Source of the DNA: Aquipuribacter nitratireducens
GTDB taxonomy: Bacteria; Actinomycetota; Actinomycetes; Actinomycetales; JBBAYJ01
Reading direction: 5' to 3'
Length of the DNA stretch: 64,000 nucleotides
Assembly (NCBI RefSeq): GCF_037860835.1
Contig: NZ_JBBEOG010000001.1
Span: 620,001 to 684,000 of the forward strand
Shown here: positions 1 to 64,000 of the stretch, in pieces
Position numbering within the stretch: position 1 is the first letter of the stretch
Layout of the letters: each line of letters begins with the position of its first letter
Program-made: the position numbers and the translations under genes
Notes under the pieces: model-generated
Database searches by the model: none
Told to the model about the DNA's origin: nothing
What the model saw: only the letters and a program-made list of their open reading frames with translations

Positions 1-432
1 GAACGGCCCGGCGACCGGGTTGGCGTTGCCCGCGACCTGGGCGATCTTGTCCGTCCACCCGGCGTACCAGACCCACCGGTCGACGGCGGCGGCGACCTGC
101 GCGCGGGCGGTGGCGTCCTCGACGCCCTCGGCCTGGGCGACGAGCTCCGCGAGCTGCGCGGTGCGCCCCTCGAGCATCTCCGCGACCCGGTAGAGGACCT
201 GTCCGCGGTTGTAGGCCGTGGCGGCGGACCAGCGGGAGAAGGCGGCGCGGGCGGCCACGACGGCGTCGCGGGCGTCCTTGCGGGACGCCTTCGCCGCCTG
301 CGCGAGCGCGCGACCGTCCGCGCCGTGGACGGCGTACGTGCGGCCGGACTCGCTGCGCGGGAACGCCCCGCCGAGGTACAGCTTGTACGTCTTGCGCACG
401 TCGAGGCGCTCCGACGAGGGGCTCGTGGTCAT
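1..432 (-). CDS. Aldehyde dehydrogenase, N-terminal part (runs off window start)
   Basis: This is the first 144 residues of an aldehyde dehydrogenase superfamily protein. It begins with ATG at 432 and the C-terminus lies outside the window. The visible part has the N-terminal fold (YKLYLGGAFPRSESGRTY, then FSRWSAATAYNRGQVLYRVAEML), but the nucleotide-binding and catalytic Cys regions are off the edge, so activity cannot be judged. Its ATG overlaps the stop of the upstream aldehyde dehydrogenase gene (ATGA, 429-432), so the two are translationally coupled. Both follow deoC, which suggests oxidation of the acetaldehyde released by deoxyribose-phosphate cleavage. The substrate is inferred from context. 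Confidence 0.85.
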   Translation of the reverse strand, partial: MTTSPSSERLDVRKTYKLYLGGAFPRSESGRTYAVHGADGRALAQAAKASRKDARDAVVAARAAFSRWSAATAYNRGQVLYRVAEMLEGRTAQLAELVAQAEGVEDATARAQVAAAVDRWVWYAGWTDKIAQVAGNANPVAGPF

Positions 433-1922
433 CGGACGTACGCCTCCAGGCCGTGCCGGCCGCCCTCGCGGCCGTAACCGGACTCCTTGAACCCGCCGAA
501 CGGGCTCGTGGGGTCGAACTTGTTGAACGTGTTGGCCCACACGACCCCGGCCCGGAGCCGGTCGGCGGTCCACAGGATCTTCGAGCCCTTGTCCGTCCAC
601 ACGCCCGCCGACAGCCCGTACGGCGTGTTGTTCGCCTTCGCGACGGCCTCCTCCGGCGTGCGGAACGTGAGGACGGACAGGACCGGGCCGAAGATCTCCT
701 CGCGCGCGACGCGGTGGGAGGTCTGCACCCCCGTCAGCAGCGTCGGGGTGAACCAGTAGCCGCGCTCCGGCAGGTCGCACTCCAGCGACCAGCGCTCGGC
801 GCCCTCGGTCTCCCCGGCGGCGGTCAGCTCCTCGATGCGGCCGAGCTGCTCGGCGGAGTTGATGGCCCCGAGGTCGGTGTTCTTGTCCATCGGGTCCCCG
901 ACGCGCAGCGAGGCGAGGCGACGCTTGAGCCGGTCGACGACCTCCTCCGCGACGGCCTCCTGGACGAGCAGGCGGGAGCCCGCGCAGCACACGTGACCCT
1001 GGTTGAAGAAGATCCCGTCGACGATGCCCTCGACGGTGGAGTCGAGGGGGGCGTCGTCGTAGACGATGTTGGCGGCCTTGCCGCCGAGCTCGAGCGTCGC
1101 CTTCGTGCGCGTGCCGGCGATGCTCTTCGCGATGGCCCGCCCCACGGCGGTGGAGCCGGTGAACGCGACCTTGTCGACGCCGTCGTGGCCGACGACGGCG
1201 GCGCCGGTGTCGCCCGCCCCCGTCACGATGTTGACGACGCCCGGCGGCAGGTCCGCCTCCTGGCAGATCTCCGCGAACAGCAGCGCGGACAGCGGGGTGG
1301 TCTCGGCGGGCTTGAGCACGACCGTGTTGCCCGTCGCGAGGGCCGGGGCGACCTTCCACGCGAGCATGAGGAGGGGGAAGTTCCACGGGATGACCTGGCC
1401 GACGACCCCGTGCGGCTGCGGGTCGCGACCCAGGCCCGCCCACTCGAGCTTGTCGGCCCAGCCCGCGTGGTAGAAGAAGTGGTTCGCGACGAGGGGCACG
1501 TCGACGTCGCGGGTCTCGCGGATCGGCTTGCCGTTGTCGAGGGTCTCGACGACCGCGAGCTCCCGCGCCCGCTCGGCGACGAGGCGCGCGAGGCGGAACA
1601 GGTACTTGCCGCGCTCGGCCGGCGCCATGGGCCCCCACACCTGCTCGTGGGCCCGGCGCGCGGCGGCGACGGCGGCGTCGACGTCGGCGGTCCCCGCGTG
1701 CGCCACGCTCGACAGCCGCTCCTCGGTCGCCGGGTTGACGGTGTCGAGGGTGCGCCCGTCGGCGGCCTCGCGGAACTCGCCGTCGACGAAAAGGCCGTAG
1801 GAGTCGGCGATCGTCGCGATGCTGCGGGACTCCGGCGCGGGGGAGTACCGGAACGGGGTGTCCGACAGGTCGGTGAGCTCGCGGGCACCGGGCTCGGGGC
1901 GGCGGGGGGAGAGGTCGGTCAT
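429..1922 (-). CDS. Aldehyde dehydrogenase family protein (deoC-linked)
   Basis: A 497-residue NAD(P)-dependent aldehyde dehydrogenase of normal length. Visible landmarks are PWNFPLLMLAWKVAPAL, the FTGSTAVG nucleotide loop near residue 250, LELGGK with the general-base Glu near 277, GHVCCAGSR with the catalytic Cys near 311 (a Cys-Cys pair, so which one is the nucleophile is not certain) and the C-terminal SPFGGFKESGYGREGG. It lies 61 bases downstream of deoC on the same strand and overlaps the next aldehyde dehydrogenase by 4 bases. The likely role is oxidising acetaldehyde produced by DeoC. Aldehyde specificity cannot be read from sequence. Confidence 0.93.
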   Translation of the reverse strand: MTDLSPRRPEPGARELTDLSDTPFRYSPAPESRSIATIADSYGLFVDGEFREAADGRTLDTVNPATEERLSSVAHAGTADVDAAVAAARRAHEQVWGPMAPAERGKYLFRLARLVAERARELAVVETLDNGKPIRETRDVDVPLVANHFFYHAGWADKLEWAGLGRDPQPHGVVGQVIPWNFPLLMLAWKVAPALATGNTVVLKPAETTPLSALLFAEICQEADLPPGVVNIVTGAGDTGAAVVGHDGVDKVAFTGSTAVGRAIAKSIAGTRTKATLELGGKAANIVYDDAPLDSTVEGIVDGIFFNQGHVCCAGSRLLVQEAVAEEVVDRLKRRLASLRVGDPMDKNTDLGAINSAEQLGRIEELTAAGETEGAERWSLECDLPERGYWFTPTLLTGVQTSHRVAREEIFGPVLSVLTFRTPEEAVAKANNTPYGLSAGVWTDKGSKILWTADRLRAGVVWANTFNKFDPTSPFGGFKESGYGREGGRHGLEAYVR

Positions 1923-1983
1923 CGGGTCCTCGGCGGGGTCGAAGGTCGCGTCGGTGGGGTCGGGGGACTCGGGCGTCCGGCGC

Positions 1984-3051
1984 TCAGTCGATGCTCACGT
2001 AGTCCGCGCCGCTGTAGGCGCCGGTGCGGAGCTTCTGCCGCTGCATGAGCACGTCGTTGAGGAGGCTGGAGGCGCCGAAGCGGAAGCGGTCCGGGTGCAG
2101 CCAGCCCGGCCCCAGCGTCTCCTGCACCATGACGAGGTAGCGGAGGGCGTCCTTCGCCGTGCGGATGCCGCCCGCCGGCTTCATCCCGACCACGAGGCCG
2201 GTCGCGAGGTGGAAGTCGCGGATGGCCTCGAGCATGACGAGCGTCACCGGCATCGTCGCCGCCGGCGACACCTTGCCGGTGCTCGTCTTGATCGTGTCGG
2301 CGCCCGCGAGCATCGCGAGCCACGACGCCCGCCGGACGTTGTCGTACGTCGCGAGCTCGCCCGTCTCGAGGATGACCTTGAGCTTCGCGCGGCTGCCGTC
2401 GGGGCGGGCGCACGCGGCCCGGACCGCGACGACGTCCTCGAACACCTCGAGCCAGCGCCCGGCGAGGAAGGCGCCCCGGTCGATCACCATGTCGATCTCG
2501 TGGGCGCCCGCGGCGACGGCGTCGGCGGTGTCGAGGAGCCGGACCTTCGTCGAGGCCCGGCCGGACGGGAAGGCCGTCGCGACGGCCGCGATCCTCACCC
2601 CGGGCCGCTCGTCACCCGCCGGGGGCCGCCGCCACAGGGCGCCGACGCGGTCGAGGGCGTCGGCGACGTCCGCGACGAGGTCGCCGTACACGCACACCGC
2701 GGCCACGGGCGGGCAGCCGGTCGCCGGGTCCGGGTTCGCGGCCTTCGCGGCGAGGGTGCGGACCTTGCCGGGGGTGTCGGCGCCCTCGAGCGTCGTGAGG
2801 TCGATCATGGAGACGACGGCGTCGAGGCCCCACGCCTTGGAGTCGGTCTTGATGGACCGGGTGCCGAACTTCGCCGCGCGGGCGTTCGCGCCGACCTCGT
2901 CGACCCCCGGCAGCCCGCGCAGGAAGCGGCGCAGGCTCGTGTCGTCGACGCGCCCCACGAGGCGCTCGACCGCTCCGTCGAGGGCCGGACCGTCGCCGGG
3001 TCGGGCCTCCGCGGCGGCGGTGTCCGGGGCCGGGGCGGCGAGGTCGGTCAT
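1984..3051 (-). CDS. deoC: Deoxyribose-phosphate aldolase
   Basis: DeoC splits 2-deoxy-D-ribose 5-phosphate into glyceraldehyde 3-phosphate and acetaldehyde through a Schiff base. The protein is 355 residues with a 60-80 residue N-terminal extension compared with short bacterial forms. The Schiff-base lysine is Lys255 in ADTIKTSTGK, and the second active-site lysine is Lys291 in GMKPAGGIRTAKDA. The ATG at 3051 is chosen because a TAGGCT box lies 7 bases upstream (3059-3064) and the sequence before it has no family similarity. It heads a minus-strand run with two aldehyde dehydrogenases. PNP and a phosphosugar mutase nearby would supply its substrate. Confidence 0.95.
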   Translation of the reverse strand: MTDLAAPAPDTAAAEARPGDGPALDGAVERLVGRVDDTSLRRFLRGLPGVDEVGANARAAKFGTRSIKTDSKAWGLDAVVSMIDLTTLEGADTPGKVRTLAAKAANPDPATGCPPVAAVCVYGDLVADVADALDRVGALWRRPPAGDERPGVRIAAVATAFPSGRASTKVRLLDTADAVAAGAHEIDMVIDRGAFLAGRWLEVFEDVVAVRAACARPDGSRAKLKVILETGELATYDNVRRASWLAMLAGADTIKTSTGKVSPAATMPVTLVMLEAIRDFHLATGLVVGMKPAGGIRTAKDALRYLVMVQETLGPGWLHPDRFRFGASSLLNDVLMQRQKLRTGAYSGADYVSID

Positions 3052-3058
3052 GGTCAGG

Positions 3059-3064
3059 AGCCTA
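3059..3064 (-). promoter_or_regulatory. -10 element of deoC
   Basis: TAGGCT on the minus strand ends 7 bases before the deoC ATG, which places the transcription start at or next to the start codon. There is no Shine-Dalgarno sequence in between. No clear -35 box is seen. Confidence 0.55.
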
Positions 3065-3084
3065 ACGCCGGGCAGGATGTGCGG

Positions 3085-3741
3085 ATGCCGCCCGAGGAGC
3101 CGTCCCGCCCCGCCGGCCCCGCCGGGCCGGTCGACCCCGCCGACGCGCCGGCGGAGTTCCGGCCGGGCGCGGTGCGGGTGCTGGCGGTCGCGTGGTGGGT
3201 GCTCGCGGGGGTGCTCGTCGTCGACCTCGTCGCCAACGGGACGCTCACGAGCGTCCTGCTCGGCGGGGGCGTCCTCGCCCTCGCCTCCGCGGTCGTCCAC
3301 GCCCTGTTCTGGCGACCCGCGGTGCGGGTCGACCGGGGCGGGGTCGAGCTCGTCAACGTGTGGCGGACGGTCCGCCTGCCGTGGTCGACCCTGGAGGACC
3401 TCGACACCCGCTGGGCGCTCACGCTGACCGCTGCCGGGCGGCGCTGGTCGTCGTGGGCCGCGCCGGCGTCGGGGCGCCGCATCCGGCCGGTCCGGCGCTC
3501 GGAGACGCCGTGGGCGGAGCGGGACGCCGAGGGGATCGCCGGGAGCCGGGCCCCCGGGTCGAGCGCCGGGGAGGCGGCCGTGCTGGTCGGGACCCGCTGG
3601 GAGCGGTGGCGACAGGCACCGGGACCGGTCCGCGCCGAGGGGACGGGCGAGCCCGTGGTGCGCTGGGAGCCCGCCGCGCTGCTGCCGCTCGCGGCCGCCG
3701 GTCTCGTGCTCCTCGCGGGGGTGCTCACCGCGCTCGGGTGA
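3085..3741 (+). CDS. PH-like domain membrane protein
   Basis: A 218-residue protein with a Pro/Ala-rich N-terminus (1-30), two adjacent membrane segments (about 36-75: VRVLAVAWWVLAGVLVVDLV, then LGGGVLALASAVVHALF), and a bacterial PH-like module (RPAVRVDRGGVELVNVWRTVRLPWSTLEDLD). A basic loop follows, then a third membrane segment at the C-terminus (PAALLPLAAAGLVLLAGVL). This layout matches small actinobacterial PH-domain membrane proteins of unknown function. It is divergent from deoC with only 33 bases between start codons. A GTG at 3079 is an alternative start; CAGGAT at 3073-3078 sits 6 bases before the ATG. Confidence 0.75.
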   Translation: MPPEEPSRPAGPAGPVDPADAPAEFRPGAVRVLAVAWWVLAGVLVVDLVANGTLTSVLLGGGVLALASAVVHALFWRPAVRVDRGGVELVNVWRTVRLPWSTLEDLDTRWALTLTAAGRRWSSWAAPASGRRIRPVRRSETPWAERDAEGIAGSRAPGSSAGEAAVLVGTRWERWRQAPGPVRAEGTGEPVVRWEPAALLPLAAAGLVLLAGVLTALG

Positions 3742-3763
3742 ACGGTCGAGCCGGTCGGGACGC

Positions 3764-5530
3764 TCAGGAGGTGAGCAGCTCCCGCACCTGCTGCTGCAGG
3801 GCGTCGAGGCGTCCGGCGCCGGCGGCGCGCGCCGCCGCGAGGTCGGTTCCCACGACCGGCTGGACGACCTCGCAGTACGCCTTGAGCTTCGGTTCCGTGC
3901 CGGAGGGCCGCACGACGACGCGGGCGCTCGTCCCGTCGTCGGGCCCGCCGTCGGCCGCAGCCGCGAGGCGGACCCCGCTCGTGGGCGGGAGCCCGTCGAC
4001 GCCGGCCGACAGGTCCTCGACGCTCACGGGGCCGAGGCCCGCGAGGTCCGCCGGGGGTGTGCGCAGCAGTCCCGACAGCACCGACGGCACGACCGACATG
4101 TCGGCGAGGCGCAGCGTGACCGGCGCCGTGAGGTGGGCGCCGTGCGCGCGGTGCAGGTCGTCGAGGAGGTCGAGCAGCCCCCGGCCGTCGGCGGCGGCGC
4201 GGGCGGCGAGCTCTGCGACGAGGAGGGCCGCGCTCACGCCGTCCTTGTCCCGCACCACCCCCGGCGCCACGCAGTACCCGAGGGCCTCCTCGTAGCCGTA
4301 GACGAGGCCCGGCACGCGCGCGATCCACTTGAAGCCCGTGAGCGTCGTCGCCGACCGGGTGCCGTGCGCCGCGGCCACGCGGTGCAGCAGCGCCGACGAC
4401 ACGAGGGACGCGGCGAGGGTCGCGGGCTCGCCGTCGTCGACCGGAGGGGGCGCGTCGCCGCCGCGGGTGAGGACGTGCTCGGCGAGCAGGGCGCCCACCT
4501 CGTCGCCGCTCAGCTGCCGCCACCCGGCGGGGTCGTCGCGGGGGCCCCGCGACGGGTCCGGCACCGCGACGCTGCAGCGGTCGGCGTCGGGGTCGTTGGC
4601 GATGACGAGGTCCGCACCGGAGCCCGCGGCGAGGGCGAGGGCGAGGTCGAGCGCCCCCGCCTCCTCGGGGTTGGGGAACGGGACGGTGGGGAAGTCGGGG
4701 TCGGCGGCCGCCTGCTCGGGCACGGGGGTGACGTCGGTGAAGCCCGCCCGCCCGAGCACGTCGCGCAGCAGCGCGTCGCCCACGCCGTGCATCGCGGTCG
4801 TGACGACCCGCAGGTCGCGGGGCCCCGGCACGGCGAGGGCCGCGACGGTCCCCGCGTAGGCGTCGAGGAGGTCCTCACCGGTGCCCGCCCAGCCCGACCC
4901 GGCGCGCGGCACCGCGACGGACGGCGGCGCGGCGTCGATGGCCGCGGCGATGCCCGCGTCGGCGGGCGGGACGATCTGGACGCCCGCGCCCGGGTCGGGC
5001 GACACGCGGCCGCCGAGGTAGACCTTGTAGCCGTTGTCGTCCTTCGGGTTGTGGCTCGCCGTCACGACGACGCCGGCGTCGGCGTCGAGACGCCGGACGG
5101 CGTGGGCCACGACGGGGGTCGGCACGGGCCGGTCGACGAGGGTGGCGTCGCAGCCGGCGGCGGTCAGCACGGCGGCGGTGTCGCGCGCGAACTGCTGCGA
5201 GCCGTGGCGCGCGTCGTGCCCGACGACCACCCGGGGCGTCTCGCCGGCGAGTGCCGACTGCGCCCGCAGCCACGTCGCGAGGCCGGCGGCGGCGCGGACG
5301 ACGACCGCCCGGTTCATGCGGTTGGGTCCCGGTCCCATGCGCCCGCGCAGCCCGGCGGTGCCGAAGGTGAGGGACGCGCCGACGCTGTCGCGCAGCTCCT
5401 CGGCGGCGGCCGCGTCGCCCGCGTCGGCGGCGGCGACGAGGTCGCGCAGGGCCGTCGCGTCCGCGGGGTCGACGTCGCCGTCGGCCCACGCGAGCGCCTC
5501 GGCGCGCAGGAGCGCCGCGGCGTCGCTCAC
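3764..5530 (-). CDS. Phosphomannomutase/phosphopentomutase-type phosphosugar mutase
   Basis: A 588-residue alpha-D-phosphohexomutase-superfamily enzyme that moves phosphate between C1 and C5/C6 of a sugar. The phosphoserine loop TASHNPKDDNGYKVYLGG, the metal loop NDPDADR, the sugar-binding region near GYEEALGY and the phosphate-binding SGTEPKLKAYCEV are intact and in order. The GTG start overlaps the stop of the purine nucleoside phosphorylase gene (GTGA, 5527-5530), so PNP and mutase are co-translated. That pairing favours a role on ribose-1-phosphate or deoxyribose-1-phosphate. It corresponds in position to pmmB beside deoD in M. tuberculosis; substrate is inferred. Confidence 0.9.
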   Translation of the reverse strand: MSDAAALLRAEALAWADGDVDPADATALRDLVAAADAGDAAAAEELRDSVGASLTFGTAGLRGRMGPGPNRMNRAVVVRAAAGLATWLRAQSALAGETPRVVVGHDARHGSQQFARDTAAVLTAAGCDATLVDRPVPTPVVAHAVRRLDADAGVVVTASHNPKDDNGYKVYLGGRVSPDPGAGVQIVPPADAGIAAAIDAAPPSVAVPRAGSGWAGTGEDLLDAYAGTVAALAVPGPRDLRVVTTAMHGVGDALLRDVLGRAGFTDVTPVPEQAAADPDFPTVPFPNPEEAGALDLALALAAGSGADLVIANDPDADRCSVAVPDPSRGPRDDPAGWRQLSGDEVGALLAEHVLTRGGDAPPPVDDGEPATLAASLVSSALLHRVAAAHGTRSATTLTGFKWIARVPGLVYGYEEALGYCVAPGVVRDKDGVSAALLVAELAARAAADGRGLLDLLDDLHRAHGAHLTAPVTLRLADMSVVPSVLSGLLRTPPADLAGLGPVSVEDLSAGVDGLPPTSGVRLAAAADGGPDDGTSARVVVRPSGTEPKLKAYCEVVQPVVGTDLAAARAAGAGRLDALQQQVRELLTS

Positions 5531-6393
5531 GCGGCCGACACCCGGTCGACGACGGCGGCGAGGAGGCGACCGCACCGCTCCGCGGCCTCCCGGCCCGCGT
5601 CGAGGACCTCCTGGTGGTCGAGCGCCTGACCGCTCGTGCCCGCCGCGAGGTTCGTCACGAGCGACAGCCCGAGCACCTCCAGACCGAGGGCGCGGGCGGC
5701 GATGGTCTCCAGCGCCGTCGACATCCCGACGAGGTCGCCGCCGAGCACGCCGACCATCCGGACCTCGGCGGGGGTCTCGTACTGCGGGCCGTGCAGCTGC
5801 GCGTACACGCCCTCCGGCAGGGACCCGTCGACCTCCCGGGCGAGGTCGCGCAGGCGGGGGGAGTACGCGTCGGTGAGGTCGACGAACGTCGCGCCGCGCA
5901 GGGGCGTCGCGCCCGTGAGGTTGAGGTGGTCCCGCAGCAGGACGGCGGTCCCGGGACCCCACTCGGCGTTGAGGGAGCCGCAGCCGTTCGTGAGGACGAC
6001 GTGGCGGCAGCCGAGGGCAGCGGCGGTGCGGACGCCGTGGGCGACCGCGTCGACGCCGTGGCCCTCGTAGAAGTGGGTGCGGGCGGCGACGAGCAGGACG
6101 AGCCGGCCGGAGGCGGTGCGGACCACGCGCAGCCGGCCGTGGTGCCCCGCGACGCTCGAGGCGCGGAAGCCGGGCACGTCGGCCGCGGCGACGTCGACCA
6201 CCACCTCGCCGAGCAGGTCGGCGGCCTGGCCCCAGCCGGACCCGAGGACGACGGCGGTGTCGACGGCGGCGTCCGCGGGCAGGCCCGCGCGCTCCCGGAC
6301 GGTGGCGGCGGCCCGGGCGGCGAGGTCCTGCCACGCGGGCCCGTCCGGTCCCTGGTCGGCTGTCGTGGCGGTGGGGTCCGTCGCGCTCGTCAC
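5527..6393 (-). CDS. Purine nucleoside phosphorylase
   Basis: A 288-residue trimeric-type purine nucleoside phosphorylase that cleaves purine (deoxy)nucleosides with phosphate to a base and (deoxy)ribose 1-phosphate. The phosphate loop VLGSGWG, the VLTNGCGSLNAEWGPG segment, LRDHLNLTG, the purine-site region VGMSTALETIAAR and VTNLAAG are all present. The start is taken as GTG at 6393, 7 bases after a TACGCT box (6401-6406). An in-frame start at 6492 would add a Thr- and Pro-rich leader without family similarity. It is first in a two-gene operon with the phosphosugar mutase. Confidence 0.93.
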   Translation of the reverse strand: MTSATDPTATTADQGPDGPAWQDLAARAAATVRERAGLPADAAVDTAVVLGSGWGQAADLLGEVVVDVAAADVPGFRASSVAGHHGRLRVVRTASGRLVLLVAARTHFYEGHGVDAVAHGVRTAAALGCRHVVLTNGCGSLNAEWGPGTAVLLRDHLNLTGATPLRGATFVDLTDAYSPRLRDLAREVDGSLPEGVYAQLHGPQYETPAEVRMVGVLGGDLVGMSTALETIAARALGLEVLGLSLVTNLAAGTSGQALDHQEVLDAGREAAERCGRLLAAVVDRVSAA

Positions 6394-6400
6394 CCGGCGG

Positions 6401-6406
6401 AGCGTA
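6401..6406 (-). promoter_or_regulatory. -10 element of the PNP-mutase operon
   Basis: TACGCT on the minus strand ends 7 bases before the PNP GTG, consistent with a leaderless or nearly leaderless mRNA. Confidence 0.5.
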
Positions 6407-6479
6407 CCGATGGTCGTCGTCGTCGTGGTCGGCCGCGACCCGCGGGGCGGGTCGGTCGGGCGCGGGAGAGCATGGGGGC

Positions 6480-7634
6480 GTGCCGTCCCCACCGACGCCG
6501 CGCCCGGGCCCGGGCACGGAGCGGCTGCTCGCCGCGGACGCCGCCCGCGGGCTCGCGCTCCTGGGCGCGGCGACGGCGACCGCGCTGCTGTGGGTGCACG
6601 GCCGGCAGCTGGGCGCGGGGTACCGCCCGCTCGGCGCGGGCCGGCTCGATGCGGTGGCGGACGGGCTCACCGCGCTGCTCGTCGACAACCGGGTCCTGCC
6701 GCTGCTCGCCGTGGCGCTCGGCGCCGGGCTCGTCGTCCGCGTGCGGCGGCGGGGACACGTCGACGTCACGCGGCGCGCCGGCGTCCTCCTCGCCCTCGGT
6801 GCGGCGCACGCCGTCCTCGTCTCCGAGGCGGACCCGCTCGGGGTGCTCGCGCTCGTCCTGCTCGCGGGGCTGCCGCTCGCGACGGCCCGGCGCCGCTGGG
6901 CGGTGCTCGTGTGCGTGGGCGCGGTCGTCCCGCTGCTGCTCCAGGGGGCGGCGGACGGGCTCGGTGGCACGGCCGGGTTCCCGGACCCGCCGGCGTCGTA
7001 CCCGCTGTCGGCACTGGACCGGACCGGGACGTGGCTGCTGGGTCTCGTGCTCGCGCCGCTGTTCCAGGGCGGGCTCCTCGTGGCACTGGTCGCGGGGGTC
7101 TGGCTGGTCCGCAGCGGCTGGCTGCTCGCCCCGCACGAGCACAGGCGCGGCCTCGCCGCGCTCGCGGTGACGGGCACGCTCGTCGGGCTGCTGGGCGCCG
7201 TGCCCTACGCCCGGCTCGTCGCCGGGGCGGGGGCCGCGGACCCGGGTCGTGCCACCGCGGCGGGCGCCCTCGACGCCGTCACCGGCCCCGCGGGCGCCGT
7301 CGGCGTCGTCGCGGCGCTCGCCCTGGTCGCGGCCCGGGGCGTCGGCCCGGCGTGGCTGCGGGCGCTCGCCCGGCTCGGGCGGCACTCCCTCGTCGTCTAC
7401 CTCGCGACGTCCGTGGTGCTCGCCGGTCTGCTCGCGCCGTGGGCCGGGGGGCTCGGGGACCGGTGGGGGACCGCGGCGCTCACGGCGCTCGGCGCCACCG
7501 CGTGGGCCGCGGCGCTGGGCGTCGTCGGTCTCCTCGCCGTCGCCCGGGACCGGCGCGCGCGACGGGGCGAGGAGCCGGGCGAGGACCCTCAGCCGACGGA
7601 GCGGCAGGGGCGGGCGCGCAGCTCGGCGACGTAG
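6480..7634 (+). CDS. DUF418-like polytopic membrane protein
   Basis: A 384-residue membrane protein with about eight to ten hydrophobic segments. The N-terminal LAADAARGLALLGAATATALLW and the C-terminal LARLGRHSLVVYLATSVVLAGLL resemble the start and the GRMALTNYL-like end of DUF418 proteins. No enzyme motif is recognised; transport or envelope roles have been suggested for the family but are unproven. The start is GTG at 6480. It diverges from the PNP operon, and its last 46 bases overlap the 3' end of the convergent cyclotransferase-like gene (7589-7634). Confidence 0.7.
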   Translation: MPSPPTPRPGPGTERLLAADAARGLALLGAATATALLWVHGRQLGAGYRPLGAGRLDAVADGLTALLVDNRVLPLLAVALGAGLVVRVRRRGHVDVTRRAGVLLALGAAHAVLVSEADPLGVLALVLLAGLPLATARRRWAVLVCVGAVVPLLLQGAADGLGGTAGFPDPPASYPLSALDRTGTWLLGLVLAPLFQGGLLVALVAGVWLVRSGWLLAPHEHRRGLAALAVTGTLVGLLGAVPYARLVAGAGAADPGRATAAGALDAVTGPAGAVGVVAALALVAARGVGPAWLRALARLGRHSLVVYLATSVVLAGLLAPWAGGLGDRWGTAALTALGATAWAAALGVVGLLAVARDRRARRGEEPGEDPQPTERQGRARSSAT

Positions 7635-8044
7635 TCGGCGGGTGCCCCGCCCTTCTCCGCGGCGTCGGCGACGAGACCGACCGTCAGCGCCGACGGCAGG
7701 CCGCCCTCGTAGGCGTCGAGGACGTAGAGGAACGCGGGCACGCTGCCGTCGAGGGTCTGCACCCGCACCGTCAGGCGGCGGAAGAGGCCCATCGACACCC
7801 CCTCCCACGCGTCGAGGAGGTGCTCGTCGCCTGGCGCGACCTCGTAGAGCACGACGTAGACGGCGCTGTCCGGCCGCTCGGGGCACTCCACGACCGTCGG
7901 CAGGGGGCCGTCCCAGCCGTGCTCCTCCCCGCCGAACGTCAGCCGCCAGCCCGGCAGCCAGCCCGAGCCCCGGACCGGGGAGCGGGGGGCCCGCTCGGCC
8001 ATCCGGTCGGGGTCGAGGTTGCCCGCGTAGGCGGCGTAGAGCAT
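7589..8044 (-). CDS. Gamma-glutamylcyclotransferase-like (AIG2-fold) protein
   Basis: A 151-residue protein starting MLYAAYAGNLDPDRM, a variant of the YGSNL substrate loop of gamma-glutamylcyclotransferase/AIG2 proteins. It continues with GWRLTFGGEEHGWDGPLPTVV, VYVVLYEVAPGDEHLLDAWEGV (containing the Glu expected as the acid/base) and FLYVLDAYEGGLPSA. The real substrate in actinobacteria is unknown. The ATG at 8044 is used because TACAGT lies 8 bases upstream and the 35-residue upstream extension looks like non-coding sequence. The 3' end overlaps the DUF418-like gene tail to tail. Confidence 0.75.
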   Translation of the reverse strand: MLYAAYAGNLDPDRMAERAPRSPVRGSGWLPGWRLTFGGEEHGWDGPLPTVVECPERPDSAVYVVLYEVAPGDEHLLDAWEGVSMGLFRRLTVRVQTLDGSVPAFLYVLDAYEGGLPSALTVGLVADAAEKGGAPADYVAELRARPCRSVG

Positions 8045-8052
8045 GGCAGCGC

Positions 8053-8058
8053 ACTGTA
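8053..8058 (-). promoter_or_regulatory. -10 element of the cyclotransferase-like gene
   Basis: TACAGT on the minus strand, 8 bases before the ATG. It sits within the 12-base palindrome gcactgtagtgc (8051-8062), which could also be an operator half. Confidence 0.4.
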
Positions 8059-8127
8059 GTGCGGGTCGTGCCCGCGAGGACGGGCGCGGCGGCGCCCGGG
8101 CTGGTGCCGCCGGGTGCGCCTGGAAGG

Positions 8128-9552
8128 ATGGCGGCCGTGAGCGAGGCACCCCACCGGCCCCAGCAGCACGTCGTCGTCGTCGGCGGGGGACCGGGCGGCT
8201 ACGAGGCCGCCCTGGTCGCCGCGCAGCTCGGCGCCGACGTCACCGTCGTCGACGAGGACGGTCTCGGTGGCGCCGCGGTCCTCACCGACTGCGTGCCGAG
8301 CAAGACGCTCATCGCGACGAGCGAGGTCATGACGCAGGTCGACGGCTCGTCCCGGCTCGGCGTCCGCTACCCCAGCGCCGTCGCGGCCGGCGAGCACGTC
8401 GGCGTCGACATCGGCACCGTCAACGCGCGCGTCAAGCGGCTCGCCACCGCCCAGTCCCGCGACATCCGCCGCTCCCTCGAGGCCGTGGGGGTGCGGGTGG
8501 TGACGGGCCGCGGCCGGCTCACCGACGGTGCCGTGGAGGTCGAGGGCGGGGACGGCCCGGGGCGTTTCCCGGCCGACGCCGTCCTGCTGTCGACGGGGGC
8601 GACGCCCCGTCGGCTGCCCTCGGCGATGCCGGACGGGGAACGCATCCTCGACTGGCGCCAGCTGTACGACCTCGACGTCCTGCCCGAGCGGCTCGTCGTC
8701 GTGGGGTCCGGCGTCACCGGCGCCGAGTTCGCCTCCGCCTACCTCGCCCTCGGCAGCGAGGTCGTCCTCGTCTCCTCCCGCGACCGCGTGCTGCCCGGCG
8801 AGGACGCCGACGCCGCGACCGTCCTGGAGGACGCGTTCCGCCGCCGCGGCATGCGGGTGCTGTCCCGCTCGCGGGCGGAGACGGTCGAGCGCGTCGGGGA
8901 CGGGGTGGTCGTGCGGCTGTCCGACGGCAGCACGGTCGAGGGCTCGCACTGTCTCATGGCCGTCGGCTCGACCCCGAACACGGCCGGGATGGGCCTGGAG
9001 GACGTCGGGGTCGAGCTCACCCCCAGCGGCCACGTGGCCGTCGACCGGGTGTCCCGCACGAGCGTGCCCGGGGTGTACGCGGCCGGGGACTGCACGGGCG
9101 TGCTCGCGCTCGCGAGCGTCGCCGCGATGCAGGGCCGGATCGCGATGCGCCACCTGCTGGGCGACGCCGTGCGGCCGCTGTCGCTCAAGACCGTCGCGAG
9201 CAACATCTTCACCGCCCCGGAGATCGCGACGGTCGGGTGGACGCAGGCGCAGCTCGACAGCGGCGAGGCGCAGGGCAACGGCGTCATGCTGCCGCTCGCG
9301 ACGAACCCGCGGGCGAAGATGCAGGGCGTCGACGAGGGTTTCGTCAAGCTGTTCGCGCGGACCGGGTCCGGCACGGTGCTCGGCGGGGTCGTCGTCGGCC
9401 CGCGCGCGAGCGAGCTCATCTTCCCCATCACGCTCGCCGTCGAGCACCGGCTGACGGTCGACGACATGGCCCGCGCGTTCACCGTCTACCCGAGCCTGTC
9501 CGGCTCGATCGCCGAGGCGGCCCGCCAGCTGCACCCCGCGCCGCTCGCCTGA
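8128..9552 (+). CDS. lpdA: LpdA-type NAD(P)H-quinone dehydrogenase (lipoamide-dehydrogenase fold)
   Basis: A 474-residue two-dinucleotide-binding flavoprotein. FAD site VVVVGGGPGGYEAAL (residues 15-29), NAD(P) site VVVGSGVTGAEFASAY, and the second FAD motif GVYAAGDCTGV are clear. The disulfide motif is incomplete: GGAAVLTDCVPSKT has Cys55 but Ala at position 50 where lipoamide dehydrogenases have the first Cys, and the usual C-terminal HAHPT is FTVYPS. That combination is characteristic of M. tuberculosis LpdA (Rv3303c), which reduces quinones rather than lipoamide. GGAAGG precedes the ATG; a GTG at 8137 is an alternative start. Confidence 0.88.
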   Translation: MAAVSEAPHRPQQHVVVVGGGPGGYEAALVAAQLGADVTVVDEDGLGGAAVLTDCVPSKTLIATSEVMTQVDGSSRLGVRYPSAVAAGEHVGVDIGTVNARVKRLATAQSRDIRRSLEAVGVRVVTGRGRLTDGAVEVEGGDGPGRFPADAVLLSTGATPRRLPSAMPDGERILDWRQLYDLDVLPERLVVVGSGVTGAEFASAYLALGSEVVLVSSRDRVLPGEDADAATVLEDAFRRRGMRVLSRSRAETVERVGDGVVVRLSDGSTVEGSHCLMAVGSTPNTAGMGLEDVGVELTPSGHVAVDRVSRTSVPGVYAAGDCTGVLALASVAAMQGRIAMRHLLGDAVRPLSLKTVASNIFTAPEIATVGWTQAQLDSGEAQGNGVMLPLATNPRAKMQGVDEGFVKLFARTGSGTVLGGVVVGPRASELIFPITLAVEHRLTVDDMARAFTVYPSLSGSIAEAARQLHPAPLA

Positions 9553-9558
9553 GGGTCG

Positions 9559-9580
9559 CGGGCCCGGATTCTCGGGCCCG
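9559..9580. terminator. Hairpin between convergent lpdA and acc genes
   Basis: Inverted repeat CGGGCCCG (9559-9566) and CGGGCCCG (9573-9580) with a 6-base loop lies 7 bases after the lpdA stop and 18 bases from the 3' end of the carboxylase gene. It could terminate transcription from both sides. There is no T tract, as is usual in high-GC actinobacteria. Confidence 0.5.
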
Positions 9581-9597
9581 ACGGCCGCTCGCGGGCC

Positions 9598-11421
9598 CTA
9601 CGCGATCTCGCAGACCACCGCTCCGGCGGTGACGGTCCCGCCGACGCTCACCTGCAGGCCCTTGACGGTCCCGGCCTTGTGGGCGGTGAGCGGCTGCTCC
9701 ATCTTCATCGCCTCGAGGACGGCGACGAGGTCCCCCTCGGCGACCTCGTCCCCCTCGGCGACGACGACCTTGACGACGGTCGCCTGCATCGGGCTCGTGA
9801 GGGCGTCACCGGACACCGCCGCGCCGCCGGAGGCCTTGCGCCCGCTGCGGCGGGGCGCCCGCTGCAGCCCCCCGGCCGCGCCGGCACCCGCGGCGGCGAC
9901 CGCGAACCCGGCGGGGAGCGCGACCTCGACGCGGCGCCCGTCGACCTCGACGACGACACGCTGCTTCTCGCCGCCGCCGGCCTCGTCCGCCCCGCCGCCG
10001 CCGCCCGGCGACCACGGCGCGATCGTGTTGTCGAACTCCGTCTCGATCCAGCGGGTGTGGACCGTGAAGGCCTCGTCCGGGTCGGCCGGGGCGAACGCGG
10101 GGTCGGAGACGACGGTCCGGTGGAACGGGATCACCGTCGGCAGGCCCTCGACCGTGAACTCCGCGAGCGCCCGCCGCGACCGCTCGAGCGCCTGCTGCCG
10201 GGTGGCGCCGGTGACGACGAGCTTCGCGAGCATGGAGTCGAAGCCGCCGCCGACGACGCTGCCGGCCGTGACGCCGGAGTCCAGCCGGACGCCGGGACCG
10301 CTCGGCGGCCGCCACACGTCGACGGGGCCGGGCTGGGGGAGGAACCCGCGCCCGGCGTCCTCGCCGTTGATGCGGAACTCGATGGAGTGCCCCCGCTCCT
10401 CGGGGTCGTCGTAGCCGAGGGCCTCGCCCGCCGCGACGCGGAACTGCTCGCGGACGAGGTCGATGCCCGTGACCTCCTCCGAGACGCAGTGCTCGACCTG
10501 CAGGCGCGTGTTGACCTCGAGGAAGCTGATGGTGCCGTCCTGCCCGACGAGGAACTCGCACGTGCCGGCCCCGACGTAGCCGGCCTCCCGCAGGATCGCC
10601 TTCGACGCCGCGTACAGCTGCTCCACCTGCGCCTGCGACAGGAACGGTGCCGGGGCCTCCTCGACGAGCTTCTGGTGGCGCCGCTGCAGCGAGCAGTCCC
10701 GGGTCGACACGACGACGACCCCGCCGTGGGTGTCGGCGAGGCACTGGGTCTCCACGTGGCGCGGCCGGTCGAGGTACCGCTCGACGAAGCACTCGCCGCG
10801 CCCGAACGCGCCGACGGCCTCGCGGACGGCGGACTCGTAGAGCTCCGGGACCTCCTCGAGGGTGCGGGCGACCTTGAGGCCGCGCCCGCCGCCGCCGAAC
10901 GCGGCCTTGATGGCGATCGGCAGGCCGTGCTCCTGTGCGAAGGCCACGACCTCGTCGGCGTCGGCGACCGGGTCCGGGGTGCCGGCGACGAGCGGCGCCC
11001 CCGCCCGGGCGGCGATGTGCCGCGCCGACACCTTGTCCCCGAGGTCGCGGATCGCCTGCGGCGGCGGACCCACCCACACGAGGCCGGCGTCGATCACGGC
11101 CTGCGCGAAGTCGGCGTTCTCCGACAGGAACCCGTAGCCGGGGTGCACGGCGTCCGCGCCGGCCTTCTCCGCGACCGCGAGCAGCTTCGCGACGTCGAGG
11201 TAGGTCTCGGCCGAGGTGCTGCCCCCGAGGGCGAACGCCTCGTCCGCCGCGGTGACGTGGGGGCTGTCGGCGTCCGGGTCCGCGTAGACCGCCACCGAGC
11301 GGAGACCGTGGTCGGCGCACGCCCGGGCGACGCGCACGGCGATCTCACCCCGGTTCGCGATGAGCACGGTGGTGAAGGGCCGGGCGGACCCGGCGGCGGG
11401 GGAGGACAGCGTCGTCGACAT
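9598..11421 (-). CDS. accA3: Acyl-CoA carboxylase alpha chain: biotin carboxylase fused to biotin carrier (BCCP)
   Basis: A 607-residue biotinylated subunit that carboxylates its own biotin with ATP and bicarbonate and passes CO2 to a beta subunit. Order: biotin carboxylase N-domain ([17 protein letters not shown], near residue 18), ATP-grasp domain with the Gly loop [32 protein letters not shown]-domain, a Gly/Ala-rich linker (about 465-520), and a BCCP domain with the biotin acceptor Lys573 in EAMKMEQ. A TAGGCT box precedes the ATG by 8 bases. The partner beta, epsilon and biotin-ligase genes are all within 25 kb. The symbol follows the M. tuberculosis counterpart. Confidence 0.93.
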
Positions 11422-11429
11422 CGCTGCGG

Positions 11430-11435
11430 AGCCTA
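11430..11435 (-). promoter_or_regulatory. -10 element of the biotin carboxylase gene
   Basis: TAGGCT on the minus strand, ending 8 bases before the ATG at 11421. No ribosome binding site is visible between them. Confidence 0.5.
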
Positions 11436-11576
11436 GCCGGACGCCGTGCGGGGAGGCCGCCGCGCACCGACGTGCGTCGTCCGGGATGTCCGGGTATGAC
11501 TGCTTCGTGTCACCCCCGGTCGCCGGACCGGGCGGTCACGGGTCCCGGCGACGCCGCCGGGAGGAGGGGGACGCCG

Positions 11577-12905
11577 ATGACGGCGGACCGGAACGAGAGA
11601 CGGGCGCCGCTGGGGCTGCGCCGGGGTCTGGCTCCCGCGCTGGGGGTGGTGCCGCTGGCGGTGCTCGCCGCGTGCGGTGGCGGCGACCCCGGGGCCGCGA
11701 CGAGCCTCACGTGGTACACGATCCCGGACAACGGCGGCCAGGCGGAGGTCGCCGCCGCGTGCAGCGAGTCCTCCGAGGGCGCGTACACGATCGAGACCGC
11801 GAGCCTGCCGAGCGACGCCGACGCCCAGCGCGAGCAGCTCATCCGCCGCCTCGCCGCGAACGACGCCTCGATCGACATCATGAGCCTCGACCCGCCGTTC
11901 GTGCCGGAGTTCGCCGAGGCCGGCTTCATCGCCGACATCCCCGACGAGCTCGCGGAGACGTTCACCGACGACGTCTTCGACGCCGCCGTCGAGAGCGCGA
12001 CGTGGAAGGACGAGCTCGTCGCCGCGCCGATGTGGACCAACACGCAGCTGCTCTGGTACCGCACCTCCGTCGCCGAGGAGGCGGGACTCGACCTCGAGAG
12101 CGGACCGGTGACGTGGGAGCAGGTCATCGACGCCGCCGAGGAGACCGGCACGACGATCTCGGTCCAGGCCAACCGCTACGAGGGCTACACCGTCTGGATC
12201 AACGCGCTCATCGAGGGCGCGGGCGGGCAGGTGCTGGAGAACCCGGAGGCCGAGCCCGAGGACCTCGAGCTCGGCCTCGACGGGGACGCCGCCGCCGAGG
12301 CCGCCGCGGTCATCCGGCAGGCCGTCGACGCCGGGGTCGTGGGCCCGAGCGTGTCGACGTCGACGGAGGAGGAGTCCCTCGCGCTGTTCCAGCGGGAGGG
12401 CAGCGGCTTCATGGTCAACTGGCCGTACGTCTACGAGGCCTTCAACGGCGCGGTCGAGAGCGGCGCCCTCGACGAGGCGTTCCTCGACGACCTCGGCTGG
12501 ACGACGTACCCCCGCACCGTCGAGGGCGAGGAGGCCGCCCCGCCGTTCGGCGGCGGAGCGGTCGGCGTCGGGGCGTTCAGCGAGAACGGCGACCTCGCGC
12601 TCGAGGCCGTCGAGTGCCTCGTGAGCCCGGAGAGCCAGAAGCTGCTGTGGCAGGTCAACGGCGTGCCCGCCGCGACCCGCTCGGTCTACGACGACGAGGA
12701 GATCCAGGAGCAGTACCCCGCGGCGGACGCCATCCGCGAGTCCATGGAGCTGTCCCGGCCGCGGCCGCTGACCCCGTACTACGGCGAGGTGTCGCAGTCC
12801 CTGCAACGCACCTTCCACCCGCCCGGCGAGGTCGACCCCGACCGCACCCCGCAGGAGGCGGCCGACCTCATCCAGGGCGTGCTGGCGAAGGAGGACCTGC
12901 TGTGA
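11577..12905 (+). CDS. Sugar ABC transporter, substrate-binding lipoprotein
   Basis: A 442-residue family-1 (maltose/trehalose-type) extracellular solute-binding protein. The signal peptide GLAPALGVVPLAVLAAC ends in a lipobox with Cys33 as the lipidated residue. The mature protein has the usual two-lobe pattern (LTWYTIPDNGGQAEV, LIRRLAANDASIDIMSLD, LWYRTSVAEEAGLD, FMVNWPYVYEAF). A strong GGAGGAGGGGG precedes the ATG. It is the first gene of a four-gene importer operon. The set resembles LpqY-SugABC (trehalose), but the sugar is not known and no glycosidase or regulator is adjacent. Confidence 0.9.
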   Translation: MTADRNERRAPLGLRRGLAPALGVVPLAVLAACGGGDPGAATSLTWYTIPDNGGQAEVAAACSESSEGAYTIETASLPSDADAQREQLIRRLAANDASIDIMSLDPPFVPEFAEAGFIADIPDELAETFTDDVFDAAVESATWKDELVAAPMWTNTQLLWYRTSVAEEAGLDLESGPVTWEQVIDAAEETGTTISVQANRYEGYTVWINALIEGAGGQVLENPEAEPEDLELGLDGDAAAEAAAVIRQAVDAGVVGPSVSTSTEEESLALFQREGSGFMVNWPYVYEAFNGAVESGALDEAFLDDLGWTTYPRTVEGEEAAPPFGGGAVGVGAFSENGDLALEAVECLVSPESQKLLWQVNGVPAATRSVYDDEEIQEQYPAADAIRESMELSRPRPLTPYYGEVSQSLQRTFHPPGEVDPDRTPQEAADLIQGVLAKEDLL

Positions 12906-13921
12906 GCACGAGCGCGTCCGCGGCGACCGCCGCGGGGACAGGGGACCTGCGGCTGGAGCGCAGGGGTGACGGGAGCGACGACGGCGGACCGCCGGGTGAC
13001 GGCGGGAACCGCCGGGCGCAGGAGGTGGCGAGGGCCCGAGCGAGCGAGCGGGTGCGCGCCGAGCGCCGCCTCGGCTGGCTGCTCGCCGGTCCCGCCTTCG
13101 TCGTCATGCTGTCGGTGACCCTCTACCCGATCCTCCAGGCGACGTACGACTCGCTGTTCGACTACCGCCTCACCGACCCCGACAACAGGGCGTTCGTCGG
13201 GCTGGAGAACTACGGGGTCATCCTCACCGACCCCGTGTGGTGGCGGGCCTTCGGCGTGACGTCCCTCATCACCGTCATCACGGTCGTCGTGGAGCTCGTC
13301 CTCGGCTTCGCCCTCGCCCTCGTCATGCACAAGGTGCTGACGGGCCTGCGGGGGATCGTCCGGGCCGCGATCCTCATCCCGTACGCGATCATCACCGTCG
13401 TCTCCGCGTTCGCGTGGCAGTTCGCCTTCGCCAACGACACGGGCTTCGTCAACACGTGGTTCCGGCTCGGCCAGCTCGACTGGTTCGGCGACTTCTGGAC
13501 CGCCCTCGTCGTCATCTGCGCGAGCGAGATCTGGAAGACGACGCCGTTCATCTCCCTCCTCCTGCTCGCCGGCCTCGCGCAGGTGCCGGAGGACATGCAG
13601 GAGGCCGCGAAGGTCGACGGCGCGACGTGGTGGGAGCGCTTCCGCCGCGTGACGGTCCCGAGCATGAAGGCGTCGATCATGGTGGCGGTCCTGTTCCGCG
13701 CCCTCGACGCGTTCCGGGTCTTCGACAACATCTTCATCATGACGAACGGTGCGCAGGGCACCGAGTCGCTGTCGATCCTCGCCTACCGGCAGACCATCAG
13801 CCGGGTCGAGATCGGGCTCGGCTCCGCCGTGTCGGTCCTGCTGTTCCTGTCCGTCGTCCTCATCGCCGTCGGCTTCGTCAAGGGGTTCAAGGTCGACCTC
13901 GCCGCAGGGAGGAACAGCTGA
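12902..13921 (+). CDS. Sugar ABC transporter permease 1 (MalF/SugA-like)
   Basis: A 339-residue inner-membrane permease. A charged cytosolic N-terminus of about 60 residues is followed by six membrane segments, beginning WLLAGPAFVVMLSVTLYPIL. The EAA loop that docks on the ATPase is EAAKVDGATWWERFRRVTVP. The GTG start overlaps the stop of the binding-protein gene (GTGA), and its own stop shares a base with the ATG of permease 2. Two permeases imply a heterodimeric channel. Confidence 0.92.
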   Translation: MSTSASAATAAGTGDLRLERRGDGSDDGGPPGDGGNRRAQEVARARASERVRAERRLGWLLAGPAFVVMLSVTLYPILQATYDSLFDYRLTDPDNRAFVGLENYGVILTDPVWWRAFGVTSLITVITVVVELVLGFALALVMHKVLTGLRGIVRAAILIPYAIITVVSAFAWQFAFANDTGFVNTWFRLGQLDWFGDFWTALVVICASEIWKTTPFISLLLLAGLAQVPEDMQEAAKVDGATWWERFRRVTVPSMKASIMVAVLFRALDAFRVFDNIFIMTNGAQGTESLSILAYRQTISRVEIGLGSAVSVLLFLSVVLIAVGFVKGFKVDLAAGRNS

Positions 13922-14760
13922 TGCCCGGCCGCACCCGCGAGAAGGTCCTCTGGTACGTCGCGGCGCTCGTCGTCGTCCTCTACGCCCTGTTCCCGGTGGC
14001 GTGGATCGTGTCGCTGTCGCTCAAGCCGACGGCCGACCTCACGAACCGGCAGTTCCTGCCGACGACGCCGACGCTGGAGAACTACGAGCAGATCCTCCTG
14101 GGCGACGCCCGGGAGCTCTTCCTGCCCGCGCTCGGCGTCTCCGTCGTCGTGTCGGGGCTGTCGACGCTGCTCGCGGTCGTCCTCGCGACGTTCTGCGCGT
14201 ACGCGATCGCGCGGCTCGACTTCCCGGGCAAGCGGTTCGTCCTCGGCTCCGCCCTCGCGGTGTCGATCTTCCCCGTCATCAGCATCGTGACGCCGCTGTT
14301 CAACGTGTGGCGCTCCATCGGGCTGTACGACACGATCCCCGGCCTCGTCATCCCGTACATGGCGCTCACGCTGCCGCTGTCGATCTGGGTGCTGTCGGCG
14401 TTCTTCCGGCAGATCCCGTGGGAGCTCGAGCAGGCCGCGCAGGTCGACGGGGCGACGACGTGGCAGGCGTTCCGGAAGGTCATCGTCCCGCTCGCCGCGC
14501 CCGGGGTGTTCACCACCGCGATCATCGCGTTCTTCATCGCGTGGAACGACTTCGTCTTCGGCATCTCGCTGACCTCGACGGAGCGGGCCCGACCGGTGCC
14601 CGCCGCGCTCGCGTTCTTCACGGGCGAGTCGCAGTTCGTCGAGCCGACCGGCGCCATCGCCGCGGCGGCCGTCGTCGTGACCGTCCCCGTCGTCGTCCTC
14701 GTCCTCATCTTCCAGCGCCGGATCGTGTCCGGCCTCACGTCCGGCGCCGTCAAGGGGTAA
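13921..14760 (+). CDS. Sugar ABC transporter permease 2 (MalG/SugB-like)
   Basis: A 279-residue permease with six membrane segments starting VLWYVAALVVVLYALFPVAW. The EAA motif reads QAAQVDGATTWQAFRKVIVP and is followed by the final segments and a short cytosolic tail ending TSGAVKG. The start ATG overlaps the last base of the upstream stop (TGATG), with GGGAGGAAC as ribosome binding site inside the upstream gene. It would pair with permease 1. Confidence 0.92.
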   Translation: MPGRTREKVLWYVAALVVVLYALFPVAWIVSLSLKPTADLTNRQFLPTTPTLENYEQILLGDARELFLPALGVSVVVSGLSTLLAVVLATFCAYAIARLDFPGKRFVLGSALAVSIFPVISIVTPLFNVWRSIGLYDTIPGLVIPYMALTLPLSIWVLSAFFRQIPWELEQAAQVDGATTWQAFRKVIVPLAAPGVFTTAIIAFFIAWNDFVFGISLTSTERARPVPAALAFFTGESQFVEPTGAIAAAAVVVTVPVVVLVLIFQRRIVSGLTSGAVKG

Positions 14761-14771
14761 GGAGCACTCCC

Positions 14772-16091
14772 GTGGCACAGATCCAGCTGAAGAACATCGT
14801 CAAGGTCTACGGGGACGGCTTCGCGGCCGTCGACGACGTCAGCATCGACATCGACGACGGCGAGTTCGTCATCCTCGTCGGGCCGTCCGGGTCGGGGAAG
14901 TCGACGCTGCTGCGCATGATCGCCGGCCTGGAGGACATCACGTCCGGCGACCTCACCATCGGCGGCACCCGGGTCAACGAGAAGGCGCCGCGCGACCGCG
15001 GCCTCGCGATGGTCTTCCAGAACTACGCCCTGTACCCGCACCTCACGGTGTACGAGAACATCGCGTTCCCCCTGCGGCTCGCCAAGCACAGGATGAAGGA
15101 CGCCGACGTCGACGCCGCCGTCCGCAACGCCGCCGGGCTGCTGGAGCTGGAGGAGCACCTCGAGCGCAAGCCCGCCAACCTCTCCGGCGGGCAGCGCCAG
15201 CGCGTGGCCATGGGGCGGGCGCTGGTCCGGGAGGCCAACGCGTTCCTCTTCGACGAGCCCCTGTCGAACCTCGACGCCAAGCTGCGCGGGCAGATGCGGA
15301 CGGAGATCGCCCGGCTGCAGCGCCGGCTCGGCACGACGACGGTCTACGTCACGCACGACCAGACGGAGGCCATGACGCTCGGCGACCGCGTCGCCGTGCT
15401 GCGGCGCGGCGTGCTCCAGCAGGTCGCGAGCCCCCGCGAGCTGTACGAGCAGCCCGTCAACCTCTTCGTCGCCGGGTTCATCGGCTCCCCGCCGATGAAC
15501 TTCGTCCCCGGCCGGGTCGACGGCGGCACCCTCCACCTGCCGTTCGGCGACCTCCCGCTGCCGGAGGACATGGTGGCCGCCGTCGGCGACCGCGAGGTCG
15601 TGGTCGCGGGGGTCCGCCCCGAGCACTTCGAGGACGCGTCCCTCGTCGACGACGACCGCGAGGGCGGCGTGACGTTCGAGGCGGACGTCGACGTCACCGA
15701 GTGGCTCGGGGACGAGCTGTACGCGTACGTGCCGTTCGAGGCCGAGGGCGAGGTCCGGCAGAAGCTCGAGGACCTCGACCGCGAGCTCGACGGCGAGGGC
15801 ATGCGCACGCAGCTGGTCGTCGCGCTCGACGGGCAGAGCCGGGTGCGCGACGGGTCACGGGCCCGGCTGTGGCTCGACACGACCCGCATGCACCTGTTCG
15901 ACCCCGAGACGGGGGAGAACCTCACCCGGGACGAGGAGAAGGCCGCGCAGCTCGGCAAGGAGAGCGCCGACGCGCGACGGGAGGCGCTGGAGCGCGAGAA
16001 GCAGCACCGGGACGCCGCCGCGTCCGACGGCGGGCGCCCGCGCACCGTCGACGTGCGCGACCAGGGGCAGCGGACGGGCGCCCGGGCCTGA
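14772..16091 (+). CDS. Sugar ABC transporter ATPase (MsmK/UgpC/SugC-like)
   Basis: A 439-residue ATPase of the sugar-importer type. Walker A GPSGSGKST is near residue 37, the Q-loop lies in VFQNYALYPH, the signature LSGGQRQRVAMGRAL is near 137, Walker B is FLFDEPLSNLDAK near 160 and the switch His is in VTHDQTEAM. The C-terminal TOBE/MalK-like region (240-390) is followed by a charged tail of about 50 residues (DEEKAAQLGKESADARREAL) not needed for ATPase function. Starts at GTG 14772 with GGAG 8 bases upstream. Unusually for Gram-positives, the ATPase is encoded with its own importer rather than shared at a distant locus. Confidence 0.93.
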   Translation: MAQIQLKNIVKVYGDGFAAVDDVSIDIDDGEFVILVGPSGSGKSTLLRMIAGLEDITSGDLTIGGTRVNEKAPRDRGLAMVFQNYALYPHLTVYENIAFPLRLAKHRMKDADVDAAVRNAAGLLELEEHLERKPANLSGGQRQRVAMGRALVREANAFLFDEPLSNLDAKLRGQMRTEIARLQRRLGTTTVYVTHDQTEAMTLGDRVAVLRRGVLQQVASPRELYEQPVNLFVAGFIGSPPMNFVPGRVDGGTLHLPFGDLPLPEDMVAAVGDREVVVAGVRPEHFEDASLVDDDREGGVTFEADVDVTEWLGDELYAYVPFEAEGEVRQKLEDLDRELDGEGMRTQLVVALDGQSRVRDGSRARLWLDTTRMHLFDPETGENLTRDEEKAAQLGKESADARREALEREKQHRDAAASDGGRPRTVDVRDQGQRTGARA

Positions 16092-16098
16092 GCCCGGG
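16081..16098 (+). terminator. Hairpin at the end of the sugar importer operon
   Basis: Perfect 7-bp stem CCCGGGC (16081-16087)/GCCCGGG (16092-16098) with loop CTGA that contains the stop codon of the ATPase gene. It lies between the convergent ATPase and map genes. Confidence 0.5.
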
Positions 16099-16137
16099 TC
16101 GACCCGGCCCCGCGGCGCGCGGTCCGGCACCGGCGAC

Positions 16138-16908
16138 TCAGCGGGGGAGCGTCAGCACCTCGACGCCGTCCTCGGTCACCGCCACCGTGTGCTCGCTGTG
16201 CGCCGTCCGGCACCCGGTCGCGCTGCGCAGCGTCCAGCCGTCGTCGTCGACGACGAGCTCGTCGGTGTCCGCCATGACCCACGGCTCCAGCGCGAGCAGC
16301 AGCCCGGGTCGCAGGACGTACCCGCGCCCGGGCCGGCCGTCGTTCGGCACGTGCGGGTCCTGGTGCATCGTCGAGCCGACGCCGTGGCCACCGAACTCGG
16401 TGTTGACCGGGTGGCCCGCGCCCCGCAGCACCGTCCCGATGGCGTGCGAGAGGTCACCGATCCGCACCCCCGGTCCCGCGGCGTCGATCGCCGCGGCGAG
16501 GGCGCGCTCGGTCACCTCGACGAGCGGGTCGGGCGCCTCGTCCGGGCGCGCGCCGACGACGAAGCTGAGGGCCGAGTCGGCGACGACGCCGTGGAGGGAC
16601 ACCGCGAGGTCGAGCGACACGAGGTCGCCGTCGGCGAGCACCTGGTCGCGGGGGCGCCCGTGGAGGACCGCGTCGTTCACCGACGTGCAGACGTAGTGGC
16701 CGAAGGGCCCGCGGCCGAACGACGGCGCGTAGTCGACGTAGCACGACACGGCGCCCGCCGCCTCGATCATCCGCCGCGCCTCCGCGTCGAGCTCGAGGAG
16801 GTTCGTGCCCGGCGTGCTGCGTTCCCGCAGCGTCCGGAGGATGTCCGCGACCAGGGCGCCGGTCTCCCGGCCCCGGGCCACCTCGGCGGGCGACAGGAGC
16901 TCGATCAC
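16138..16908 (-). CDS. map: Methionine aminopeptidase, type I
   Basis: A 256-residue metallo-aminopeptidase that removes the initiator Met. The five metal ligands are visible: Asp in SLDLAVS, Asp in VVADSA, His in FGGHGVGSTMHQDPHV, Glu in LALEPW and Glu in AHSEHTVAV. The protein lacks the N-terminal zinc/SH3 extension of some actinobacterial MetAPs. The GTG at 16908 is the start; CAGGCT lies 7 bases upstream and GGAGGG abuts it. Not in an operon with ackA, which ends 47 bases upstream on the same strand. Confidence 0.93.
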   Translation of the reverse strand: MIELLSPAEVARGRETGALVADILRTLRERSTPGTNLLELDAEARRMIEAAGAVSCYVDYAPSFGRGPFGHYVCTSVNDAVLHGRPRDQVLADGDLVSLDLAVSLHGVVADSALSFVVGARPDEAPDPLVEVTERALAAAIDAAGPGVRIGDLSHAIGTVLRGAGHPVNTEFGGHGVGSTMHQDPHVPNDGRPGRGYVLRPGLLLALEPWVMADTDELVVDDDGWTLRSATGCRTAHSEHTVAVTEDGVEVLTLPR

Positions 16909-16955
16909 ACCCTCCAGCCTGCCGTACCCGGTGGCTCGTGCCCCCGGCGGCGCCC

Positions 16956-18179
16956 TCAGCCGCGCAGCAGGTCGAGGGCCTGGCGGGCGATCTCGCCCTC
17001 CTCGTCGGTCGGGACCACGAGAGCCGCGGCCGGGCTGCCGTCCTCGCTCAGCACCCCGACCTCACCGGGCTGCGAGGCCGCGGCGTCGTTGCGTCCCTCG
17101 TCGAGCCGCACCCCGAGCACGCCGAGGCCCCGGCAGACGTCGCGGCGCACCCGGGCGGAGTTCTCCCCGACCCCTGCGGTGAAGGCGAGCGCGTCGAGGC
17201 CGCCGAGGGCGACGGCGTAGGCGCCGACGTAGGCACGGATCCGGTAGGCGTACACCTCGAGCGCGAGACGGGCGTCGGTGTCGCCGCCGTCGGCCCGGCG
17301 CTCGACGTCGCGGAGGTCGCTGTCGCCGCACAGACCGCGCAGCCCGGACGCCGTGTTGAGCGCCGTCTCGACGGCCTCGGCGTCGAGCCCGGCGACCCGG
17401 CGCAGGTGCCCGGCCAGGGCGGGGTCGACCTCCCCGCTCCGGGTGCCCATGACGAGCCCGCCGAGCGGGGTCAGCCCCATCGACGTGTCGACGCTGCGCC
17501 CGCCGAGAACCGCGCACGCGCTCGCGCCGTTGCCGAGGTGGAGCACGACCACGCGCGAGGCCTCCGCCGGCACCCCGCGCTCGCGCGACAGCCACGCGGC
17601 GGCGGTCCGCGACACGTACGCGTGGGACGTGCCGTGAAAGCCGTAGCGGCGGACGCCGTGCTCCCGCCGCCAGTCGCCCGGCACCGCGTACGTGGCCGCA
17701 CCGGCCGGCATGTCGGCGTGGAAGGCCGTGTCGAAGACCGCGACGTGCGGGACGTCGGGGAAGCGGTCGCGCGCCGCCCGGATGCCCGCGGCGTTGACCG
17801 GGTTGTGGAGCGGCGCGAGCACCGCGAGCTCCTCGATCCGGGCGAGGACGGCGTCGTCGACGACGACCGGACCGGAGTGGTCCTCGCCGCCGTGGACGAC
17901 ACGGTGCCCGACCGCGGTGACGTCGTCGGCGGCTGGGCCGTGGGCGCGGATGGCGTCCGCGGCGACCAGCAGCGCGGCGGCGTGGTCGGGGGCGTCGACG
18001 GCCTCGCCGTCGACGGCCCGCCCGTGCGGCCCGTCGTGGCGCAGCCGGGCGCCGCCGGACCCGATCCGCTCGACGAGGCCGCCGCCGAGGCGCTGCGCCG
18101 GCGCCGTCGGGTCGTCGGAGGGCTCGAGCACGGCGTACTTCAGCGACGACGAGCCGGCGTTGACGACGAGGACGCTCAC
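16956..18179 (-). CDS. ackA: Acetate kinase
   Basis: A 407-residue acetate kinase interconverting acetate + ATP with acetyl phosphate. N-terminal VLVVNAGSSSLKYAVLE, the substrate loop VAVFDTAFHADMP, GTSHAYVSR, the ATP-site VLHLGNGASACAV and the C-terminal ALAFTAGVGENSARVRR are intact. The GTG start overlaps the stop of pta by 4 bases (18176-18179), so the two enzymes are co-translated in the order pta-ackA. Together they link acetyl-CoA and acetate. Confidence 0.96.
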   Translation of the reverse strand: MSVLVVNAGSSSLKYAVLEPSDDPTAPAQRLGGGLVERIGSGGARLRHDGPHGRAVDGEAVDAPDHAAALLVAADAIRAHGPAADDVTAVGHRVVHGGEDHSGPVVVDDAVLARIEELAVLAPLHNPVNAAGIRAARDRFPDVPHVAVFDTAFHADMPAGAATYAVPGDWRREHGVRRYGFHGTSHAYVSRTAAAWLSRERGVPAEASRVVVLHLGNGASACAVLGGRSVDTSMGLTPLGGLVMGTRSGEVDPALAGHLRRVAGLDAEAVETALNTASGLRGLCGDSDLRDVERRADGGDTDARLALEVYAYRIRAYVGAYAVALGGLDALAFTAGVGENSARVRRDVCRGLGVLGVRLDEGRNDAAASQPGEVGVLSEDGSPAAALVVPTDEEGEIARQALDLLRG

Positions 18180-20305
18180 GACGCCGCCCCCGCCGACCGC
18201 TCCGTCTCCTGCGCCTGCACGGCGGTCACCGCCACGGTCGTCGCGATGTCGTCGACCGTCGCGCCGCGGGACAGGTCGTTGACGGGGGCGTTGAGCCCCT
18301 GGAGCACGGGCCCGACGGCCGTCGCGCCCGCGGAGCGCTGGACCGCCTTGTACGTGTTGTTGCCGGTGTTGAGGTCCGGGAACACGAGGACCGTCGCGCG
18401 TCCGGCGACGGGGGAGTCGGGCAGCTTGGTCGCCGCGACCGCGGGGTCGACCGCGGCGTCGTACTGCAGCGGGCCCTCGACGAGGAGCTCCGGGCGGCGC
18501 TCCCGCACGAGGGCCGTCGCGGTGCGGACCCGGTCGACGTCCTCGCCGGAGCCGGACGTGCCCGTGGAGTACGACAGCATCGCGACGCGCGGCTCCACCC
18601 CGAACGCCTCCGCGGTGCCCGCCGAGGACACCGCGATGTCGGCGAGCTGCTCGGCGGTGGGGCTCGGCACGACCGCGCAGTCGCCGTACACGAGCACGCG
18701 GTCCGGCAGGAGCATGAAGAAGACGCTCGACACCACCGACACCCCGGGCCGGGTCCGGATGATCTCGAACGCGGGTCGGATGGTGTGCGCGGTCGTGTGG
18801 ACCGAGCCGGACACCATCCCGTCCGCCTCGCCGGCGTGGACCATGAGCGTGCCGAAGTACGACACGTCGGTGACGACGTCGTGGGCCTGCTCGGGCGTCA
18901 CCCCGCGGTGGGCGCGCAGCCGGGCGTACGTCTCCGCGTACCGGTCCCGGCGCTCGTCGTGCACGGGGTCGACGACCTCGGCCTGCTGGAGCACGGACGC
19001 GTCCACCCCGGCCGCGACCGCGGCGGCCGTCACCTCGTCGGGGTCCCCGAGGAGCACGAGGTCGGCGACCCCGCGCCGCAGCACCCGCTCGGCGGCGCGC
19101 AGCACCCGTGGCTCCGTGCCCTCCGGCAGGACGATGCGGCGGCGGTCGGCGCGCGCGCGTTCGAACAGGTCGTGGGTGAACATCACGGGCGTGACGGCCT
19201 CGCTCGGCGCGAGCGCGACGCCGTCGAGCCACGCCTCGGCGGGCACGTGCTCGGCGGCGAGCTGCAGCGCCGCCTCGATCTTCCGCTCGGACCCGGCCCG
19301 CATGCGCCCGCGGAGCCCGGCGGCGACGGTCGCGACCTCGAAGGTCGAGCCGGGGGCGACGACGACGGGCGGGCTCGGGGTGAAGCCCGCGACCAGGCGC
19401 GCCGTCACGGGGTCGGGCTCGAAGCCGCCGGTGAGGACGAGACCGGACGGGGTGGGGAAGGTGTCGGCGTGCGCGGCGGCGAGCGTGCCGACGAGGACGT
19501 CGGAGCGGTCCCCGGGCACGATGACGACCGCCTGGTCGACGAGCCGCTCGAGCATGTGCGGCAGGGTCATCGCGGCGACCATGACGTCGACGGCCGCACG
19601 GTCGAGGTCCGCCTCGTCGCCGCTCACGAGGTGCGCGCCGGTCGCGTCGGCGATCTGCCGCAGCGTCGGGGCGGCGAGGAGCGGCAGCTCGGGCACGACG
19701 GCCAGCGGCACCTCCGTCATGCCGGCCTCGCGCAGCGACGCGGTCGCCTCGTCCCGGACCGCCTCGAGCGCGTCCGGGTCGCAGCGGTTCGCGACGAGCC
19801 CGACGACGGGCAGGTGGCGGGCGCGCAGCTGGGCGAGCGCGTGGTCGGCGGCGGCGCGGACGTCGCCGGGCTCGCGCCGGCCGTCGCTGTGCCGCCCGGT
19901 GACGACCGCGACGACGGGCGCGGCGAGGTCCTGGGCGAGGTCGAGGTTGGTCGCGAGCTCGCTGGCGGCCCCGACGTCGGTGAAGTCGCTGCCGACGACG
20001 AGCACGGCGTCGTGCTCGGCGGTGAGGCGCCGGAACTGCGCGACGATGCGCGGCCGGGTGGCGTCCGGGTCGGCGTGGTGCTCGTCGTACGTCACCCCGA
20101 CGCAGTCCGCCGCGGCGGGGCGCGCGGCCTCCGGCAGGCGGCTCAGGAGGAGGTCGACGACGAAGTCCGCCTCGCCCTCGCGCGTGACCGGGCGGAACAC
20201 GGCCGGGCGGGCGACCCGGCGGGCCATGGCCTCGAACAGGGCGAGCGCGAGCGCCGACTTGCCGCTCTCCGCCTCCGTGCTCAGCAGGAACAGGGCGGTG
20301 CTCAT
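18176..20305 (-). CDS. pta: Phosphate acetyltransferase (long form with N-terminal P-loop and DRTGG domains)
   Basis: A 709-residue Pta that makes acetyl phosphate from acetyl-CoA. Residues 1-230 resemble a BioD/CobQ-type P-loop domain (LLSTEAESGKSALALAL), 230-340 a DRTGG domain, and about 375-700 the catalytic PTA_PTB domain (MFTHDLFERARADRRRIVLP, then VSSVFFMLLPDRVLVYGDCA and ATVLVFPDLNTGNN). This is the long form also found in E. coli and many actinobacteria. The ATG at 20305 is preferred over an in-frame start at 20434 because TAGCGT lies 7 bases upstream. Confidence 0.95.
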   Translation of the reverse strand: MSTALFLLSTEAESGKSALALALFEAMARRVARPAVFRPVTREGEADFVVDLLLSRLPEAARPAAADCVGVTYDEHHADPDATRPRIVAQFRRLTAEHDAVLVVGSDFTDVGAASELATNLDLAQDLAAPVVAVVTGRHSDGRREPGDVRAAADHALAQLRARHLPVVGLVANRCDPDALEAVRDEATASLREAGMTEVPLAVVPELPLLAAPTLRQIADATGAHLVSGDEADLDRAAVDVMVAAMTLPHMLERLVDQAVVIVPGDRSDVLVGTLAAAHADTFPTPSGLVLTGGFEPDPVTARLVAGFTPSPPVVVAPGSTFEVATVAAGLRGRMRAGSERKIEAALQLAAEHVPAEAWLDGVALAPSEAVTPVMFTHDLFERARADRRRIVLPEGTEPRVLRAAERVLRRGVADLVLLGDPDEVTAAAVAAGVDASVLQQAEVVDPVHDERRDRYAETYARLRAHRGVTPEQAHDVVTDVSYFGTLMVHAGEADGMVSGSVHTTAHTIRPAFEIIRTRPGVSVVSSVFFMLLPDRVLVYGDCAVVPSPTAEQLADIAVSSAGTAEAFGVEPRVAMLSYSTGTSGSGEDVDRVRTATALVRERRPELLVEGPLQYDAAVDPAVAATKLPDSPVAGRATVLVFPDLNTGNNTYKAVQRSAGATAVGPVLQGLNAPVNDLSRGATVDDIATTVAVTAVQAQETERSAGAAS

Positions 20306-20312
20306 GACGGCC

Positions 20313-20318
20313 ACGCTA
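20313..20318 (-). promoter_or_regulatory. -10 element of pta-ackA
   Basis: TAGCGT on the minus strand, ending 7 bases before the pta ATG with no ribosome binding site in between. Confidence 0.5.
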
Positions 20319-20368
20319 GTGACGGGCCCCGCTCGCGGCACGCTGTCAGCGGTCGGGACGACGCCGGA

Positions 20369-20374
20369 TAGGCT
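20369..20374 (+). promoter_or_regulatory. Possible -10 element of the acyl-CoA dehydrogenase/carboxylase operon
   Basis: TAGGCT lies 47 bases before the ATG at 20422. The resulting leader would hold the GAGGGAG ribosome binding site at 20408-20414. The upstream -35 region is not convincing. Confidence 0.35.
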
Positions 20375-20421
20375 CAGCGAGGAGCGGCCACCACCCCTCG
20401 GCCGCCCAGAGGGAGCGACCG

Positions 20422-21600
20422 ATGACGTTCGCACTGGCGGAGCACCACGAGGACCTCCGCGCAGTCGTCCGGGACTTCGCGGCGGCCGAGATCGCGCCGC
20501 ACATCGCGAAGTGGGACGAGACGCACCACTTCCCCGCCCACCTCGTCCCGCTCATGGGCGAGCTCGGGCTGTTCGGGCTCGTCGTGCCCGAGGAGCACGG
20601 CGGCGCCGGCGGGGACTTCACGAGCCTGTGCGTGGCGATCGAGGAGCTGGGCTACGTCGACCAGTCGGCGGGCATCACCCTGTCCGCAGGCGTCGGGCTC
20701 GGCATCAACCCGATCCTCACGTTCGGCACCGACGAGCAGAAGCAGCGGTGGCTGCCCGACCTCGTCGAGGGCCGCGCGCTCGCGGCGTTCGGGCTCACCG
20801 AGCCGGAGGCCGGCTCCGACGCCGGTGCCACCCGCACGAAGGCGCGCCTCGAGGACGGCGAGTGGGTCGTCGACGGCGCGAAGAGCTACATCACGAACTC
20901 CGGCACCGAGCTGACGAGCGTCGTCACCGTCACCGCCCGCACCGGCACCCGCGACGACGGCTCCGCCGAGATCAGCGCGATCACGATCCCCGCGGGCACG
21001 CCCGGGTTCACCGTCGAGCAGGCGTACCGCAAGCTCGGCTGGAACTCCTCCGACACCCACGGGCTGTCGTTCTCCGGCTGCCGGGTGCCCGAGGACCACC
21101 TCCTCGGCGAGCGGGGGGCGGGGTTCCGGCAGTTCCTCGCCATCCTCGACGACGGGCGCATCGCGATCTCCGCGCTCGCGCTCGGCTCCGCCCGCGCGTG
21201 CCTCGACCTCGCGACGGAGTACGCCCGCACCCGCGTCGCGTTCGGGGCGCCCATCGGGCGCAACCAGGGCGTGGCGTTCCCCCTCGCGGACCTCGCGACC
21301 GCCGTCGAGGCGGGTCACCTCCTGACGTACAAGGCGGCGTGGCTCAAGGACGAGCAGCGGCAGGGCCGCGCGAGCGCCGCCGAGGTCCGCGACGCCGCCG
21401 CCAAGGCGAAGCTCCACACCTCGACCGTCGCGATGGACGCCGCGCGCCTCGCCACGCAGGTGTTCGGCGGTGCCGGGTTCATGGAGGAGTACCCCGTCGC
21501 CCGCTTCTACCGCGACGCGAAGATCCTCGAGATCGGGGAGGGCACGAGCGAGGTGCAGCGCCTCGTCCTCGCCCGTGGGCTCGGCCTGCCCGTGGCATGA
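20422..21600 (+). CDS. Acyl-CoA dehydrogenase (carboxylase-linked)
   Basis: A 392-residue FAD acyl-CoA dehydrogenase. FGLTEPEAGSDAG and YITNSGTELTSVVTVTART form the flavin/substrate region, FGAPIGRNQGVAFPLADLAT the dimer-interface helix region, and ILEIGEGTSEVQRLVLARGL carries the catalytic-base Glu near residue 373. Its stop overlaps the ATG of the carboxyltransferase gene (ATGA, 21597-21600). Coupling to a carboxylase beta chain suggests a branched-chain or methyl-branched acyl-CoA degradation step, as in isovaleryl-CoA to 3-methylcrotonyl-CoA. That is inference from context only. Confidence 0.92.
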   Translation: MTFALAEHHEDLRAVVRDFAAAEIAPHIAKWDETHHFPAHLVPLMGELGLFGLVVPEEHGGAGGDFTSLCVAIEELGYVDQSAGITLSAGVGLGINPILTFGTDEQKQRWLPDLVEGRALAAFGLTEPEAGSDAGATRTKARLEDGEWVVDGAKSYITNSGTELTSVVTVTARTGTRDDGSAEISAITIPAGTPGFTVEQAYRKLGWNSSDTHGLSFSGCRVPEDHLLGERGAGFRQFLAILDDGRIAISALALGSARACLDLATEYARTRVAFGAPIGRNQGVAFPLADLATAVEAGHLLTYKAAWLKDEQRQGRASAAEVRDAAAKAKLHTSTVAMDAARLATQVFGGAGFMEEYPVARFYRDAKILEIGEGTSEVQRLVLARGLGLPVA

Positions 21601-23150
21601 CGGGCACCTCGGAGAGCACGCACCGGCCGTCGTTCACCGACTGGTTCGCCGAGGCGCAGGAGCGCACGGCGGCGCCGGACGAGAAGGGCCGGGCGCGGCT
21701 GGAGAAGGCGGGCAAGCTCGCCGTCCGCGAGCGGGTCGCGCTGCTGTGCGACGAGGGGTCCTTCGTCGAGGACGGCCGGCTCGCCAACGGCACCGCGGTG
21801 GGGCTCCCCGCCGACGGCGTCGTCACGGGCCGCGGCACGGTCGACGGCCGCCCGGTCGTCGTCGTGGCGAACGACCCGACGGTCAAGGCCGGCTCGTGGG
21901 GCGCCCGGACGGTCGAGAAGATGGTCCGCGCCACCGAGACCGCGCTCCGCGAGCAGCTCGCCATCGTGTGGCTCGTCGACTCCGCCGGGGCGCGCATCAC
22001 CGACCAGGTCGAGCTGTTCCCGGGACGCCGCGGTGCGGGGCGCATCTTCCACAACCAGGTCGCGCTGTCGGGGAAGGTCCCGCAGGTGTGCTGCCTGTTC
22101 GGGCCCTCGGCGGCCGGCGGGGCGTACGTCCCGTCCTTCTGCGATGTCGTGATCATGGTCGAGGGCAACGCGTCGATGTACCTCGGCAGCCCCCGGATGG
22201 CCGAGATGGTCGTGGGGGAGCACGTGTCGCTGGAGGAGATGGGCGGGGCGCGCATGCACTGCACGGTGTCCGGCTGCGGGGACCTGCTCGCCTCCGACGA
22301 CGCCGACGCCATCGAGCAGGCCCGGCTCTACCTGTCCTACATGCCGGCGACGTGGCGCGACGAGCCGCCGACGTACACCCCGGAGCCGCCCGTGCGACCG
22401 CTGCGGACCGGTGACGTGCCGGCGCGGGAGTCCGAGCCGTTCGACGTCCACACCGTCATCGACGGCCTCGTCGACGACGACTCGTTCTTCGAGATCAAGC
22501 CGCTCTTCGCGCCCGAGCTCGTCGTCGGGCTCGCCCGCCTCGAGGGGCGCACGGTCGGGGTCGTCGCGAACAACTCCGCCGTCAAGGGCGGGGTGCTCTT
22601 CGTCGACAGCGCCGACAAGGCGGCCCGCTTCGTCACGCTGTGCGACGCCTTCGGGATCCCGCTCGTCTACCTCGCCGACGTGCCCGGCTTCATGATCGGC
22701 AGCGAGGTCGAGCGGGCCGGCATCATCCGGCACGGCGCGAAGATGGTCGCCGCGGTGAGCGAGGCGACCGTGCCGCAGGTGAGCGTCGTCCTCCGCAAGG
22801 CGTACGGCGCCGGGCTGTACGCGATGGCGGGGCCGGGCTTCGCCCCGCACGCGTGCGTCGCCCTGCCGACCGCCGCGATCGCCGTCATGGGTCCCGAGGC
22901 GGCGGTCAACGCCGTGTACGCCAACCACATCGCCGCGATCGCGGACCCGGCCGAGCGGGAGGCGTTCGTCGCGCAGCGGCGCACGGAGTACCTGGCGGAC
23001 GTCGACCTCCGCCGGCTCGCGAGCGACCTCGTGATCGACGCGGTCGTGGAGCCGGAGCACCTGCGGGCCGACCTCGTCCGGCGCCTGGCGTACGCCGCGC
23101 GGACGCACCGGGAGTTCTCCGACCGCCGCCACGCGGTCTGGCCGGTCTGA
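21597..23150 (+). CDS. Acyl-CoA carboxylase beta subunit (carboxyltransferase), second copy
   Basis: A 517-residue carboxyltransferase that moves CO2 from biotin to an acyl-CoA. N-half motifs are WLVDSAGARITDQVELFPGRRG and CLFGPSAAGGAYVPSFCDVV; the C-half has YLADVPGFMIGSEVERAGII, KAYGAGLYAM and GPEAAVNAVYA. Its sequence differs clearly from the accD at 31.3 kb (for example FHNQVALSGKVPQVC). No dedicated alpha chain follows, so it must borrow one, possibly the biotin carboxylase at 9.6 kb. Substrate could be methylcrotonyl-CoA or another acyl-CoA. It ends 7 bases before a strong hairpin and the tandem-repeat array. Confidence 0.9.
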   Translation: MTGTSESTHRPSFTDWFAEAQERTAAPDEKGRARLEKAGKLAVRERVALLCDEGSFVEDGRLANGTAVGLPADGVVTGRGTVDGRPVVVVANDPTVKAGSWGARTVEKMVRATETALREQLAIVWLVDSAGARITDQVELFPGRRGAGRIFHNQVALSGKVPQVCCLFGPSAAGGAYVPSFCDVVIMVEGNASMYLGSPRMAEMVVGEHVSLEEMGGARMHCTVSGCGDLLASDDADAIEQARLYLSYMPATWRDEPPTYTPEPPVRPLRTGDVPARESEPFDVHTVIDGLVDDDSFFEIKPLFAPELVVGLARLEGRTVGVVANNSAVKGGVLFVDSADKAARFVTLCDAFGIPLVYLADVPGFMIGSEVERAGIIRHGAKMVAAVSEATVPQVSVVLRKAYGAGLYAMAGPGFAPHACVALPTAAIAVMGPEAAVNAVYANHIAAIADPAEREAFVAQRRTEYLADVDLRRLASDLVIDAVVEPEHLRADLVRRLAYAARTHREFSDRRHAVWPV

Positions 23151-23156
23151 GGACGG

Positions 23157-23193
23157 GCGTCCACAACCCCGGCGGGGCAGGGGTTGTGGACGC
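23157..23193. terminator. 14-bp stem hairpin after the carboxyltransferase gene
   Basis: GCGTCCACAACCCC (23157-23170) and GGGGTTGTGGACGC (23180-23193) are perfectly complementary with a 9-base loop (GGCGGGGCA). It starts 6 bases after the stop at 23150 and is the strongest hairpin in the window. The right arm is part of the first 52-bp repeat and recurs in every later copy. Confidence 0.65.
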
Positions 23194-23514
23194 GACACGC
23201 CGCGCGAGGGCGCTCCGATCGCTGCGGGGCAGGGGTTGTGGACGCGACACGCCGCGCGAGGGCGCTCCGATCGCTGCGGGGCAGGGGTTGTGGACGCGAC
23301 ACGCCGCGCGAGGGCGCTCCGATCGCTGCGGGGCAGGGGTTGTGGACGCGACACGCCGCGCGAGGGCGCTCCGATCGCTGCGGGGCAGGGGTTGTGGACG
23401 CGACACGCCGCGCGAGGGCGCTCCGATCGCTGCGGGGCAGGGGTTGTGGACGCGACACGCCCCGCGAGGGCGCTCCGATCGCTGCGGGGCAGGGGTTGTG
23501 GACGCGACACGCCC
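23174..23514. repeat. Tandem array of 52-bp direct repeats (six full copies plus a partial)
   Basis: Full copies start at 23174, 23226, 23278, 23330, 23382 and 23434; a partial seventh starts at 23486 and diverges after about 30 bases. Copies 1-5 are identical. Copy 6 has GCCCCGCGAGG where the others have GCCGCGCGAGG. Each unit begins GGGGCAGGGGTTGTGGACGC and ends GCGCTCCGATCGCTGC, with no spacers. The array fills most of the 385-base gap between the carboxyltransferase gene and the chemoreceptor gene. No unit contains a stop codon in any frame, so all six frames are open across it, which I read as a GC-content effect and not as coding. Function unknown. Confidence 0.95.
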
Positions 23515-23535
23515 CGCCCCGCCGCGGCGTCGAGG

Positions 23536-25665
23536 TCAGCGGCGCCCGTCGACGATGGTCGCGAGGTCGTCCGAGGTCGTCGTCATCGCCCGGGCGGCCC
23601 GTGCGACGTCGTCGGAGACGCTCGTCGTGCGGGCCGCGCGCTCGGCGACCGCGTCCACCTCGGCGGCGATGCGGTCGGACGCCCGCGCGATCCGCGCCGC
23701 CGCCTCGGCGACGTGCGCCATCGCGGTCGACTGCTCGGCGAGCGCGGCGTCCACGTGCGACTGGCTGCGCACCAGCTCGTGGGTGCCCTCCGCCTGGTGC
23801 TGCGTGGCCCGGGCCACCAGCTCCTGCAGCTCCCGGATGCGGGCGACGGTCGTGACGATCTGGGCCATCGCGGCCTTCGCCTGGTCGGTCTCGGTGCGCA
23901 TCGCCTCGACCGAGGCCCGGACCTGCTGGCTGACCGTGTCGGACTGGTCGGCGAGCTGCTTGACGTCGGTCGCGACGACGGCGAAGCCCCGGCCCGCCTC
24001 ACCGGCCCGCGCCGCCTCGATGCCCGCGTTGAGCGCGAGGAGCTTCGTCTGCGCGGCGATGCCGATGATGGCGCCGACGCTGGCGGCGACCTGCTCGCCC
24101 GCCTCGTCGAGCCGCGCGACGACCGCGGTCGTCGCACCCGCCGCCGTCCCCGCCTGGTCGGCGATGGCGCTGACCTCCACGGCGGCGCGCCGGACCTGCT
24201 CGACGTCGCCGGACAGCCGCTCGACGACCTCCGCGAGCGGCTCCCGGGTGCGGGAGATCTCGACGTTGGCGGTCGTCAGCTCCTCGAGCGCCGCCGCGGT
24301 CGACTCCGCGTCGCTGCGGACCTCGGCCGCCGACGACGACACCGTCCGCGCACTGTCCGCCGTGCCGCGCGCGGCGACGGCGAGGGCCTCGCTGGCCCCG
24401 GTGAGCCCGCCGTCGCCGTCGCCACCGCGGGCGATCTCTGCGACCGCGCGGGCGGCGGCCGCGACGGGCGCGGTCGCCCGCCGGGCGAGCCGGGCGCCCA
24501 CCCCGACGGCGACGAGGACCGCGACGAGGGCAGCCACGGCGATCGCGACGAAGGTCTGGCGCTCGACGGCGTCGAGGCGCTCGGCGGTGGCGGCGAAGTC
24601 GTCGTGGGCGACGACGCTCACGAGCGCCCAGTCCCACGGCTGGTAGTAGGCGAAGCCGGCGGTGACGACCCGCGGCGCACCGCCGTCCTCCAGCGGGGCG
24701 AGCGTGAGGGTCCGGGTGCCGGTGGCGCCCGGCTCGAGCTCGACGGCCTCCGCGAGGACCCCGGTGAGCCACGGTGCACCGTCGGCGTCGAGCTCGGCCT
24801 CCACGGCGGAGGTGCCGACGAGGGCCGGGTCGGCGGCGACGTCGTACACGCCCGCCCGGGTGCCCGCCGTCCCGACGACGAATGTCCTGCCCGCCTCGCC
24901 GAGCGCCGCTGCGGTGACCGCCTCCGCGAGCTCCGGCACGGCCTGCTGCTGGATGCCGACGTACAGGGCGCCGGTGACCTCACCGGACTCGTCGAGCAGC
25001 GGCTGGTACGCGCTCTCGAACCACGCGTTCACGACGAAGGCGTTGCCGAGGTAGGTGTCGCCCGCGAGGAGCGAGGCGACGACGGCGTTGGGCGTGCCGT
25101 CCGGGCCCGTGGCGGGGATGTACGTGCCGATGGCGCGGTCCCCGTCGACGGTGCGGACGGTCGTCGCGACCCGGAGCATGTCGCCCTCGTCGTTCATGCG
25201 CTGGAACAGGGTGACGGTCGCGCCCGTGAGGTCCGCGACGTCGTCGAGCAGAGGCACCCGCACCTCGGTGGAGCGCTCGGGCTCCAGCCACGTACCCCCG
25301 AGGAGGACCTGCGGCAGCTCGACCGGCGTCGCCTCCTTCGTCAGCTGGTCGACCGCGTCCCACGACACCGTGTCGTCGCCGGGGCCCGTCCCGCCGCGTC
25401 GCTGCAGCTGGTCGCTCGCGACCCGCAGGGCGGTCTGCACCTCGCCGCTCGTCTTCGACCCGACGGCGTTGACCGTCCCGAACAGCGCCTCGGCGCTCGC
25501 GGCGGCGCGTTCCCGGATGAACGCCTCGCTCTCCTCGTGGGCGACGGCGCCGGCGCGGGCCGACTGGACGACGGTGACGGAGGCGACGGCCCCGGTGGCG
25601 ACGGTGACGGCGACGAGGCACACGACGACCACGCGGGCGCGCAGCGACAGGGGAGGGCGCGGCAT
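23536..25665 (-). CDS. Methyl-accepting chemotaxis-type receptor with extracytoplasmic sensor
   Basis: A 709-residue transducer. Membrane segment 1 is at 9-30 ([19 protein letters not shown]). An extracytoplasmic sensor of about 335 residues (Cache-like, with [15 protein letters not shown] and [20 protein letters not shown]) follows. Membrane segment 2 is at about 370-392. The cytoplasmic signalling domain (400-709) has the conserved hairpin tip [20 protein letters not shown] near 535 and [18 protein letters not shown] canonical HAMP domain is not obvious. No CheA, CheW or flagellar genes are nearby, so it is an orphan in this window. It lies downstream of maf on the same strand. Confidence 0.88.
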
Positions 25666-25687
25666 GGCACACGGATCGGCCGCGCGG

Positions 25688-25707
25688 CCCGGGACCTTAG
25701 TCCCGGG
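25688..25707 (-). terminator. Hairpin overlapping the maf stop codon
   Basis: CCCGGGAC (25688-25695)/GTCCCGGG (25700-25707) is a perfect 8-bp stem with a 4-base loop holding part of the maf stop codon. It could end or attenuate the long accD-to-maf transcript before the chemoreceptor gene. Confidence 0.45.
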
Positions 25708-26380
25708 TGCCGGCCGGCCCCGCCGCGGCCCACAGCGCGTGCCAGGGCAGCCCGGCCTGCCCGACGAGGCGACGCAGCGTCGGCAGCCCGATGCCGACGA
25801 CGGCGTGCGGGTCGCCGTCGACACCCTCGACGAACGCCCCGCCGAGACCGTCGATGGTGAACGCGCCCGCCACCTCCAGCGGCTCCCCGGTCGCGACGTA
25901 GGCGTCGACCTCGTCGTCGGCCAGGTCGGCGAAGCGGACGACGGTGCTCGCGAGCTCCCCGACCGAGGCGCCGGACCCGCCGTCGTCCGGGTCGCGGAGG
26001 TCGACGAGCCAGTGCCCGGTCCGCAGCACGCCGGTCCGACCGCGCATGGCCCGCCAGCGCTCGCGGGCGACCTCCGCCGTGCCCGGCTTGCCGAACGGCA
26101 GCCCGTCGAGGTCGAGGACGGAGTCGCACCCGACGACGAGGACGCCCGTCCCACCGTCGACGCCCTCGCCGTCGACGCCGTCCGCGACGAGGACGCTCGC
26201 GACGGCCTCCGCCTTCGCCCGGGCAAGGAGGAGCGCCACGTCGGCGGGGTCGTCGACGCCGTAGGCCGCGACGACGGCGTCCTCGTCGACGCCGCTCACC
26301 CGCACGAGCGGGTCCACCCCGGCCGAGCGGAGCGTCGCGAGCCGGGCGGGCGAGCGCGACGCGAGGACGAGCCGCGTCAC
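25697..26380 (-). CDS. maf: Maf family nucleotide pyrophosphatase
   Basis: A 227-residue Maf/HAM1-like protein that hydrolyses non-canonical or specific NTPs to NMPs. The N-terminal [19 protein letters not shown] and the [18 protein letters not shown] segment, with the catalytic Asp region, are present. The C-half contains [30 protein letters not shown]. It has a glycine-rich insertion ([13 protein letters not shown]) near residue 85. The GTG start overlaps the DUF885 stop by 4 bases. Maf downstream of accD-accE is a conserved actinobacterial arrangement. Confidence 0.93.
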
Positions 26381-28170
26381 GCGGCGGCGGGGGTGAGGGC
26401 CCGGCGCAGCGTGCCGAGGCCGACCGAGCCGAGGTCGAGCGCCCGCCGGTGCCAGGCGGCGAGGTCGAACGACTCGCCGTCGCGCGCCCGGGCCTCGTCC
26501 CGCAGGGCCAGCCACACGCGCTCGCCCACCTTGTACGACGGCGCCTGACCGGGGTGGCCGAGGTAGCGGTCGAGCTCGAAGCGGAGCGTGGCCTCCGGCT
26601 CGGGTACGTGCCCGGTGAGGTAGGCCCACGCCTTCTCGTAGTCCCAGGCCCCGCCACCGGCCGCCGCGGGCGCCTCGAAGCCGCAGTGCACGCCGATGTC
26701 GAGGACGACCCGGACCGAGCGCAGGAGCTGGGAGGCGACGAGACCGAGCCGGTCGGCGGGGTCGTCGAGGAACCCGAGCTCGGCCATGAGCCGCTCGGCG
26801 TACAGCGCCCACCCCTCGCCGTGACCGGACACCCACACGCCCGTGCGCCGGTACCGGTTGAGCGTCGCGGCCCGCAGCACCGTCTGCGCGATCTGCAGGT
26901 GGTGGCCCGGGACGCCCTCGTGGTAGACGGTCGTGCGCTGCTGCCACGTCGAGAACGACGTCATCCCCTTCGGCACGGACCACCACATGGCCCCCGGGCG
27001 GGAGAGGTCCTCGCTCGGCCCGGTGTAGTACACGACACCCGTGTGGCTCGGGGCGATGCGGCACTCGAGCCGGCGGATCTCGTCGGGGACGTCGAAGTGG
27101 GTGCCCGCGAGCGCGTCGACGGCCTCGTCGGACACCGTCTGCATCCAGTCCCGGAACGCCTCCGCCCCCTCGACGCGCCGGGACGCGTCGGCCTCCAGCA
27201 GGTGCGCGGCCTCGGCGACGCTGCCGGCCCCGAGCGCACGGGCGACGGTCGTCCCCTCGTCGGTGAGCCGCTCGACCTCCGCGACCCCCCAGTCGTAGGT
27301 GTCGCGCAGGTCGACGTCGTCACCGAGGGCGTACGCGAGGCGGGGCGCGTACCGCTCCGCCCCGACGGCGTCGGTGTCGGTGGCGACGGGCAGCAGCTCC
27401 TCCCGCAGGTGACCGGCGAGGTCGGCGTAGGCCTGGGACGCCCCCGCACCGAGTCGCTCCAGCTCCGAGACGAGCGTCTCCGGGACGCCGTGGCCGGCGG
27501 CGGCGCGACCGGCCAGCGCCCGGAAGAAGCCGCCGGGTCCGACGTTGTCGTCGCACTGGGCGGCGCAGCCGAGCACCTGCCGACGCGCCGGCACCCGGCC
27601 GGCGGCCGCGGACTCCCGCAGCGCCGACCGGTACGACGCGACGGCGTCGGGGACGGCGCGGAGCCGCTCGGCGAGGACCGCCCAGTCGTCGGTGCCCGCG
27701 GTCGGCATGAGGTCGAACACCTCGCGGATGCTCTGGACCGGCGAGGCGAGGACGTCGAGGGCCCGCGCCGGCTCCCCGGCCTCGGCCAGGGCGATCTCGC
27801 GCCCCGTGCGCTCGCGGAGGACGTCGAGGGTGACGGCGTCGACGTCGTCGACCGGCTGCAACCGGTCCGCCTCCGCTCGCACCCGCCGGTGCAGGGCGGT
27901 CCGGGCCGCGATCCCCGCGGGGGAGTGGTCGGTGAGGCGGGTGTCGTGCCCCGCGACACCCATGCGCGTCGCGGACTCCGGGTCGAGCGCGGCGTACTCG
28001 TCGAGGTAGCCGTCGACGAGCTCGTCGACCGGCGTCCGCTCCCGGACCCCGAGCGGGACGGTGGGCGCGATCCCCGTCTGCGCGGTCACGAGCGGCTCGA
28101 TGTGCCGCCCCGATCCGCCGGCCGGCCGGTCGGGCTCGGGGACGGGATCGGGGGTGAGGGCGTCGGTCAC
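26377..28170 (-). CDS. DUF885 family protein (predicted metallopeptidase-like)
   Basis: A 597-residue DUF885 protein. The family signature is intact: TVYHEGVPGHHLQIAQTVL, a variant HExxH-like zinc-binding motif, and GEGWALYAERLMAELGFLDD further on. N-terminal VDGYLDEYAALDPESATRMG is also typical. Substrate is not known; members are predicted zinc-dependent hydrolases. The GTG at 28170 is chosen because it overlaps the accE stop (GTGA, 28167-28170) and the sequence upstream is accE in another frame. It is co-translated with accE and maf. Confidence 0.85.
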   Translation of the reverse strand: MTDALTPDPVPEPDRPAGGSGRHIEPLVTAQTGIAPTVPLGVRERTPVDELVDGYLDEYAALDPESATRMGVAGHDTRLTDHSPAGIAARTALHRRVRAEADRLQPVDDVDAVTLDVLRERTGREIALAEAGEPARALDVLASPVQSIREVFDLMPTAGTDDWAVLAERLRAVPDAVASYRSALRESAAAGRVPARRQVLGCAAQCDDNVGPGGFFRALAGRAAAGHGVPETLVSELERLGAGASQAYADLAGHLREELLPVATDTDAVGAERYAPRLAYALGDDVDLRDTYDWGVAEVERLTDEGTTVARALGAGSVAEAAHLLEADASRRVEGAEAFRDWMQTVSDEAVDALAGTHFDVPDEIRRLECRIAPSHTGVVYYTGPSEDLSRPGAMWWSVPKGMTSFSTWQQRTTVYHEGVPGHHLQIAQTVLRAATLNRYRRTGVWVSGHGEGWALYAERLMAELGFLDDPADRLGLVASQLLRSVRVVLDIGVHCGFEAPAAAGGGAWDYEKAWAYLTGHVPEPEATLRFELDRYLGHPGQAPSYKVGERVWLALRDEARARDGESFDLAAWHRRALDLGSVGLGTLRRALTPAAA

Positions 28171-28394
28171 CGCGGCACGGTAGCCGACGGCCCGCCCCAG
28201 CCCGCCGGGCCGGTGCCCCGGCGCACCAGCGTCGCCGGCGCTCCCCACAGCGGCGCCGGCCGCGCCGGCGCGCTCGCCGCCGGGGTCGCGGCGACCGCCT
28301 GGAGCACGGTGACGAGCGCCGCGACCTCGGCGTCCGACGGCCGGCCGCGGACGACCCGCAGCACGGGTGGGCCGTCCGTCACCGCGTCCGTCAC
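28167..28394 (-). CDS. accE: Acyl-CoA carboxylase epsilon subunit
   Basis: A 75-residue protein whose PVLRVVRGRPSDAEVAALVTV is the hallmark of actinobacterial AccE, a small subunit that stabilises the alpha-beta carboxylase complex and raises its activity. The rest is Ala/Pro/Gly-rich and low complexity, as in the family. The GTG start overlaps the pspA stop and its stop overlaps the DUF885 start, each by 4 bases. Here accE is separated from accD by the TPM and pspA genes instead of following it directly. Confidence 0.88.
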   Translation of the reverse strand: MTDAVTDGPPVLRVVRGRPSDAEVAALVTVLQAVAATPAASAPARPAPLWGAPATLVRRGTGPAGWGGPSATVPR

Positions 28395-29116
28395 TGCCGG
28401 TCCTGCTGCGCGGACTTGAGCGCCGCGAGCCGCGACTCGACCTCGATGGCGGTGCCGGCGTCCTCGAGCTCGGCGAACTGCCGGTCGAGGCTCGAGGCGG
28501 CGAGCTCGGCGGCGCCGAGGGCCCGGGCCTCCTCGCGGCGGATCTTCTCCTCGAAGCGGGACAGCTCGCTCGTGGGGTCGGCGAGGTCGATGCTCTTGAT
28601 GGCGTCGTGCATCTGGTTCTGGGCCTGCGCGACCTTCTGGCGGGACACGAGCTGGTCGCGGCGCTGCTTGAGGTCCTGCAGCTTGCCCTTCATGCCGTCG
28701 AGGCCGGTGCGCAGCTTCGTCACGACCTCCTGCTGCGCGGTGATCTGCGAGTCGAGGGCGGAGGCGTCCTGCTCGGCCTTGATCTGCCGCTCGATCGCCA
28801 CCTTCGCGAGCCCGTCGAGGCGGTCCGCCTCCGCGCCGCTGCCGGCGGAGCGCAGCTGGTCGGCGCGGGTGCTCGCGGCGATCGCCTTGCTGCCCCAGTC
28901 ACGGGCGGCGGCGGCGTCCTCGTCGCGGTCGGCCTCCATGAGCCGGAGGTTGCCGATGGTCTGCGCGACGGCCTGCTCGGCCTCGGTGATGTTGGCGGTG
29001 TAGTCGCGGATCATCTGGTCGAGCATCTTCTCGGGGTCCTCGGCGCCGTCGATGAGGGCGTTGATGTTCGCCCGCGCGAGCTGGGAGATGCGGCCGAAGA
29101 TGGACTGCTGGGACAT
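28391..29116 (-). CDS. pspA: PspA/IM30 family membrane-stress protein
   Basis: A 241-residue, almost entirely helical coiled-coil protein. It starts IFGRISQLARANINALIDGAEDPEKMLDQMIRDY, the amphipathic N-terminus and first hairpin of PspA/Vipp1 (ESCRT-III-like) proteins. These assemble on the cytoplasmic face of stressed membranes. An AGGAG ribosome binding site precedes the ATG. It follows the TPM gene by 48 bases and is coupled to accE by a 4-base overlap. No PspBC-type or PspN-type regulators are seen. Confidence 0.92.
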   Translation of the reverse strand: MSQQSIFGRISQLARANINALIDGAEDPEKMLDQMIRDYTANITEAEQAVAQTIGNLRLMEADRDEDAAAARDWGSKAIAASTRADQLRSAGSGAEADRLDGLAKVAIERQIKAEQDASALDSQITAQQEVVTKLRTGLDGMKGKLQDLKQRRDQLVSRQKVAQAQNQMHDAIKSIDLADPTSELSRFEEKIRREEARALGAAELAASSLDRQFAELEDAGTAIEVESRLAALKSAQQDRQ

Positions 29117-29164
29117 GCCTGCTCCTGTCGTGAGTGTGTCGTTCGCTGCGTGTACCTGACGCGC

Positions 29165-31258
29165 CTAGAAGCTGCCGCCGAAACCGCCGCCTCCGCCGAA
29201 GCCGCCCCCGAAGCCACCCCCGAAGCCACCGCCGAAGCCGCCTCCGCCGAAGCCCCCGCCACCGCCGCCTCCGCCGCCTCCGCCGCCACCACCGTGGCCG
29301 CCCCCGCCGAGGATGCTGCCGAGGAGGACGCCCATCGCGATGCCGCCGACGTCCACCCCGCCCTGCCGCCGCCCGCCGCTCCACGGACCCCGCCAGTCGT
29401 CGTCCGGGTCACGGAACCGGTCGACCTCCCGGCGCGCGTCGGCGAGGGCCTGGTCGGCCTCGCGGTCGGCGGCACGCGCGGCCTGCAGCGCCGCCACGGG
29501 GTCCGTGGCCGCCTGCTGCTCGGCGGTGGTGAGGAGGTGACGGGCGTGCGCGGCGCGCGTGCGGGGACCGTTGCCGACGGCGCCGCGTCGGGTCGCGATG
29601 AAGCGCTCGACCTCCTCGACGTCGGCGCGGGCCGCGACGACGGCGTGCTCGAGGGCGGCCTCGGCGCGGGCACGCTCCCGTCCCGCCGCCGACGACGCCT
29701 CGAGGGCGCTCGCCAGCGCCTCGTCGGCCGCCTCGACGCGTCGCAGCACCCCGAGCGGGTCACCGGCCCGGACCGCGAGCGCCGTGCCCGTGGCGCCTGC
29801 GACCTGCCGGTCCGCCGGTGCGGCGGCACCGCCCGACGCCGCGAGCTGCCGCTCGGCCTCCGCGACGGCCGCCCGGGCCCGGGCCACCGCGCCCGCGAGG
29901 TCGTCCGTGCCGCCCCGGGCCAGCACGCCCTCGCCCTGGGCGAGGTCGGCGCGGAGGTCGGCCGTCGCGCCGGGCAGCTGGACGACGGCGTCACGGACGT
30001 GCCGGTCGAGGTCGCCGACCGCCTGGGACTGCTCGGCCGCGCGGGCGAGGGACGCCTCGACCTCACGCGCGGCCACCGCACCCTCGCCGGCGGTCCCGGT
30101 GGCGACGTGGCGCTCGGCCTCCGCGAGGCGCTCGCGGGAGAACGCGACCAGCTCGCGGGCGTGGTCGACGTTGTCCCGGGCGGGGTCGACGGCGGCCTCG
30201 TCGTAGGTGGCGCGCAACCGTGCGAGCGTCGCGTCGGCCCGTTCGACCTGCGCCTCGACCTCGTCGACGACGGTCCGCAGTCGGGGCAGGAGCGACGGCA
30301 GCGTCCGCTCGTAGTCGCGCAGCGTGCTCATCGACTCCGCCTGCGCCTGGAGGGACTCGTCGGACGCGCGGGTGCGCTCGAGCACCTCGACGAGGAGCCG
30401 CCGCTGCTGGACCTCCGGCACGTCGCCGCGGCGGCGGAGCTCGTCGAGCTCGTGCTGGGCCTCGAAGGCGCGCGTGAGGTCGGCGCGCGCGGCGGCGACG
30501 GCCGCGTCGAACGCGCCGGTCGCCTCGTCCCCGAACTGGGCGCGGGCGAACATCAGCTCCTGCTCGGACTCCCGGAGGGCCTCGTCGGCGGCGAGGAGCG
30601 CGGAGCCGGCCCGCTGCTCGAGCTCCGGCGTCGGGACGGTCGTCCAGCCGGTCTCGCCGCGGCGCTCCGCGACGACGTGGGCGGGCAGGCGGGGTCGGCG
30701 CCGGTTCGCGAGGGCGAGCAGCCCCAGGACGACGGCGAGACCGACGACCCCGAGCACGAGGAACACCGCGAGGCCGGAGAACCCGCCGCCGTCAGCCGCG
30801 GCCTCCTCGACGGGCGCGCCGCCGGTGCCCTCGGCGGCGACGACGTCGGCGAGGGTCGACGCCGCCGCCTCGACGGCGCCGTCCCAGTCGTCGGCGGACA
30901 GCTCCGGCACCACCGCCTCCTGCACTGCCGAGACCTCGGCGGTGCTGAGGTCGGCCGGCGGCTCGAACCGGAAGTCGCGGTCCTCGACCGCGACGGCGAG
31001 CATCGCGTCGGAGCCGTCGAGGCCGGTGAGGCCGCCCGTGTCGAGCACCCACTCCTCGGCCGGGACGCCGTCGAAGCTGTCGACGAACACGACGTAGAGG
31101 TCCGTGCCGACGTCCTCCGCGGTCTGCTGGACGGCGGCCTCCGCCGCCGCGACGTCGAGGACACCGGCCTCGTCGACCACCTGGTCCTGCAGGGCGAAGG
31201 GCGGTTCCGCCGGGATCCCCGTCAGCGTCGGCACCACGGCTCCCGATCCTGCCATCAC
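29165..31258 (-). CDS. TPM-domain membrane protein with coiled coil and poly-glycine tail
   Basis: A protein of 696-697 residues. The TPM domain is at about 25-150 (QDQVVDEAGVLDVAAAEAAVQQTAEDVG, DLYVVFVDSFDG, AMLAVAVEDRDFRF), a membrane segment is at 160-182 (GLAVFLVLGVVGLAVVLGLL), and a long Ala/Glu/Arg-rich coiled-coil region runs from 220 to 600. The last 50 residues are almost pure Gly with Phe (FGGGFGGGFGGG). TPM domains act in photosystem repair, peptidoglycan or membrane-stress contexts. No signal peptide is visible, which is odd because the TPM domain is normally outside the membrane. Start is GTG 31258 or ATG 31255. It sits between accD and pspA in one operon. Confidence 0.85.
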   Translation of the reverse strand: MMAGSGAVVPTLTGIPAEPPFALQDQVVDEAGVLDVAAAEAAVQQTAEDVGTDLYVVFVDSFDGVPAEEWVLDTGGLTGLDGSDAMLAVAVEDRDFRFEPPADLSTAEVSAVQEAVVPELSADDWDGAVEAAASTLADVVAAEGTGGAPVEEAAADGGGFSGLAVFLVLGVVGLAVVLGLLALANRRRPRLPAHVVAERRGETGWTTVPTPELEQRAGSALLAADEALRESEQELMFARAQFGDEATGAFDAAVAAARADLTRAFEAQHELDELRRRGDVPEVQQRRLLVEVLERTRASDESLQAQAESMSTLRDYERTLPSLLPRLRTVVDEVEAQVERADATLARLRATYDEAAVDPARDNVDHARELVAFSRERLAEAERHVATGTAGEGAVAAREVEASLARAAEQSQAVGDLDRHVRDAVVQLPGATADLRADLAQGEGVLARGGTDDLAGAVARARAAVAEAERQLAASGGAAAPADRQVAGATGTALAVRAGDPLGVLRRVEAADEALASALEASSAAGRERARAEAALEHAVVAARADVEEVERFIATRRGAVGNGPRTRAAHARHLLTTAEQQAATDPVAALQAARAADREADQALADARREVDRFRDPDDDWRGPWSGGRRQGGVDVGGIAMGVLLGSILGGGGHGGGGGGGGGGGGGGFGGGGFGGGFGGGFGGGFGGGGGFGGSF

Positions 31259-31313
31259 GCCGTGACCACGTCCCGGGGGGTGCCTGCAGTTCCCGCGCGG
31301 GCTCGCAGCCCCG

Positions 31314-32942
<1,629 letters not shown>

Positions 32943-32950
32943 GAGCAGGG

Positions 32951-32956
32951 ACCCTA
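32951..32956 (-). promoter_or_regulatory. -10 element of the accD-TPM-pspA-accE-DUF885-maf operon
   Basis: TAGGGT on the minus strand, ending 8 bases before GTG 32942. It decides the start in favour of this GTG over the ATG at 32969, which would lie upstream of the predicted transcript. Confidence 0.45.
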
Positions 32957-33059
32957 CCCGCGGCGGCATCCGGCGCCCGGGCGCGAGGCGGGCGCCGCCG
33001 GTGGACGGCAGGCGCAGCGGCCCTTGACGGGCGCGCGGGCGCGGGAGGACGTTCGTCGT

Positions 33060-33800
33060 GTGGGCAGGCACGCCGGCGGGCTCGCGCTCGAGGCGGACCG
33101 CGTCGGCGTCGTGCGCGGCGGTCGGCGGGTCGTGGACGGCGTGGACCTCGCGGTCCCCGTCGGGCAGCTCCTCGGCGTCGTGGGTCCGAGCGGAGGGGGG
33201 AAGAGCACCCTCCTCCGGGCCGTCGTCGGGGTGCAGGAGCGGGTGAGCGGCCGCCTCAGCGTGCTCGGCCGCCCCGCCGGGGACCCCGCTCTGCGACGGG
33301 ACATCGGCTACGGGCCCCAGTCCGGCGCGGTCTACCAGGACCTCACGGTGCGGCAGAACCTCGCGTACGCCGCCGCCGCGGCCGGGATCCGGCGGTCGGG
33401 CAGGGCGGCGGCCGTCGACCGGGCGCTCGGGGAGGTCGACCTCGGTGGGCTCGCCGATCGGCTCGTGGCCTCGCTGTCCGGGGGGCAGCGTTCGCGTGTC
33501 GCCCTGGCTGCCGCGGTGCTCGCCCGACCGCGGCTGCTCGTCCTCGACGAGCCCACCGTGGGGCTCGACCCGGTGCTGCGCCGCGACCTGTGGGCGTTCT
33601 TCCGCGCGCTCGCGGCCGACGGCACCACCCTGCTCGTCTCGAGCCACGTCATGGACGAGGCGGAGCGGTGCGAGTCGCTCCTGCTGCTGCGAGAGGGGCG
33701 GGTGGTCGCGCACGACACGCCCGAGGACCTCATGTCCCGCACCGGGACGCGCGACGTGGGCAGTGCCTTCCTCTCGCTCGTCGAGCCGGACACGCCGTGA
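33060..33800 (+). CDS. ABC transporter ATPase (exporter type)
   Basis: A 246-residue ATPase. Walker [10 protein letters not shown] is near residue 43, the Q-loop lies in [15 protein letters not shown], the signature [15 protein letters not shown] near 139, Walker [14 protein letters not shown] near 160 and the switch His in [13 protein letters not shown]. The short form with an ABC-2-like partner points to an efflux or drug-type exporter. GGAGG lies 9 bases before GTG 33060. The stop overlaps the permease start by 4 bases. Substrate unknown. Confidence 0.9.
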
Positions 33801-34522
33801 GCGCCGCCGCCACGGTCGCGACCGCGGTACGCGTGCTGCAGCAGGTGCGGCACGACCCGCGCACGGTCGGGCTCGTCGTCGTGGTGCCGTCGGTCCTCGT
33901 GGCGCTGCTGGCGTGGGTGTACCGGGGCACGGACGTCTTCGACCGGGTCGGTCCCGCGATGGTCGCCCTGTTCCCGTTCGTCGTGATGTTCGTCGTCACC
34001 TCCGTCACGACCCTGCGGGAGCGCCAGACCGGGACGCTGGAGCGGCTGATGACGACCCCGCTGGGGCGAGGTGACCTCGTCGCCGGCTACGCGATCGCCT
34101 TCGGGCTCCTCGCCGTCGTCCAGGCGGTCGTCGTCACCCTCGTCGCGCTCGCGCTGGGGCTCGACGTCGCCGGACCACCGGTCGCTCTCGTCGGGGTCGC
34201 GGTGCTCGACGCCGTCCTCGGGACGGCGCTGGGACTGGCCGGCAGCGCCTTCGCCGCCACGGAGCTGCAGGCGGTCCAGCTGATGCCCGCGTTCGTGCTG
34301 CCCCAGGTGCTCCTGTGCGGGCTGCTGAGGCCGCGCGAGGACCTGCCCGACGTGCTGCGGGAGCTGTCGTCGCTCCTGCCGCTCAGCCACGCCGTGGACC
34401 TCATGTCGGCGGTCACGGTGGCCAGCACCGACGGCGTCGCGGGCTCGCTCCTCGTCGTCGTGGGGTACGTCGGCGCCGCCCTCGTCGCGGGGGCGCTCAC
34501 GCTGCGTCGTCGGACGCCGTGA
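33797..34522 (+). CDS. ABC-2 type transporter permease
   Basis: A 241-residue membrane protein with six predicted segments, starting after [20 protein letters not shown] and including [21 protein letters not shown]. The [21 protein letters not shown] loop is the ABC-2 signature. It pairs with the ATPase upstream (GTGA overlap at 33797-33800). No substrate clue is present; neighbouring birA and acc genes are probably unrelated. Confidence 0.9.
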
Positions 34523-34531
34523 GGGCGACGG

Positions 34532-34537
34532 TACGGT
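34532..34537 (+). promoter_or_regulatory. -10 element of birA
   Basis: TACGGT ends 6 bases before the birA GTG, so the transcript would start at or within a base of the start codon. Confidence 0.5.
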
Positions 34538-34543
34538 GCCGAC

Positions 34544-35323
34544 GTGCAGTGGCCGGTGCAGGTGGTGGGGGCGACCGGCTCCACGAACGCCGACCTCGTC
34601 GCGGCCGTCCGTCGCGGGGAGGGCGGTCCGCGTGTCCTCGCCGCCCGGCGGCAGGACGCGGGCCGGGGGCGTCTGGACCGCGGGTGGTCGAGCCCCGACG
34701 GCGCGTCCGTCGCGGTCTCGTGGCTGTGGCGCCCGGCGCGGCCCCAGCGGGACCGGACCTGGCTGCCGATGGTCGTGGGACTGGGGGTCGTCGACGCCGT
34801 GCGGGCGCTCGGCCTCCGGAGCGTGGCGCTCAAGTGGCCCAACGACGTCGTCGTCCCCGCCGGGCCGCGGTCGGACGGGGAGCAGGGCGCGACCACCGGG
34901 CTGAGGAAGCTGGCGGGCGTCCTCGTGGAGGTCGCGACCGCCCCCGACGGCACGGCGCACGTCGTCGCGGGCGTCGGGCTCAACGTCGGCCAGCAGTCCG
35001 ACGACCTCCCTGTGCCGAGCGCCACCTCGCTGCTCCTCGCCACCGGACGCGACCCCGGCTTCGACGCCGCGCTCGACGCCCTCGTCGTGCACGTCGGTCG
35101 CCGGCTCGACGACTGGGGCTCCGGCGCCGCCCGGGACGCCGCGCTGCGCGAGGACTACCGGACGGCCTGCACGACACCCGGGCGCGTCGTGCACGTCCGC
35201 ACGCCCGGCGGCTCGGTGGACGGCACGGCGGAGGACGTCGACGACGACGGCTGCCTCGTCGTCGTCACCGACGACGGCACCCGGCACCGCCTGTCCGCCG
35301 GTGACGTGGAGCACGTGCGGTGA
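34544..35323 (+). CDS. birA: Biotin-[acetyl-CoA-carboxylase] ligase
   Basis: A 259-residue biotin protein ligase that activates biotin to biotinyl-AMP and attaches it to the carrier lysine of the acyl-CoA carboxylase alpha chain. The biotin loop [34 protein letters not shown] and [10 protein letters not shown] are all present. It is the monofunctional type, without the N-terminal DNA-binding domain of E. coli BirA. It lies near accD and accE and is coupled to the adenylate cyclase by a 4-base overlap (35320-35323). Confidence 0.93.
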
Positions 35324-36282
35324 CGGAGCAGCGGAGCACCTCGACGGGGACCCAGCGCACGTACACCCTGCGGGAGGCGGCGCGCGCCGTCGGTGTCTCC
35401 CAGCTGAGCGCGCGCAAGCTCTTCCGTGCCCTCGGCTACGCCGAGGTCGCCGACCAGCCCGCGCTCGGGGACACCGAGCTGAGCGCCCTCGAGCTGGCCG
35501 CCGGGATGGTCCGCGACGGCACGCTCGACGAGCAGACGGTCCTCAACCTCTCCCGCGCCGTCGGTCGCTCCCTCGACCGGCTCGCGACGTGGCAGGTGGA
35601 GTCCGTCGCCGAGCGGGTCGACGGGGACCCCACGGCGACGGTCGCGCTCCTCGAGCAGCTGGGGCCCCGGCTCGAGGCGCTGCTCGCCATCGTGTGGCGG
35701 CGCCTGATCGACGACGCCGTCGACCGTGTCGTCGTCCCCGCCGGCGAGGCGTTCGAGCGGGCCGTCGGCTTCGCCGACGTCGTCGGGTGGACCCAGGTCG
35801 TGCAGAGCCTCGACGAGCCCGAGCTCGCCGACCTCGTGCGCCGCTTCGGCGACGTCGCCGGCGACGTCATCGCCGACGGCGGGGGCCGGGTGATCAAGAC
35901 GGTGGGCGACGAGGTGATGTTCTCCGCGCGCGGGCCCGAGGACGCCGCGCGGACGGCGCTCGAGCTCGCCGACGCCTTCCACGACGAGCCGCTCGTCCCC
36001 GGGGTCCGGGTCGGCTTCGCCCACGGTCCCGTCGTGGCGCGGCTCGGCGACCTGTTCGGAAGCACCGTCAACCTCGCCTCGCGCGTGTGCCGCCTCGCGG
36101 GCGGGGGCGAGGTGCTGACCGACGCGCGCACCGCCACACTCCTCACCGGCACCCCCGGCCTGCGACTCCGACCCCTCGGGGAGCGGCAGGTCCGCGGGGT
36201 CGGCCGGGTGCCGCTCGTCACCGTCGAACCGGTGGGCCGGCGGGAGCAGCGCGGCGGCTACGCCCCCGGCGAGCACGGCTGA
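35320..36282 (+). CDS. Class III adenylate/guanylate cyclase with N-terminal helical regulatory domain
   Basis: A 320-residue soluble cyclase. Residues 1-50 resemble a MerR-like or helix-turn-helix-type segment ([21 protein letters not shown]). Residues 50-140 are helical, as in the autoinhibitory domain of pH-sensing actinobacterial cyclases. The catalytic domain (about 146-275) has [10 protein letters not shown] with the metal-binding Asp, [18 protein letters not shown] with the substrate Lys and second metal Asp, [19 protein letters not shown] and [14 protein letters not shown]. It most likely makes cAMP. Its GTG overlaps the birA stop. Confidence 0.88.
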
Positions 36283-36327
36283 GCACGCCGGAGAACACGC
36301 CCACCCCACCCTCAGGAGGCACGCACC

Positions 36328-37122
36328 ATGGAGCAGCAGTGGGTCCGGCTCGTCGACGAGGACGAGGCCGGGCACGTCGTCTCGCTCGTCCTCGACCGCC
36401 CGGAGGCGCGCAACGCGATCTCGGTCCTGCTCGCCCGCCAGCTCGGCGCGGCGACGGCCGAGCTGGCCCGACGCCCCGGTCTGCGCGCGGTCGTGCTCCG
36501 GTCCTCGCGCGCCGACGCGTTCTGCGTGGGCGCCGACCTCAAGGAGCGCCGCGGCGCGACGACCGAGGACCTGCTCGCCGCCCGCGACACCAACCGCGGC
36601 GCCTACGGGGGTGTGCTCGGCCTGCCCGTCCCGGTCGTCGCCGCGGTCACCGGCTACGCGTTGGGGGGTGGCTGCGAGCTCGCGCTGTCGTGCGACCTCG
36701 TCGTGGGCGACGCGGGGACGGTCCTCGGGCTGCCCGAGGTGGGTGTGGGGCTGCTGCCGGGCGGCGGTGGCACGCAGCTGGCGGTCCGCCGCCTCGGCTG
36801 GGGCCGGGCCGCCGACCTCGTCCTCACGGCGCGTCGTGTCGGCGGGGAGGAGGCGTACCGGCTGGGGCTGCTCGACCGGCTCGTGGCCGACGGCACGGTC
36901 GTCGACGAGGCGCTCGACGTCGCCCGCACCGTCGCGTCACGGTCGCCGCGGGCGGTGCGGCTGGCGAAGCAGGCGATGCGGGACGGTGCCCACCGGCCGC
37001 TGCCCGACGCGCTCGACGTCGAGGACGCCGCGTGGCGTCAGGTCGTCGGCGGCCCGGACCGCGTCGAGGGCATCGCGGCCTTCGTCGAGAAGCGCGAGCC
37101 CCGCTGGGCCGACCCCGCCTGA
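36328..37122 (+). CDS. Enoyl-CoA hydratase/isomerase family protein
   Basis: A 264-residue crotonase. The oxyanion-hole segments [13 protein letters not shown] and [16 protein letters not shown] are intact, and the catalytic glutamates fall in GGCELAL and [20 protein letters not shown]. Hydration of enoyl-CoA in fatty-acid or branched-chain oxidation is likely. A clear AGGAGG (36312-36317) lies 10 bases before the ATG. Its last 85 bases overlap the 3' end of gtrA on the opposite strand. Confidence 0.9.
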
Positions 37123-37658
37123 GACCCGGGCTCCGGATCCGCTCCCGGCGAGACCGCCGCGGCGCCCTCGACGACCGCCGGCGCGGCGCCCGGCTCGCCC
37201 TCCCGCAGCTCCGTGAAGACGACCGTCCGGTACATGACGAACCGGAACAGGGTGCCGAGCGCGAGGCCCACGACGTTCGCCGCGATGTTGTCGGCGAGGG
37301 CCGAGGTCAGACCCAGCACGTACCGGCTGACGGCGAGCGGGACGAGCGCGAGGAGCAGCCCACCGACGTTGACGACCGCGAAGAGGAACAGCTCCCGCGG
37401 CACGGCGGAGCGGCGCCGGCGGCGGAAGGTCCAGTAGCGGTTGCCGAGCCACGCGACGAGCGTCGCGACGCACACCGAGACGACCTTGCCCGTGAGGGGG
37501 CGCTCCTGGAGGACGGGGTCGCTGCCGACGTGGACCAGCAGGTTGAACACCCCGAGGTCGACGACGTAGGCGACCGCCCCCACGACACCGAACTTCATGG
37601 CCTCCCGCACCACGAGCGCGAGGGCGCCGTGGATCGTCCCGTAGAGGCGTCGCAGCAC
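37038..37658 (-). CDS. GtrA family membrane protein
   Basis: A 206-residue protein with four membrane segments ([79 protein letters not shown]), the GtrA pattern of proteins that move lipid-linked sugars or support cell-wall glycan synthesis. FGNRYWTF-like [10 protein letters not shown] is the family mark. A 60-residue hydrophilic tail, unusual for GtrA, lies in the region overlapping the enoyl-CoA hydratase gene. GTG 37658 lies 6 bases after TACCGT. It diverges from purK, as gtrA does in mycobacteria. Confidence 0.87.
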
Positions 37659-37664
37659 CGGACC

Positions 37665-37670
37665 ACGGTA
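37665..37670 (-). promoter_or_regulatory. -10 element of gtrA
   Basis: TACCGT on the minus strand, 6 bases before GTG 37658. It lies only 10 bases from the purK -10 element on the other strand. Confidence 0.5.
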
Positions 37671-37680
37671 GTCGGCTGCG

Positions 37681-37686
37681 TAGGCT
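37681..37686 (+). promoter_or_regulatory. -10 element of purK-purE
   Basis: TAGGCT, 6 bases before GTG 37693. The whole gtrA-purK intergenic region is 34 bases. Confidence 0.5.
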
Positions 37687-37692
37687 CTGCTC

Positions 37693-38895
37693 GTGCCGAG
37701 CCCCGCCGTCGAGACGCAGTCGCCCGGATTCCCCACCGTCGCCGTCGTCGGCGGCGGGCAGCTCGCCCGCATGCTCGTGCCGCCGGCCGTCGCGCTGGGT
37801 GTCCACCTGCGCGTGCTCGCGGAGGACGCCGCCGACAGCGCGGCGCTCGTCGCCGCGCACGCGGTCGGGCGGGCGGACGACGAGGCCGCGGTCCGTGCGG
37901 TCGCCGACGGCGCCGCGGTGGTGACGTTCGACCACGAGCACGTGCCCCAGCCGCTCCTCGCCGCGCTCGAGGCCGACGGCCTCGCGGTGCGGCCCGGCGC
38001 CGCGGCGCTGCTGCACGCGCAGGACAAGCTCGCGATGCGACGACGGCTCGCCGCGCTCGACGTCCCGGTGCCCGCGTGGGCGGAGGTCGGCGACGTCACC
38101 GCGCTCGACGACTTCGTCGCCGCGCACGAGGGGGGCGCGGTCCTCAAGACCCCCCGCGGCGGGTACGACGGCAAGGGCGTCCTCGTGGTCCGCGACGGCG
38201 ACGCGGAGGCGCGGGCGACGGCCGCGTCGTGGTTCGAGCGCGCGGGCGGTGCGCCGCTGCTCGTCGAGGAGCTCGTCCCCTTCACCCGCGAGCTGGCGGT
38301 GCTGCTCGCGCGCAGCCCGTCGGGGCAGGCGGCGCTGTGGCCGGTCGTCGAGACGGTCCAGGAGGCGGGCGTGTGCCGGGAGGTGCTCGCGCCCGCCCCC
38401 GGTCTCGACGACGACCTCGCCGGCGAGGCCGCCCACGTCGCGCTGCGTGTGGCGGGCGAGCTCGGGGTCACCGGGGTGCTCGCCGTCGAGGGGTTCGAGG
38501 TCCCCGGGCCCCACGGTCCGCGCTTCCTCGTCAACGAGCTCGCGATGCGGCCGCACAACAGCGGGCACTGGACGATCGACGGCAGCACGACGAGCCAGTT
38601 CGAGCAGCACCTGCGGGCCGTGCTCGACCTCCCGCTCGGGGACACGCGCGCCCGGACGCGCTGGACGGTCATGGCGAACGTCCTGGGCGGGGAGCACCCC
38701 GACCTCTACCGCGCCTACCTCCACGTCATGGCCCGCGACCCCGGCGTCAAGGTCCACCTCTACGGCAAGGCCGTGCGGCCGGGACGGAAGATCGGGCACG
38801 TGACGGTGAGCGGCGACGACCCGGACGGGCTCGACGCGCTGCGGGAGCGGGCCCGCCACGCCGCCGACTACATCACGGGGACGGTGACGGAGTGA
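37693..38895 (+). CDS. purK: 5-(carboxyamino)imidazole ribonucleotide synthase
   Basis: A 400-residue ATP-grasp enzyme that makes N5-CAIR from AIR, bicarbonate and ATP in purine synthesis. N-terminal [20 protein letters not shown], the central [16 protein letters not shown] grasp loop, and [24 protein letters not shown] are diagnostic. The stop overlaps the purE start (GTGA, 38892-38895), so the two steps are co-translated. Confidence 0.95.
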
Positions 38896-39401
38896 GCGCG
38901 CTCGTCGGGGTCGTCATGGGGTCGGACTCCGACTGGTCGGTGATGGAGGGCGCGGCCCAGGCGCTCGAGGAGCTCGGCGTGCCGTACGAGGTCGGGGTCG
39001 TCTCCGCCCACCGCATGCCCCACGACATGGTGGCGTGGGGCGCCGAGGCCGCCGGGCGCGGTCTGCGGGTGGTGGTCGCCGGGGCGGGCGGCGCCGCGCA
39101 CCTGCCGGGCATGCTCGCCTCCGTCACCCCGCTGCCCGTCGTCGGCGTGCCGGTGCCGCTGCGGCACCTCGACGGGCTCGACTCGCTCCTCAGCATCGTC
39201 CAGATGCCCGCCGGCGTGCCGGTCGCGACCGTCGGCGTGGGCGCGGCCCGCAACGCCGGCCTGCTCGCGGCCCGGATCCTCGCCGCAGGCGAGGGCGAGG
39301 CGGCCCAGGCGCTGCGGCACCGGCTCGAGGACCACGCCGCCGGTCTGCGCGACACCGCACTGCGCAAGGGCGAGGCGCTGCGCGCGCGGCTCGAGGGCTG
39401 A
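38892..39401 (+). CDS. purE: N5-carboxyaminoimidazole ribonucleotide mutase
   Basis: A 169-residue class I PurE converting N5-CAIR to [23 protein letters not shown], the active-site [26 protein letters not shown] and [20 protein letters not shown] are all conserved. It ends 7 bases from the convergent LCP gene. Confidence 0.95.
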
Positions 39402-39408
39402 GAGGCGC

Positions 39409-40836
<1,428 letters not shown>

Positions 40837-40842
40837 CCCACC

Positions 40843-40848
40843 ACGGTA
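40843..40848 (-). promoter_or_regulatory. -10 element of the LCP gene
   Basis: TACCGT on the minus strand, 6 bases before GTG 40836. It supports this GTG as the true N-terminus. Confidence 0.5.
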
Positions 40849-40912
40849 GAGCCGTCCGGGTGGTGCGCGTGGCAGGCGGGCGGGACCCGCAGGTCAGCGG
40901 GCTCCCGGAGGG

Positions 40913-42253
40913 TCAGCCGCGGGGCCGGCCGAGGGCTCGGTACGTCCACCCGGCCGCGCGCCAGCGGGCGGGGTCGAGGGCGTTGCGGCCGTCGAGCACC
41001 CGGCGGTGGGCGACCTTCGTCCCCAGCACCTCGGGGTCGAGGTCGCGGAACTCCCGCCACTCCGTGAGGAGCAGGACGACGTCGGCGTTCTCCACCGCCT
41101 CGTCGGCGCTGCTGCCGAAACGCAGGTCCGGCCACACCCGGCGGGCGTTCTCCACCGCCTGCGGGTCGTACACCGTCACGTGACCGCCCTGCAGGCGCAG
41201 CTGCGCGGCGACGTTGAGGGCGGGGGAGTCGCGGATGTCGTCGCTGTCGGGCTTGAACGCGGCGCCGAGCACGCCGATGCGACGCCCGAGCAGGGAGCCC
41301 TCGCACACCTCGCGCGTGAGCTCGACCATCCGCTGGCGGCGGCGCATGTTGATGTCGTCGACCTCGCGGAGGAACGTCAGCGCCTGGTCGGCGCCGAGCT
41401 CGCCGGCGCGGGCCATGAACGCACGGATGTCCTTCGGCAGGCACCCGCCGCCGAAGCCGAGGCCGGCGTTGAGGAACTTGCGGCCGATGCGCGCGTCGTG
41501 GCCGATGGCGTCGGCGAGCGCGACGACGTCGGCGTTCACCTTCTCGCACACCTCCGCCATCGCGTTGATGAACGAGATCTTCGTGGCGAGGAACGAGTTC
41601 GCGGCGACCTTGACGAGCTCCGCGGTCGCGTAGTCCGTCGTGACGAGCGGCGTGCCGGTGGACAGCGGCGTCGCGTAGACCTCGTCGAGCAGCGCCTTCG
41701 CCACCTCCCCGTCCGGCCCGTCGGGCAGGCCGTAGACGAACCGGTCGGGTGCGAGGGTGTCCTGCACGGCGAAGCCCTCCCGGAGGAACTCGGGGTTCCA
41801 CGCGAGCAGCGCGTGCTCGCCGTCGGGGAGGCCGTCGGCCACGAGGTCCGCCAGGCGCGCGGCCGTGCCGACGGGCACGGTCGACTTGCCGACGACGAGC
41901 GCGGGCGCCTCGCCCGTGCCGCGCAGTTGCGGGACGAGACCCTCGACGGCGGCGTCGACGTACGTGAGGTCGGCGGCGTACTCGCCCTTGCGCTGCGGGG
42001 TGCCGACGCACACGAAGTGGACGCGGGAGCCCGCCACCTCCGCCATGTCGGTGGTGAAGCGCAGCCGGCCGGTCGCCATCACCTTCTCGAGGAGCTCCGG
42101 CAGCCCGGGCTCGTAGAACGGGGCCTTGCCGGCGGCGAGCAGCTCGACCTTCGCGGGGTCGACGTCCACGCCGACGACCTCGTGGCCGAGGTCGGCCATG
42201 CAGGCGGCGTGGACGGCGCCGAGGTAGCCGCAACCGATGACGGAGATACGCAC
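40913..42253 (-). CDS. ugd: UDP-glucose 6-dehydrogenase
   Basis: A 446-residue enzyme oxidising UDP-glucose to UDP-glucuronate with two NAD. ISVIGCGYLGAVHAACMADLG is the NAD-binding start. FVCVGTPQ and VVGKSTVPVGTAA follow. The catalytic Cys (near 270) lies in LGFGGGCLPKDIRAF, and the C-terminal domain has GAAFKPDSDDIRDSPALNV. Residues match the UDP-glucose branch, but UDP-GlcNAc or GDP-mannose relatives are not fully excluded. TAGCGT lies 8 bases before GTG 42253. The product could feed the envelope glycans of neighbouring genes. Confidence 0.92.
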   Translation of the reverse strand: MRISVIGCGYLGAVHAACMADLGHEVVGVDVDPAKVELLAAGKAPFYEPGLPELLEKVMATGRLRFTTDMAEVAGSRVHFVCVGTPQRKGEYAADLTYVDAAVEGLVPQLRGTGEAPALVVGKSTVPVGTAARLADLVADGLPDGEHALLAWNPEFLREGFAVQDTLAPDRFVYGLPDGPDGEVAKALLDEVYATPLSTGTPLVTTDYATAELVKVAANSFLATKISFINAMAEVCEKVNADVVALADAIGHDARIGRKFLNAGLGFGGGCLPKDIRAFMARAGELGADQALTFLREVDDINMRRRQRMVELTREVCEGSLLGRRIGVLGAAFKPDSDDIRDSPALNVAAQLRLQGGHVTVYDPQAVENARRVWPDLRFGSSADEAVENADVVLLLTEWREFRDLDPEVLGTKVAHRRVLDGRNALDPARWRAAGWTYRALGRPRG

Positions 42254-42261
42254 GACGGCGC

Positions 42262-42267
42262 ACGCTA
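42262..42267 (-). promoter_or_regulatory. -10 element of ugd
   Basis: TAGCGT on the minus strand, 8 bases before the GTG. Confidence 0.45.
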
Positions 42268-42344
42268 CCGCGCACCGACCCGGAGCCGGACCGCAACGAC
42301 CGCGTCTCGCCCCGACGAGGGGTTACCGACCGGTAGCCCCTGCG

Positions 42345-42350
42345 TAGGAT
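42345..42350 (+). promoter_or_regulatory. -10 element of the fadE25-like gene
   Basis: TAGGAT ends 6 bases before GTG 42357. TTACCG at 42323-42328 gives a 16-base spacer and is a plausible -35. Confidence 0.55.
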
Positions 42351-42356
42351 CGCCCC

Positions 42357-43502
42357 GTGAGCGACGACGCCTTCACCCTGACCGAGGACCAGCGCGACCT
42401 GCAGGAGGCCGTCCGGGCCGTGGTCGCGGACAAGGTCGCCCCGTACGCCGCCGAGGTCGACCGCGAGGCGCGCTTCCCGCAGGAGGCCCACGACGCCCTC
42501 GTCGCGGCCGACTTCCACGCCCCGCACGTGCCGGAGGAGTACGACGGCGTCGGGGCGGGCGCGCTCGAGGTGTGCCTCGTCATCGAGGAGGTCGCCCGGG
42601 CGTGCGCGTCGAGCTCGCTGATCCCCGCCGTCAACAAGCTCGGCTCGATGCCGGTCCTGCTCGCGGGGTCGGACGACATCAAGCAGCGGTACATGCCGCG
42701 CCTGGCCCGCGGCGAGGGCTTCAGCTACGGCCTGTCGGAGCGGGAGGCCGGGTCCGACACCGCCGCCATGCGGTGCCGGGCGCGCCGCGACGGCGACGAC
42801 TGGGTGCTCGACGGGCAGAAGTCGTGGATCACCAACGCCGGCGTCAGCGAGTTCTACACCGTGATGGCCGTCACCGACCCGGACGCCGGGAGCCGCGGCA
42901 TCAGCGCCTTCGTCGTGGAGAAGGGGGACGAGGGCTTCACCTTCGGGGCGAAGGAGCGCAAGCTCGGCATCACCGGCTCCCCGACCCGGGAGCTGCTCTT
43001 CGACTCCTGCCGCATCCCCGGCGACCGGCTCGTGGGGGAGGAGGGCCAGGGCCTCAAGATCGCGCTCCGCACGCTCGACCACACCCGCATCACGATCGGG
43101 GCGCAGGCCGTCGGCATCGCCCAGGGTGCCCTCGACTACGCCCGCGACTACGTGAAGGAGCGCCGTCAGTTCGGCAAGGCGATCGCGGAGTTCCAGGGCA
43201 TCCAGTTCATGCTCGCCGACATGGCGATGCAGCTGGAGGCCGCGCGTCAGCTCGTGTACGTCGCGGCCGCCAGGAGCCAGCGCTCCGACGCGGACCTCTC
43301 GTTCTTCGGCGCGGCGGCGAAGTGCTTCGCCTCCGACGTCGCCATGCAGGTGACGACCGACGCCGTCCAGCTGCTCGGCGGGGCCGGGTACGTCAACGAC
43401 CACCCGGTCGAGCGCATGATGCGCGACGCCAAGATCACGCAGATCTACGAGGGCACGAACCAGGTCCAGCGGCTCGTCATGGGGCGCCAGCTCCTCCGCT
43501 GA
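42357..43502 (+). CDS. Acyl-CoA dehydrogenase (FadE25-like)
   Basis: A 381-residue FAD acyl-CoA dehydrogenase. YGLSEREAGSDTAAMRCRA and KSWITNAGVSEFYTVMAVT bind flavin and substrate; RQFGKAIAEFQGIQFMLADM and LLGGAGYVNDHPVERMMRDA are typical; ITQIYEGTNQVQRLVMGRQL carries the catalytic Glu near 363. Position near purE-purK matches fadE25 of mycobacteria. It is not close to the acyl-CoA dehydrogenase at 20.4 kb in sequence. Chain-length preference is unknown. Confidence 0.93.
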   Translation: MSDDAFTLTEDQRDLQEAVRAVVADKVAPYAAEVDREARFPQEAHDALVAADFHAPHVPEEYDGVGAGALEVCLVIEEVARACASSSLIPAVNKLGSMPVLLAGSDDIKQRYMPRLARGEGFSYGLSEREAGSDTAAMRCRARRDGDDWVLDGQKSWITNAGVSEFYTVMAVTDPDAGSRGISAFVVEKGDEGFTFGAKERKLGITGSPTRELLFDSCRIPGDRLVGEEGQGLKIALRTLDHTRITIGAQAVGIAQGALDYARDYVKERRQFGKAIAEFQGIQFMLADMAMQLEAARQLVYVAAARSQRSDADLSFFGAAAKCFASDVAMQVTTDAVQLLGGAGYVNDHPVERMMRDAKITQIYEGTNQVQRLVMGRQLLR

Positions 43503-43638
43503 CGACCCCGGTCGCGACCGGGCGTCGCTGCCTCTCCCTACACCGCGCGGGTCAAGGCGTCACGGCGACGCGCCGATGGGTGTTCACGGAACGAAGCAGA
43601 TGAGTCGCTCTGGGTGACACGGGTGGGCGGTCGACGGT

Positions 43639-43644
43639 TATCGT
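43639..43644 (+). promoter_or_regulatory. Possible -10 element of the amidase-SpoIID operon
   Basis: TATCGT lies 64 bases before the amidase ATG in the 206-base gap after the acyl-CoA dehydrogenase gene, leaving a leader that contains AAGGAC as ribosome binding site. The rest of that gap shows nothing else I can identify. Confidence 0.35.
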
Positions 43645-43708
43645 GCGCCGGCGCCGCACTGGCCCTGACACCGGTGCCGACTCGCCGACGCCGAGCCGAA
43701 GGACCTCC

Positions 43709-45733
43709 ATGACGCACCTCCGCCGAGCCGCCGCGCTCGTCACCGCAACCGCGACCGTCGGGGGGCTCCTCGTCTTCGACGTCGTGTCGCTGCCGCAGCA
43801 GGGGGTGGCGCCGCGCGTCACGACCCTCGCCCTCGCGAGCGAGGTCGAGACGCTGCCGCCCGGCACGTCGCCCGGCGTCGACGCGGTCGGTGGCACGGGC
43901 ACGGTGACGACGCACCCGGTCCCCACGGACGACTTCACCCTCGTGGGGCTCACGTGGGACGAGGGCGACGCCCCCGGGCGGGTGGAGGTCCGCGTCCGCG
44001 AGGCCGACGGCTGGTCGGCGTGGACCCCGCTCGACCCGGTCGACGGCGGCCCGGACCCCGGCACCGAGGAGGCGGCGCTCGCCGCGGGGGTCACGGGCAC
44101 CGAGCCGCTCGTCACCGACGGCGCGGACGCCTTCCAGGTGCGCGTCGCCGGGACCGGACCCGACCTGCCGGAGAGCCTGACCGCGGCGGTCGTCGACCCC
44201 GGTGAGTCGCCCGCCGACGGCAGCGAGGTCACGGGGACGCCGCTCAGCGGTGCCGAGGCGGACCTCCTGCGTCCGCGGATCGTGCCCCGCTCCGCGTGGG
44301 GCGCCGACGAGTCGCTGCGCCGGTGCTCGCCGTCGTACTCCGCCGGCATCGAGGCCGCGACCGTGCACCACACGGCCGGCACGAACGGCTACTCGCGCGC
44401 CGCGAGCGCCGGCATCGTCCGGGGCATCTACGCGTACCACACGCAGTCGCTCGGCTGGTGCGACGTCGGCTACAACTTCCTCGTCGACCGCTTCGGCACC
44501 GTCTACGAAGGACGCGCGGGCGGCATCGCGAGCGCCGTCCGCGGCGCCCACGCCGGTGGGTTCAACGACCGCACCTTCGGTGTCTCCGCCATCGGCAACT
44601 ACGAGACAGCCGCCGCGCCGGAGGCGATGGTCCGCGCGATCGGGCAGGTGATCGGCTGGAAGCTGTCGCTGTTCGGTCGCAGCGCCGCGGGCACGACGGC
44701 GCTCACGTCCGCCGGGGGTAGCACGAGCCGCTACCCCTCGGGCCAGCGCGTGACGCTGCCGCGGGTGTTCGCGCACCGTGACGTCGGCATGACGGCGTGC
44801 CCCGGTCGCACCCTCGTCGCCGCGCTCGGCGCCGTGCGGGCCGAGGCGGGCCGCTACGGCGGCGCCCTCGCCTCCTCCACACGGCTGCTGCCGGTTCAGG
44901 CCGACGGCGACAGCGGCTCCGAGCTGCTGACCTACGATCCCGTGACGGGCGCCCAGCGGCTCGTCGACGTCGGCACCGACGGGCGGTCCGCGCCGCTGTC
45001 GAGCACGACGTGGTCGACGGGGTGGACGCACCTCGTGCCCGTCGAGGCGGACGGGTCGCCGGGTCAGGAGCTGCTGCTCTACGACCGCGCCGGCGGCCGT
45101 CAGGCCCTCCTCGACCTCGCCGGCGGGAAGGTCCGCACCCTGTCGAGCGTCACGTGGTCCCGGTCGTGGACCCACGTCGTCCCCGTCGAGTCGGACGGCA
45201 GCGGCGGCAGCGAGCTCGTCGTGTACAACGCGGCCAGCGGCCGCCAGCAGCTGCTCGACCTCGCCGGTGGCCGGGCGCGGACCGTCTCGAAGGTCGACTG
45301 GTCCCGCTCGTGGTCGCAGGTGACGGCCCTGGAGGCCGACGGCAGCGGCGGCAGCGAGGTCCTCGTGTACAACGCGGCGAGCGGTCGCCAGCAGCTCCTC
45401 GACCTCGTCGCGGGACGGGCCCGGACCCTCACCAAGGCGGACTGGTCGCCGGCGTGGAGCCACGTCGTGCCCGTGGAGGCCGACGGGAGCGCGGGCAGCG
45501 AGCTCGTCCTCTACAACCGGGCCTCGGGCCGGCAGGCGGTCATCGACACCCGCGGCGGCGGCGTCCGCACGATGTCGACGTCGGCCTGGTCGAGGGGATG
45601 GACGGAGGTCCTGGCCGTGGAGCTGGACCGGAGCGTACGCTCGGAGGTTCTCGTCTTCCAGGCAGCGACGCGACGGGCGGTGTACCTCGACATGGCAGTC
45701 AACGGCTCGACCCGCACCCTGGCCCAGCCATGA
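43709..45733 (+). CDS. Secreted N-acetylmuramoyl-L-alanine amidase (PGRP type) with C-terminal six-fold repeat domain
   Basis: A 674-residue exported protein. The signal peptide is RRAAALVTATATVGGLLVF. An accessory beta-rich segment (60-180) precedes the PGRP/amidase_2 domain at about 190-368: RIVPRSAWGADES, VHHTAGTNGYS, WCDVGYNFLVDRFGTVYEGR and FAHRDVGMTACPGRT, in which His, His and Cys bind zinc. It should cleave the muramoyl-alanine bond. Residues 392-674 are six repeats of 48 residues with the pattern ExDGxxGSELxxY...SGRQxxxD...RT...WSxxW. The same repeat occurs in the next protein. The stop overlaps its ATG (ATGA). Confidence 0.9.
   Translation: MTHLRRAAALVTATATVGGLLVFDVVSLPQQGVAPRVTTLALASEVETLPPGTSPGVDAVGGTGTVTTHPVPTDDFTLVGLTWDEGDAPGRVEVRVREADGWSAWTPLDPVDGGPDPGTEEAALAAGVTGTEPLVTDGADAFQVRVAGTGPDLPESLTAAVVDPGESPADGSEVTGTPLSGAEADLLRPRIVPRSAWGADESLRRCSPSYSAGIEAATVHHTAGTNGYSRAASAGIVRGIYAYHTQSLGWCDVGYNFLVDRFGTVYEGRAGGIASAVRGAHAGGFNDRTFGVSAIGNYETAAAPEAMVRAIGQVIGWKLSLFGRSAAGTTALTSAGGSTSRYPSGQRVTLPRVFAHRDVGMTACPGRTLVAALGAVRAEAGRYGGALASSTRLLPVQADGDSGSELLTYDPVTGAQRLVDVGTDGRSAPLSSTTWSTGWTHLVPVEADGSPGQELLLYDRAGGRQALLDLAGGKVRTLSSVTWSRSWTHVVPVESDGSGGSELVVYNAASGRQQLLDLAGGRARTVSKVDWSRSWSQVTALEADGSGGSEVLVYNAASGRQQLLDLVAGRARTLTKADWSPAWSHVVPVEADGSAGSELVLYNRASGRQAVIDTRGGGVRTMSTSAWSRGWTEVLAVELDRSVRSEVLVFQAATRRAVYLDMAVNGSTRTLAQP
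44884..45730 (+). repeat. Six 144-bp coding repeats in the amidase gene
   Basis: Units of 48 codons begin near LLPVQADGDSG, LVPVEADGSPG, VVPVESDGSGG, VTALEADGSGG, VVPVEADGSAG and VLAVELDRSVR; the first is one codon longer and the last is partial. Units three and four are most alike, including NAASGRQQLLDL in both, which suggests recent duplication. Confidence 0.85.
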
Positions 45734-47814
45734 GCCCGGGTGCCCGCGCACGGGGTGCGCACCGTCCCGCTCGTTCCCGCGGGGTCCGCGGCGTGCTCCT
45801 CGCCGTCGCCGCCCTCGTGCTCGCGCTCCTCGTGGCTCCGGCCGCGCACGCGGCGCCCGGCGACCTCGTCCTGGACGGCCGCGGGTTCGGCCACGGCCGC
45901 GGCATGGCCCAGTGGGGCGCCCAGGGCGCGGGCATCCGCGGTCTCACCCACCAGCAGATCCTCGGCTTCTACTACCCCGGCACCACCCTCGGCACGGTCC
46001 CGGGCGCCTCGGTCCGCGTCCTGCTGCGCACCCGCGCGTCGAGCGCCGTCGTGGAGTCGGCCGTCGCCGTCGTCGACAGCGCGACGGGACTGCGTGCCGA
46101 GCTGCCCGCGGGTGCGGTCGTGACGGCGGCCCGCACCACCGCGGGCGGCGTGCGCGTCACCGGCTCGACCGCCCTGACCGACCCGCGCTGGTCCGACGGC
46201 GTCGCGGGACCGGTGCGGCTCGAGGGCTCCGGCCTCACGTGGTTGCGCAACAGCGACGGCACCGCCGTCGGCTACCGCGGCGACCTCGTCGTCCACGCGG
46301 AGACGACGAGCGGCGTCGCGGTCGTCAACAGCCTCGACCGCGAGCTCTACCTCTACAGCGTCGTGTCGAAGGAGATGCCGGCGTACTTCGAGCCGGCTGC
46401 CCTGCGCTCCCAGGCCGTCGCGGCCCGCTCGTACTCCACGTTCGACTGCTCCGGCGGCGACCCCCGCGCCGACCTGCGGCCGACCACCGACTGCCAGGTC
46501 TACGGCGGTCGCGCCACCCGGTCCGCCGGCGGGGCCGTGACCTCGGTCGAGCAGTCGAGCGTGCGCTCCGCCGTGGACGCGACCGCCCGCGTCGTCGTGC
46601 TGCGATCCGGGTCGCCGCTGCGGACCGAGTTCAGCTCGAGCAACGGCGGCCGGACCGCGGAGAGCGTCCTCGGCCCCGCGAAGGACGACCCCTACGACGG
46701 CGTCGACCCCCGCAACACCAACCACGAGTGGACGACGACCGTCCCCGCCTCGCGCGTGGAGGCGGCGTTCCCCGCCATCGGCACCTTCACGGCCCTCGAG
46801 GTCCGCACCCGCAGCGGCGGGGGCGAGTGGGGCGGGCGCGCGGAGGAGGTCGCGGTCCACGGCACCGGCGGGACGGTCGTCACGACCGGCCTCGACGTCC
46901 GGCTGCGGCTCGGCCTCCGTTCGACGTGGTTCGAGCCGCAGGTCAGCGGCACCCCACTGTCCGACGTCCTCCTGTACCGCCCCGACTCCGGCTCCCGGCA
47001 GGTCCTCGACGTCCTCCCGGGCGGCGACTTCCGCACGCTGTCGACCGGCGGCTGGTCGGCGGGCTGGGACGTCACCGCCCTCGAGGCGGACGGCACCCCG
47101 GGCGCCGAGGCGCTCCTCTACGACCCCGTCACCGGCTCCCACGCGGTCGTCGACGCCCGACCCGACGGCCTGACCCCGACCCTGTGGACCGGCACGTGGA
47201 GCACCGGGTGGGACGCCACGGCCATCGAGGCCGACGGCACCCCCGGCTCCGAGCTCCTCCTCTACCGCGCCTCGTCCGGGTCCCGGCACGTCCTCGACGT
47301 GCTGCCCGGCGGCGGGTTCCGCACGCTCGCGACGGGCTCGTGGTCGGCCGGGTGGGACGTCGAGGCGGTGGAGTCCGACGGCTCCGTCCGCTCGGAGGTC
47401 CTCGTGTACAACCCCGACCGCGGGTACCGCTACCTCCTCGACGTCCTGCCGGGCGGCGGCTTCCGCACCCTCGACGGCGGCCCGTGGTCGACCGGGTGGG
47501 ACATCACGCCGATGGAGGCGGACGGGACCGCGGGCTCCGAGCTCCTGCTGTACCGGTCCTCGTCCGGTTCCCGGCAGGTGCTCGACGTGCTGCCGGGCGG
47601 CTTCCGGACCCTGTCGTCCGGCACGTCGTGGACGACGGACTGGGACATCACGGCGTTCGAGGCCGACGGCAGCGCGGGCTCCGAGCTCCTGCTGTACCGG
47701 GCGTCGTCGGGCTCCCGGCAGGTGCTCGACGTGCTGCCGGCCGGGTTCCGGACGCTGTCGTCGGGCTCGTCGTGGACCACCGGCTGGGACGTGACGGCCC
47801 TGGACGCGGGCTGA
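45730..47814 (+). CDS. Secreted SpoIID/LytB-domain protein with the same C-terminal six-fold repeat domain
   Basis: A 694-residue exported protein. The signal peptide ends near VAPAAHAAPGD. The SpoIID domain spans about 40-390: GFGHGRGMAQWGAQGAG, LYLYSVVSKEMPAYF, LRSQAVAARSYSTFDC, TTDCQVYGG and FSSSNGGRTA, where Glu in SKEMP matches the catalytic Glu of SpoIID glycan-strand lytic enzymes. Residues 407-694 hold six 48-residue repeats. The first repeat lacks its opening strand and the protein ends with that strand (WDVTALDAG), as in circularly closed beta-propellers. It is co-translated with the amidase. Confidence 0.88.
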   Translation: MSPGARARGAHRPARSRGVRGVLLAVAALVLALLVAPAAHAAPGDLVLDGRGFGHGRGMAQWGAQGAGIRGLTHQQILGFYYPGTTLGTVPGASVRVLLRTRASSAVVESAVAVVDSATGLRAELPAGAVVTAARTTAGGVRVTGSTALTDPRWSDGVAGPVRLEGSGLTWLRNSDGTAVGYRGDLVVHAETTSGVAVVNSLDRELYLYSVVSKEMPAYFEPAALRSQAVAARSYSTFDCSGGDPRADLRPTTDCQVYGGRATRSAGGAVTSVEQSSVRSAVDATARVVVLRSGSPLRTEFSSSNGGRTAESVLGPAKDDPYDGVDPRNTNHEWTTTVPASRVEAAFPAIGTFTALEVRTRSGGGEWGGRAEEVAVHGTGGTVVTTGLDVRLRLGLRSTWFEPQVSGTPLSDVLLYRPDSGSRQVLDVLPGGDFRTLSTGGWSAGWDVTALEADGTPGAEALLYDPVTGSHAVVDARPDGLTPTLWTGTWSTGWDATAIEADGTPGSELLLYRASSGSRHVLDVLPGGGFRTLATGSWSAGWDVEAVESDGSVRSEVLVYNPDRGYRYLLDVLPGGGFRTLDGGPWSTGWDITPMEADGTAGSELLLYRSSSGSRQVLDVLPGGFRTLSSGTSWTTDWDITAFEADGSAGSELLLYRASSGSRQVLDVLPAGFRTLSSGSSWTTGWDVTALDAG
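46948..47811 (+). repeat. Six coding repeats in the SpoIID-domain gene
   Basis: Codon units of 48 begin near VTALEADGTPG, ATAIEADGTPG, VEAVESDGSVR, ITPMEADGTAG and ITAFEADGSAG; the first unit (GTPLSDVLLY) is N-terminally short and the last strand (VTALDAG) closes the set. The consensus matches that in the upstream amidase gene. Confidence 0.85.
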
Positions 47815-47922
47815 GCGCACGTCCCGTCCCGTGCTCCGGTGCGTCCCGGTGCCCCGGCGACGCGGCGGTCCGGCGCGCGCGGTGGCGCACGCCGGACCGT
47901 GGCCGTGGCAGGCTTCCTGCTC

Positions 47923-48903
47923 GTGCCACGCGCCCTCGTCACCGGGATCACCGGCCAGGACGGCCTCTACCTCTCCGAGCTCCTGCTCGGGAAGGGCTAC
48001 GAGGTGTTCGGCCTCATCCGCGGCCAGAACAACCCGAAGGCCGACCTCGTCCGCCGGACCGTCCCGGACGTCACGCTGCTCACCGGTGACCTCACCGACC
48101 TGTCGAGCCTGCTGCGCGCCATGGCGGTGGCCGACCCGGACGAGGTCTACAACCTCGGGGCCATCTCCTTCGTCGCGTACTCGTGGGAGAACGCCCACCT
48201 CACGACCGAGGTGACGGGCAAGGGCGTCCTCAACATGCTCGAGGCCGTCCGCCTCCACGCCCACGACGACACCTCGCGCGTCCGCTTCTACCAGGCGTCG
48301 AGCTCGGAGATGTTCGGCCGCGTGCAGGAGGTTCCGCAGCGGGAGACGACCCTGCTGTGGCCGCGGTCCCCGTACGGCGTCGCGAAGGTGTACGGGCACT
48401 ACATGACGATCAACTACCGCGAGTCGTACGGCATGCACGCCTCCAGCGGCATCCTCTTCAACCACGAGTCCCCGCGCCGCGGCGTGGAGTTCGTCACCCG
48501 CAAGGTGTCCCGCGCCGTCGCCCGGATCGCCCTCGGCCTGCAGGACTCCGTCACCCTCGGCAACCTCGACGCGCGACGCGACTGGGGCTTCGCGGGGGAC
48601 TACGTCGAGGCGATGTGGTGCATGCTCCAGCAGGAGGTCGCCGACGACTACGTCGTCGCGACCGGGCACACGCACTCCATCCGCGAGCTGCTCGACGTCG
48701 CGTTCGCCCACGTCGGTGTCGACGACTGGTCGGGCCTCGTCCGGCAGGACAAGGCCCTGCTCCGTCCGGCGGAGGTCGACCTGCTCGTGGGGGACGCGAG
48801 CAAGGCCCGCGAGAAGCTCGGCTGGAGCCCGCGGGTCCGCTTCGAGGAGCTCGTCCGCATGATGGTCGACCACGACCTCGCCGAGCAGCGGGCCGGCGGC
48901 TGA
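47923..48903 (+). CDS. gmd: GDP-mannose 4,6-dehydratase
   Basis: A 326-residue extended SDR converting GDP-mannose to GDP-4-keto-6-deoxymannose. NADP motif [33 protein letters not shown], catalytic region [31 protein letters not shown] with Tyr-xxx-Lys, and [18 protein letters not shown] are conserved. The GTG at 47923 gives the family length; earlier in-frame codons encode an Arg-rich leader. It is followed by a second SDR after 1 base. Confidence 0.9.
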
Positions 48904-48904
48904 C

Positions 48905-49867
48905 GTGCCCCGCGCGCTCGTCACCGGCGTCACCGGCCAGGACGGCAGCTACCTCGCGGAGCGCCTCCTCGCCGAGGGCTGGGCGGTCGACGGGCTCGTA
49001 CGGGCCGGTGACACCGCCGGCACCCTCGTGCCGGGGGTGACGGTCCACCACGGCGACCTCGCCGAGCCCGGGCTGTTCCGGCGCCTGCTGCCCGAGGCGA
49101 GCCCCGACGTCGTGTTCCACCTCGGCGGGCTGTCGTCGGTGGCGCGGTCGTGGCAGGACCCGGGCCTCACCGCGGACGTCACCGGGGCGGCGACCGCCCG
49201 GCTGCTCGGTGCGGCCCACGCGCTCGGCGCGTCGTGCCCCCGGGTCGTCGTCGCGAGCAGCGCCGAGGTCTTCGCCGGGTCCGGTGTCGTGCCGCAGGAC
49301 GAGAGCACCCCGGTGTCGCCGACCTCCCCGTACGGGGCGGCGAAGGCGTACACCCTCCACCTCGCGCGCACGTACCGCGCGGCGGGCCGCTTCGTCAGCG
49401 CCGCCGTCCTCTACAACCACGAGTCGCCGCGACGACCCCACACGTTCGTCACCCGGACGATCACCCGGGGCGTCGCCTCCCTCGTCCTCGAGGGCGGTCC
49501 CGCTCTACGGCTCGGCAACCTCGCCGCCGTCCGGGACTGGGGCTGGGCGCCGGACTACGTCGAGGCCATGCACCGCATGGCCCTCGCGGACGAGCCGGGC
49601 GACTTCGTGGTCGCGACCGGGCGCGGCCACACGGTCGAGGACTTCGTCGCGGCCGCGTTCGCCGCCGCCGGCGTGCACGACTGGCGCGAGCACGTGGAGA
49701 CCGACCCGACCCTCTTCCGGCCCGTCGACGGACCCGCGCTCGTCGGTGACGCCACACGGGCCCGGGAGGTGCTGGGGTGGACCCCGACGCGCGGCTTCGA
49801 CGACGTCGTCCGCGCGATGGTGGAGGCGGACCTCGCGCGGGTGCGCTCCGGCCCCGCCACGCCCTGA
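48905..49867 (+). CDS. GDP-mannose 4,6-dehydratase family SDR (GMD or RMD-like)
   Basis: A 320-residue paralogue of the preceding enzyme. VTGVTGQDGSYLAERLLAEG, HLGGLSSVARSWQDPG, VASSAEVFAGSGVVPQ, SPTSPYGAAKAYTLHLAR and YNHESPRRPHTFVTRTI are all present, so the Tyr-Lys pair and the Glu are kept. Gmd and its SDR partner Rmd, which reduces the 4-keto sugar to GDP-D-rhamnose, often sit in tandem, so this could be the reductase. It could also be a second dehydratase; sequence alone does not decide. GTG start. Confidence 0.82.
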   Translation: MPRALVTGVTGQDGSYLAERLLAEGWAVDGLVRAGDTAGTLVPGVTVHHGDLAEPGLFRRLLPEASPDVVFHLGGLSSVARSWQDPGLTADVTGAATARLLGAAHALGASCPRVVVASSAEVFAGSGVVPQDESTPVSPTSPYGAAKAYTLHLARTYRAAGRFVSAAVLYNHESPRRPHTFVTRTITRGVASLVLEGGPALRLGNLAAVRDWGWAPDYVEAMHRMALADEPGDFVVATGRGHTVEDFVAAAFAAAGVHDWREHVETDPTLFRPVDGPALVGDATRAREVLGWTPTRGFDDVVRAMVEADLARVRSGPATP

Positions 49868-49908
49868 CGGTCTAGTCGCGGCGAGCGGCGAGCGGCGGAC
49901 GGGGGCGC

Positions 49909-50859
49909 CTACGGAGCGGTGCCCGTGCCGCGCCGCCCCAGCACCCCGCTGGACGCGGCGGCGAGCCCCAGGTCGGCGACGGTGAGGACCACCCGGGACA
50001 CGAGCGCCACCGACAGCGCCCCGCCCAGCCCGACCCCGGGCTGGAGGACCGCGACGAGCACGGCCTCGCGCGCTCCGACGCCGGCCGGGGCCGCCACGGC
50101 GAGGAACCCCACCACCCACGCGAGCGCGTAGGCGCCGACGGCGGTGCGGGCGAGGGCCGCGTCCGCCGTGCCGGGGGACAGCGGCACGAGCAGGACCCAC
50201 GTCGCGGCGCCGTACGCGGCCCACGCCAGCGCCATGAGCGCCGTGGCGCGCGCCGTCGCCCCCCACGACGGCGGCGTCCCCGGGCGCACGCGCCCGGAAC
50301 GGGCCAGCAGGCCCAGGAGCCGGCCGAGGACCGGCGGCAGGAGGACGAGCAGCCCGGCCAGGGCGACGGGGTACAGCAGCCGGCCCCACGATCCCGCCGC
50401 CGTCGGCCCGAGCGCGACGACGCCCACCACGACGCCCGTGACGGTGTGGAGGAGGAGGAAGAGGGTGGACGCGGTGACGACGGTCGCCCGACCGACCCCG
50501 TACCGGCGCGCGAGCGCCGCCTGGGCGAGGACGGGCCACAGCGAGCCGGGGACGTACTTGCCCGCCTGGGTCACGTAGAAGACCCGGTGCGCGACCGACG
50601 GCGCCGGTCGCCCGCCGAGGCCCGCGAGGAGCACGCGCCAGCACTCCCCGGTCGCGAGGACCCCGACGAGCGTGAGGCCGAGGGCGAGGACGGACGGGCC
50701 CGCGCCGATCGTCGCCAGGGCCGGGCCGACCTCGTCCCAGCGGGCGGCGACGACCCACGCCCCGAGCACGAGGACCCCGACGCCCACGACGACCGAGAGC
50801 CACGTGAGCGCGCCGCGGCGACCGGCGGGCGTGCCGGGCGCCGCCGCGCCGGCCGTCAC
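49909..50859 (-). CDS. Lysylphosphatidylglycerol synthase transmembrane (UPF0104/AglD) family protein
   Basis: A 316-residue protein with seven to eight membrane segments. The family marks are the FYVTQAGKYVPGSLWPVLAQAALA loop and the PAGVGAREAVLVAVL loop. In other organisms this domain flips or anchors lipid-linked products (MprF-like, or dolichol sugar transfer), but no aminoacyl-transferase domain is attached here. The GTG start overlaps the stop of the upstream methyltransferase-like gene (50856-50859). A second, similar gene lies at 59.9 kb. Confidence 0.83.
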   Translation of the reverse strand: MTAGAAAPGTPAGRRGALTWLSVVVGVGVLVLGAWVVAARWDEVGPALATIGAGPSVLALGLTLVGVLATGECWRVLLAGLGGRPAPSVAHRVFYVTQAGKYVPGSLWPVLAQAALARRYGVGRATVVTASTLFLLLHTVTGVVVGVVALGPTAAGSWGRLLYPVALAGLLVLLPPVLGRLLGLLARSGRVRPGTPPSWGATARATALMALAWAAYGAATWVLLVPLSPGTADAALARTAVGAYALAWVVGFLAVAAPAGVGAREAVLVAVLQPGVGLGGALSVALVSRVVLTVADLGLAAASSGVLGRRGTGTAP

Positions 50860-51656
50860 CCCGTGAGCGGCGCGGGGCGGCGGCCCAGCACCTCGAGGAC
50901 GTCGCGGTCGCGCGACAGCAGCACCGTCTCGCGGGGCAGGGGCTGGCAGGGCGTCGCGCCGCGGGTGCGCCGGGCGTACCAGCCGCGCTCGACCGCGCTG
51001 GCCACCGGCGCGTGGTAGCGCTCCCGCTGGGCGTCGTCGAGGAGCACGAGGCCGTCGTCGGCGACCCGGTCGAGCGCGTGGAGGAGGGCCGCCTCCCGGG
51101 CGCGCCCGTCGACGCACAGCAGGTCGACCGTGCCCTCGACGGCGTCGACGGTGCGGACGTAGCCGTCGAAGTCGAGGCCGGTCCCGCTCGGGGCGCGCGA
51201 CGGCGTGCGGGCGGTCCTGCCGCTCGGTACGGCAGGGATCTCCGGCACGTGGAGGACCGGCGTGCACCGCAGGCCGGGCGCCTCGGCGAGGAGCTGACGC
51301 ACCCGCTCCGCCCACCCGGCCTGGTGCTCGACGGCGTCGACCGCGTCGCACCGGCGCGCGAGCCACACGGTGCTGGCGCCCGAGCCGTACTCGAAGGCGC
51401 GGGGCGCCTCCCGCGTGCGGAGGAAGTCGTCGACGGCGTCGACGGCCTCGTACGTCCACCACGGGAGGTCGAGGGCGACGAGGTCCTCGGCGTTGTGGAC
51501 GGCGAGGAGGGTCCGCAGGTGGGCGGTCCGGGAACGCGGCGCCGCGGCCGCGCGGGCGTCCCAGCGCCGGAGCAGGGCCGTGCCGTCGAGGGCGCGCCGG
51601 GCGCCGGTCGCGACGGCGAGGTACCCGGCCCGCAGCGGGCCTGAGTCGGTCTCCAC
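50856..51656 (-). CDS. Class I SAM-dependent methyltransferase-like protein
   Basis: A 266-residue protein. PRAFEYGSGASTVWLARRC is a nucleotide-binding motif I of a Rossmann methyltransferase, followed by VDAVEHQAGWAERVRQLL and VDLLCVDGRAREAALLHALDRVADDGLVLLDD. The target is unknown. Context with gmd, galE and a lipid-flipping membrane protein suggests a sugar or lipid-linked glycan. AGGAGG lies 6 bases before GTG 51656 and a TAGGCT box lies further upstream. It is the first gene of a two-gene operon. Confidence 0.75.
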   Translation of the reverse strand: METDSGPLRAGYLAVATGARRALDGTALLRRWDARAAAAPRSRTAHLRTLLAVHNAEDLVALDLPWWTYEAVDAVDDFLRTREAPRAFEYGSGASTVWLARRCDAVDAVEHQAGWAERVRQLLAEAPGLRCTPVLHVPEIPAVPSGRTARTPSRAPSGTGLDFDGYVRTVDAVEGTVDLLCVDGRAREAALLHALDRVADDGLVLLDDAQRERYHAPVASAVERGWYARRTRGATPCQPLPRETVLLSRDRDVLEVLGRRPAPLTG

Positions 51657-51694
51657 GCGTGTCCTCCTGGGTGAGCGGGCGGTGGCCGCCGGGC

Positions 51695-51700
51695 AGCCTA
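51695..51700 (-). promoter_or_regulatory. -10 element of the methyltransferase-LPG-synthase-like operon
   Basis: TAGGCT on the minus strand with a 38-base leader carrying AGGAGG (51663-51668), a leadered contrast to most other promoters here. Confidence 0.5.
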
Positions 51701-51757
51701 GTGCCGCCCCGACGCGTCCCCGGCCGGGCCGGTCACCGGCCCGTCACCGACCGCGCG

Positions 51758-52732
51758 TCAGTTCCCGGCCCGGTGCCGCTCGGCCTCGACCGCGGACGCG
51801 CAGATGTCGGCGAGGTCGCGGGCGGCCCGCCACCCGAGGACGTCGTGGATCCGGTCGACGGACGCGACGAGCCGGGGCGGGTCGCCGGCGCGTCGCGGCG
51901 CCACCTCGACCGGCACCTCGCGCCCGAGCGCCTCGGCCAGCGCGGCGACGACCTCGAGGACGGAGGCGCCTCGGCCCGTACCGACGTTGAGGACGTCGTG
52001 CGGGCGCTCGTCCTCCTCCAGGTGCGCCAGCGCCCGCGCGTGCGCGTCCGCGAGGTCGGCGACGTGGACGTAGTCGCGGATGCACGTGCCGTCGGGCGTG
52101 GGGTAGTCGTCCCCGAAGACGAGAGCCGGCAGGCCCTGCTCGACGCGGTCGAGGACGAGGGGGATGAGGTTGGCCCGGACCACGTCGCCGAGCTCCGGCC
52201 GGCCGGCGCCCGCGACGTTGAAGTAGCGCAGGCAGACAGCGCGCAGCCCGGTCGCGCGTGCGGCGGCGCGCACGAGCCACTCCCCGACGAGCTTCGTCTC
52301 GCCGTAGGGGTTGATGGGCCGGCAGTCGAGGTCCTCGTCGACGGCCTCGACGTCGGGCATGCCGTAGGTGGCGGCGGAGGAGGAGAACACGAGCCGGTCC
52401 ACGGCCGACTGCTGCATGGCGGTGAGGAGGTTCGCGAGGCCCGCGACGTTCTGGTGGTAGTAGCGCGCGGGCTGCTCGACGGACTCCCCGACGGCCTTGC
52501 GCGCCGCGAGGTGGACGACAGCCCGGACCTGGTGCTGGGCGAACGCGGCGCGCAGCACGCCGGGTGCCTCGTCCCGGGCGAGGTCGATCTCGACGAGGGG
52601 GAAGGAGTCGACGCGCGCGCCGATGCCGGCCGACATGTCGTCGACCGCCAGGACGTGGGCGCCCTGCTCGCGCAGGAGGTGCGCGACGTGCGACCCGATG
52701 TAGCCCGCGGCCCCGGTCACGGCGATCGTCAT
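51758..52732 (-). CDS. galE: UDP-glucose 4-epimerase
   Basis: A 324-residue SDR that interconverts UDP-glucose and UDP-galactose. AVTGAAGYIGSHVAHLL, VVHLAARKAVGESVEQP, LVFSSSAATYGMPDVE, the catalytic INPYGETKLVGEW (Tyr-xxx-Lys) and LRYFNVAGAGRPELG are diagnostic. TAGGTT lies 7 bases before the ATG. With ugd it draws on UDP-glucose for envelope sugars. Confidence 0.93.
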   Translation of the reverse strand: MTIAVTGAAGYIGSHVAHLLREQGAHVLAVDDMSAGIGARVDSFPLVEIDLARDEAPGVLRAAFAQHQVRAVVHLAARKAVGESVEQPARYYHQNVAGLANLLTAMQQSAVDRLVFSSSAATYGMPDVEAVDEDLDCRPINPYGETKLVGEWLVRAAARATGLRAVCLRYFNVAGAGRPELGDVVRANLIPLVLDRVEQGLPALVFGDDYPTPDGTCIRDYVHVADLADAHARALAHLEEDERPHDVLNVGTGRGASVLEVVAALAEALGREVPVEVAPRRAGDPPRLVASVDRIHDVLGWRAARDLADICASAVEAERHRAGN

Positions 52733-52739
52733 GGCGACG

Positions 52740-52745
52740 AACCTA
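52740..52745 (-). promoter_or_regulatory. -10 element of galE
   Basis: TAGGTT on the minus strand, 7 bases before the ATG at 52732. Confidence 0.5.
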
Positions 52746-52757
52746 CTCAGCCGGCGC

Positions 52758-53468
52758 TCATCCGGCGGTGACGGTCTCGACGTCGTCCGGCACGACGAGC
52801 GGGGCGCCCGTGGCCGCGCGCACCTGCTCGACGGTCACGCCCGGGGCGAGCTCGCGGAGCACGAACCCGGCGGCGGGGTCGTCGCGGTCGACGTCGAGCA
52901 CGGCGAGGTCGGTGACGACCCGGTCGACGACCCCCTTGCCGGTGAGGGGGAGCGTGCACTCCCCGAGGAGCTTCGGGGACCCGTCTTTCGCCACGTGCTC
53001 CATGATCACGACCACGCGGCGGGCGCCGTGGACGAGGTCCATCGCCCCGCCCATGCCCTTCACCATCTTGCCGGGCACGAGCCAGTTCGCGATGTCGCCC
53101 GACGTCGTCACCTGCATGGCGCCGAGCAGGGCGATGTCGATCTTGCCTCCGCGGATCATGGCGAAGCTCGTCGCGGAGTCGAAGAAGCTCGACCCGGGGA
53201 GCACCGTCACGGTCTCCTTGCCGGCGTTGATGAGGTCGGGGTCGACGTCGTCCTCGTCCGGGTACGGCCCGACACCGAGGATGCCGTTCTCGCTCTGGAG
53301 CACGACCTCGACGCCGTCGGGGACGTAGTTGCTGACGAGGGTCGGCAGCCCGATGCCGAGGTTGACGTAGTCGCCGTCGTGCAGCTCCCGGGCCGCCCGG
53401 GCGGCCATCTCGTGCCGGGTCAGGCCGACCTTCTGCTCGCTCGTGGACCCGCCCGTGTGCTGGCTCAT
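52758..53468 (-). CDS. 3-oxoacid CoA-transferase subunit B
   Basis: A 236-residue beta subunit. The catalytic Glu lies in [14 protein letters not shown], and [22 protein letters not shown] and [16 protein letters not shown] are typical. It transfers CoA from succinyl-CoA (or another donor) to a 3-oxoacid such as acetoacetate or 3-oxoadipate. Its ATG overlaps the subunit A stop (53465-53468). No ring-cleavage genes are nearby, which favours ketone-body or acetoacetate use. Confidence 0.92.
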
Positions 53469-54265
53469 CGGCCGGTCCCTCCTGCGTGCTGTCGGGTCGT
53501 GCGCCGCTCGACGAGCTTGTCGCCCGCCTGCTCGGGCGTCAGGGGCACGACGCGGTGGACGAACGCGCCGGGCAGGTGGACGTGGTCGGGGTCGAGCTCC
53601 CCGGGCTCGACGAGCTCCTCGACCTCGGCGACGCAGAGCCGCCCCGCCATGGCGCACAGCGGGTTGAAGTTGCGGGCGGAGCGGTGGAACTGGAGGTTGC
53701 CGTGGCGGTCGCCGCGGGCGGCGCGCACGAGGGCGACGTCGGCGACGATGGCGGTCTCGAGGACGTGGTCCACCGGCTCGCCGTCCGGCTCGGCGGTTGC
53801 GGGGAAGCGCTCGACCCGCTTGGGCGGGCTCGCGACGACGACCTCCCCGGCGGCGTCGTAGCGCCACGGCAGGCCGCCGTCGGCGACGACCGTGCCGACG
53901 CCGGTGCGGGTGAAGAACGCGGGGATGCCCGAGCCGCCGGCCCGCAGCCGCTCCGCGAGCGTCCCCTGGGGGGTGAGCTCGACCTCGAGCTCGCCGGACA
54001 GGTACTGGCGGGCGAACTCCTTGTTCTCGCCGACGTAGCTCGCGACGATGCGGCGGATCCGGCCCGCCTCGAGCAGCAGCCCGAGCCCGGCGCCGTCGAC
54101 CCCGCAGTTGTTGCTCACGATCTCGAGGTCGCCGACCCCGGTGTCGAGGAGGGCCTGGATGAGCACCCGGGGGATGCCGCAGAGACCGAACCCGCCCACG
54201 GCGACGGTGGCGCCGGGGCGGACGTCGGCGACGGCGGTCCGCGCGTCGGGGACGACGATGTCCAT
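53465..54265 (-). CDS. 3-oxoacid CoA-transferase subunit A
   Basis: A 266-residue alpha subunit with the CoA-binding [75 protein letters not shown] (read as separate conserved blocks) and [10 protein letters not shown]. The ATG at 54265 is chosen over TTG 54274 because TAGGTT lies 7 bases upstream at 54273-54278. It forms a heterodimer with subunit B. Confidence 0.92.
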
Positions 54266-54272
54266 GGCGAGC

Positions 54273-54278
54273 AACCTA
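54273..54278 (-). promoter_or_regulatory. -10 element of the CoA-transferase operon
   Basis: TAGGTT on the minus strand, 7 bases before ATG 54265. It would place the TTG at 54274 inside the promoter. Confidence 0.5.
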
Positions 54279-54307
54279 CCGCCGGGCCGAGGGCACGGCG
54301 TCCGCGG

Positions 54308-55471
54308 TCAGGAGCGGTTGAGGTTGCGCTCCTCGTGGAGCTCCCGGGCCGTCACGTCGCCCCTGGCGACGCCCTCGAGGAGGTCGTGGAGCGTCGCGGC
54401 GAAGCGGTCCGCGGAGTAGAGGTCGCGGGCGGTGGCGCCGAAGCGCCGCCCCTGGGTCGCGAGGGCGTCGGGGTCCGCGAGCACCTCGCGCAGCCGTCGG
54501 CGCCAGCGGGGGGCGTCCTGCGACGTCACGAGCCACCCGGTCTCCCCGTCGACGACGGCGTCGGGGATGCCGTCGATGTCGGCGGCGAGCACCGGGAGGT
54601 CCCGCACGGCGGCCTCGACGTTGACGAGCCCGAAGCCCTCCATGTCGCCGTACACGTGGATGTTGGGCTGGACGAACAGGTCCGCGCCGCGCAGCAGCAG
54701 CTCGCGGGTGGGGTCGTCGACCCGGCCGAGCAGCCGGACCGTGCCCTCGAGGCCCTTGGAGCGGGCGACCCGCCGGATCCGGTCCTCCGCCGGGCCGGCC
54801 CCCGCGACGAGGTGGACCAGGCGCAGGCCGTCCTGGCGGTCGGGGGTCGGGCGGGTCACCGCGGGCAGCACCTGCGCGGCGAACCACGCCACCCCCTTGC
54901 GACGCACGAGCCGTCCGACGGTGACGAGGACCACTGTGTCGTCCGGGACGTCGAAGCGACGGCGCAGCTCGGCGCGCGCCACCTCCCGGGGGGCCATGTC
55001 GTCCGGCGGCACGACGGACAGCCGCAGCACCCGCAGGTGCTCGTCCTCGACCCCGGCGGCGCGGACGGCCCGGGCGGTGGCGTCGCTGATCGCGATGATG
55101 AGCGGGGCCGCTCTCAGGTGCCGCACGACGATCTTGCGGTAGACGGAGGAGTCGAACGTGACGTCGAGGCCCATGACCATCGTCGCGTGCGGCATGCGGT
55201 GCAGCCGGAGCAGCCACGTGCCCACCGCGTTCATGAGCGCGTCGCCGAGCAGGACGACGTCGGGCCGCTCGGCCCCGCTCCGCCGCAGCACCTGGTGCAT
55301 GCGCCACAGCGTGAGCGGGAGCCACCACCACGAGTGCCAGTCGCTGCGGACGTTGCGCAGCAGCGTGACCCGGCTGCCGCCGGCCAGGAGCGCGTCGAAC
55401 GTGTCCTTGGCGAGCGTCTCCATGCCCCCGGTCTGCGGCGGGAACTTCCGGGTCACGAACAGCACGTGCAC
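54308..55471 (-). CDS. Glycosyltransferase family 4 protein
   Basis: A 387-residue GT-B glycosyltransferase. The N-terminal VLFVTRKFPPQTGGMETLAKD is a GT4 acceptor-domain start, and the C-half has TVGRLVRRKGVAWFAAQVLP, HLVAGAGPAEDRIRR and VYGDMEGFGLVNVEAAVRDLPVLA, where the EGFG-x7-E motif binds the nucleotide-sugar phosphate. Probably cytosolic or membrane-associated, building a lipid-linked or envelope glycan. Donor unknown. Start GTG 55471 lies 6 bases after TAGGTT. Confidence 0.9.
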   Translation of the reverse strand: MHVLFVTRKFPPQTGGMETLAKDTFDALLAGGSRVTLLRNVRSDWHSWWWLPLTLWRMHQVLRRSGAERPDVVLLGDALMNAVGTWLLRLHRMPHATMVMGLDVTFDSSVYRKIVVRHLRAAPLIIAISDATARAVRAAGVEDEHLRVLRLSVVPPDDMAPREVARAELRRRFDVPDDTVVLVTVGRLVRRKGVAWFAAQVLPAVTRPTPDRQDGLRLVHLVAGAGPAEDRIRRVARSKGLEGTVRLLGRVDDPTRELLLRGADLFVQPNIHVYGDMEGFGLVNVEAAVRDLPVLAADIDGIPDAVVDGETGWLVTSQDAPRWRRRLREVLADPDALATQGRRFGATARDLYSADRFAATLHDLLEGVARGDVTARELHEERNLNRS

Positions 55472-55477
55472 ACGCGG

Positions 55478-55483
55478 AACCTA
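55478..55483 (-). promoter_or_regulatory. -10 element of the GT4 gene
   Basis: TAGGTT on the minus strand, 6 bases before GTG 55471. Confidence 0.5.
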
Positions 55484-55531
55484 CTGCCCGATGCGGGTCG
55501 GTCAGGCGCGGCGGAGTCAGCGGCACCGCGG

Positions 55532-56996
55532 TCACGCGGCTCGGCGGGCGCGCGCGGCGCGCTGCCGCGGCGCCGGTCGTGGTCGGCGACAGGGATCCAC
55601 CCAGCGCGGCGGCGTGACCCACACGTGTCCGCTGTCGTCGATCGAGATCTCCCAGACGCCCGCGTGGACGGCGGTGTGGTGCGCCGGGCACAGCAGGCAC
55701 AGGTTGCCCACGTCGGTGTCGCCGCCGTCGATCCAGTGCCGGACGTGGTGGGCGTCTTACGCCACGGGGGGAGCGCTGCAGCCGGGGACGACGCACCCGT
55801 GGTCACGGCCCCCGAGGGCGCGGCGCTGCGCGCGCGAGGCGAGCCGGACGCTCCGTCCCAGGGACAGCGGGCCCTTCCTCGGGTGCGGCGACGAGCCTCG
55901 GCAGCGTCGCGTCGCAGGCCAGGGCACGGGTTGCCCACGTGGGGAGCGGGGCGCCGCCCTCGGCCTCCGCGAGCCCGACGGGCAGGCTCCTCACCGCGTC
56001 GGGCTCCCCGACGCCGTCCTCCAGCAGCGCCCGCCGGATCGCGGCGGCGCCCGCCGGCTGCTCCGGTGTCGTGTGCACGACGACCCGGGCCGGTTCGCAG
56101 CGCCGCCACGCACGGCCCTCCGGTGTCGCGAGGGCGAGCCGCAGGGCGTGGGCGAGGCCGTCGGCGCGGCGCTGCCGGGCCTCGCGACGGTCCGCGGCCG
56201 CGAGCCGGCTGGTGCCCTCCCCGCAGGTGATCCCGTCCGGTCCGACGACCTCGGTCGCGGTGTCCGGGTCGACCTCCGCGCCCGGGCCTCCGGGAGCCGC
56301 CCAGCGTTCGAGGGCCGTCCGCAGCAGCGCGCCGGTCACCGGGTCGAGCTGGAAGCGACCGACCGTCATGCCGGTGGCGTCCGTGGCGAGGTCGAGCAGC
56401 CGCCGGCGGTGCGCCTGCTCGTCGCGTCGGTCCTCGGGGTCGGGGGCGAGCGTGGCGAGGAGGTGCCGCGCGGCGCGCTCGAGGTCGGCCGGGGTCGCGT
56501 CGGCGGCCGCATCGAGGAGGTACCCGGACACCGCCTGCGCGGCGCCCGGCCGGTCGAGCAGCGCCTCGGGCAGTCGCTCGAGGCAGCGCGTCGCGACGTC
56601 GACGTGGCGACGACTCACCCTCCCGGCCGCCAGCTCGGCGCCGAAGCGGGCAAGCGGTGCCCGGGGGGAGGTGGCGCGGGTGGCCGCGACGTCACGACGG
56701 GCTTCGCCGGCGGTGAGGAGGCACGCGCTGCGGAGGAGCCCCTCGGGTGTGGTGGCGACGGTCGAGGAGGTGGCGACTCCCCGGCTGTCGACCTCGCGGA
56801 CGAGGGACAGGTGGATCGAGTCCAGCGCCGCTCTGATTCTCGCGAGCCGACCGACGGCGTCGACCACGTCCCTGTCGGACGTGCGCCAGGCGGTGTCCGC
56901 AGCCGGGAGCCCTGCGACGTCGTCGACCGCCGTCGCCGCGGCGTCGAGCGCGACGGCCAGCGGTGCCCACGACCGGTCCTCCGACTCCCGCTTCAC
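55532..56996 (-). pseudogene. Broken DUF222/13E12-family HNH endonuclease gene
   Basis: The DUF222 part (residues 1-380) is open from GTG 56996, with GGAGG upstream, to a stop at 55803. The HNH part is in another frame. After CDATLPRLVAAPEEGP the reading shifts near 55867-55872 (one extra G, or two missing bases) to LSLGRSVRLASRAQRRALGG and GCVVPGCSAPPVA. It then meets an in-frame TAA (55757-55759) and continues with DAHHVRHWIDGGDTDVGN, CLLCPAHHTAVHAG to the stop at 55532. The HNH residues are recognisable, so the break is recent or is a sequencing error. A LexA box lies 31 bases upstream. The family is common in mobile-like copies in actinobacteria. Confidence 0.85.
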
Positions 56997-57026
56997 CGGC
57001 TCCCCCTCCTCCGGCCTCCAGCCTAC

Positions 57027-57042
57027 TCGAACACCTGTTCGA
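57027..57042. promoter_or_regulatory. LexA (SOS) box
   Basis: TCGAACACCTGTTCGA is a perfect TCGAAC-N4-GTTCGA palindrome, the mycobacterial-type LexA site. It is 30 bases from the HNH gene start and 28 bases from the RmlD-like gene start, and covers the presumed -35 region of the latter. 13E12-family genes are known SOS genes in M. tuberculosis. Confidence 0.85.
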
Positions 57043-57058
57043 TGACAAGAGGTGTCGC

Positions 57059-57064
57059 TACCCT
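57059..57064 (+). promoter_or_regulatory. -10 element of the RmlD-like gene
   Basis: TACCCT ends 6 bases before GTG 57071. The LexA box ends 16 bases upstream of it. Confidence 0.5.
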
Positions 57065-57070
57065 CCCGCC

Positions 57071-57976
57071 GTGGACGTCCTCGTGATCGGTGCCTCGGGA
57101 CTCCTCGGGACCGACCTCGTCACGGCGCTGCTGGAGGCCGACCACGAGGTGACCGGGCTCGGTCAGAGCGAGCTCGACGTCCGCACCCTCGCCGTCGACG
57201 ACGAGGACGCCGTCCGTCACGCCGTCGGCGGCCACGACGTCGTCGTCGACGCCGCCGGTCTGCCGCCCGAGGCCGCGGAGCGGCACCCGTCGCTCGCCTT
57301 CGACGTCGACGCCGTCGGGGCCCAGCTCGTCGCGGCGGCGTGCGCACGCACGGGCACCCGGCTCGTCCACGTCTCGAGCGCCGACGTCGTCGCGGGTCAC
57401 CCGCAGGGCTCGCCGGTGCCGGTGACGGCGCCGTTGCGACCCCTCGGAGCCCACGGGCGGGCGCACGCCGCGGGGGAGTGGGCCGTGCGCGCCAGCGGCG
57501 CCGACGCCCTCGTCGTGCGGGCCGGCTGGCTCTACGGCGCCCACGGCGACTGCCTGCCACGCATGCTCGCGGCACTCGCCCGCGAGACGGACGCGCTGCG
57601 GGTCCCCGCGTCGTGGGCGGGGCAGCCGACGTGGACGGTCGACGTCGCGCGCGTCGTCGTCGGCCTGCTGGAGGTCGGGGCCCCCGCCGGGGTCTACCCC
57701 GCGTCCGCCATGGGGTGGACGGACCGGTTCGGCTGGGCGCTGGAGGTGTGGGAGTCGCTGGGCCGGGACCTCGACCTGCTCGAGCCGGTCGAGGGGGAGG
57801 ACCCCGGCGACGACCACGACGACCACGACCACCACGTTGAGCACGACGGTCCCGTGGAGCCGCCGGGCTGGTCCGTCCTCGCGCCCCAGCCGCTGCGGCG
57901 CCTCGGCGTCGAGCCCGTCGGCCCCTGGCGGCTGCGGTGGCAGGAGGCGGCCGACGAGGTCCTCGCCGGCCTCTGA
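57071..57976 (+). CDS. RmlD-like SDR with altered active site
   Basis: A 301-residue extended SDR of the dTDP-4-dehydrorhamnose reductase type: VLVIGASGLLGTDLVTALL (NADPH), DVVVDAAGLPPEAAE, LVHVSSADVVAG and VVRAGWLYGAHGD. The expected catalytic YGxxKxxGE reads HGRAHAAGE, so both the Tyr and the Lys are His. A His/Asp-rich insertion (DDHDDHDHHVEHDG, near residue 255) is also unlike RmlD. It may be an NAD(P)-binding protein without rhamnose activity. The neighbouring LexA box may make it DNA-damage responsive. rmlD is found in this neighbourhood in mycobacteria. Confidence 0.78.
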   Translation: MDVLVIGASGLLGTDLVTALLEADHEVTGLGQSELDVRTLAVDDEDAVRHAVGGHDVVVDAAGLPPEAAERHPSLAFDVDAVGAQLVAAACARTGTRLVHVSSADVVAGHPQGSPVPVTAPLRPLGAHGRAHAAGEWAVRASGADALVVRAGWLYGAHGDCLPRMLAALARETDALRVPASWAGQPTWTVDVARVVVGLLEVGAPAGVYPASAMGWTDRFGWALEVWESLGRDLDLLEPVEGEDPGDDHDDHDHHVEHDGPVEPPGWSVLAPQPLRRLGVEPVGPWRLRWQEAADEVLAGL

Positions 57977-58001
57977 GCCCGCGACCGGCCCGGCCGGGGG
58001 T

Positions 58002-58697
58002 TCAGGCCCGCTCGGCGAGCTCCTGCCGGGCGAGCCGCTCGAGCGCGGCGGGGTCGAGCCCGTCGTGCCACACCACGGACCCGCCGTCCGCCCAGACGGC
58101 GAGCAGGTCGAGCGGGCCGGCGTCGGGGCCCAGCAGCGCCCGCCGCCCGCCCGCGAGCGACGGTGCCGGCGCCGCGCCCGCCGCCCCGGGTGGCAGCTCG
58201 TCGGGGTGCAGCCTCACCTCGGCGGCGTAGTCCACCCAGCCGAGGGTCGCGACGCGGGCGTCGTCCGCGCGCGCGGCCAGCGCCGACGTCGGCACCACGA
58301 GGACGTCGGCCCCCGCGCTCCCGCCGGGCACGTCCGCGCCCTCCGCGACCACGAGGACGTCCGCGCCGACCGCGTCCCCGGCCGGGTCGGCGGCGGTGTC
58401 GGGCGCGGGGCCGGCGGTCCCGGCCGCAGCGCCCAGGTGCCACGCCGCGAGCCACAGCACGGGTGCGCGCCACGAGGCGCCGAGGGCCGTGACGAGCGAG
58501 CCCCCCGCGCCGAGGTCGCAGTCGACCGCGAGCAGGTGAGCGGACTTGGCCACCCAGTTGACGAGCACGCGGCCCGACAGCTCCACCCGCTCGCCGGACC
58601 GCGACACCCACGTGAGCCGCGGCTGCGGCTCGACGGTGAGCGCGTGCAGCAGGCGGGGGACGTCGACGGGCGCCGGTTCGGGGGCGTGCGAGGTCAC
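58002..58697 (-). CDS. TIGR03089 family protein
   Basis: A 231-residue protein of the actinobacterial TIGR03089 type, which resembles a fragment of an adenylating-enzyme fold: LTWVSRSGERVELSGRVLVNW, AKSAHLLAVDCDLGAGGSLV, WRAPVLWLAAWHLGAA, then LLAVWADGGSVVWHDGLD at the C-terminus. Function is unknown. An equivalent lies next to the LCP gene in mycobacteria. The GTG start at 58697 is preceded by CAGGCT 7 bases upstream. A longer in-frame reading to 59510 runs antisense through the glycosyltransferase and is rejected. Confidence 0.8.
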   Translation of the reverse strand: MTSHAPEPAPVDVPRLLHALTVEPQPRLTWVSRSGERVELSGRVLVNWVAKSAHLLAVDCDLGAGGSLVTALGASWRAPVLWLAAWHLGAAAGTAGPAPDTAADPAGDAVGADVLVVAEGADVPGGSAGADVLVVPTSALAARADDARVATLGWVDYAAEVRLHPDELPPGAAGAAPAPSLAGGRRALLGPDAGPLDLLAVWADGGSVVWHDGLDPAALERLARQELAERA

Positions 58698-58772
58698 GCC
58701 CCCGAGCCTGCCACCTGCCGGCGGGCCCGCCTCCGGCACCTCGGCGTGGCGGGGACGCCCAGGTCGCGCGGA

Positions 58773-58778
58773 TACGCT
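58773..58778 (+). promoter_or_regulatory. -10 element of the GT2 gene
   Basis: TACGCT, 9 bases before ATG 58788, a transcript with at most a few leader bases. Confidence 0.45.
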
Positions 58779-58787
58779 GGGCGCCAC

Positions 58788-59816
58788 ATGGACGAGACCA
58801 GCACGGGGGAGCGCAGCCCCCTCACCGCCTCCGGCCCGGCCGCCACCGCGCCACACGGCCCCGACCGGGCCGTCGAGCGCGCCGTGGAGCGCGCCGTCGA
58901 GCAGGCCTTCGACGACGAGCGCGCCACGCGCGTCACCGCGACCGTCGTCCTGCCCTGCTACAACGAGCAGGACCACGTGCTGGAGGAGATCGAGCGCATC
59001 AGCGCGGCCCTGGACGCCGACGGCATGTCGTACGAGCTGCTCGTCATCGACGACGCCTCGACCGACGACACGCTGGCGGTCCTCCGGGCCGCGCAGGCGC
59101 AGTACCCCCGCATGCGGCTGCTGCCGTTCCGCCGCAACGGCGGCGCCGGCACCGCCCGCCGCATCGGCACCCGGGAGGCCCGCGGCGAGATCGTCGTGTG
59201 GACCGACGCCGACATGACGTACCCCAACGAGCGGATCCCCGAGCTCGTCCGGGAGGTCCTCGACGACCCGTCCATCGACCAGGTGGTCGGCGCGCGCCTC
59301 ACCGAGGAGGGCACGCACCGCTGGGCGCGGGTGCCGGCGAAGTGGCTCATCCGCAAGTTCGCCGAGGTGCTGACCAAGCAGCGCATACCCGACCTCAACT
59401 CGGGGCTGCGGGCCTTCCGCCGCGACGTCGCCCTGCCCTACCTGCGCCTGCTGCCGCCGGGCTTCTCGTGCGTGACGACGCTGACGATCTCGTTCCTGTC
59501 GAACCAGCACGACATCCGCTACGTCCCGATCGAGTACAAGAAGCGCTCCGGGGTGTCGAAGTTCAAGTTCTTCCGCGACGCCTACCGCTACCTGCTCCAG
59601 GTGCTCCGCATGGTCATGTACTTCGACCCGCTGCGCGTGCTCCTGCCCGTCGCGCTCGTCCTGCTCGGCCTCGGCACCGCGAAGCTCGTCTACGACCAGT
59701 TCCAGGCGCTGTTCAGCCTCGCCGACAACACCGTCCTCATCCTGCTGAGCGGGCTCCTCATCGGCATGATGGCCCTGCTGGCCGACCTCATCGTCCGGTC
59801 GCGGGACAGCCCCTGA
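58788..59816 (+). CDS. Family 2 glycosyltransferase with two C-terminal membrane segments
   Basis: A 342-residue GT-A glycosyltransferase. ATVVLPCYNEQDHVLEEIERI starts the fold, VIDDASTDDT and VVWTDADMTYPNERIP (DxD-like DAD) bind the nucleotide sugar and metal, and LNSGLRAFRRDVALPYLRLL follows. Two membrane segments lie near residues 280 and 315 (VLLPVALVLLGLGTAKLVYD and TVLILLSGLLIGMMALLADL). The layout is that of dolichol/polyprenyl-phosphate mannosyl- or glucosyltransferases. It is followed by an LPG-synthase-type membrane protein, possibly its partner. Confidence 0.9.
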   Translation: MDETSTGERSPLTASGPAATAPHGPDRAVERAVERAVEQAFDDERATRVTATVVLPCYNEQDHVLEEIERISAALDADGMSYELLVIDDASTDDTLAVLRAAQAQYPRMRLLPFRRNGGAGTARRIGTREARGEIVVWTDADMTYPNERIPELVREVLDDPSIDQVVGARLTEEGTHRWARVPAKWLIRKFAEVLTKQRIPDLNSGLRAFRRDVALPYLRLLPPGFSCVTTLTISFLSNQHDIRYVPIEYKKRSGVSKFKFFRDAYRYLLQVLRMVMYFDPLRVLLPVALVLLGLGTAKLVYDQFQALFSLADNTVLILLSGLLIGMMALLADLIVRSRDSP

Positions 59817-59875
59817 CCACGAGGGGGACCGACACCGGGGCCCCCACGGGGTCCCGCGCGCGACACGGAGGTGCT

Positions 59876-60871
59876 GTGGCGGGCCGAGGACCGGGGGGCG
59901 GGATGGCGCGGCTGGCGGACCTCGTGCGCTCGCGGGCCTTCCGCGGCGTCTTCCTCGGCGTCACGGTCGTGCTCGCCGCGGTCGCGCTCGCGCTGGACTG
60001 GGAGGAGTTCGCCGCCGGCGTGCGGCGGCTCGGTCCGCCGAGCCTCGTCCTGGCCGCGGTCTTCACCGTCGGCAACATCCTCCTGTCCGCGGCCGCCTGG
60101 CGTTCCGTCCTCGCCGACCTCGGCAGCCGGCTGTCGTGGGGCGCCACGAGCCACGTGTTCCTCGTCGGCCAGCTCGGCAAGTACCTGCCCGGCTCGCTGT
60201 GGCACGTCGTCGCGCAGGTCGAGCTCGCGGCCGACCACGGGGTGTCCCGACGGCGCTCGGCGTCCGCGACCGTCGTCCACGTCGTCGTCGTGTTCGCCAC
60301 CGCGCTGCTGCTCGGCGTCGCGGGCTTCGCGCTCGTCCCCGACCTGCTGCCCGGCGGCTACACCTGGGTGGCGCTGCTCGTCGTCCCGCTGCTCGTGCTG
60401 CTGTGGCCACCGGTGCTCAACCGGGTGCTCGCGCGGGTGCTCGCGATCGCCCGGCGGCCCCCGCTGGAGCACAGCATCAGCCACGCAGGGGCGTGGCGGA
60501 CGACGGCGCTGGCGTTCGCGTCGTGGTGCAGCATCGGCGCCCAGACGGTCGTGCTCGTCGCGCGCGTCGGCGACCAGCCGCTGTCGGTGCGCCTCGTCGT
60601 GCTCGGGGTCACCGCCTTCGCCCTCGCGTGGTGCGTCGGCTTCGCCACCGTCGTGAGCCCCGCGGGGGCCGGGGCCCGCGAGGCCGCCCTCGTGCTCATG
60701 CTGTCGGGGGTGATGTCGCCGGGGCGGGCGCTGCTCGTCGCCGTCGTGTCCCGCGTCCTCATGACCACGGCCGACCTGTCCCTCGCCGGGCTCGCGCTCG
60801 TCGGCGACCGGCGCCGGGCGCGCGGCCGGGTGCGGCGAGCCGCGGCCCCGCAGGAGGGCGGGGGCGCGTGA
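59876..60871 (+). CDS. Lysylphosphatidylglycerol synthase transmembrane (UPF0104/AglD) family protein, second copy
   Basis: A 331-residue polytopic protein related to the one at 49.9 kb: HVFLVGQLGKYLPGSLWHVVAQVELA and VVSPAGAGAREAALVLML are the family loops, with about eight membrane segments. GTG 59876 is preferred because GGAGG lies 4 bases upstream; ATG 59903 would be 9 residues shorter. It follows a polyprenyl-phosphate-type GT2, and its stop overlaps the glycosylase start (GTGA, 60868-60871). It may flip the lipid-linked sugar. Confidence 0.82.
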   Translation: MAGRGPGGGMARLADLVRSRAFRGVFLGVTVVLAAVALALDWEEFAAGVRRLGPPSLVLAAVFTVGNILLSAAAWRSVLADLGSRLSWGATSHVFLVGQLGKYLPGSLWHVVAQVELAADHGVSRRRSASATVVHVVVVFATALLLGVAGFALVPDLLPGGYTWVALLVVPLLVLLWPPVLNRVLARVLAIARRPPLEHSISHAGAWRTTALAFASWCSIGAQTVVLVARVGDQPLSVRLVVLGVTAFALAWCVGFATVVSPAGAGAREAALVLMLSGVMSPGRALLVAVVSRVLMTTADLSLAGLALVGDRRRARGRVRRAAAPQEGGGA

Positions 60872-61836
60872 GCGCGGCGTGCTCGCGCACGCGGGAGTGG
60901 CGCCCCGGCCGGCCCGTCGACCTCCCCGCCACCACGGGCACCCTCGCCCGCGGTGGCGGCGACCCGAGCCACCGTCGCGCGGGTGAGGCCGCCCTGTGGC
61001 GGGCGACCCGGACGCCCGACGGGCCGGCGCTCCTCCACGTCCGCGTCGTCGCGCCGCTCGGTCTCGTCCACGCCGAGGCGTGGGGCCCCGGTGCCTCGTG
61101 GGTGCTCGACGGCGTCCCCGAGCTCCTGGGGGACGCCGACCCGGGGTACGACGACTTCCGGCCCCGTCCGGAGCACCCCCTCCTCGTCGACGCGTGGCGT
61201 CGCCGCCCGGGCCTGCGCACGCCCCGCACGCGCGCGGTCCTCGAGGCGCTCGCGTGGGCCGGGCTCGAGCAGGTCGTCACGGGCAAGGAGTCCCGCCGCT
61301 CCATGCGCCTGCTCCTGCGCCGCTACGGCGAGCCCGCCCCCGGTGCTCCCGCGGCGCCGGGCGGACCGGCCGCCGGGATGCTCGTGCCCCCCGCGCCGCG
61401 GGACTGGGCCCGCGTGCCGTCGTGGGAGTGGCTGCGGGCGGGTGTCGAGCGCCGCCGCAGTGCCGTCGTGCTCCGCGCGGCGGGGGTCGCCGGTCGGCTC
61501 GAGGCGACGCTCGGCCTCGACCACGCAGCAGCGGACCGCGCGCTGCGGAGCCTGCCGGGCGTCGGGCGGTGGACGTCGGCGGAGGTGCGCCAGCGCGCCC
61601 ACGGCGACCCGGACGCCTTCAGCTTCGACGACTACCACGTCGCGAAGGACGTCTCGTGGGCGCTCACCGGCGAGGTGCTCGACGACGACGGGTGCGCAGA
61701 GGTCATCGCCTGCTACACCGGGCACCGCTACCGCGTCCAGCGCCTCCTCGAGGTCGCCGGCGCCCGTCGACCGCGCCGGGCGCCGCGCATGACGCTGCCG
61801 ACCCACACCCCTGCGGCGACGGGCGGGCGCTCCTAG
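60868..61836 (+). CDS. AlkA-like DNA-3-methyladenine glycosylase (HhH-GPD)
   Basis: A 322-residue base-excision glycosylase. The helix-hairpin-helix LRSLPGVGRWTSAEVRQRA is followed by DPDAFSFDDYHVAKDVSWAL with the catalytic Asp, then YTGHRYRVQRLLEVAG. No iron-sulfur cluster Cys set follows, matching the AlkA group. It removes alkylated purines. The N-terminal 150 residues are less conserved. Co-translated with the membrane protein upstream, but likely functionally separate; its last 4 bases overlap the convergent cofE. Confidence 0.85.
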   Translation: MSAACSRTREWRPGRPVDLPATTGTLARGGGDPSHRRAGEAALWRATRTPDGPALLHVRVVAPLGLVHAEAWGPGASWVLDGVPELLGDADPGYDDFRPRPEHPLLVDAWRRRPGLRTPRTRAVLEALAWAGLEQVVTGKESRRSMRLLLRRYGEPAPGAPAAPGGPAAGMLVPPAPRDWARVPSWEWLRAGVERRRSAVVLRAAGVAGRLEATLGLDHAAADRALRSLPGVGRWTSAEVRQRAHGDPDAFSFDDYHVAKDVSWALTGEVLDDDGCAEVIACYTGHRYRVQRLLEVAGARRPRRAPRMTLPTHTPAATGGRS

Positions 61837-62954
61837 GCCGGGAGCTCCTGGGACGGCGGCGTCGCCCCCGCCGGGACCGGACGGACGCGCAGAAGTGCGC
61901 CGTCCGCCTCGACCCCGCAGCGGAGCCCCTCCGCGCGGGCGGCGACGACGACCCGCTCCGCGACCCGGGCGGCGCGGACGACGTCCTCGACGGAGGTCCC
62001 GCCGGCGGTCCCAGCGGCGGTGACGGTGACCTCCTCGGGGCCCGGGCCCGCGGCGAGGGCGACGGCGCCGAGCAGCCCGTCCGCCCGTGCCCCCGTCCTC
62101 GCCACGGCGGCGGCGCGCGCGAGGACGCCCACGACGTCGGAGGGGTCCGGCGCGGCCGGGGCGAGCGGCACCCCCGCGGTGCCCGGCGGGCAGCCGAGCG
62201 CCGCGCGCACCGACTCGACGGTCCCGGTCGCGAACCAGTCGCCCGGCCCGAAGCGCACGAGCCCGGCGGCACCCGGCCCGTCGTCCGCCGTCACGTGGTG
62301 GCCCAGCCCGTGGACCACGACCGCGGGGACGCCGTCGGCCTTGCCCTTGACGAGCTCGGCGGCCGCGGCCACCTCGTCCGCGACCGCCCGCACCGTCACC
62401 GACAGGGCGCCACCGTCGGCGTCGGTGCCGCCCCGGAGGTCGTCGACCGGCTGCAGGCCCGCCGCCCCGAGGGCGAAGTCGGTCTGCCCCACGCGCCACG
62501 GCCTGCCCGAGGTGTCGGACAGCACGACCGCCGGACGCGTGCCGCACCGCGCCGCGACCTCCCGGCGCAGGCGTGCGGCCGCCGCATCGGGGTCCCGCGG
62601 CAGGACGAGGACGCGGCCGCCCCCCTCCGGCCCGGCGTTCGACGCGTCGACGCCGGCGGCGGCCATCACCGGGCCCGCCGCGGCGCGGACGATGCGGGTC
62701 GTGCCGTTCGGCGTCGTCCGCTCCGCCACGACGCCTGCGCTCTCCTCGAGCACCGCGGTCTCCCGGTCGTCGCGCCACAGGCCGAGCGCCTTCGCCACGA
62801 CCTTGCTCGACACGACGAGGACGTCGTCGTCGACCAGGCGGTGGCCCGCCCGCTCGGCGGCGGAGACGAGGAGGGCGGCGAGGTCGTCGCCGGTGAGGAC
62901 CGCGCCGATGCCGGTGAGGGGCACGACACCCAGCGGCCGCGGGGCGGTGCTCAC
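61833..62954 (-). CDS. cofE: F420-0:gamma-glutamyl ligase (CofE/FbiB N-domain) without nitroreductase domain
   Basis: A 373-residue protein. The CofE part (about 1-245) has PLTGIGAVLTGDDLAALL, VVSSKVVAKALG, TTPNGTTRIVRAAAGPVMAA, VLSDTSGRPWRVGQTDFALG and GKADGVPAVVVHGLGHHV. It adds glutamates to the lactyl side chain of F420. Mycobacterial FbiB is about 450 residues with an FMN nitroreductase domain; here the last 120 residues are an Ala/Val-rich region (VVGVLARAAAVARTGARADG) with no such motif. The GTG start overlaps the cofD stop. Confidence 0.9.
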   Translation of the reverse strand: MSTAPRPLGVVPLTGIGAVLTGDDLAALLVSAAERAGHRLVDDDVLVVSSKVVAKALGLWRDDRETAVLEESAGVVAERTTPNGTTRIVRAAAGPVMAAAGVDASNAGPEGGGRVLVLPRDPDAAAARLRREVAARCGTRPAVVLSDTSGRPWRVGQTDFALGAAGLQPVDDLRGGTDADGGALSVTVRAVADEVAAAAELVKGKADGVPAVVVHGLGHHVTADDGPGAAGLVRFGPGDWFATGTVESVRAALGCPPGTAGVPLAPAAPDPSDVVGVLARAAAVARTGARADGLLGAVALAAGPGPEEVTVTAAGTAGGTSVEDVVRAARVAERVVVAARAEGLRCGVEADGALLRVRPVPAGATPPSQELPA

Positions 62955-63997
62955 GCCGCGGCCCGGCGGTCGAGGGCGACCTGCAGGGCGGTCCCCGCCA
63001 GCCGCGCCGCGCCGGTGCGGTCGCGCATGAGGAGGTCGGTGCCGTGCAGCGACGGCGGGGCCGACGGTCCGGCTGAGGCGCGACCGGCGTCCTCGCCGAG
63101 CGCCGCCCGCGTGTCGGCGAGGTCGGTGTCGTCGACGAGCCACGCGTCGAGGACGTCCGCCAGGAGCGTCGCGACACCCGCGGCGGTCGCCGGCACGTCC
63201 AGGGCGGCCAGGCACGCCTCCGCCATCCCGCGCACGGCCCGGCCGCCGACGAGCGGGGACACCCCGACGACCGGTGCGGCGGTCCCGCGCAGGGCGTCCC
63301 GGACGCCGGGGAGCGCGAGGACGGGCCCGAGGGACACGACGGGGTTGCTGGGGGGGAGGAGGACGACGTCGGCGCCCCGCAGCGCGTCGAGGACACCGGG
63401 GCCCGGCGCCGCGGCGTCGAGACCAAGGAGCGGGAAGCCGAGCGCCGGCACCTCCGCCCGCAGCCGGACCCACCACTCCTGGAGGTGGACCGCGCGACGC
63501 TCCGGGTCCGCGACGACGACGTGCGTCTCGACGGGCTGGTCGCTCATCGGCAGCAGCCGCACGCCCGGCTGCCACCGCTCGCACAGGGCGCGCGTGACCT
63601 CCGACAGGGGGTAGCCGGCCCCCAGCATGCGGGTGCGGACGAGGTGGGTGGCGAGGTCCCGGTCCCCGAGGGTGAACCACGCGGGGCCTGCGCCGTAGGC
63701 CGCCAGCTCCGCCGCGACCTCGTGGGTGTCGCCCGCCCGTCCCCAGCCCTGCGTCTCGTCGACGCCGCCGCCGAGGGTGTACATGAGCGTGTCGAGGTCG
63801 GGGCACACCCGCAGACCGTGCAGCGTGATGTCGTCGCCGGTGTTCGCGACGACCGTCACCTCGGCGGCGAGTCCCGCGGCGTCGAGGTGGTCCCGCAGGC
63901 CGCGCAGGAACCGGGCGCCGCCGACGCCCCCGGAGACGGCCGCGACACGGAGCGGTGCGCGGGACGTGTCAGGCTCGTCGGGCGCGGCAGGGGGCAC
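62951..63997 (-). CDS. cofD: 2-phospho-L-lactate transferase / FbiA (start near window edge)
   Basis: A protein of at least 348 residues. VAAVSGGVGGARFLRGLRDHL, VVANTGDDITLHGLRVCPDLDTLMYTLGG (two blocks), LGDRDLATHLVRTRMLGAG, MSDQPVETHV and LLPPSNPVVSLGPVLALPGV are the CofD family motifs; it joins a lactyl or phosphoenolpyruvyl guanosine donor to Fo, giving F420-0 or its dehydro form. The GTG at 63997 is the first start within the window. An earlier start beyond the edge is possible, but the SGGVGGARF motif near residue 21 makes this one reasonable. Confidence 0.9.
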   Translation of the reverse strand: MPPAAPDEPDTSRAPLRVAAVSGGVGGARFLRGLRDHLDAAGLAAEVTVVANTGDDITLHGLRVCPDLDTLMYTLGGGVDETQGWGRAGDTHEVAAELAAYGAGPAWFTLGDRDLATHLVRTRMLGAGYPLSEVTRALCERWQPGVRLLPMSDQPVETHVVVADPERRAVHLQEWWVRLRAEVPALGFPLLGLDAAAPGPGVLDALRGADVVLLPPSNPVVSLGPVLALPGVRDALRGTAAPVVGVSPLVGGRAVRGMAEACLAALDVPATAAGVATLLADVLDAWLVDDTDLADTRAALGEDAGRASAGPSAPPSLHGTDLLMRDRTGAARLAGTALQVALDRRAAA

Positions 63998-64000
63998 GGC

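Follow-up and report, generated by a model that had tools for sequence, protein, structure and literature searches.

Two adjacent genes of Aquipuribacter nitratireducens encode a PGRP-type amidase and a SpoIID/LytB-type protein that end in the same six-fold repeat, predicted in both to fold as a six-bladed beta-propeller, and in most comparisons among actinobacterial relatives the same two kinds of enzyme carry one and the same kind of module. The reading we favour, and hold to be probable, is that of a peptide-stripping and glycan-cleaving pair anchored through a lectin to the organism's own wall glycopolymer, which would make it an actinobacterial counterpart of the LytC/LytB pair of Bacillus subtilis. 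The window analyzed here is a stretch of 64,000 nt from NZ_JBBEOG010000001.1.

The first gene (43709..45733, forward strand) encodes a zinc-type N-acetylmuramoyl-L-alanine amidase of 674 aa. Its N terminus contains a segment that looks signal-like when read by eye, and residues 214-367 match Amidase_2 (PF01510) in Pfam with 56.2 bits against a cut-off of 26. Residues His220, His221, Tyr255, His356 and Cys364, which we take to be the metal and catalytic residues, are identical in 44 or 45 of the 45 aligned amidases, and profile and residues agree on a putative Amidase_2/PGRP zinc amidase. The start codon of the second gene (45730..47814, forward strand, 694 aa) overlaps the amidase stop in the ATGA at 45730-45733. 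Its product scores 143.7 bits with TIGR02669 SpoIID_LytB (cut-off 83.3) and 68.7 bits with PF08486 in Pfam (cut-off 23). Glu215 within a KEMP motif (46372..46374, forward strand) aligns with the ASEM of SpoIID structure 4rwr and is presumably the catalytic Glu; this position is Glu in all 128 aligned SpoIID domains. Both the profiles and the Glu of the xEM motif point to a SpoIID/LytB domain. A search for relatives with this protein gave 27 matching stretches, from which one locus was confirmed.

The first-pass annotation, whose coordinates were correct to within a few bases, had described six C-terminal repeats of about 48 residues common to both proteins, and unit cutting, identity at lag 48 and a cross-protein HMM all agree with it. 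The amidase tail (residues 392-674; 44882..45730, forward strand) is composed of units of 48, 48, 48, 48, 48 and 43 residues starting at residues 392, 440, 488, 536, 584 and 632. The SpoIID tail (residues 407-694; 46948..47811, forward strand) begins with a 40-residue unit without the opening strand, continues in 48-residue units, of which units 2 and 3 were cut by regular expression as 44 and 52 residues, equal to 48 and 48 in register, and finishes with DVTALDAG. Identity at lag 48 is 48% in the amidase array and 58% in the SpoIID array, against maxima of 16.3% and 15.9% in 1000 shuffles per array over lags 30-69. An HMM built from four amidase units only detected six units (E 1e-67) when run on the SpoIID protein, and no hit came from 200 shuffled copies.

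The idea that the repeat is a distant FG-GAP/VCBS blade found no support in the sequence. FG-GAP/VCBS repeats (PF01839, PF13517) do resemble it in having blades of about 48 residues and, by eye, a similarly placed acidic loop, and in relatives they occur on both of these enzymes. However, their calcium loop is DxDxDG, which has no match in the window repeat, where the loop reads mostly ExDGxxGSE. The isolated repeat regions hit no Pfam family at E values up to 10, and profile-profile comparison (hhalign) gave probabilities of 1.3% with VCBS-type and 0.1% with FG-GAP-W-type tails, from shallow alignments of low power. One possible intermediate is present in L098, which combines a DLDGDGQDE loop with a YTRGWD outer strand. 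On Pfam and the profile comparison we reject FG-GAP/VCBS as the family of the repeat and keep only a likeness at the level of the fold. The nearest curated model is PA5033_fam (NCBIfam NF052506), which is similar to amidase residues 436-655 (E 1.1e-10), but its scores of 40.9 and 25.6 bits lie below the 100-bit cut-off, as do all nine places it matches in the source genome. One paper (PMC8516228) models PA5033 as a lectin, while another study calls its function unknown. Hits judged spurious and attributable to repetition were EAD8, a sub-threshold match (E 0.00023) to the full-length amidase, Peptidase_S6 and DUF2415 on L046 (over cut-off, with no single stretch passing alone) and DUF2239 on an L043 ORF.

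AlphaFold2 models of both arrays contain 24 strands, arranged as six blades of four, with mean pLDDT 91.6 and pTM 0.88 for the amidase and pLDDT 87.6 and pTM 0.85 for the SpoIID protein. The closed propeller that had been suspected is thereby backed by prediction, the best fold matches being propellers with Z up to 22. For the SpoIID protein a velcro closure had also been proposed. Its strands do run as 3 + 5x4 + 1, with the last eight residues, DVTALDAG (47788..47811, forward strand), predicted to complete blade 1; yet residues 288-293 of the model, which form the closing strand, fall within blocks whose mean pLDDT is 66 and 54, so ring closure there is only weakly predicted. The amidase array comes with an opening strand of its own and needs no velcro.

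Among solved structures compared with VIA-align, the one that both models match best is a propeller of the UmbA lectins, which belong to the umbrella toxins of Streptomyces (9oee, 8w20). UmbA4 aligns with the amidase propeller at Z 22.3 (281 residues, rmsd 3.0; next match 18.2) and with the SpoIID propeller at Z 22.2 (290 residues, rmsd 3.3; next 17.6), a lead of 4 or more Z units in each case, and by this comparison both propellers are predicted to have an UmbA-like fold. UmbA4 is absent among the best 50 Foldseek matches listed for either model, and when PDB sequences were searched with a profile of the repeat, neither UmbA4 nor anything else came up under E 0.5. In the matched structure UmbA4 is bound to S. 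griseus teichuronic acid, and the UmbA4 paper (PMC13274773) describes a six-bladed propeller that binds the polymer and in whose sites single substitutions impair targeting. UmbA carries a trypsin-like domain without a complete triad and targets competitors, whereas the partners in the window are wall enzymes and identity to UmbA4 is 13%. Pfam found no trypsin domain in either full window protein; amidase and SpoIID domains were found instead.

Module kinds on actinobacterial amidase/SpoIID pairs include FG-GAP types, LGFP, CWB2 and DUF4214, among others. Neighbouring partners bear the same kind in 28 of 31 comparisons, the exceptions being genomes G019, G521 and G403; in another five neighbouring pairs the SpoIID protein bears no recognised module. 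The SpoIID protein and a distant amidase agree in 39 of 51 comparisons, with mismatches in G065, G067 (twice), G219, G383, G514, G200, G113 (twice), G024, G260 and G545. In G024, although counted as distant, the amidase and SpoIID genes lie only some 6 kb apart. Altogether 67 of 82 comparisons match and 15 do not. Shuffling within families gives an expectation of 52.3 and reached 67 in 0 of 20000 trials, and shuffling within genera gives 60.6 and reached it in 53 of 20000; the rows are related species, and the shuffles lessen the effect of kinship but do not remove it. The neighbouring pairs alone give a weaker result under the within-family shuffle (reached in 382 of 20000). The window genus itself illustrates the pattern: G000 and G001 each have the propeller on the SpoIID protein and two amidases, and G002 has DUF4214 on the SpoIID protein and both amidases. 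Elsewhere, L133 and L134 have CWB2 on both partners in Pfam. In G140 the SpoIID protein has SLH, with a match to it at 1.4e-31 on the amidase tail, although this tail also scored with the FG-GAP-W model. The VCBS-type tails of two SpoIID proteins match by sequence chain C of the umbrella-particle structures 8w20/8w22 (E 9.2e-14 and 2.2e-10), a chain that we infer to be UmbA1. Searches of the open-licence PMC literature showed, among the titles listed, none describing matched modules on amidase and SpoIID, nothing on SpoIID together with LGFP, and nothing combining three of the four terms PGRP, SpoIID, amidase and FG-GAP. LGFP repeats with an amidase appear there, by title or abstract, in endolysin papers.

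The repeat is not confined to the amidase/SpoIID pair. Within the source genome it is also present on a second PGRP amidase from another contig, on a YkuD-type L,D-transpeptidase (four units), on a protein that by eye is nuclease-like, and on several repeat-only ORFs. Matching could then arise if each genome had one favoured surface module that spread by duplication over its secreted proteins, with no special partnership between amidase and SpoIID. The agreement of distant amidases fits such spreading, as do the genomes in which a module occurs at all: DUF4214 in 3 of 30, all three with it on SpoIID; LGFP in 7, with five on SpoIID; and FG-GAP_3 in 9, with the VCBS type on SpoIID in five. Against it, the best NlpC/P60 ORF had any of nine modules in none of 30 genomes. 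This control covered a single top locus for each genome, some of these loci being cut short, and three other NlpC ORFs (G002, G362 and G401) do lie in the same open frame as the house module. Fusion of amidase and SpoIID in seven single ORFs points to partnership, and we regard spreading without partnership as unlikely.

Even without any selection for matching, tails could have been copied between neighbours or have come in together on a single transferred segment. The catalytic domain of the G002 amidase falls with the window genus (support 95) and the G002 SpoIID protein with the DUF4214 lineage G012 (support 99), a discordance that one segment spanning the amidase tail and SpoIID would explain; in G003 the amidase and SpoIID tails are sisters (support 99). 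In a six-row tail tree, the G000 SpoIID protein and its neighbouring amidase join with a support of only 84, whereas the second amidases of these two genomes, G000 and G001, cluster as orthologues (support 98). In the four g8 genomes the tails of the amidases and those of the SpoIID proteins fall into clades of their own. The tail trees thus show no steady homogenisation, and we reject local gene conversion as a sufficient cause of matching by itself. Neutral exchange is also difficult to reconcile with the agreement of distant amidases and with matching in amidase-first, SpoIID-first and convergent gene orders (counted only from loci without long frame overlap). Matching also holds in seven genomes (G401, G427, G498, G362, G373, G412 and G432) where the module is N-terminal on SpoIID and C-terminal on the amidase. 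We consider recombination without selection improbable.

Propellers are often protein-binding. The two might bind each other or a common protein and so form an amidase-SpoIID complex, in which case matching would reflect protein-protein contact and not a common glycan; titles cited in PMC10653849 do call B. subtilis LytB (CwbA) an amidase-stimulating modifier. However, unrelated proteins of the genome carry the same module, a glycan-bound lectin stands out as the fold match, and the matched modules include CWB2 and SLH, which bind wall polymers. A protein scaffold of this kind seems to us a poor candidate. The suggestion of the first-pass annotation that a shared anchor brings both enzymes to one wall site is strengthened by the general pattern among neighbouring and distant amidases, but its ligand is our inference and the module is also borne by proteins other than peptidoglycan enzymes.

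The pair sits amid LCP, sugar-nucleotide and glycosyltransferase genes. On the reverse strand are a LytR-CpsA-Psr (LCP) family protein (39409..40836; PF03816, 148.9 bits), of a family that ligates glycopolymers to peptidoglycan, and a UDP-glucose/GDP-mannose dehydrogenase family gene (40913..42253; PF03721, PF00984, PF03720). On the forward strand are two GDP-mannose 4,6-dehydratase-like genes (47839-48903 and 48905-49867; PF16363, 409 and 298 bits) and, further on, an RmlD-like gene (56963-57976; PF04321) and a family 2 glycosyltransferase (57837-59816; PF00535). Dehydrogenase or dehydratase relatives lie near 15 of 35 pairs versus 3 of 85 SpoIID-only loci; 8 of these 15 pair loci belong to one family.

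Under the lectin-anchored reading, both proteins would be secreted, the zinc amidase would first free the glycan strands of their stem peptides, and the stripped glycan would then be cut by the SpoIID-type enzyme, an order of reactions known from SpoIIP/SpoIID. The propeller on each would be a lectin for the glycopolymer of the organism's own wall, either one resembling teichuronic acid or a different secondary polymer, and would hold both enzymes at the same wall zone. Between lineages the anchor would be swapped on both partners together, presumably because the wall polymer differs.

Like the window pair, LytC (CwlB) and LytB (CwbA) of B. subtilis are an amidase and a SpoIID homologue sharing a repeat. 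Kuroda reportedly noted in 1992 that the LytC amidase and the LytB modifier resemble each other in sequence. The module shared by LytB and LytC is CWB2, for which Pfam found no match in the two window proteins, although some actinobacterial pairs do carry it. LytC is an Amidase_3 according to a table in PMC10653849, whereas the window amidase is of the Amidase_2/PGRP type and the shared module is a propeller. LytB is listed in that paper as not hydrolysing peptidoglycan. By analogy, the SpoIID partner might be an enhancer instead of an enzyme. The engulfment pair SpoIIP/SpoIID also combines an amidase with a SpoIID-type enzyme on the same wall; the window pair differs in lacking an engulfment context, in its amidase family and in consisting of module-bearing, secreted-looking proteins. 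SpoIID is listed as a lytic transglycosylase in the table of PMC10653849, which we follow; a passage of PMC7985256 gives the roles of SpoIID and SpoIIP reversed.

A wider reading, which we offer tentatively and regard as rather doubtful, is that each actinobacterial lineage keeps one house lectin matched to its fast-changing wall glycopolymer and puts it on wall-opening enzymes. A change of polymer, such as one driven by umbrella toxins or by phages using it as receptor, would lead to joint replacement of the anchor on amidase, SpoIID and other wall proteins, and anchor type would report the polymer. If so, such replacement would show up within one genus in the switch between propeller (G000, G001) and DUF4214 (G002) on the SpoIID protein and both amidases.

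If the lectin-anchored pair is correct, the actinobacterial amidase/SpoIID pair would become a readable system of constant enzymes and an exchangeable anchor, with the partners kept matched. The organism's own wall polymer would be predicted as the ligand of DUF4214, the 48-residue propeller and LGFP, and matched modules would provide a neighbourhood-independent signal for secreted proteins acting at the same wall site. Wall growth would also be linked to the hypervariable teichuronic acids, which PMC13274773 recently showed to be receptors of umbrella toxins.

The amidase (43709-45733, + strand; 674 aa) and the SpoIID/LytB-type protein (45730-47814, + strand; 694 aa) are encoded by genes that overlap through an ATGA, and from reading of the sequence both products begin with signal-like segments. 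Pfam Amidase_2 matches the former with 56.2 bits (cut-off 26), and the latter is matched by Pfam SpoIID (68.7 bits, cut-off 23) and NCBIfam SpoIID_LytB (143.7 bits, cut-off 83.3). In an alignment of 45 amidases, residues His220, His221, Tyr255, His356 and Cys364 each recur in 44 or all 45 sequences, and Glu215 of the SpoIID protein aligns with the ASEM of 4rwr and is Glu in all 128 SpoIID proteins aligned; we take these to be metal or catalytic residues.

The repeat that the first-pass annotation had described in both C-terminal tails is borne out. At a lag of 48 residues identity is 48% in the amidase tail and 58% in the SpoIID tail, compared with maxima of 16.3% and 15.9% in shuffled tails (1000 shuffles each, lags 30-69), and an HMM built on four units of the amidase detects six in the SpoIID protein (E 1e-67; 0 in 200 shuffled copies). 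AlphaFold2, supplied with alignments that comprised 15 and 12 tails of the window's genome and its congener G001, predicted 24 strands for each tail (SpoIID mean pLDDT 87.6, pTM 0.85; amidase 91.6 and 0.88), arranged in the amidase as six units of four strands. The SpoIID propeller had been proposed to close with a velcro strand; its model does have a three-strand first unit and a lone terminal strand, though mean pLDDT is 66 and 54 in the blocks that contain the latter.

Profile searches and profile comparison gave no indication that the repeat belongs to FG-GAP/VCBS, as had been suggested. The nearest sequence family was PA5033_fam, scoring below the cut-off; one study lists PA5033 without a known function, and another models it as a lectin (PMC8516228). 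Foldseek ranked propellers first, of the lactonase type and others, with E values down to 3.0e-10 and 5.7e-11 for the two models. With VIA-align the top entry for both was 9oee, UmbA4 in complex with teichuronic acid from S. griseus (13% identity), at Z 22.2 over 290 residues (SpoIID) and 22.3 over 281 (amidase), the runners-up reaching 17.6 and 18.2; this is a likeness of the predicted models in fold and says nothing on function. The UmbA4 propeller binds wall polymer, and single substitutions in its binding sites weaken targeting (PMC13274773). Elsewhere, in a 408-aa ORF adjoining a VCBS-type SpoIID (L098:8356-8844, + strand), the units combine DLDGDGQDE loops with YTRGWD strands, a repeat possibly intermediate between FG-GAP and that of the window.

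Other carriers of the repeat occur in the window's genome. These are a second PGRP amidase on a different contig, a YkuD-type L,D-transpeptidase bearing it four times (L043:11777-14197, - strand), a secreted protein that by eye, without Pfam support, is nuclease-like and ends in five near-identical units (L046:2567-4051, + strand), and clusters of same-strand ORFs that look secreted and consist of the repeat alone (L043:4908-9220 and 14878-17299, + strand, and also L045).

Searches with the SpoIID protein covered 59 genomes (own and relatives; matches in 28), and searches with PF08486 gave matches in 150 of 296 genomes at class level and in 126 of 297 at order level. From these 132 stretches were picked by hand, including five chosen for repeat genes of other kinds. 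Among 128 SpoIID proteins, window included, 36 have a PGRP amidase in the stretch, 7 are fused to one and 85 lack one, in stretches of unequal length that in some cases stop at a contig end. The seven single-frame fusions are in L062, L081, L131, L132, L145, L164 and L173. Of the 36 pairs of neighbours, 29 have two C-terminal tails of at least 100 aa; irrespective of module, the amidase tail matches that of its own partner in 28 of the 29 (E <=1.3e-13; the exception is G019). The kinds LGFP, DUF4214, CWB2, FG-GAP_3 and SLH were named by Pfam on examples, and the remaining kinds are our own labels. Two SpoIID proteins of family f10 have S-layer-homology-like domains at the N terminus, recognised in L067 through a PDB sequence match and in L108 by eye; G045, G391, G404 and G456 gave no PGRP amidase at E <=1e-8.

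Distant amidases were sought in 60 chosen genomes, the domain being present in 25/30 and 23/30. The final count held 82 rows from 73 genomes, 40 genera and 23 families, after leaving out three rows duplicating linked pairs, five pairs whose SpoIID had no recognised module (G318, G352, G035, G447, G043), three amidases with absent or cut tails (G368, G138, G427) and two amidase places without a given locus (G493, G138). With N-terminal modules included, the kind was the same in 28/31 neighbouring comparisons (non-matches G019, G521, G403) and 39/51 distant ones (non-matches G065, G067 twice, G219, G383, G514, G200, G113 twice, G024, G260, G545), where some tails run to the end of the fetched locus and modules beyond could escape detection. 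At least one match was found in 60 of the 73 genomes; in seven genomes the module is N-terminal on SpoIID and C-terminal on the amidase. Against these 67 matches, shuffling of partners gave 12.3 when unrestricted, 52.3 when confined to families and 60.6 when confined to genera, and the observed number was attained in 0, 0 and 53 of 20000 shuffles, respectively; for neighbouring pairs only, the within-family shuffle was weaker (382/20000). Six families (f1, f14, f18, f47, f9, f20) contain two or three matched kinds each.

Such matching could also arise if each genome placed one favoured surface module on many secreted proteins, with no special partnership of amidase and SpoIID, an explanation we consider less probable than a common anchor of the two partners. 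None of nine modules was found on the best NlpC/P60 ORF of each of 30 genomes, a control in which some loci are cut and the own kind of G432 falls outside the nine; yet one NlpC ORF in G002 by coordinates shares an open frame with DUF4214, and amidase, LGFP and NlpC/P60 stand in one frame at G362:C2 ~1050020-1051720 (909 aa) and G401:C1 ~3059509-3061140 (995 aa). Within the 30 genomes DUF4214 occurs in three, on SpoIID in all three; LGFP in seven, on SpoIID in five (not G435, G282); and FG-GAP_3 in nine, with the VCBS kind on SpoIID in five (not G000, G002, G432, G147). Given these frames and counts, the matching is to some extent a genome-level property.

Within the window's genus, three proteins (SpoIID, the amidase next to it and a further amidase) bear the propeller in G000 and G001, and DUF4214 in G002. 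DUF4214 was not detected in G000 or G001 at E <=1e-5, and the SpoIID query (E <=0.001) found a single match in G002, to the catalytic part only. Compared with the window, the catalytic domain of the neighbouring amidase is 73% identical in G001 and 71% in G002, and these domains cluster by genus (95*), while the G002 SpoIID clusters with its counterpart from G012, which likewise has DUF4214 (99*). These sequence groupings suggest that in G002 the amidase retained its catalytic domain and exchanged its tail, and that the SpoIID protein was replaced. Quick trees of the 28 pairs need 7 module changes on SpoIID and 9 on the amidase. Anchor exchange in step across a class was not found described in the open-licence PMC literature searched.

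Wall-glycopolymer-like genes lie around the pair: an LCP-family gene and a UDP-glucose/GDP-mannose dehydrogenase gene (39409-42253, - strand) nearby, and RmlD-like and GT2 genes further away (56963-59816, + strand). Two GDP-mannose dehydratase-like genes are also near. Dehydrogenase/dehydratase relatives occur in 15/35 neighbouring-pair stretches versus 3/85 SpoIID-only stretches, a count uncorrected for kinship in which 8 of the 15 belong to family f8.

Kuroda in 1992 reportedly described sequence resemblance between LytC and LytB of B. subtilis, and this pair is the precedent for sequence shared between an amidase and a homologue of SpoIID. We infer that the window's propeller would act as a lectin, its ligand being a wall polymer to which it would hold both enzymes; the amidase would supply stripped glycan, which the SpoIID protein would cleave or help to cleave, so that the pair may act jointly.
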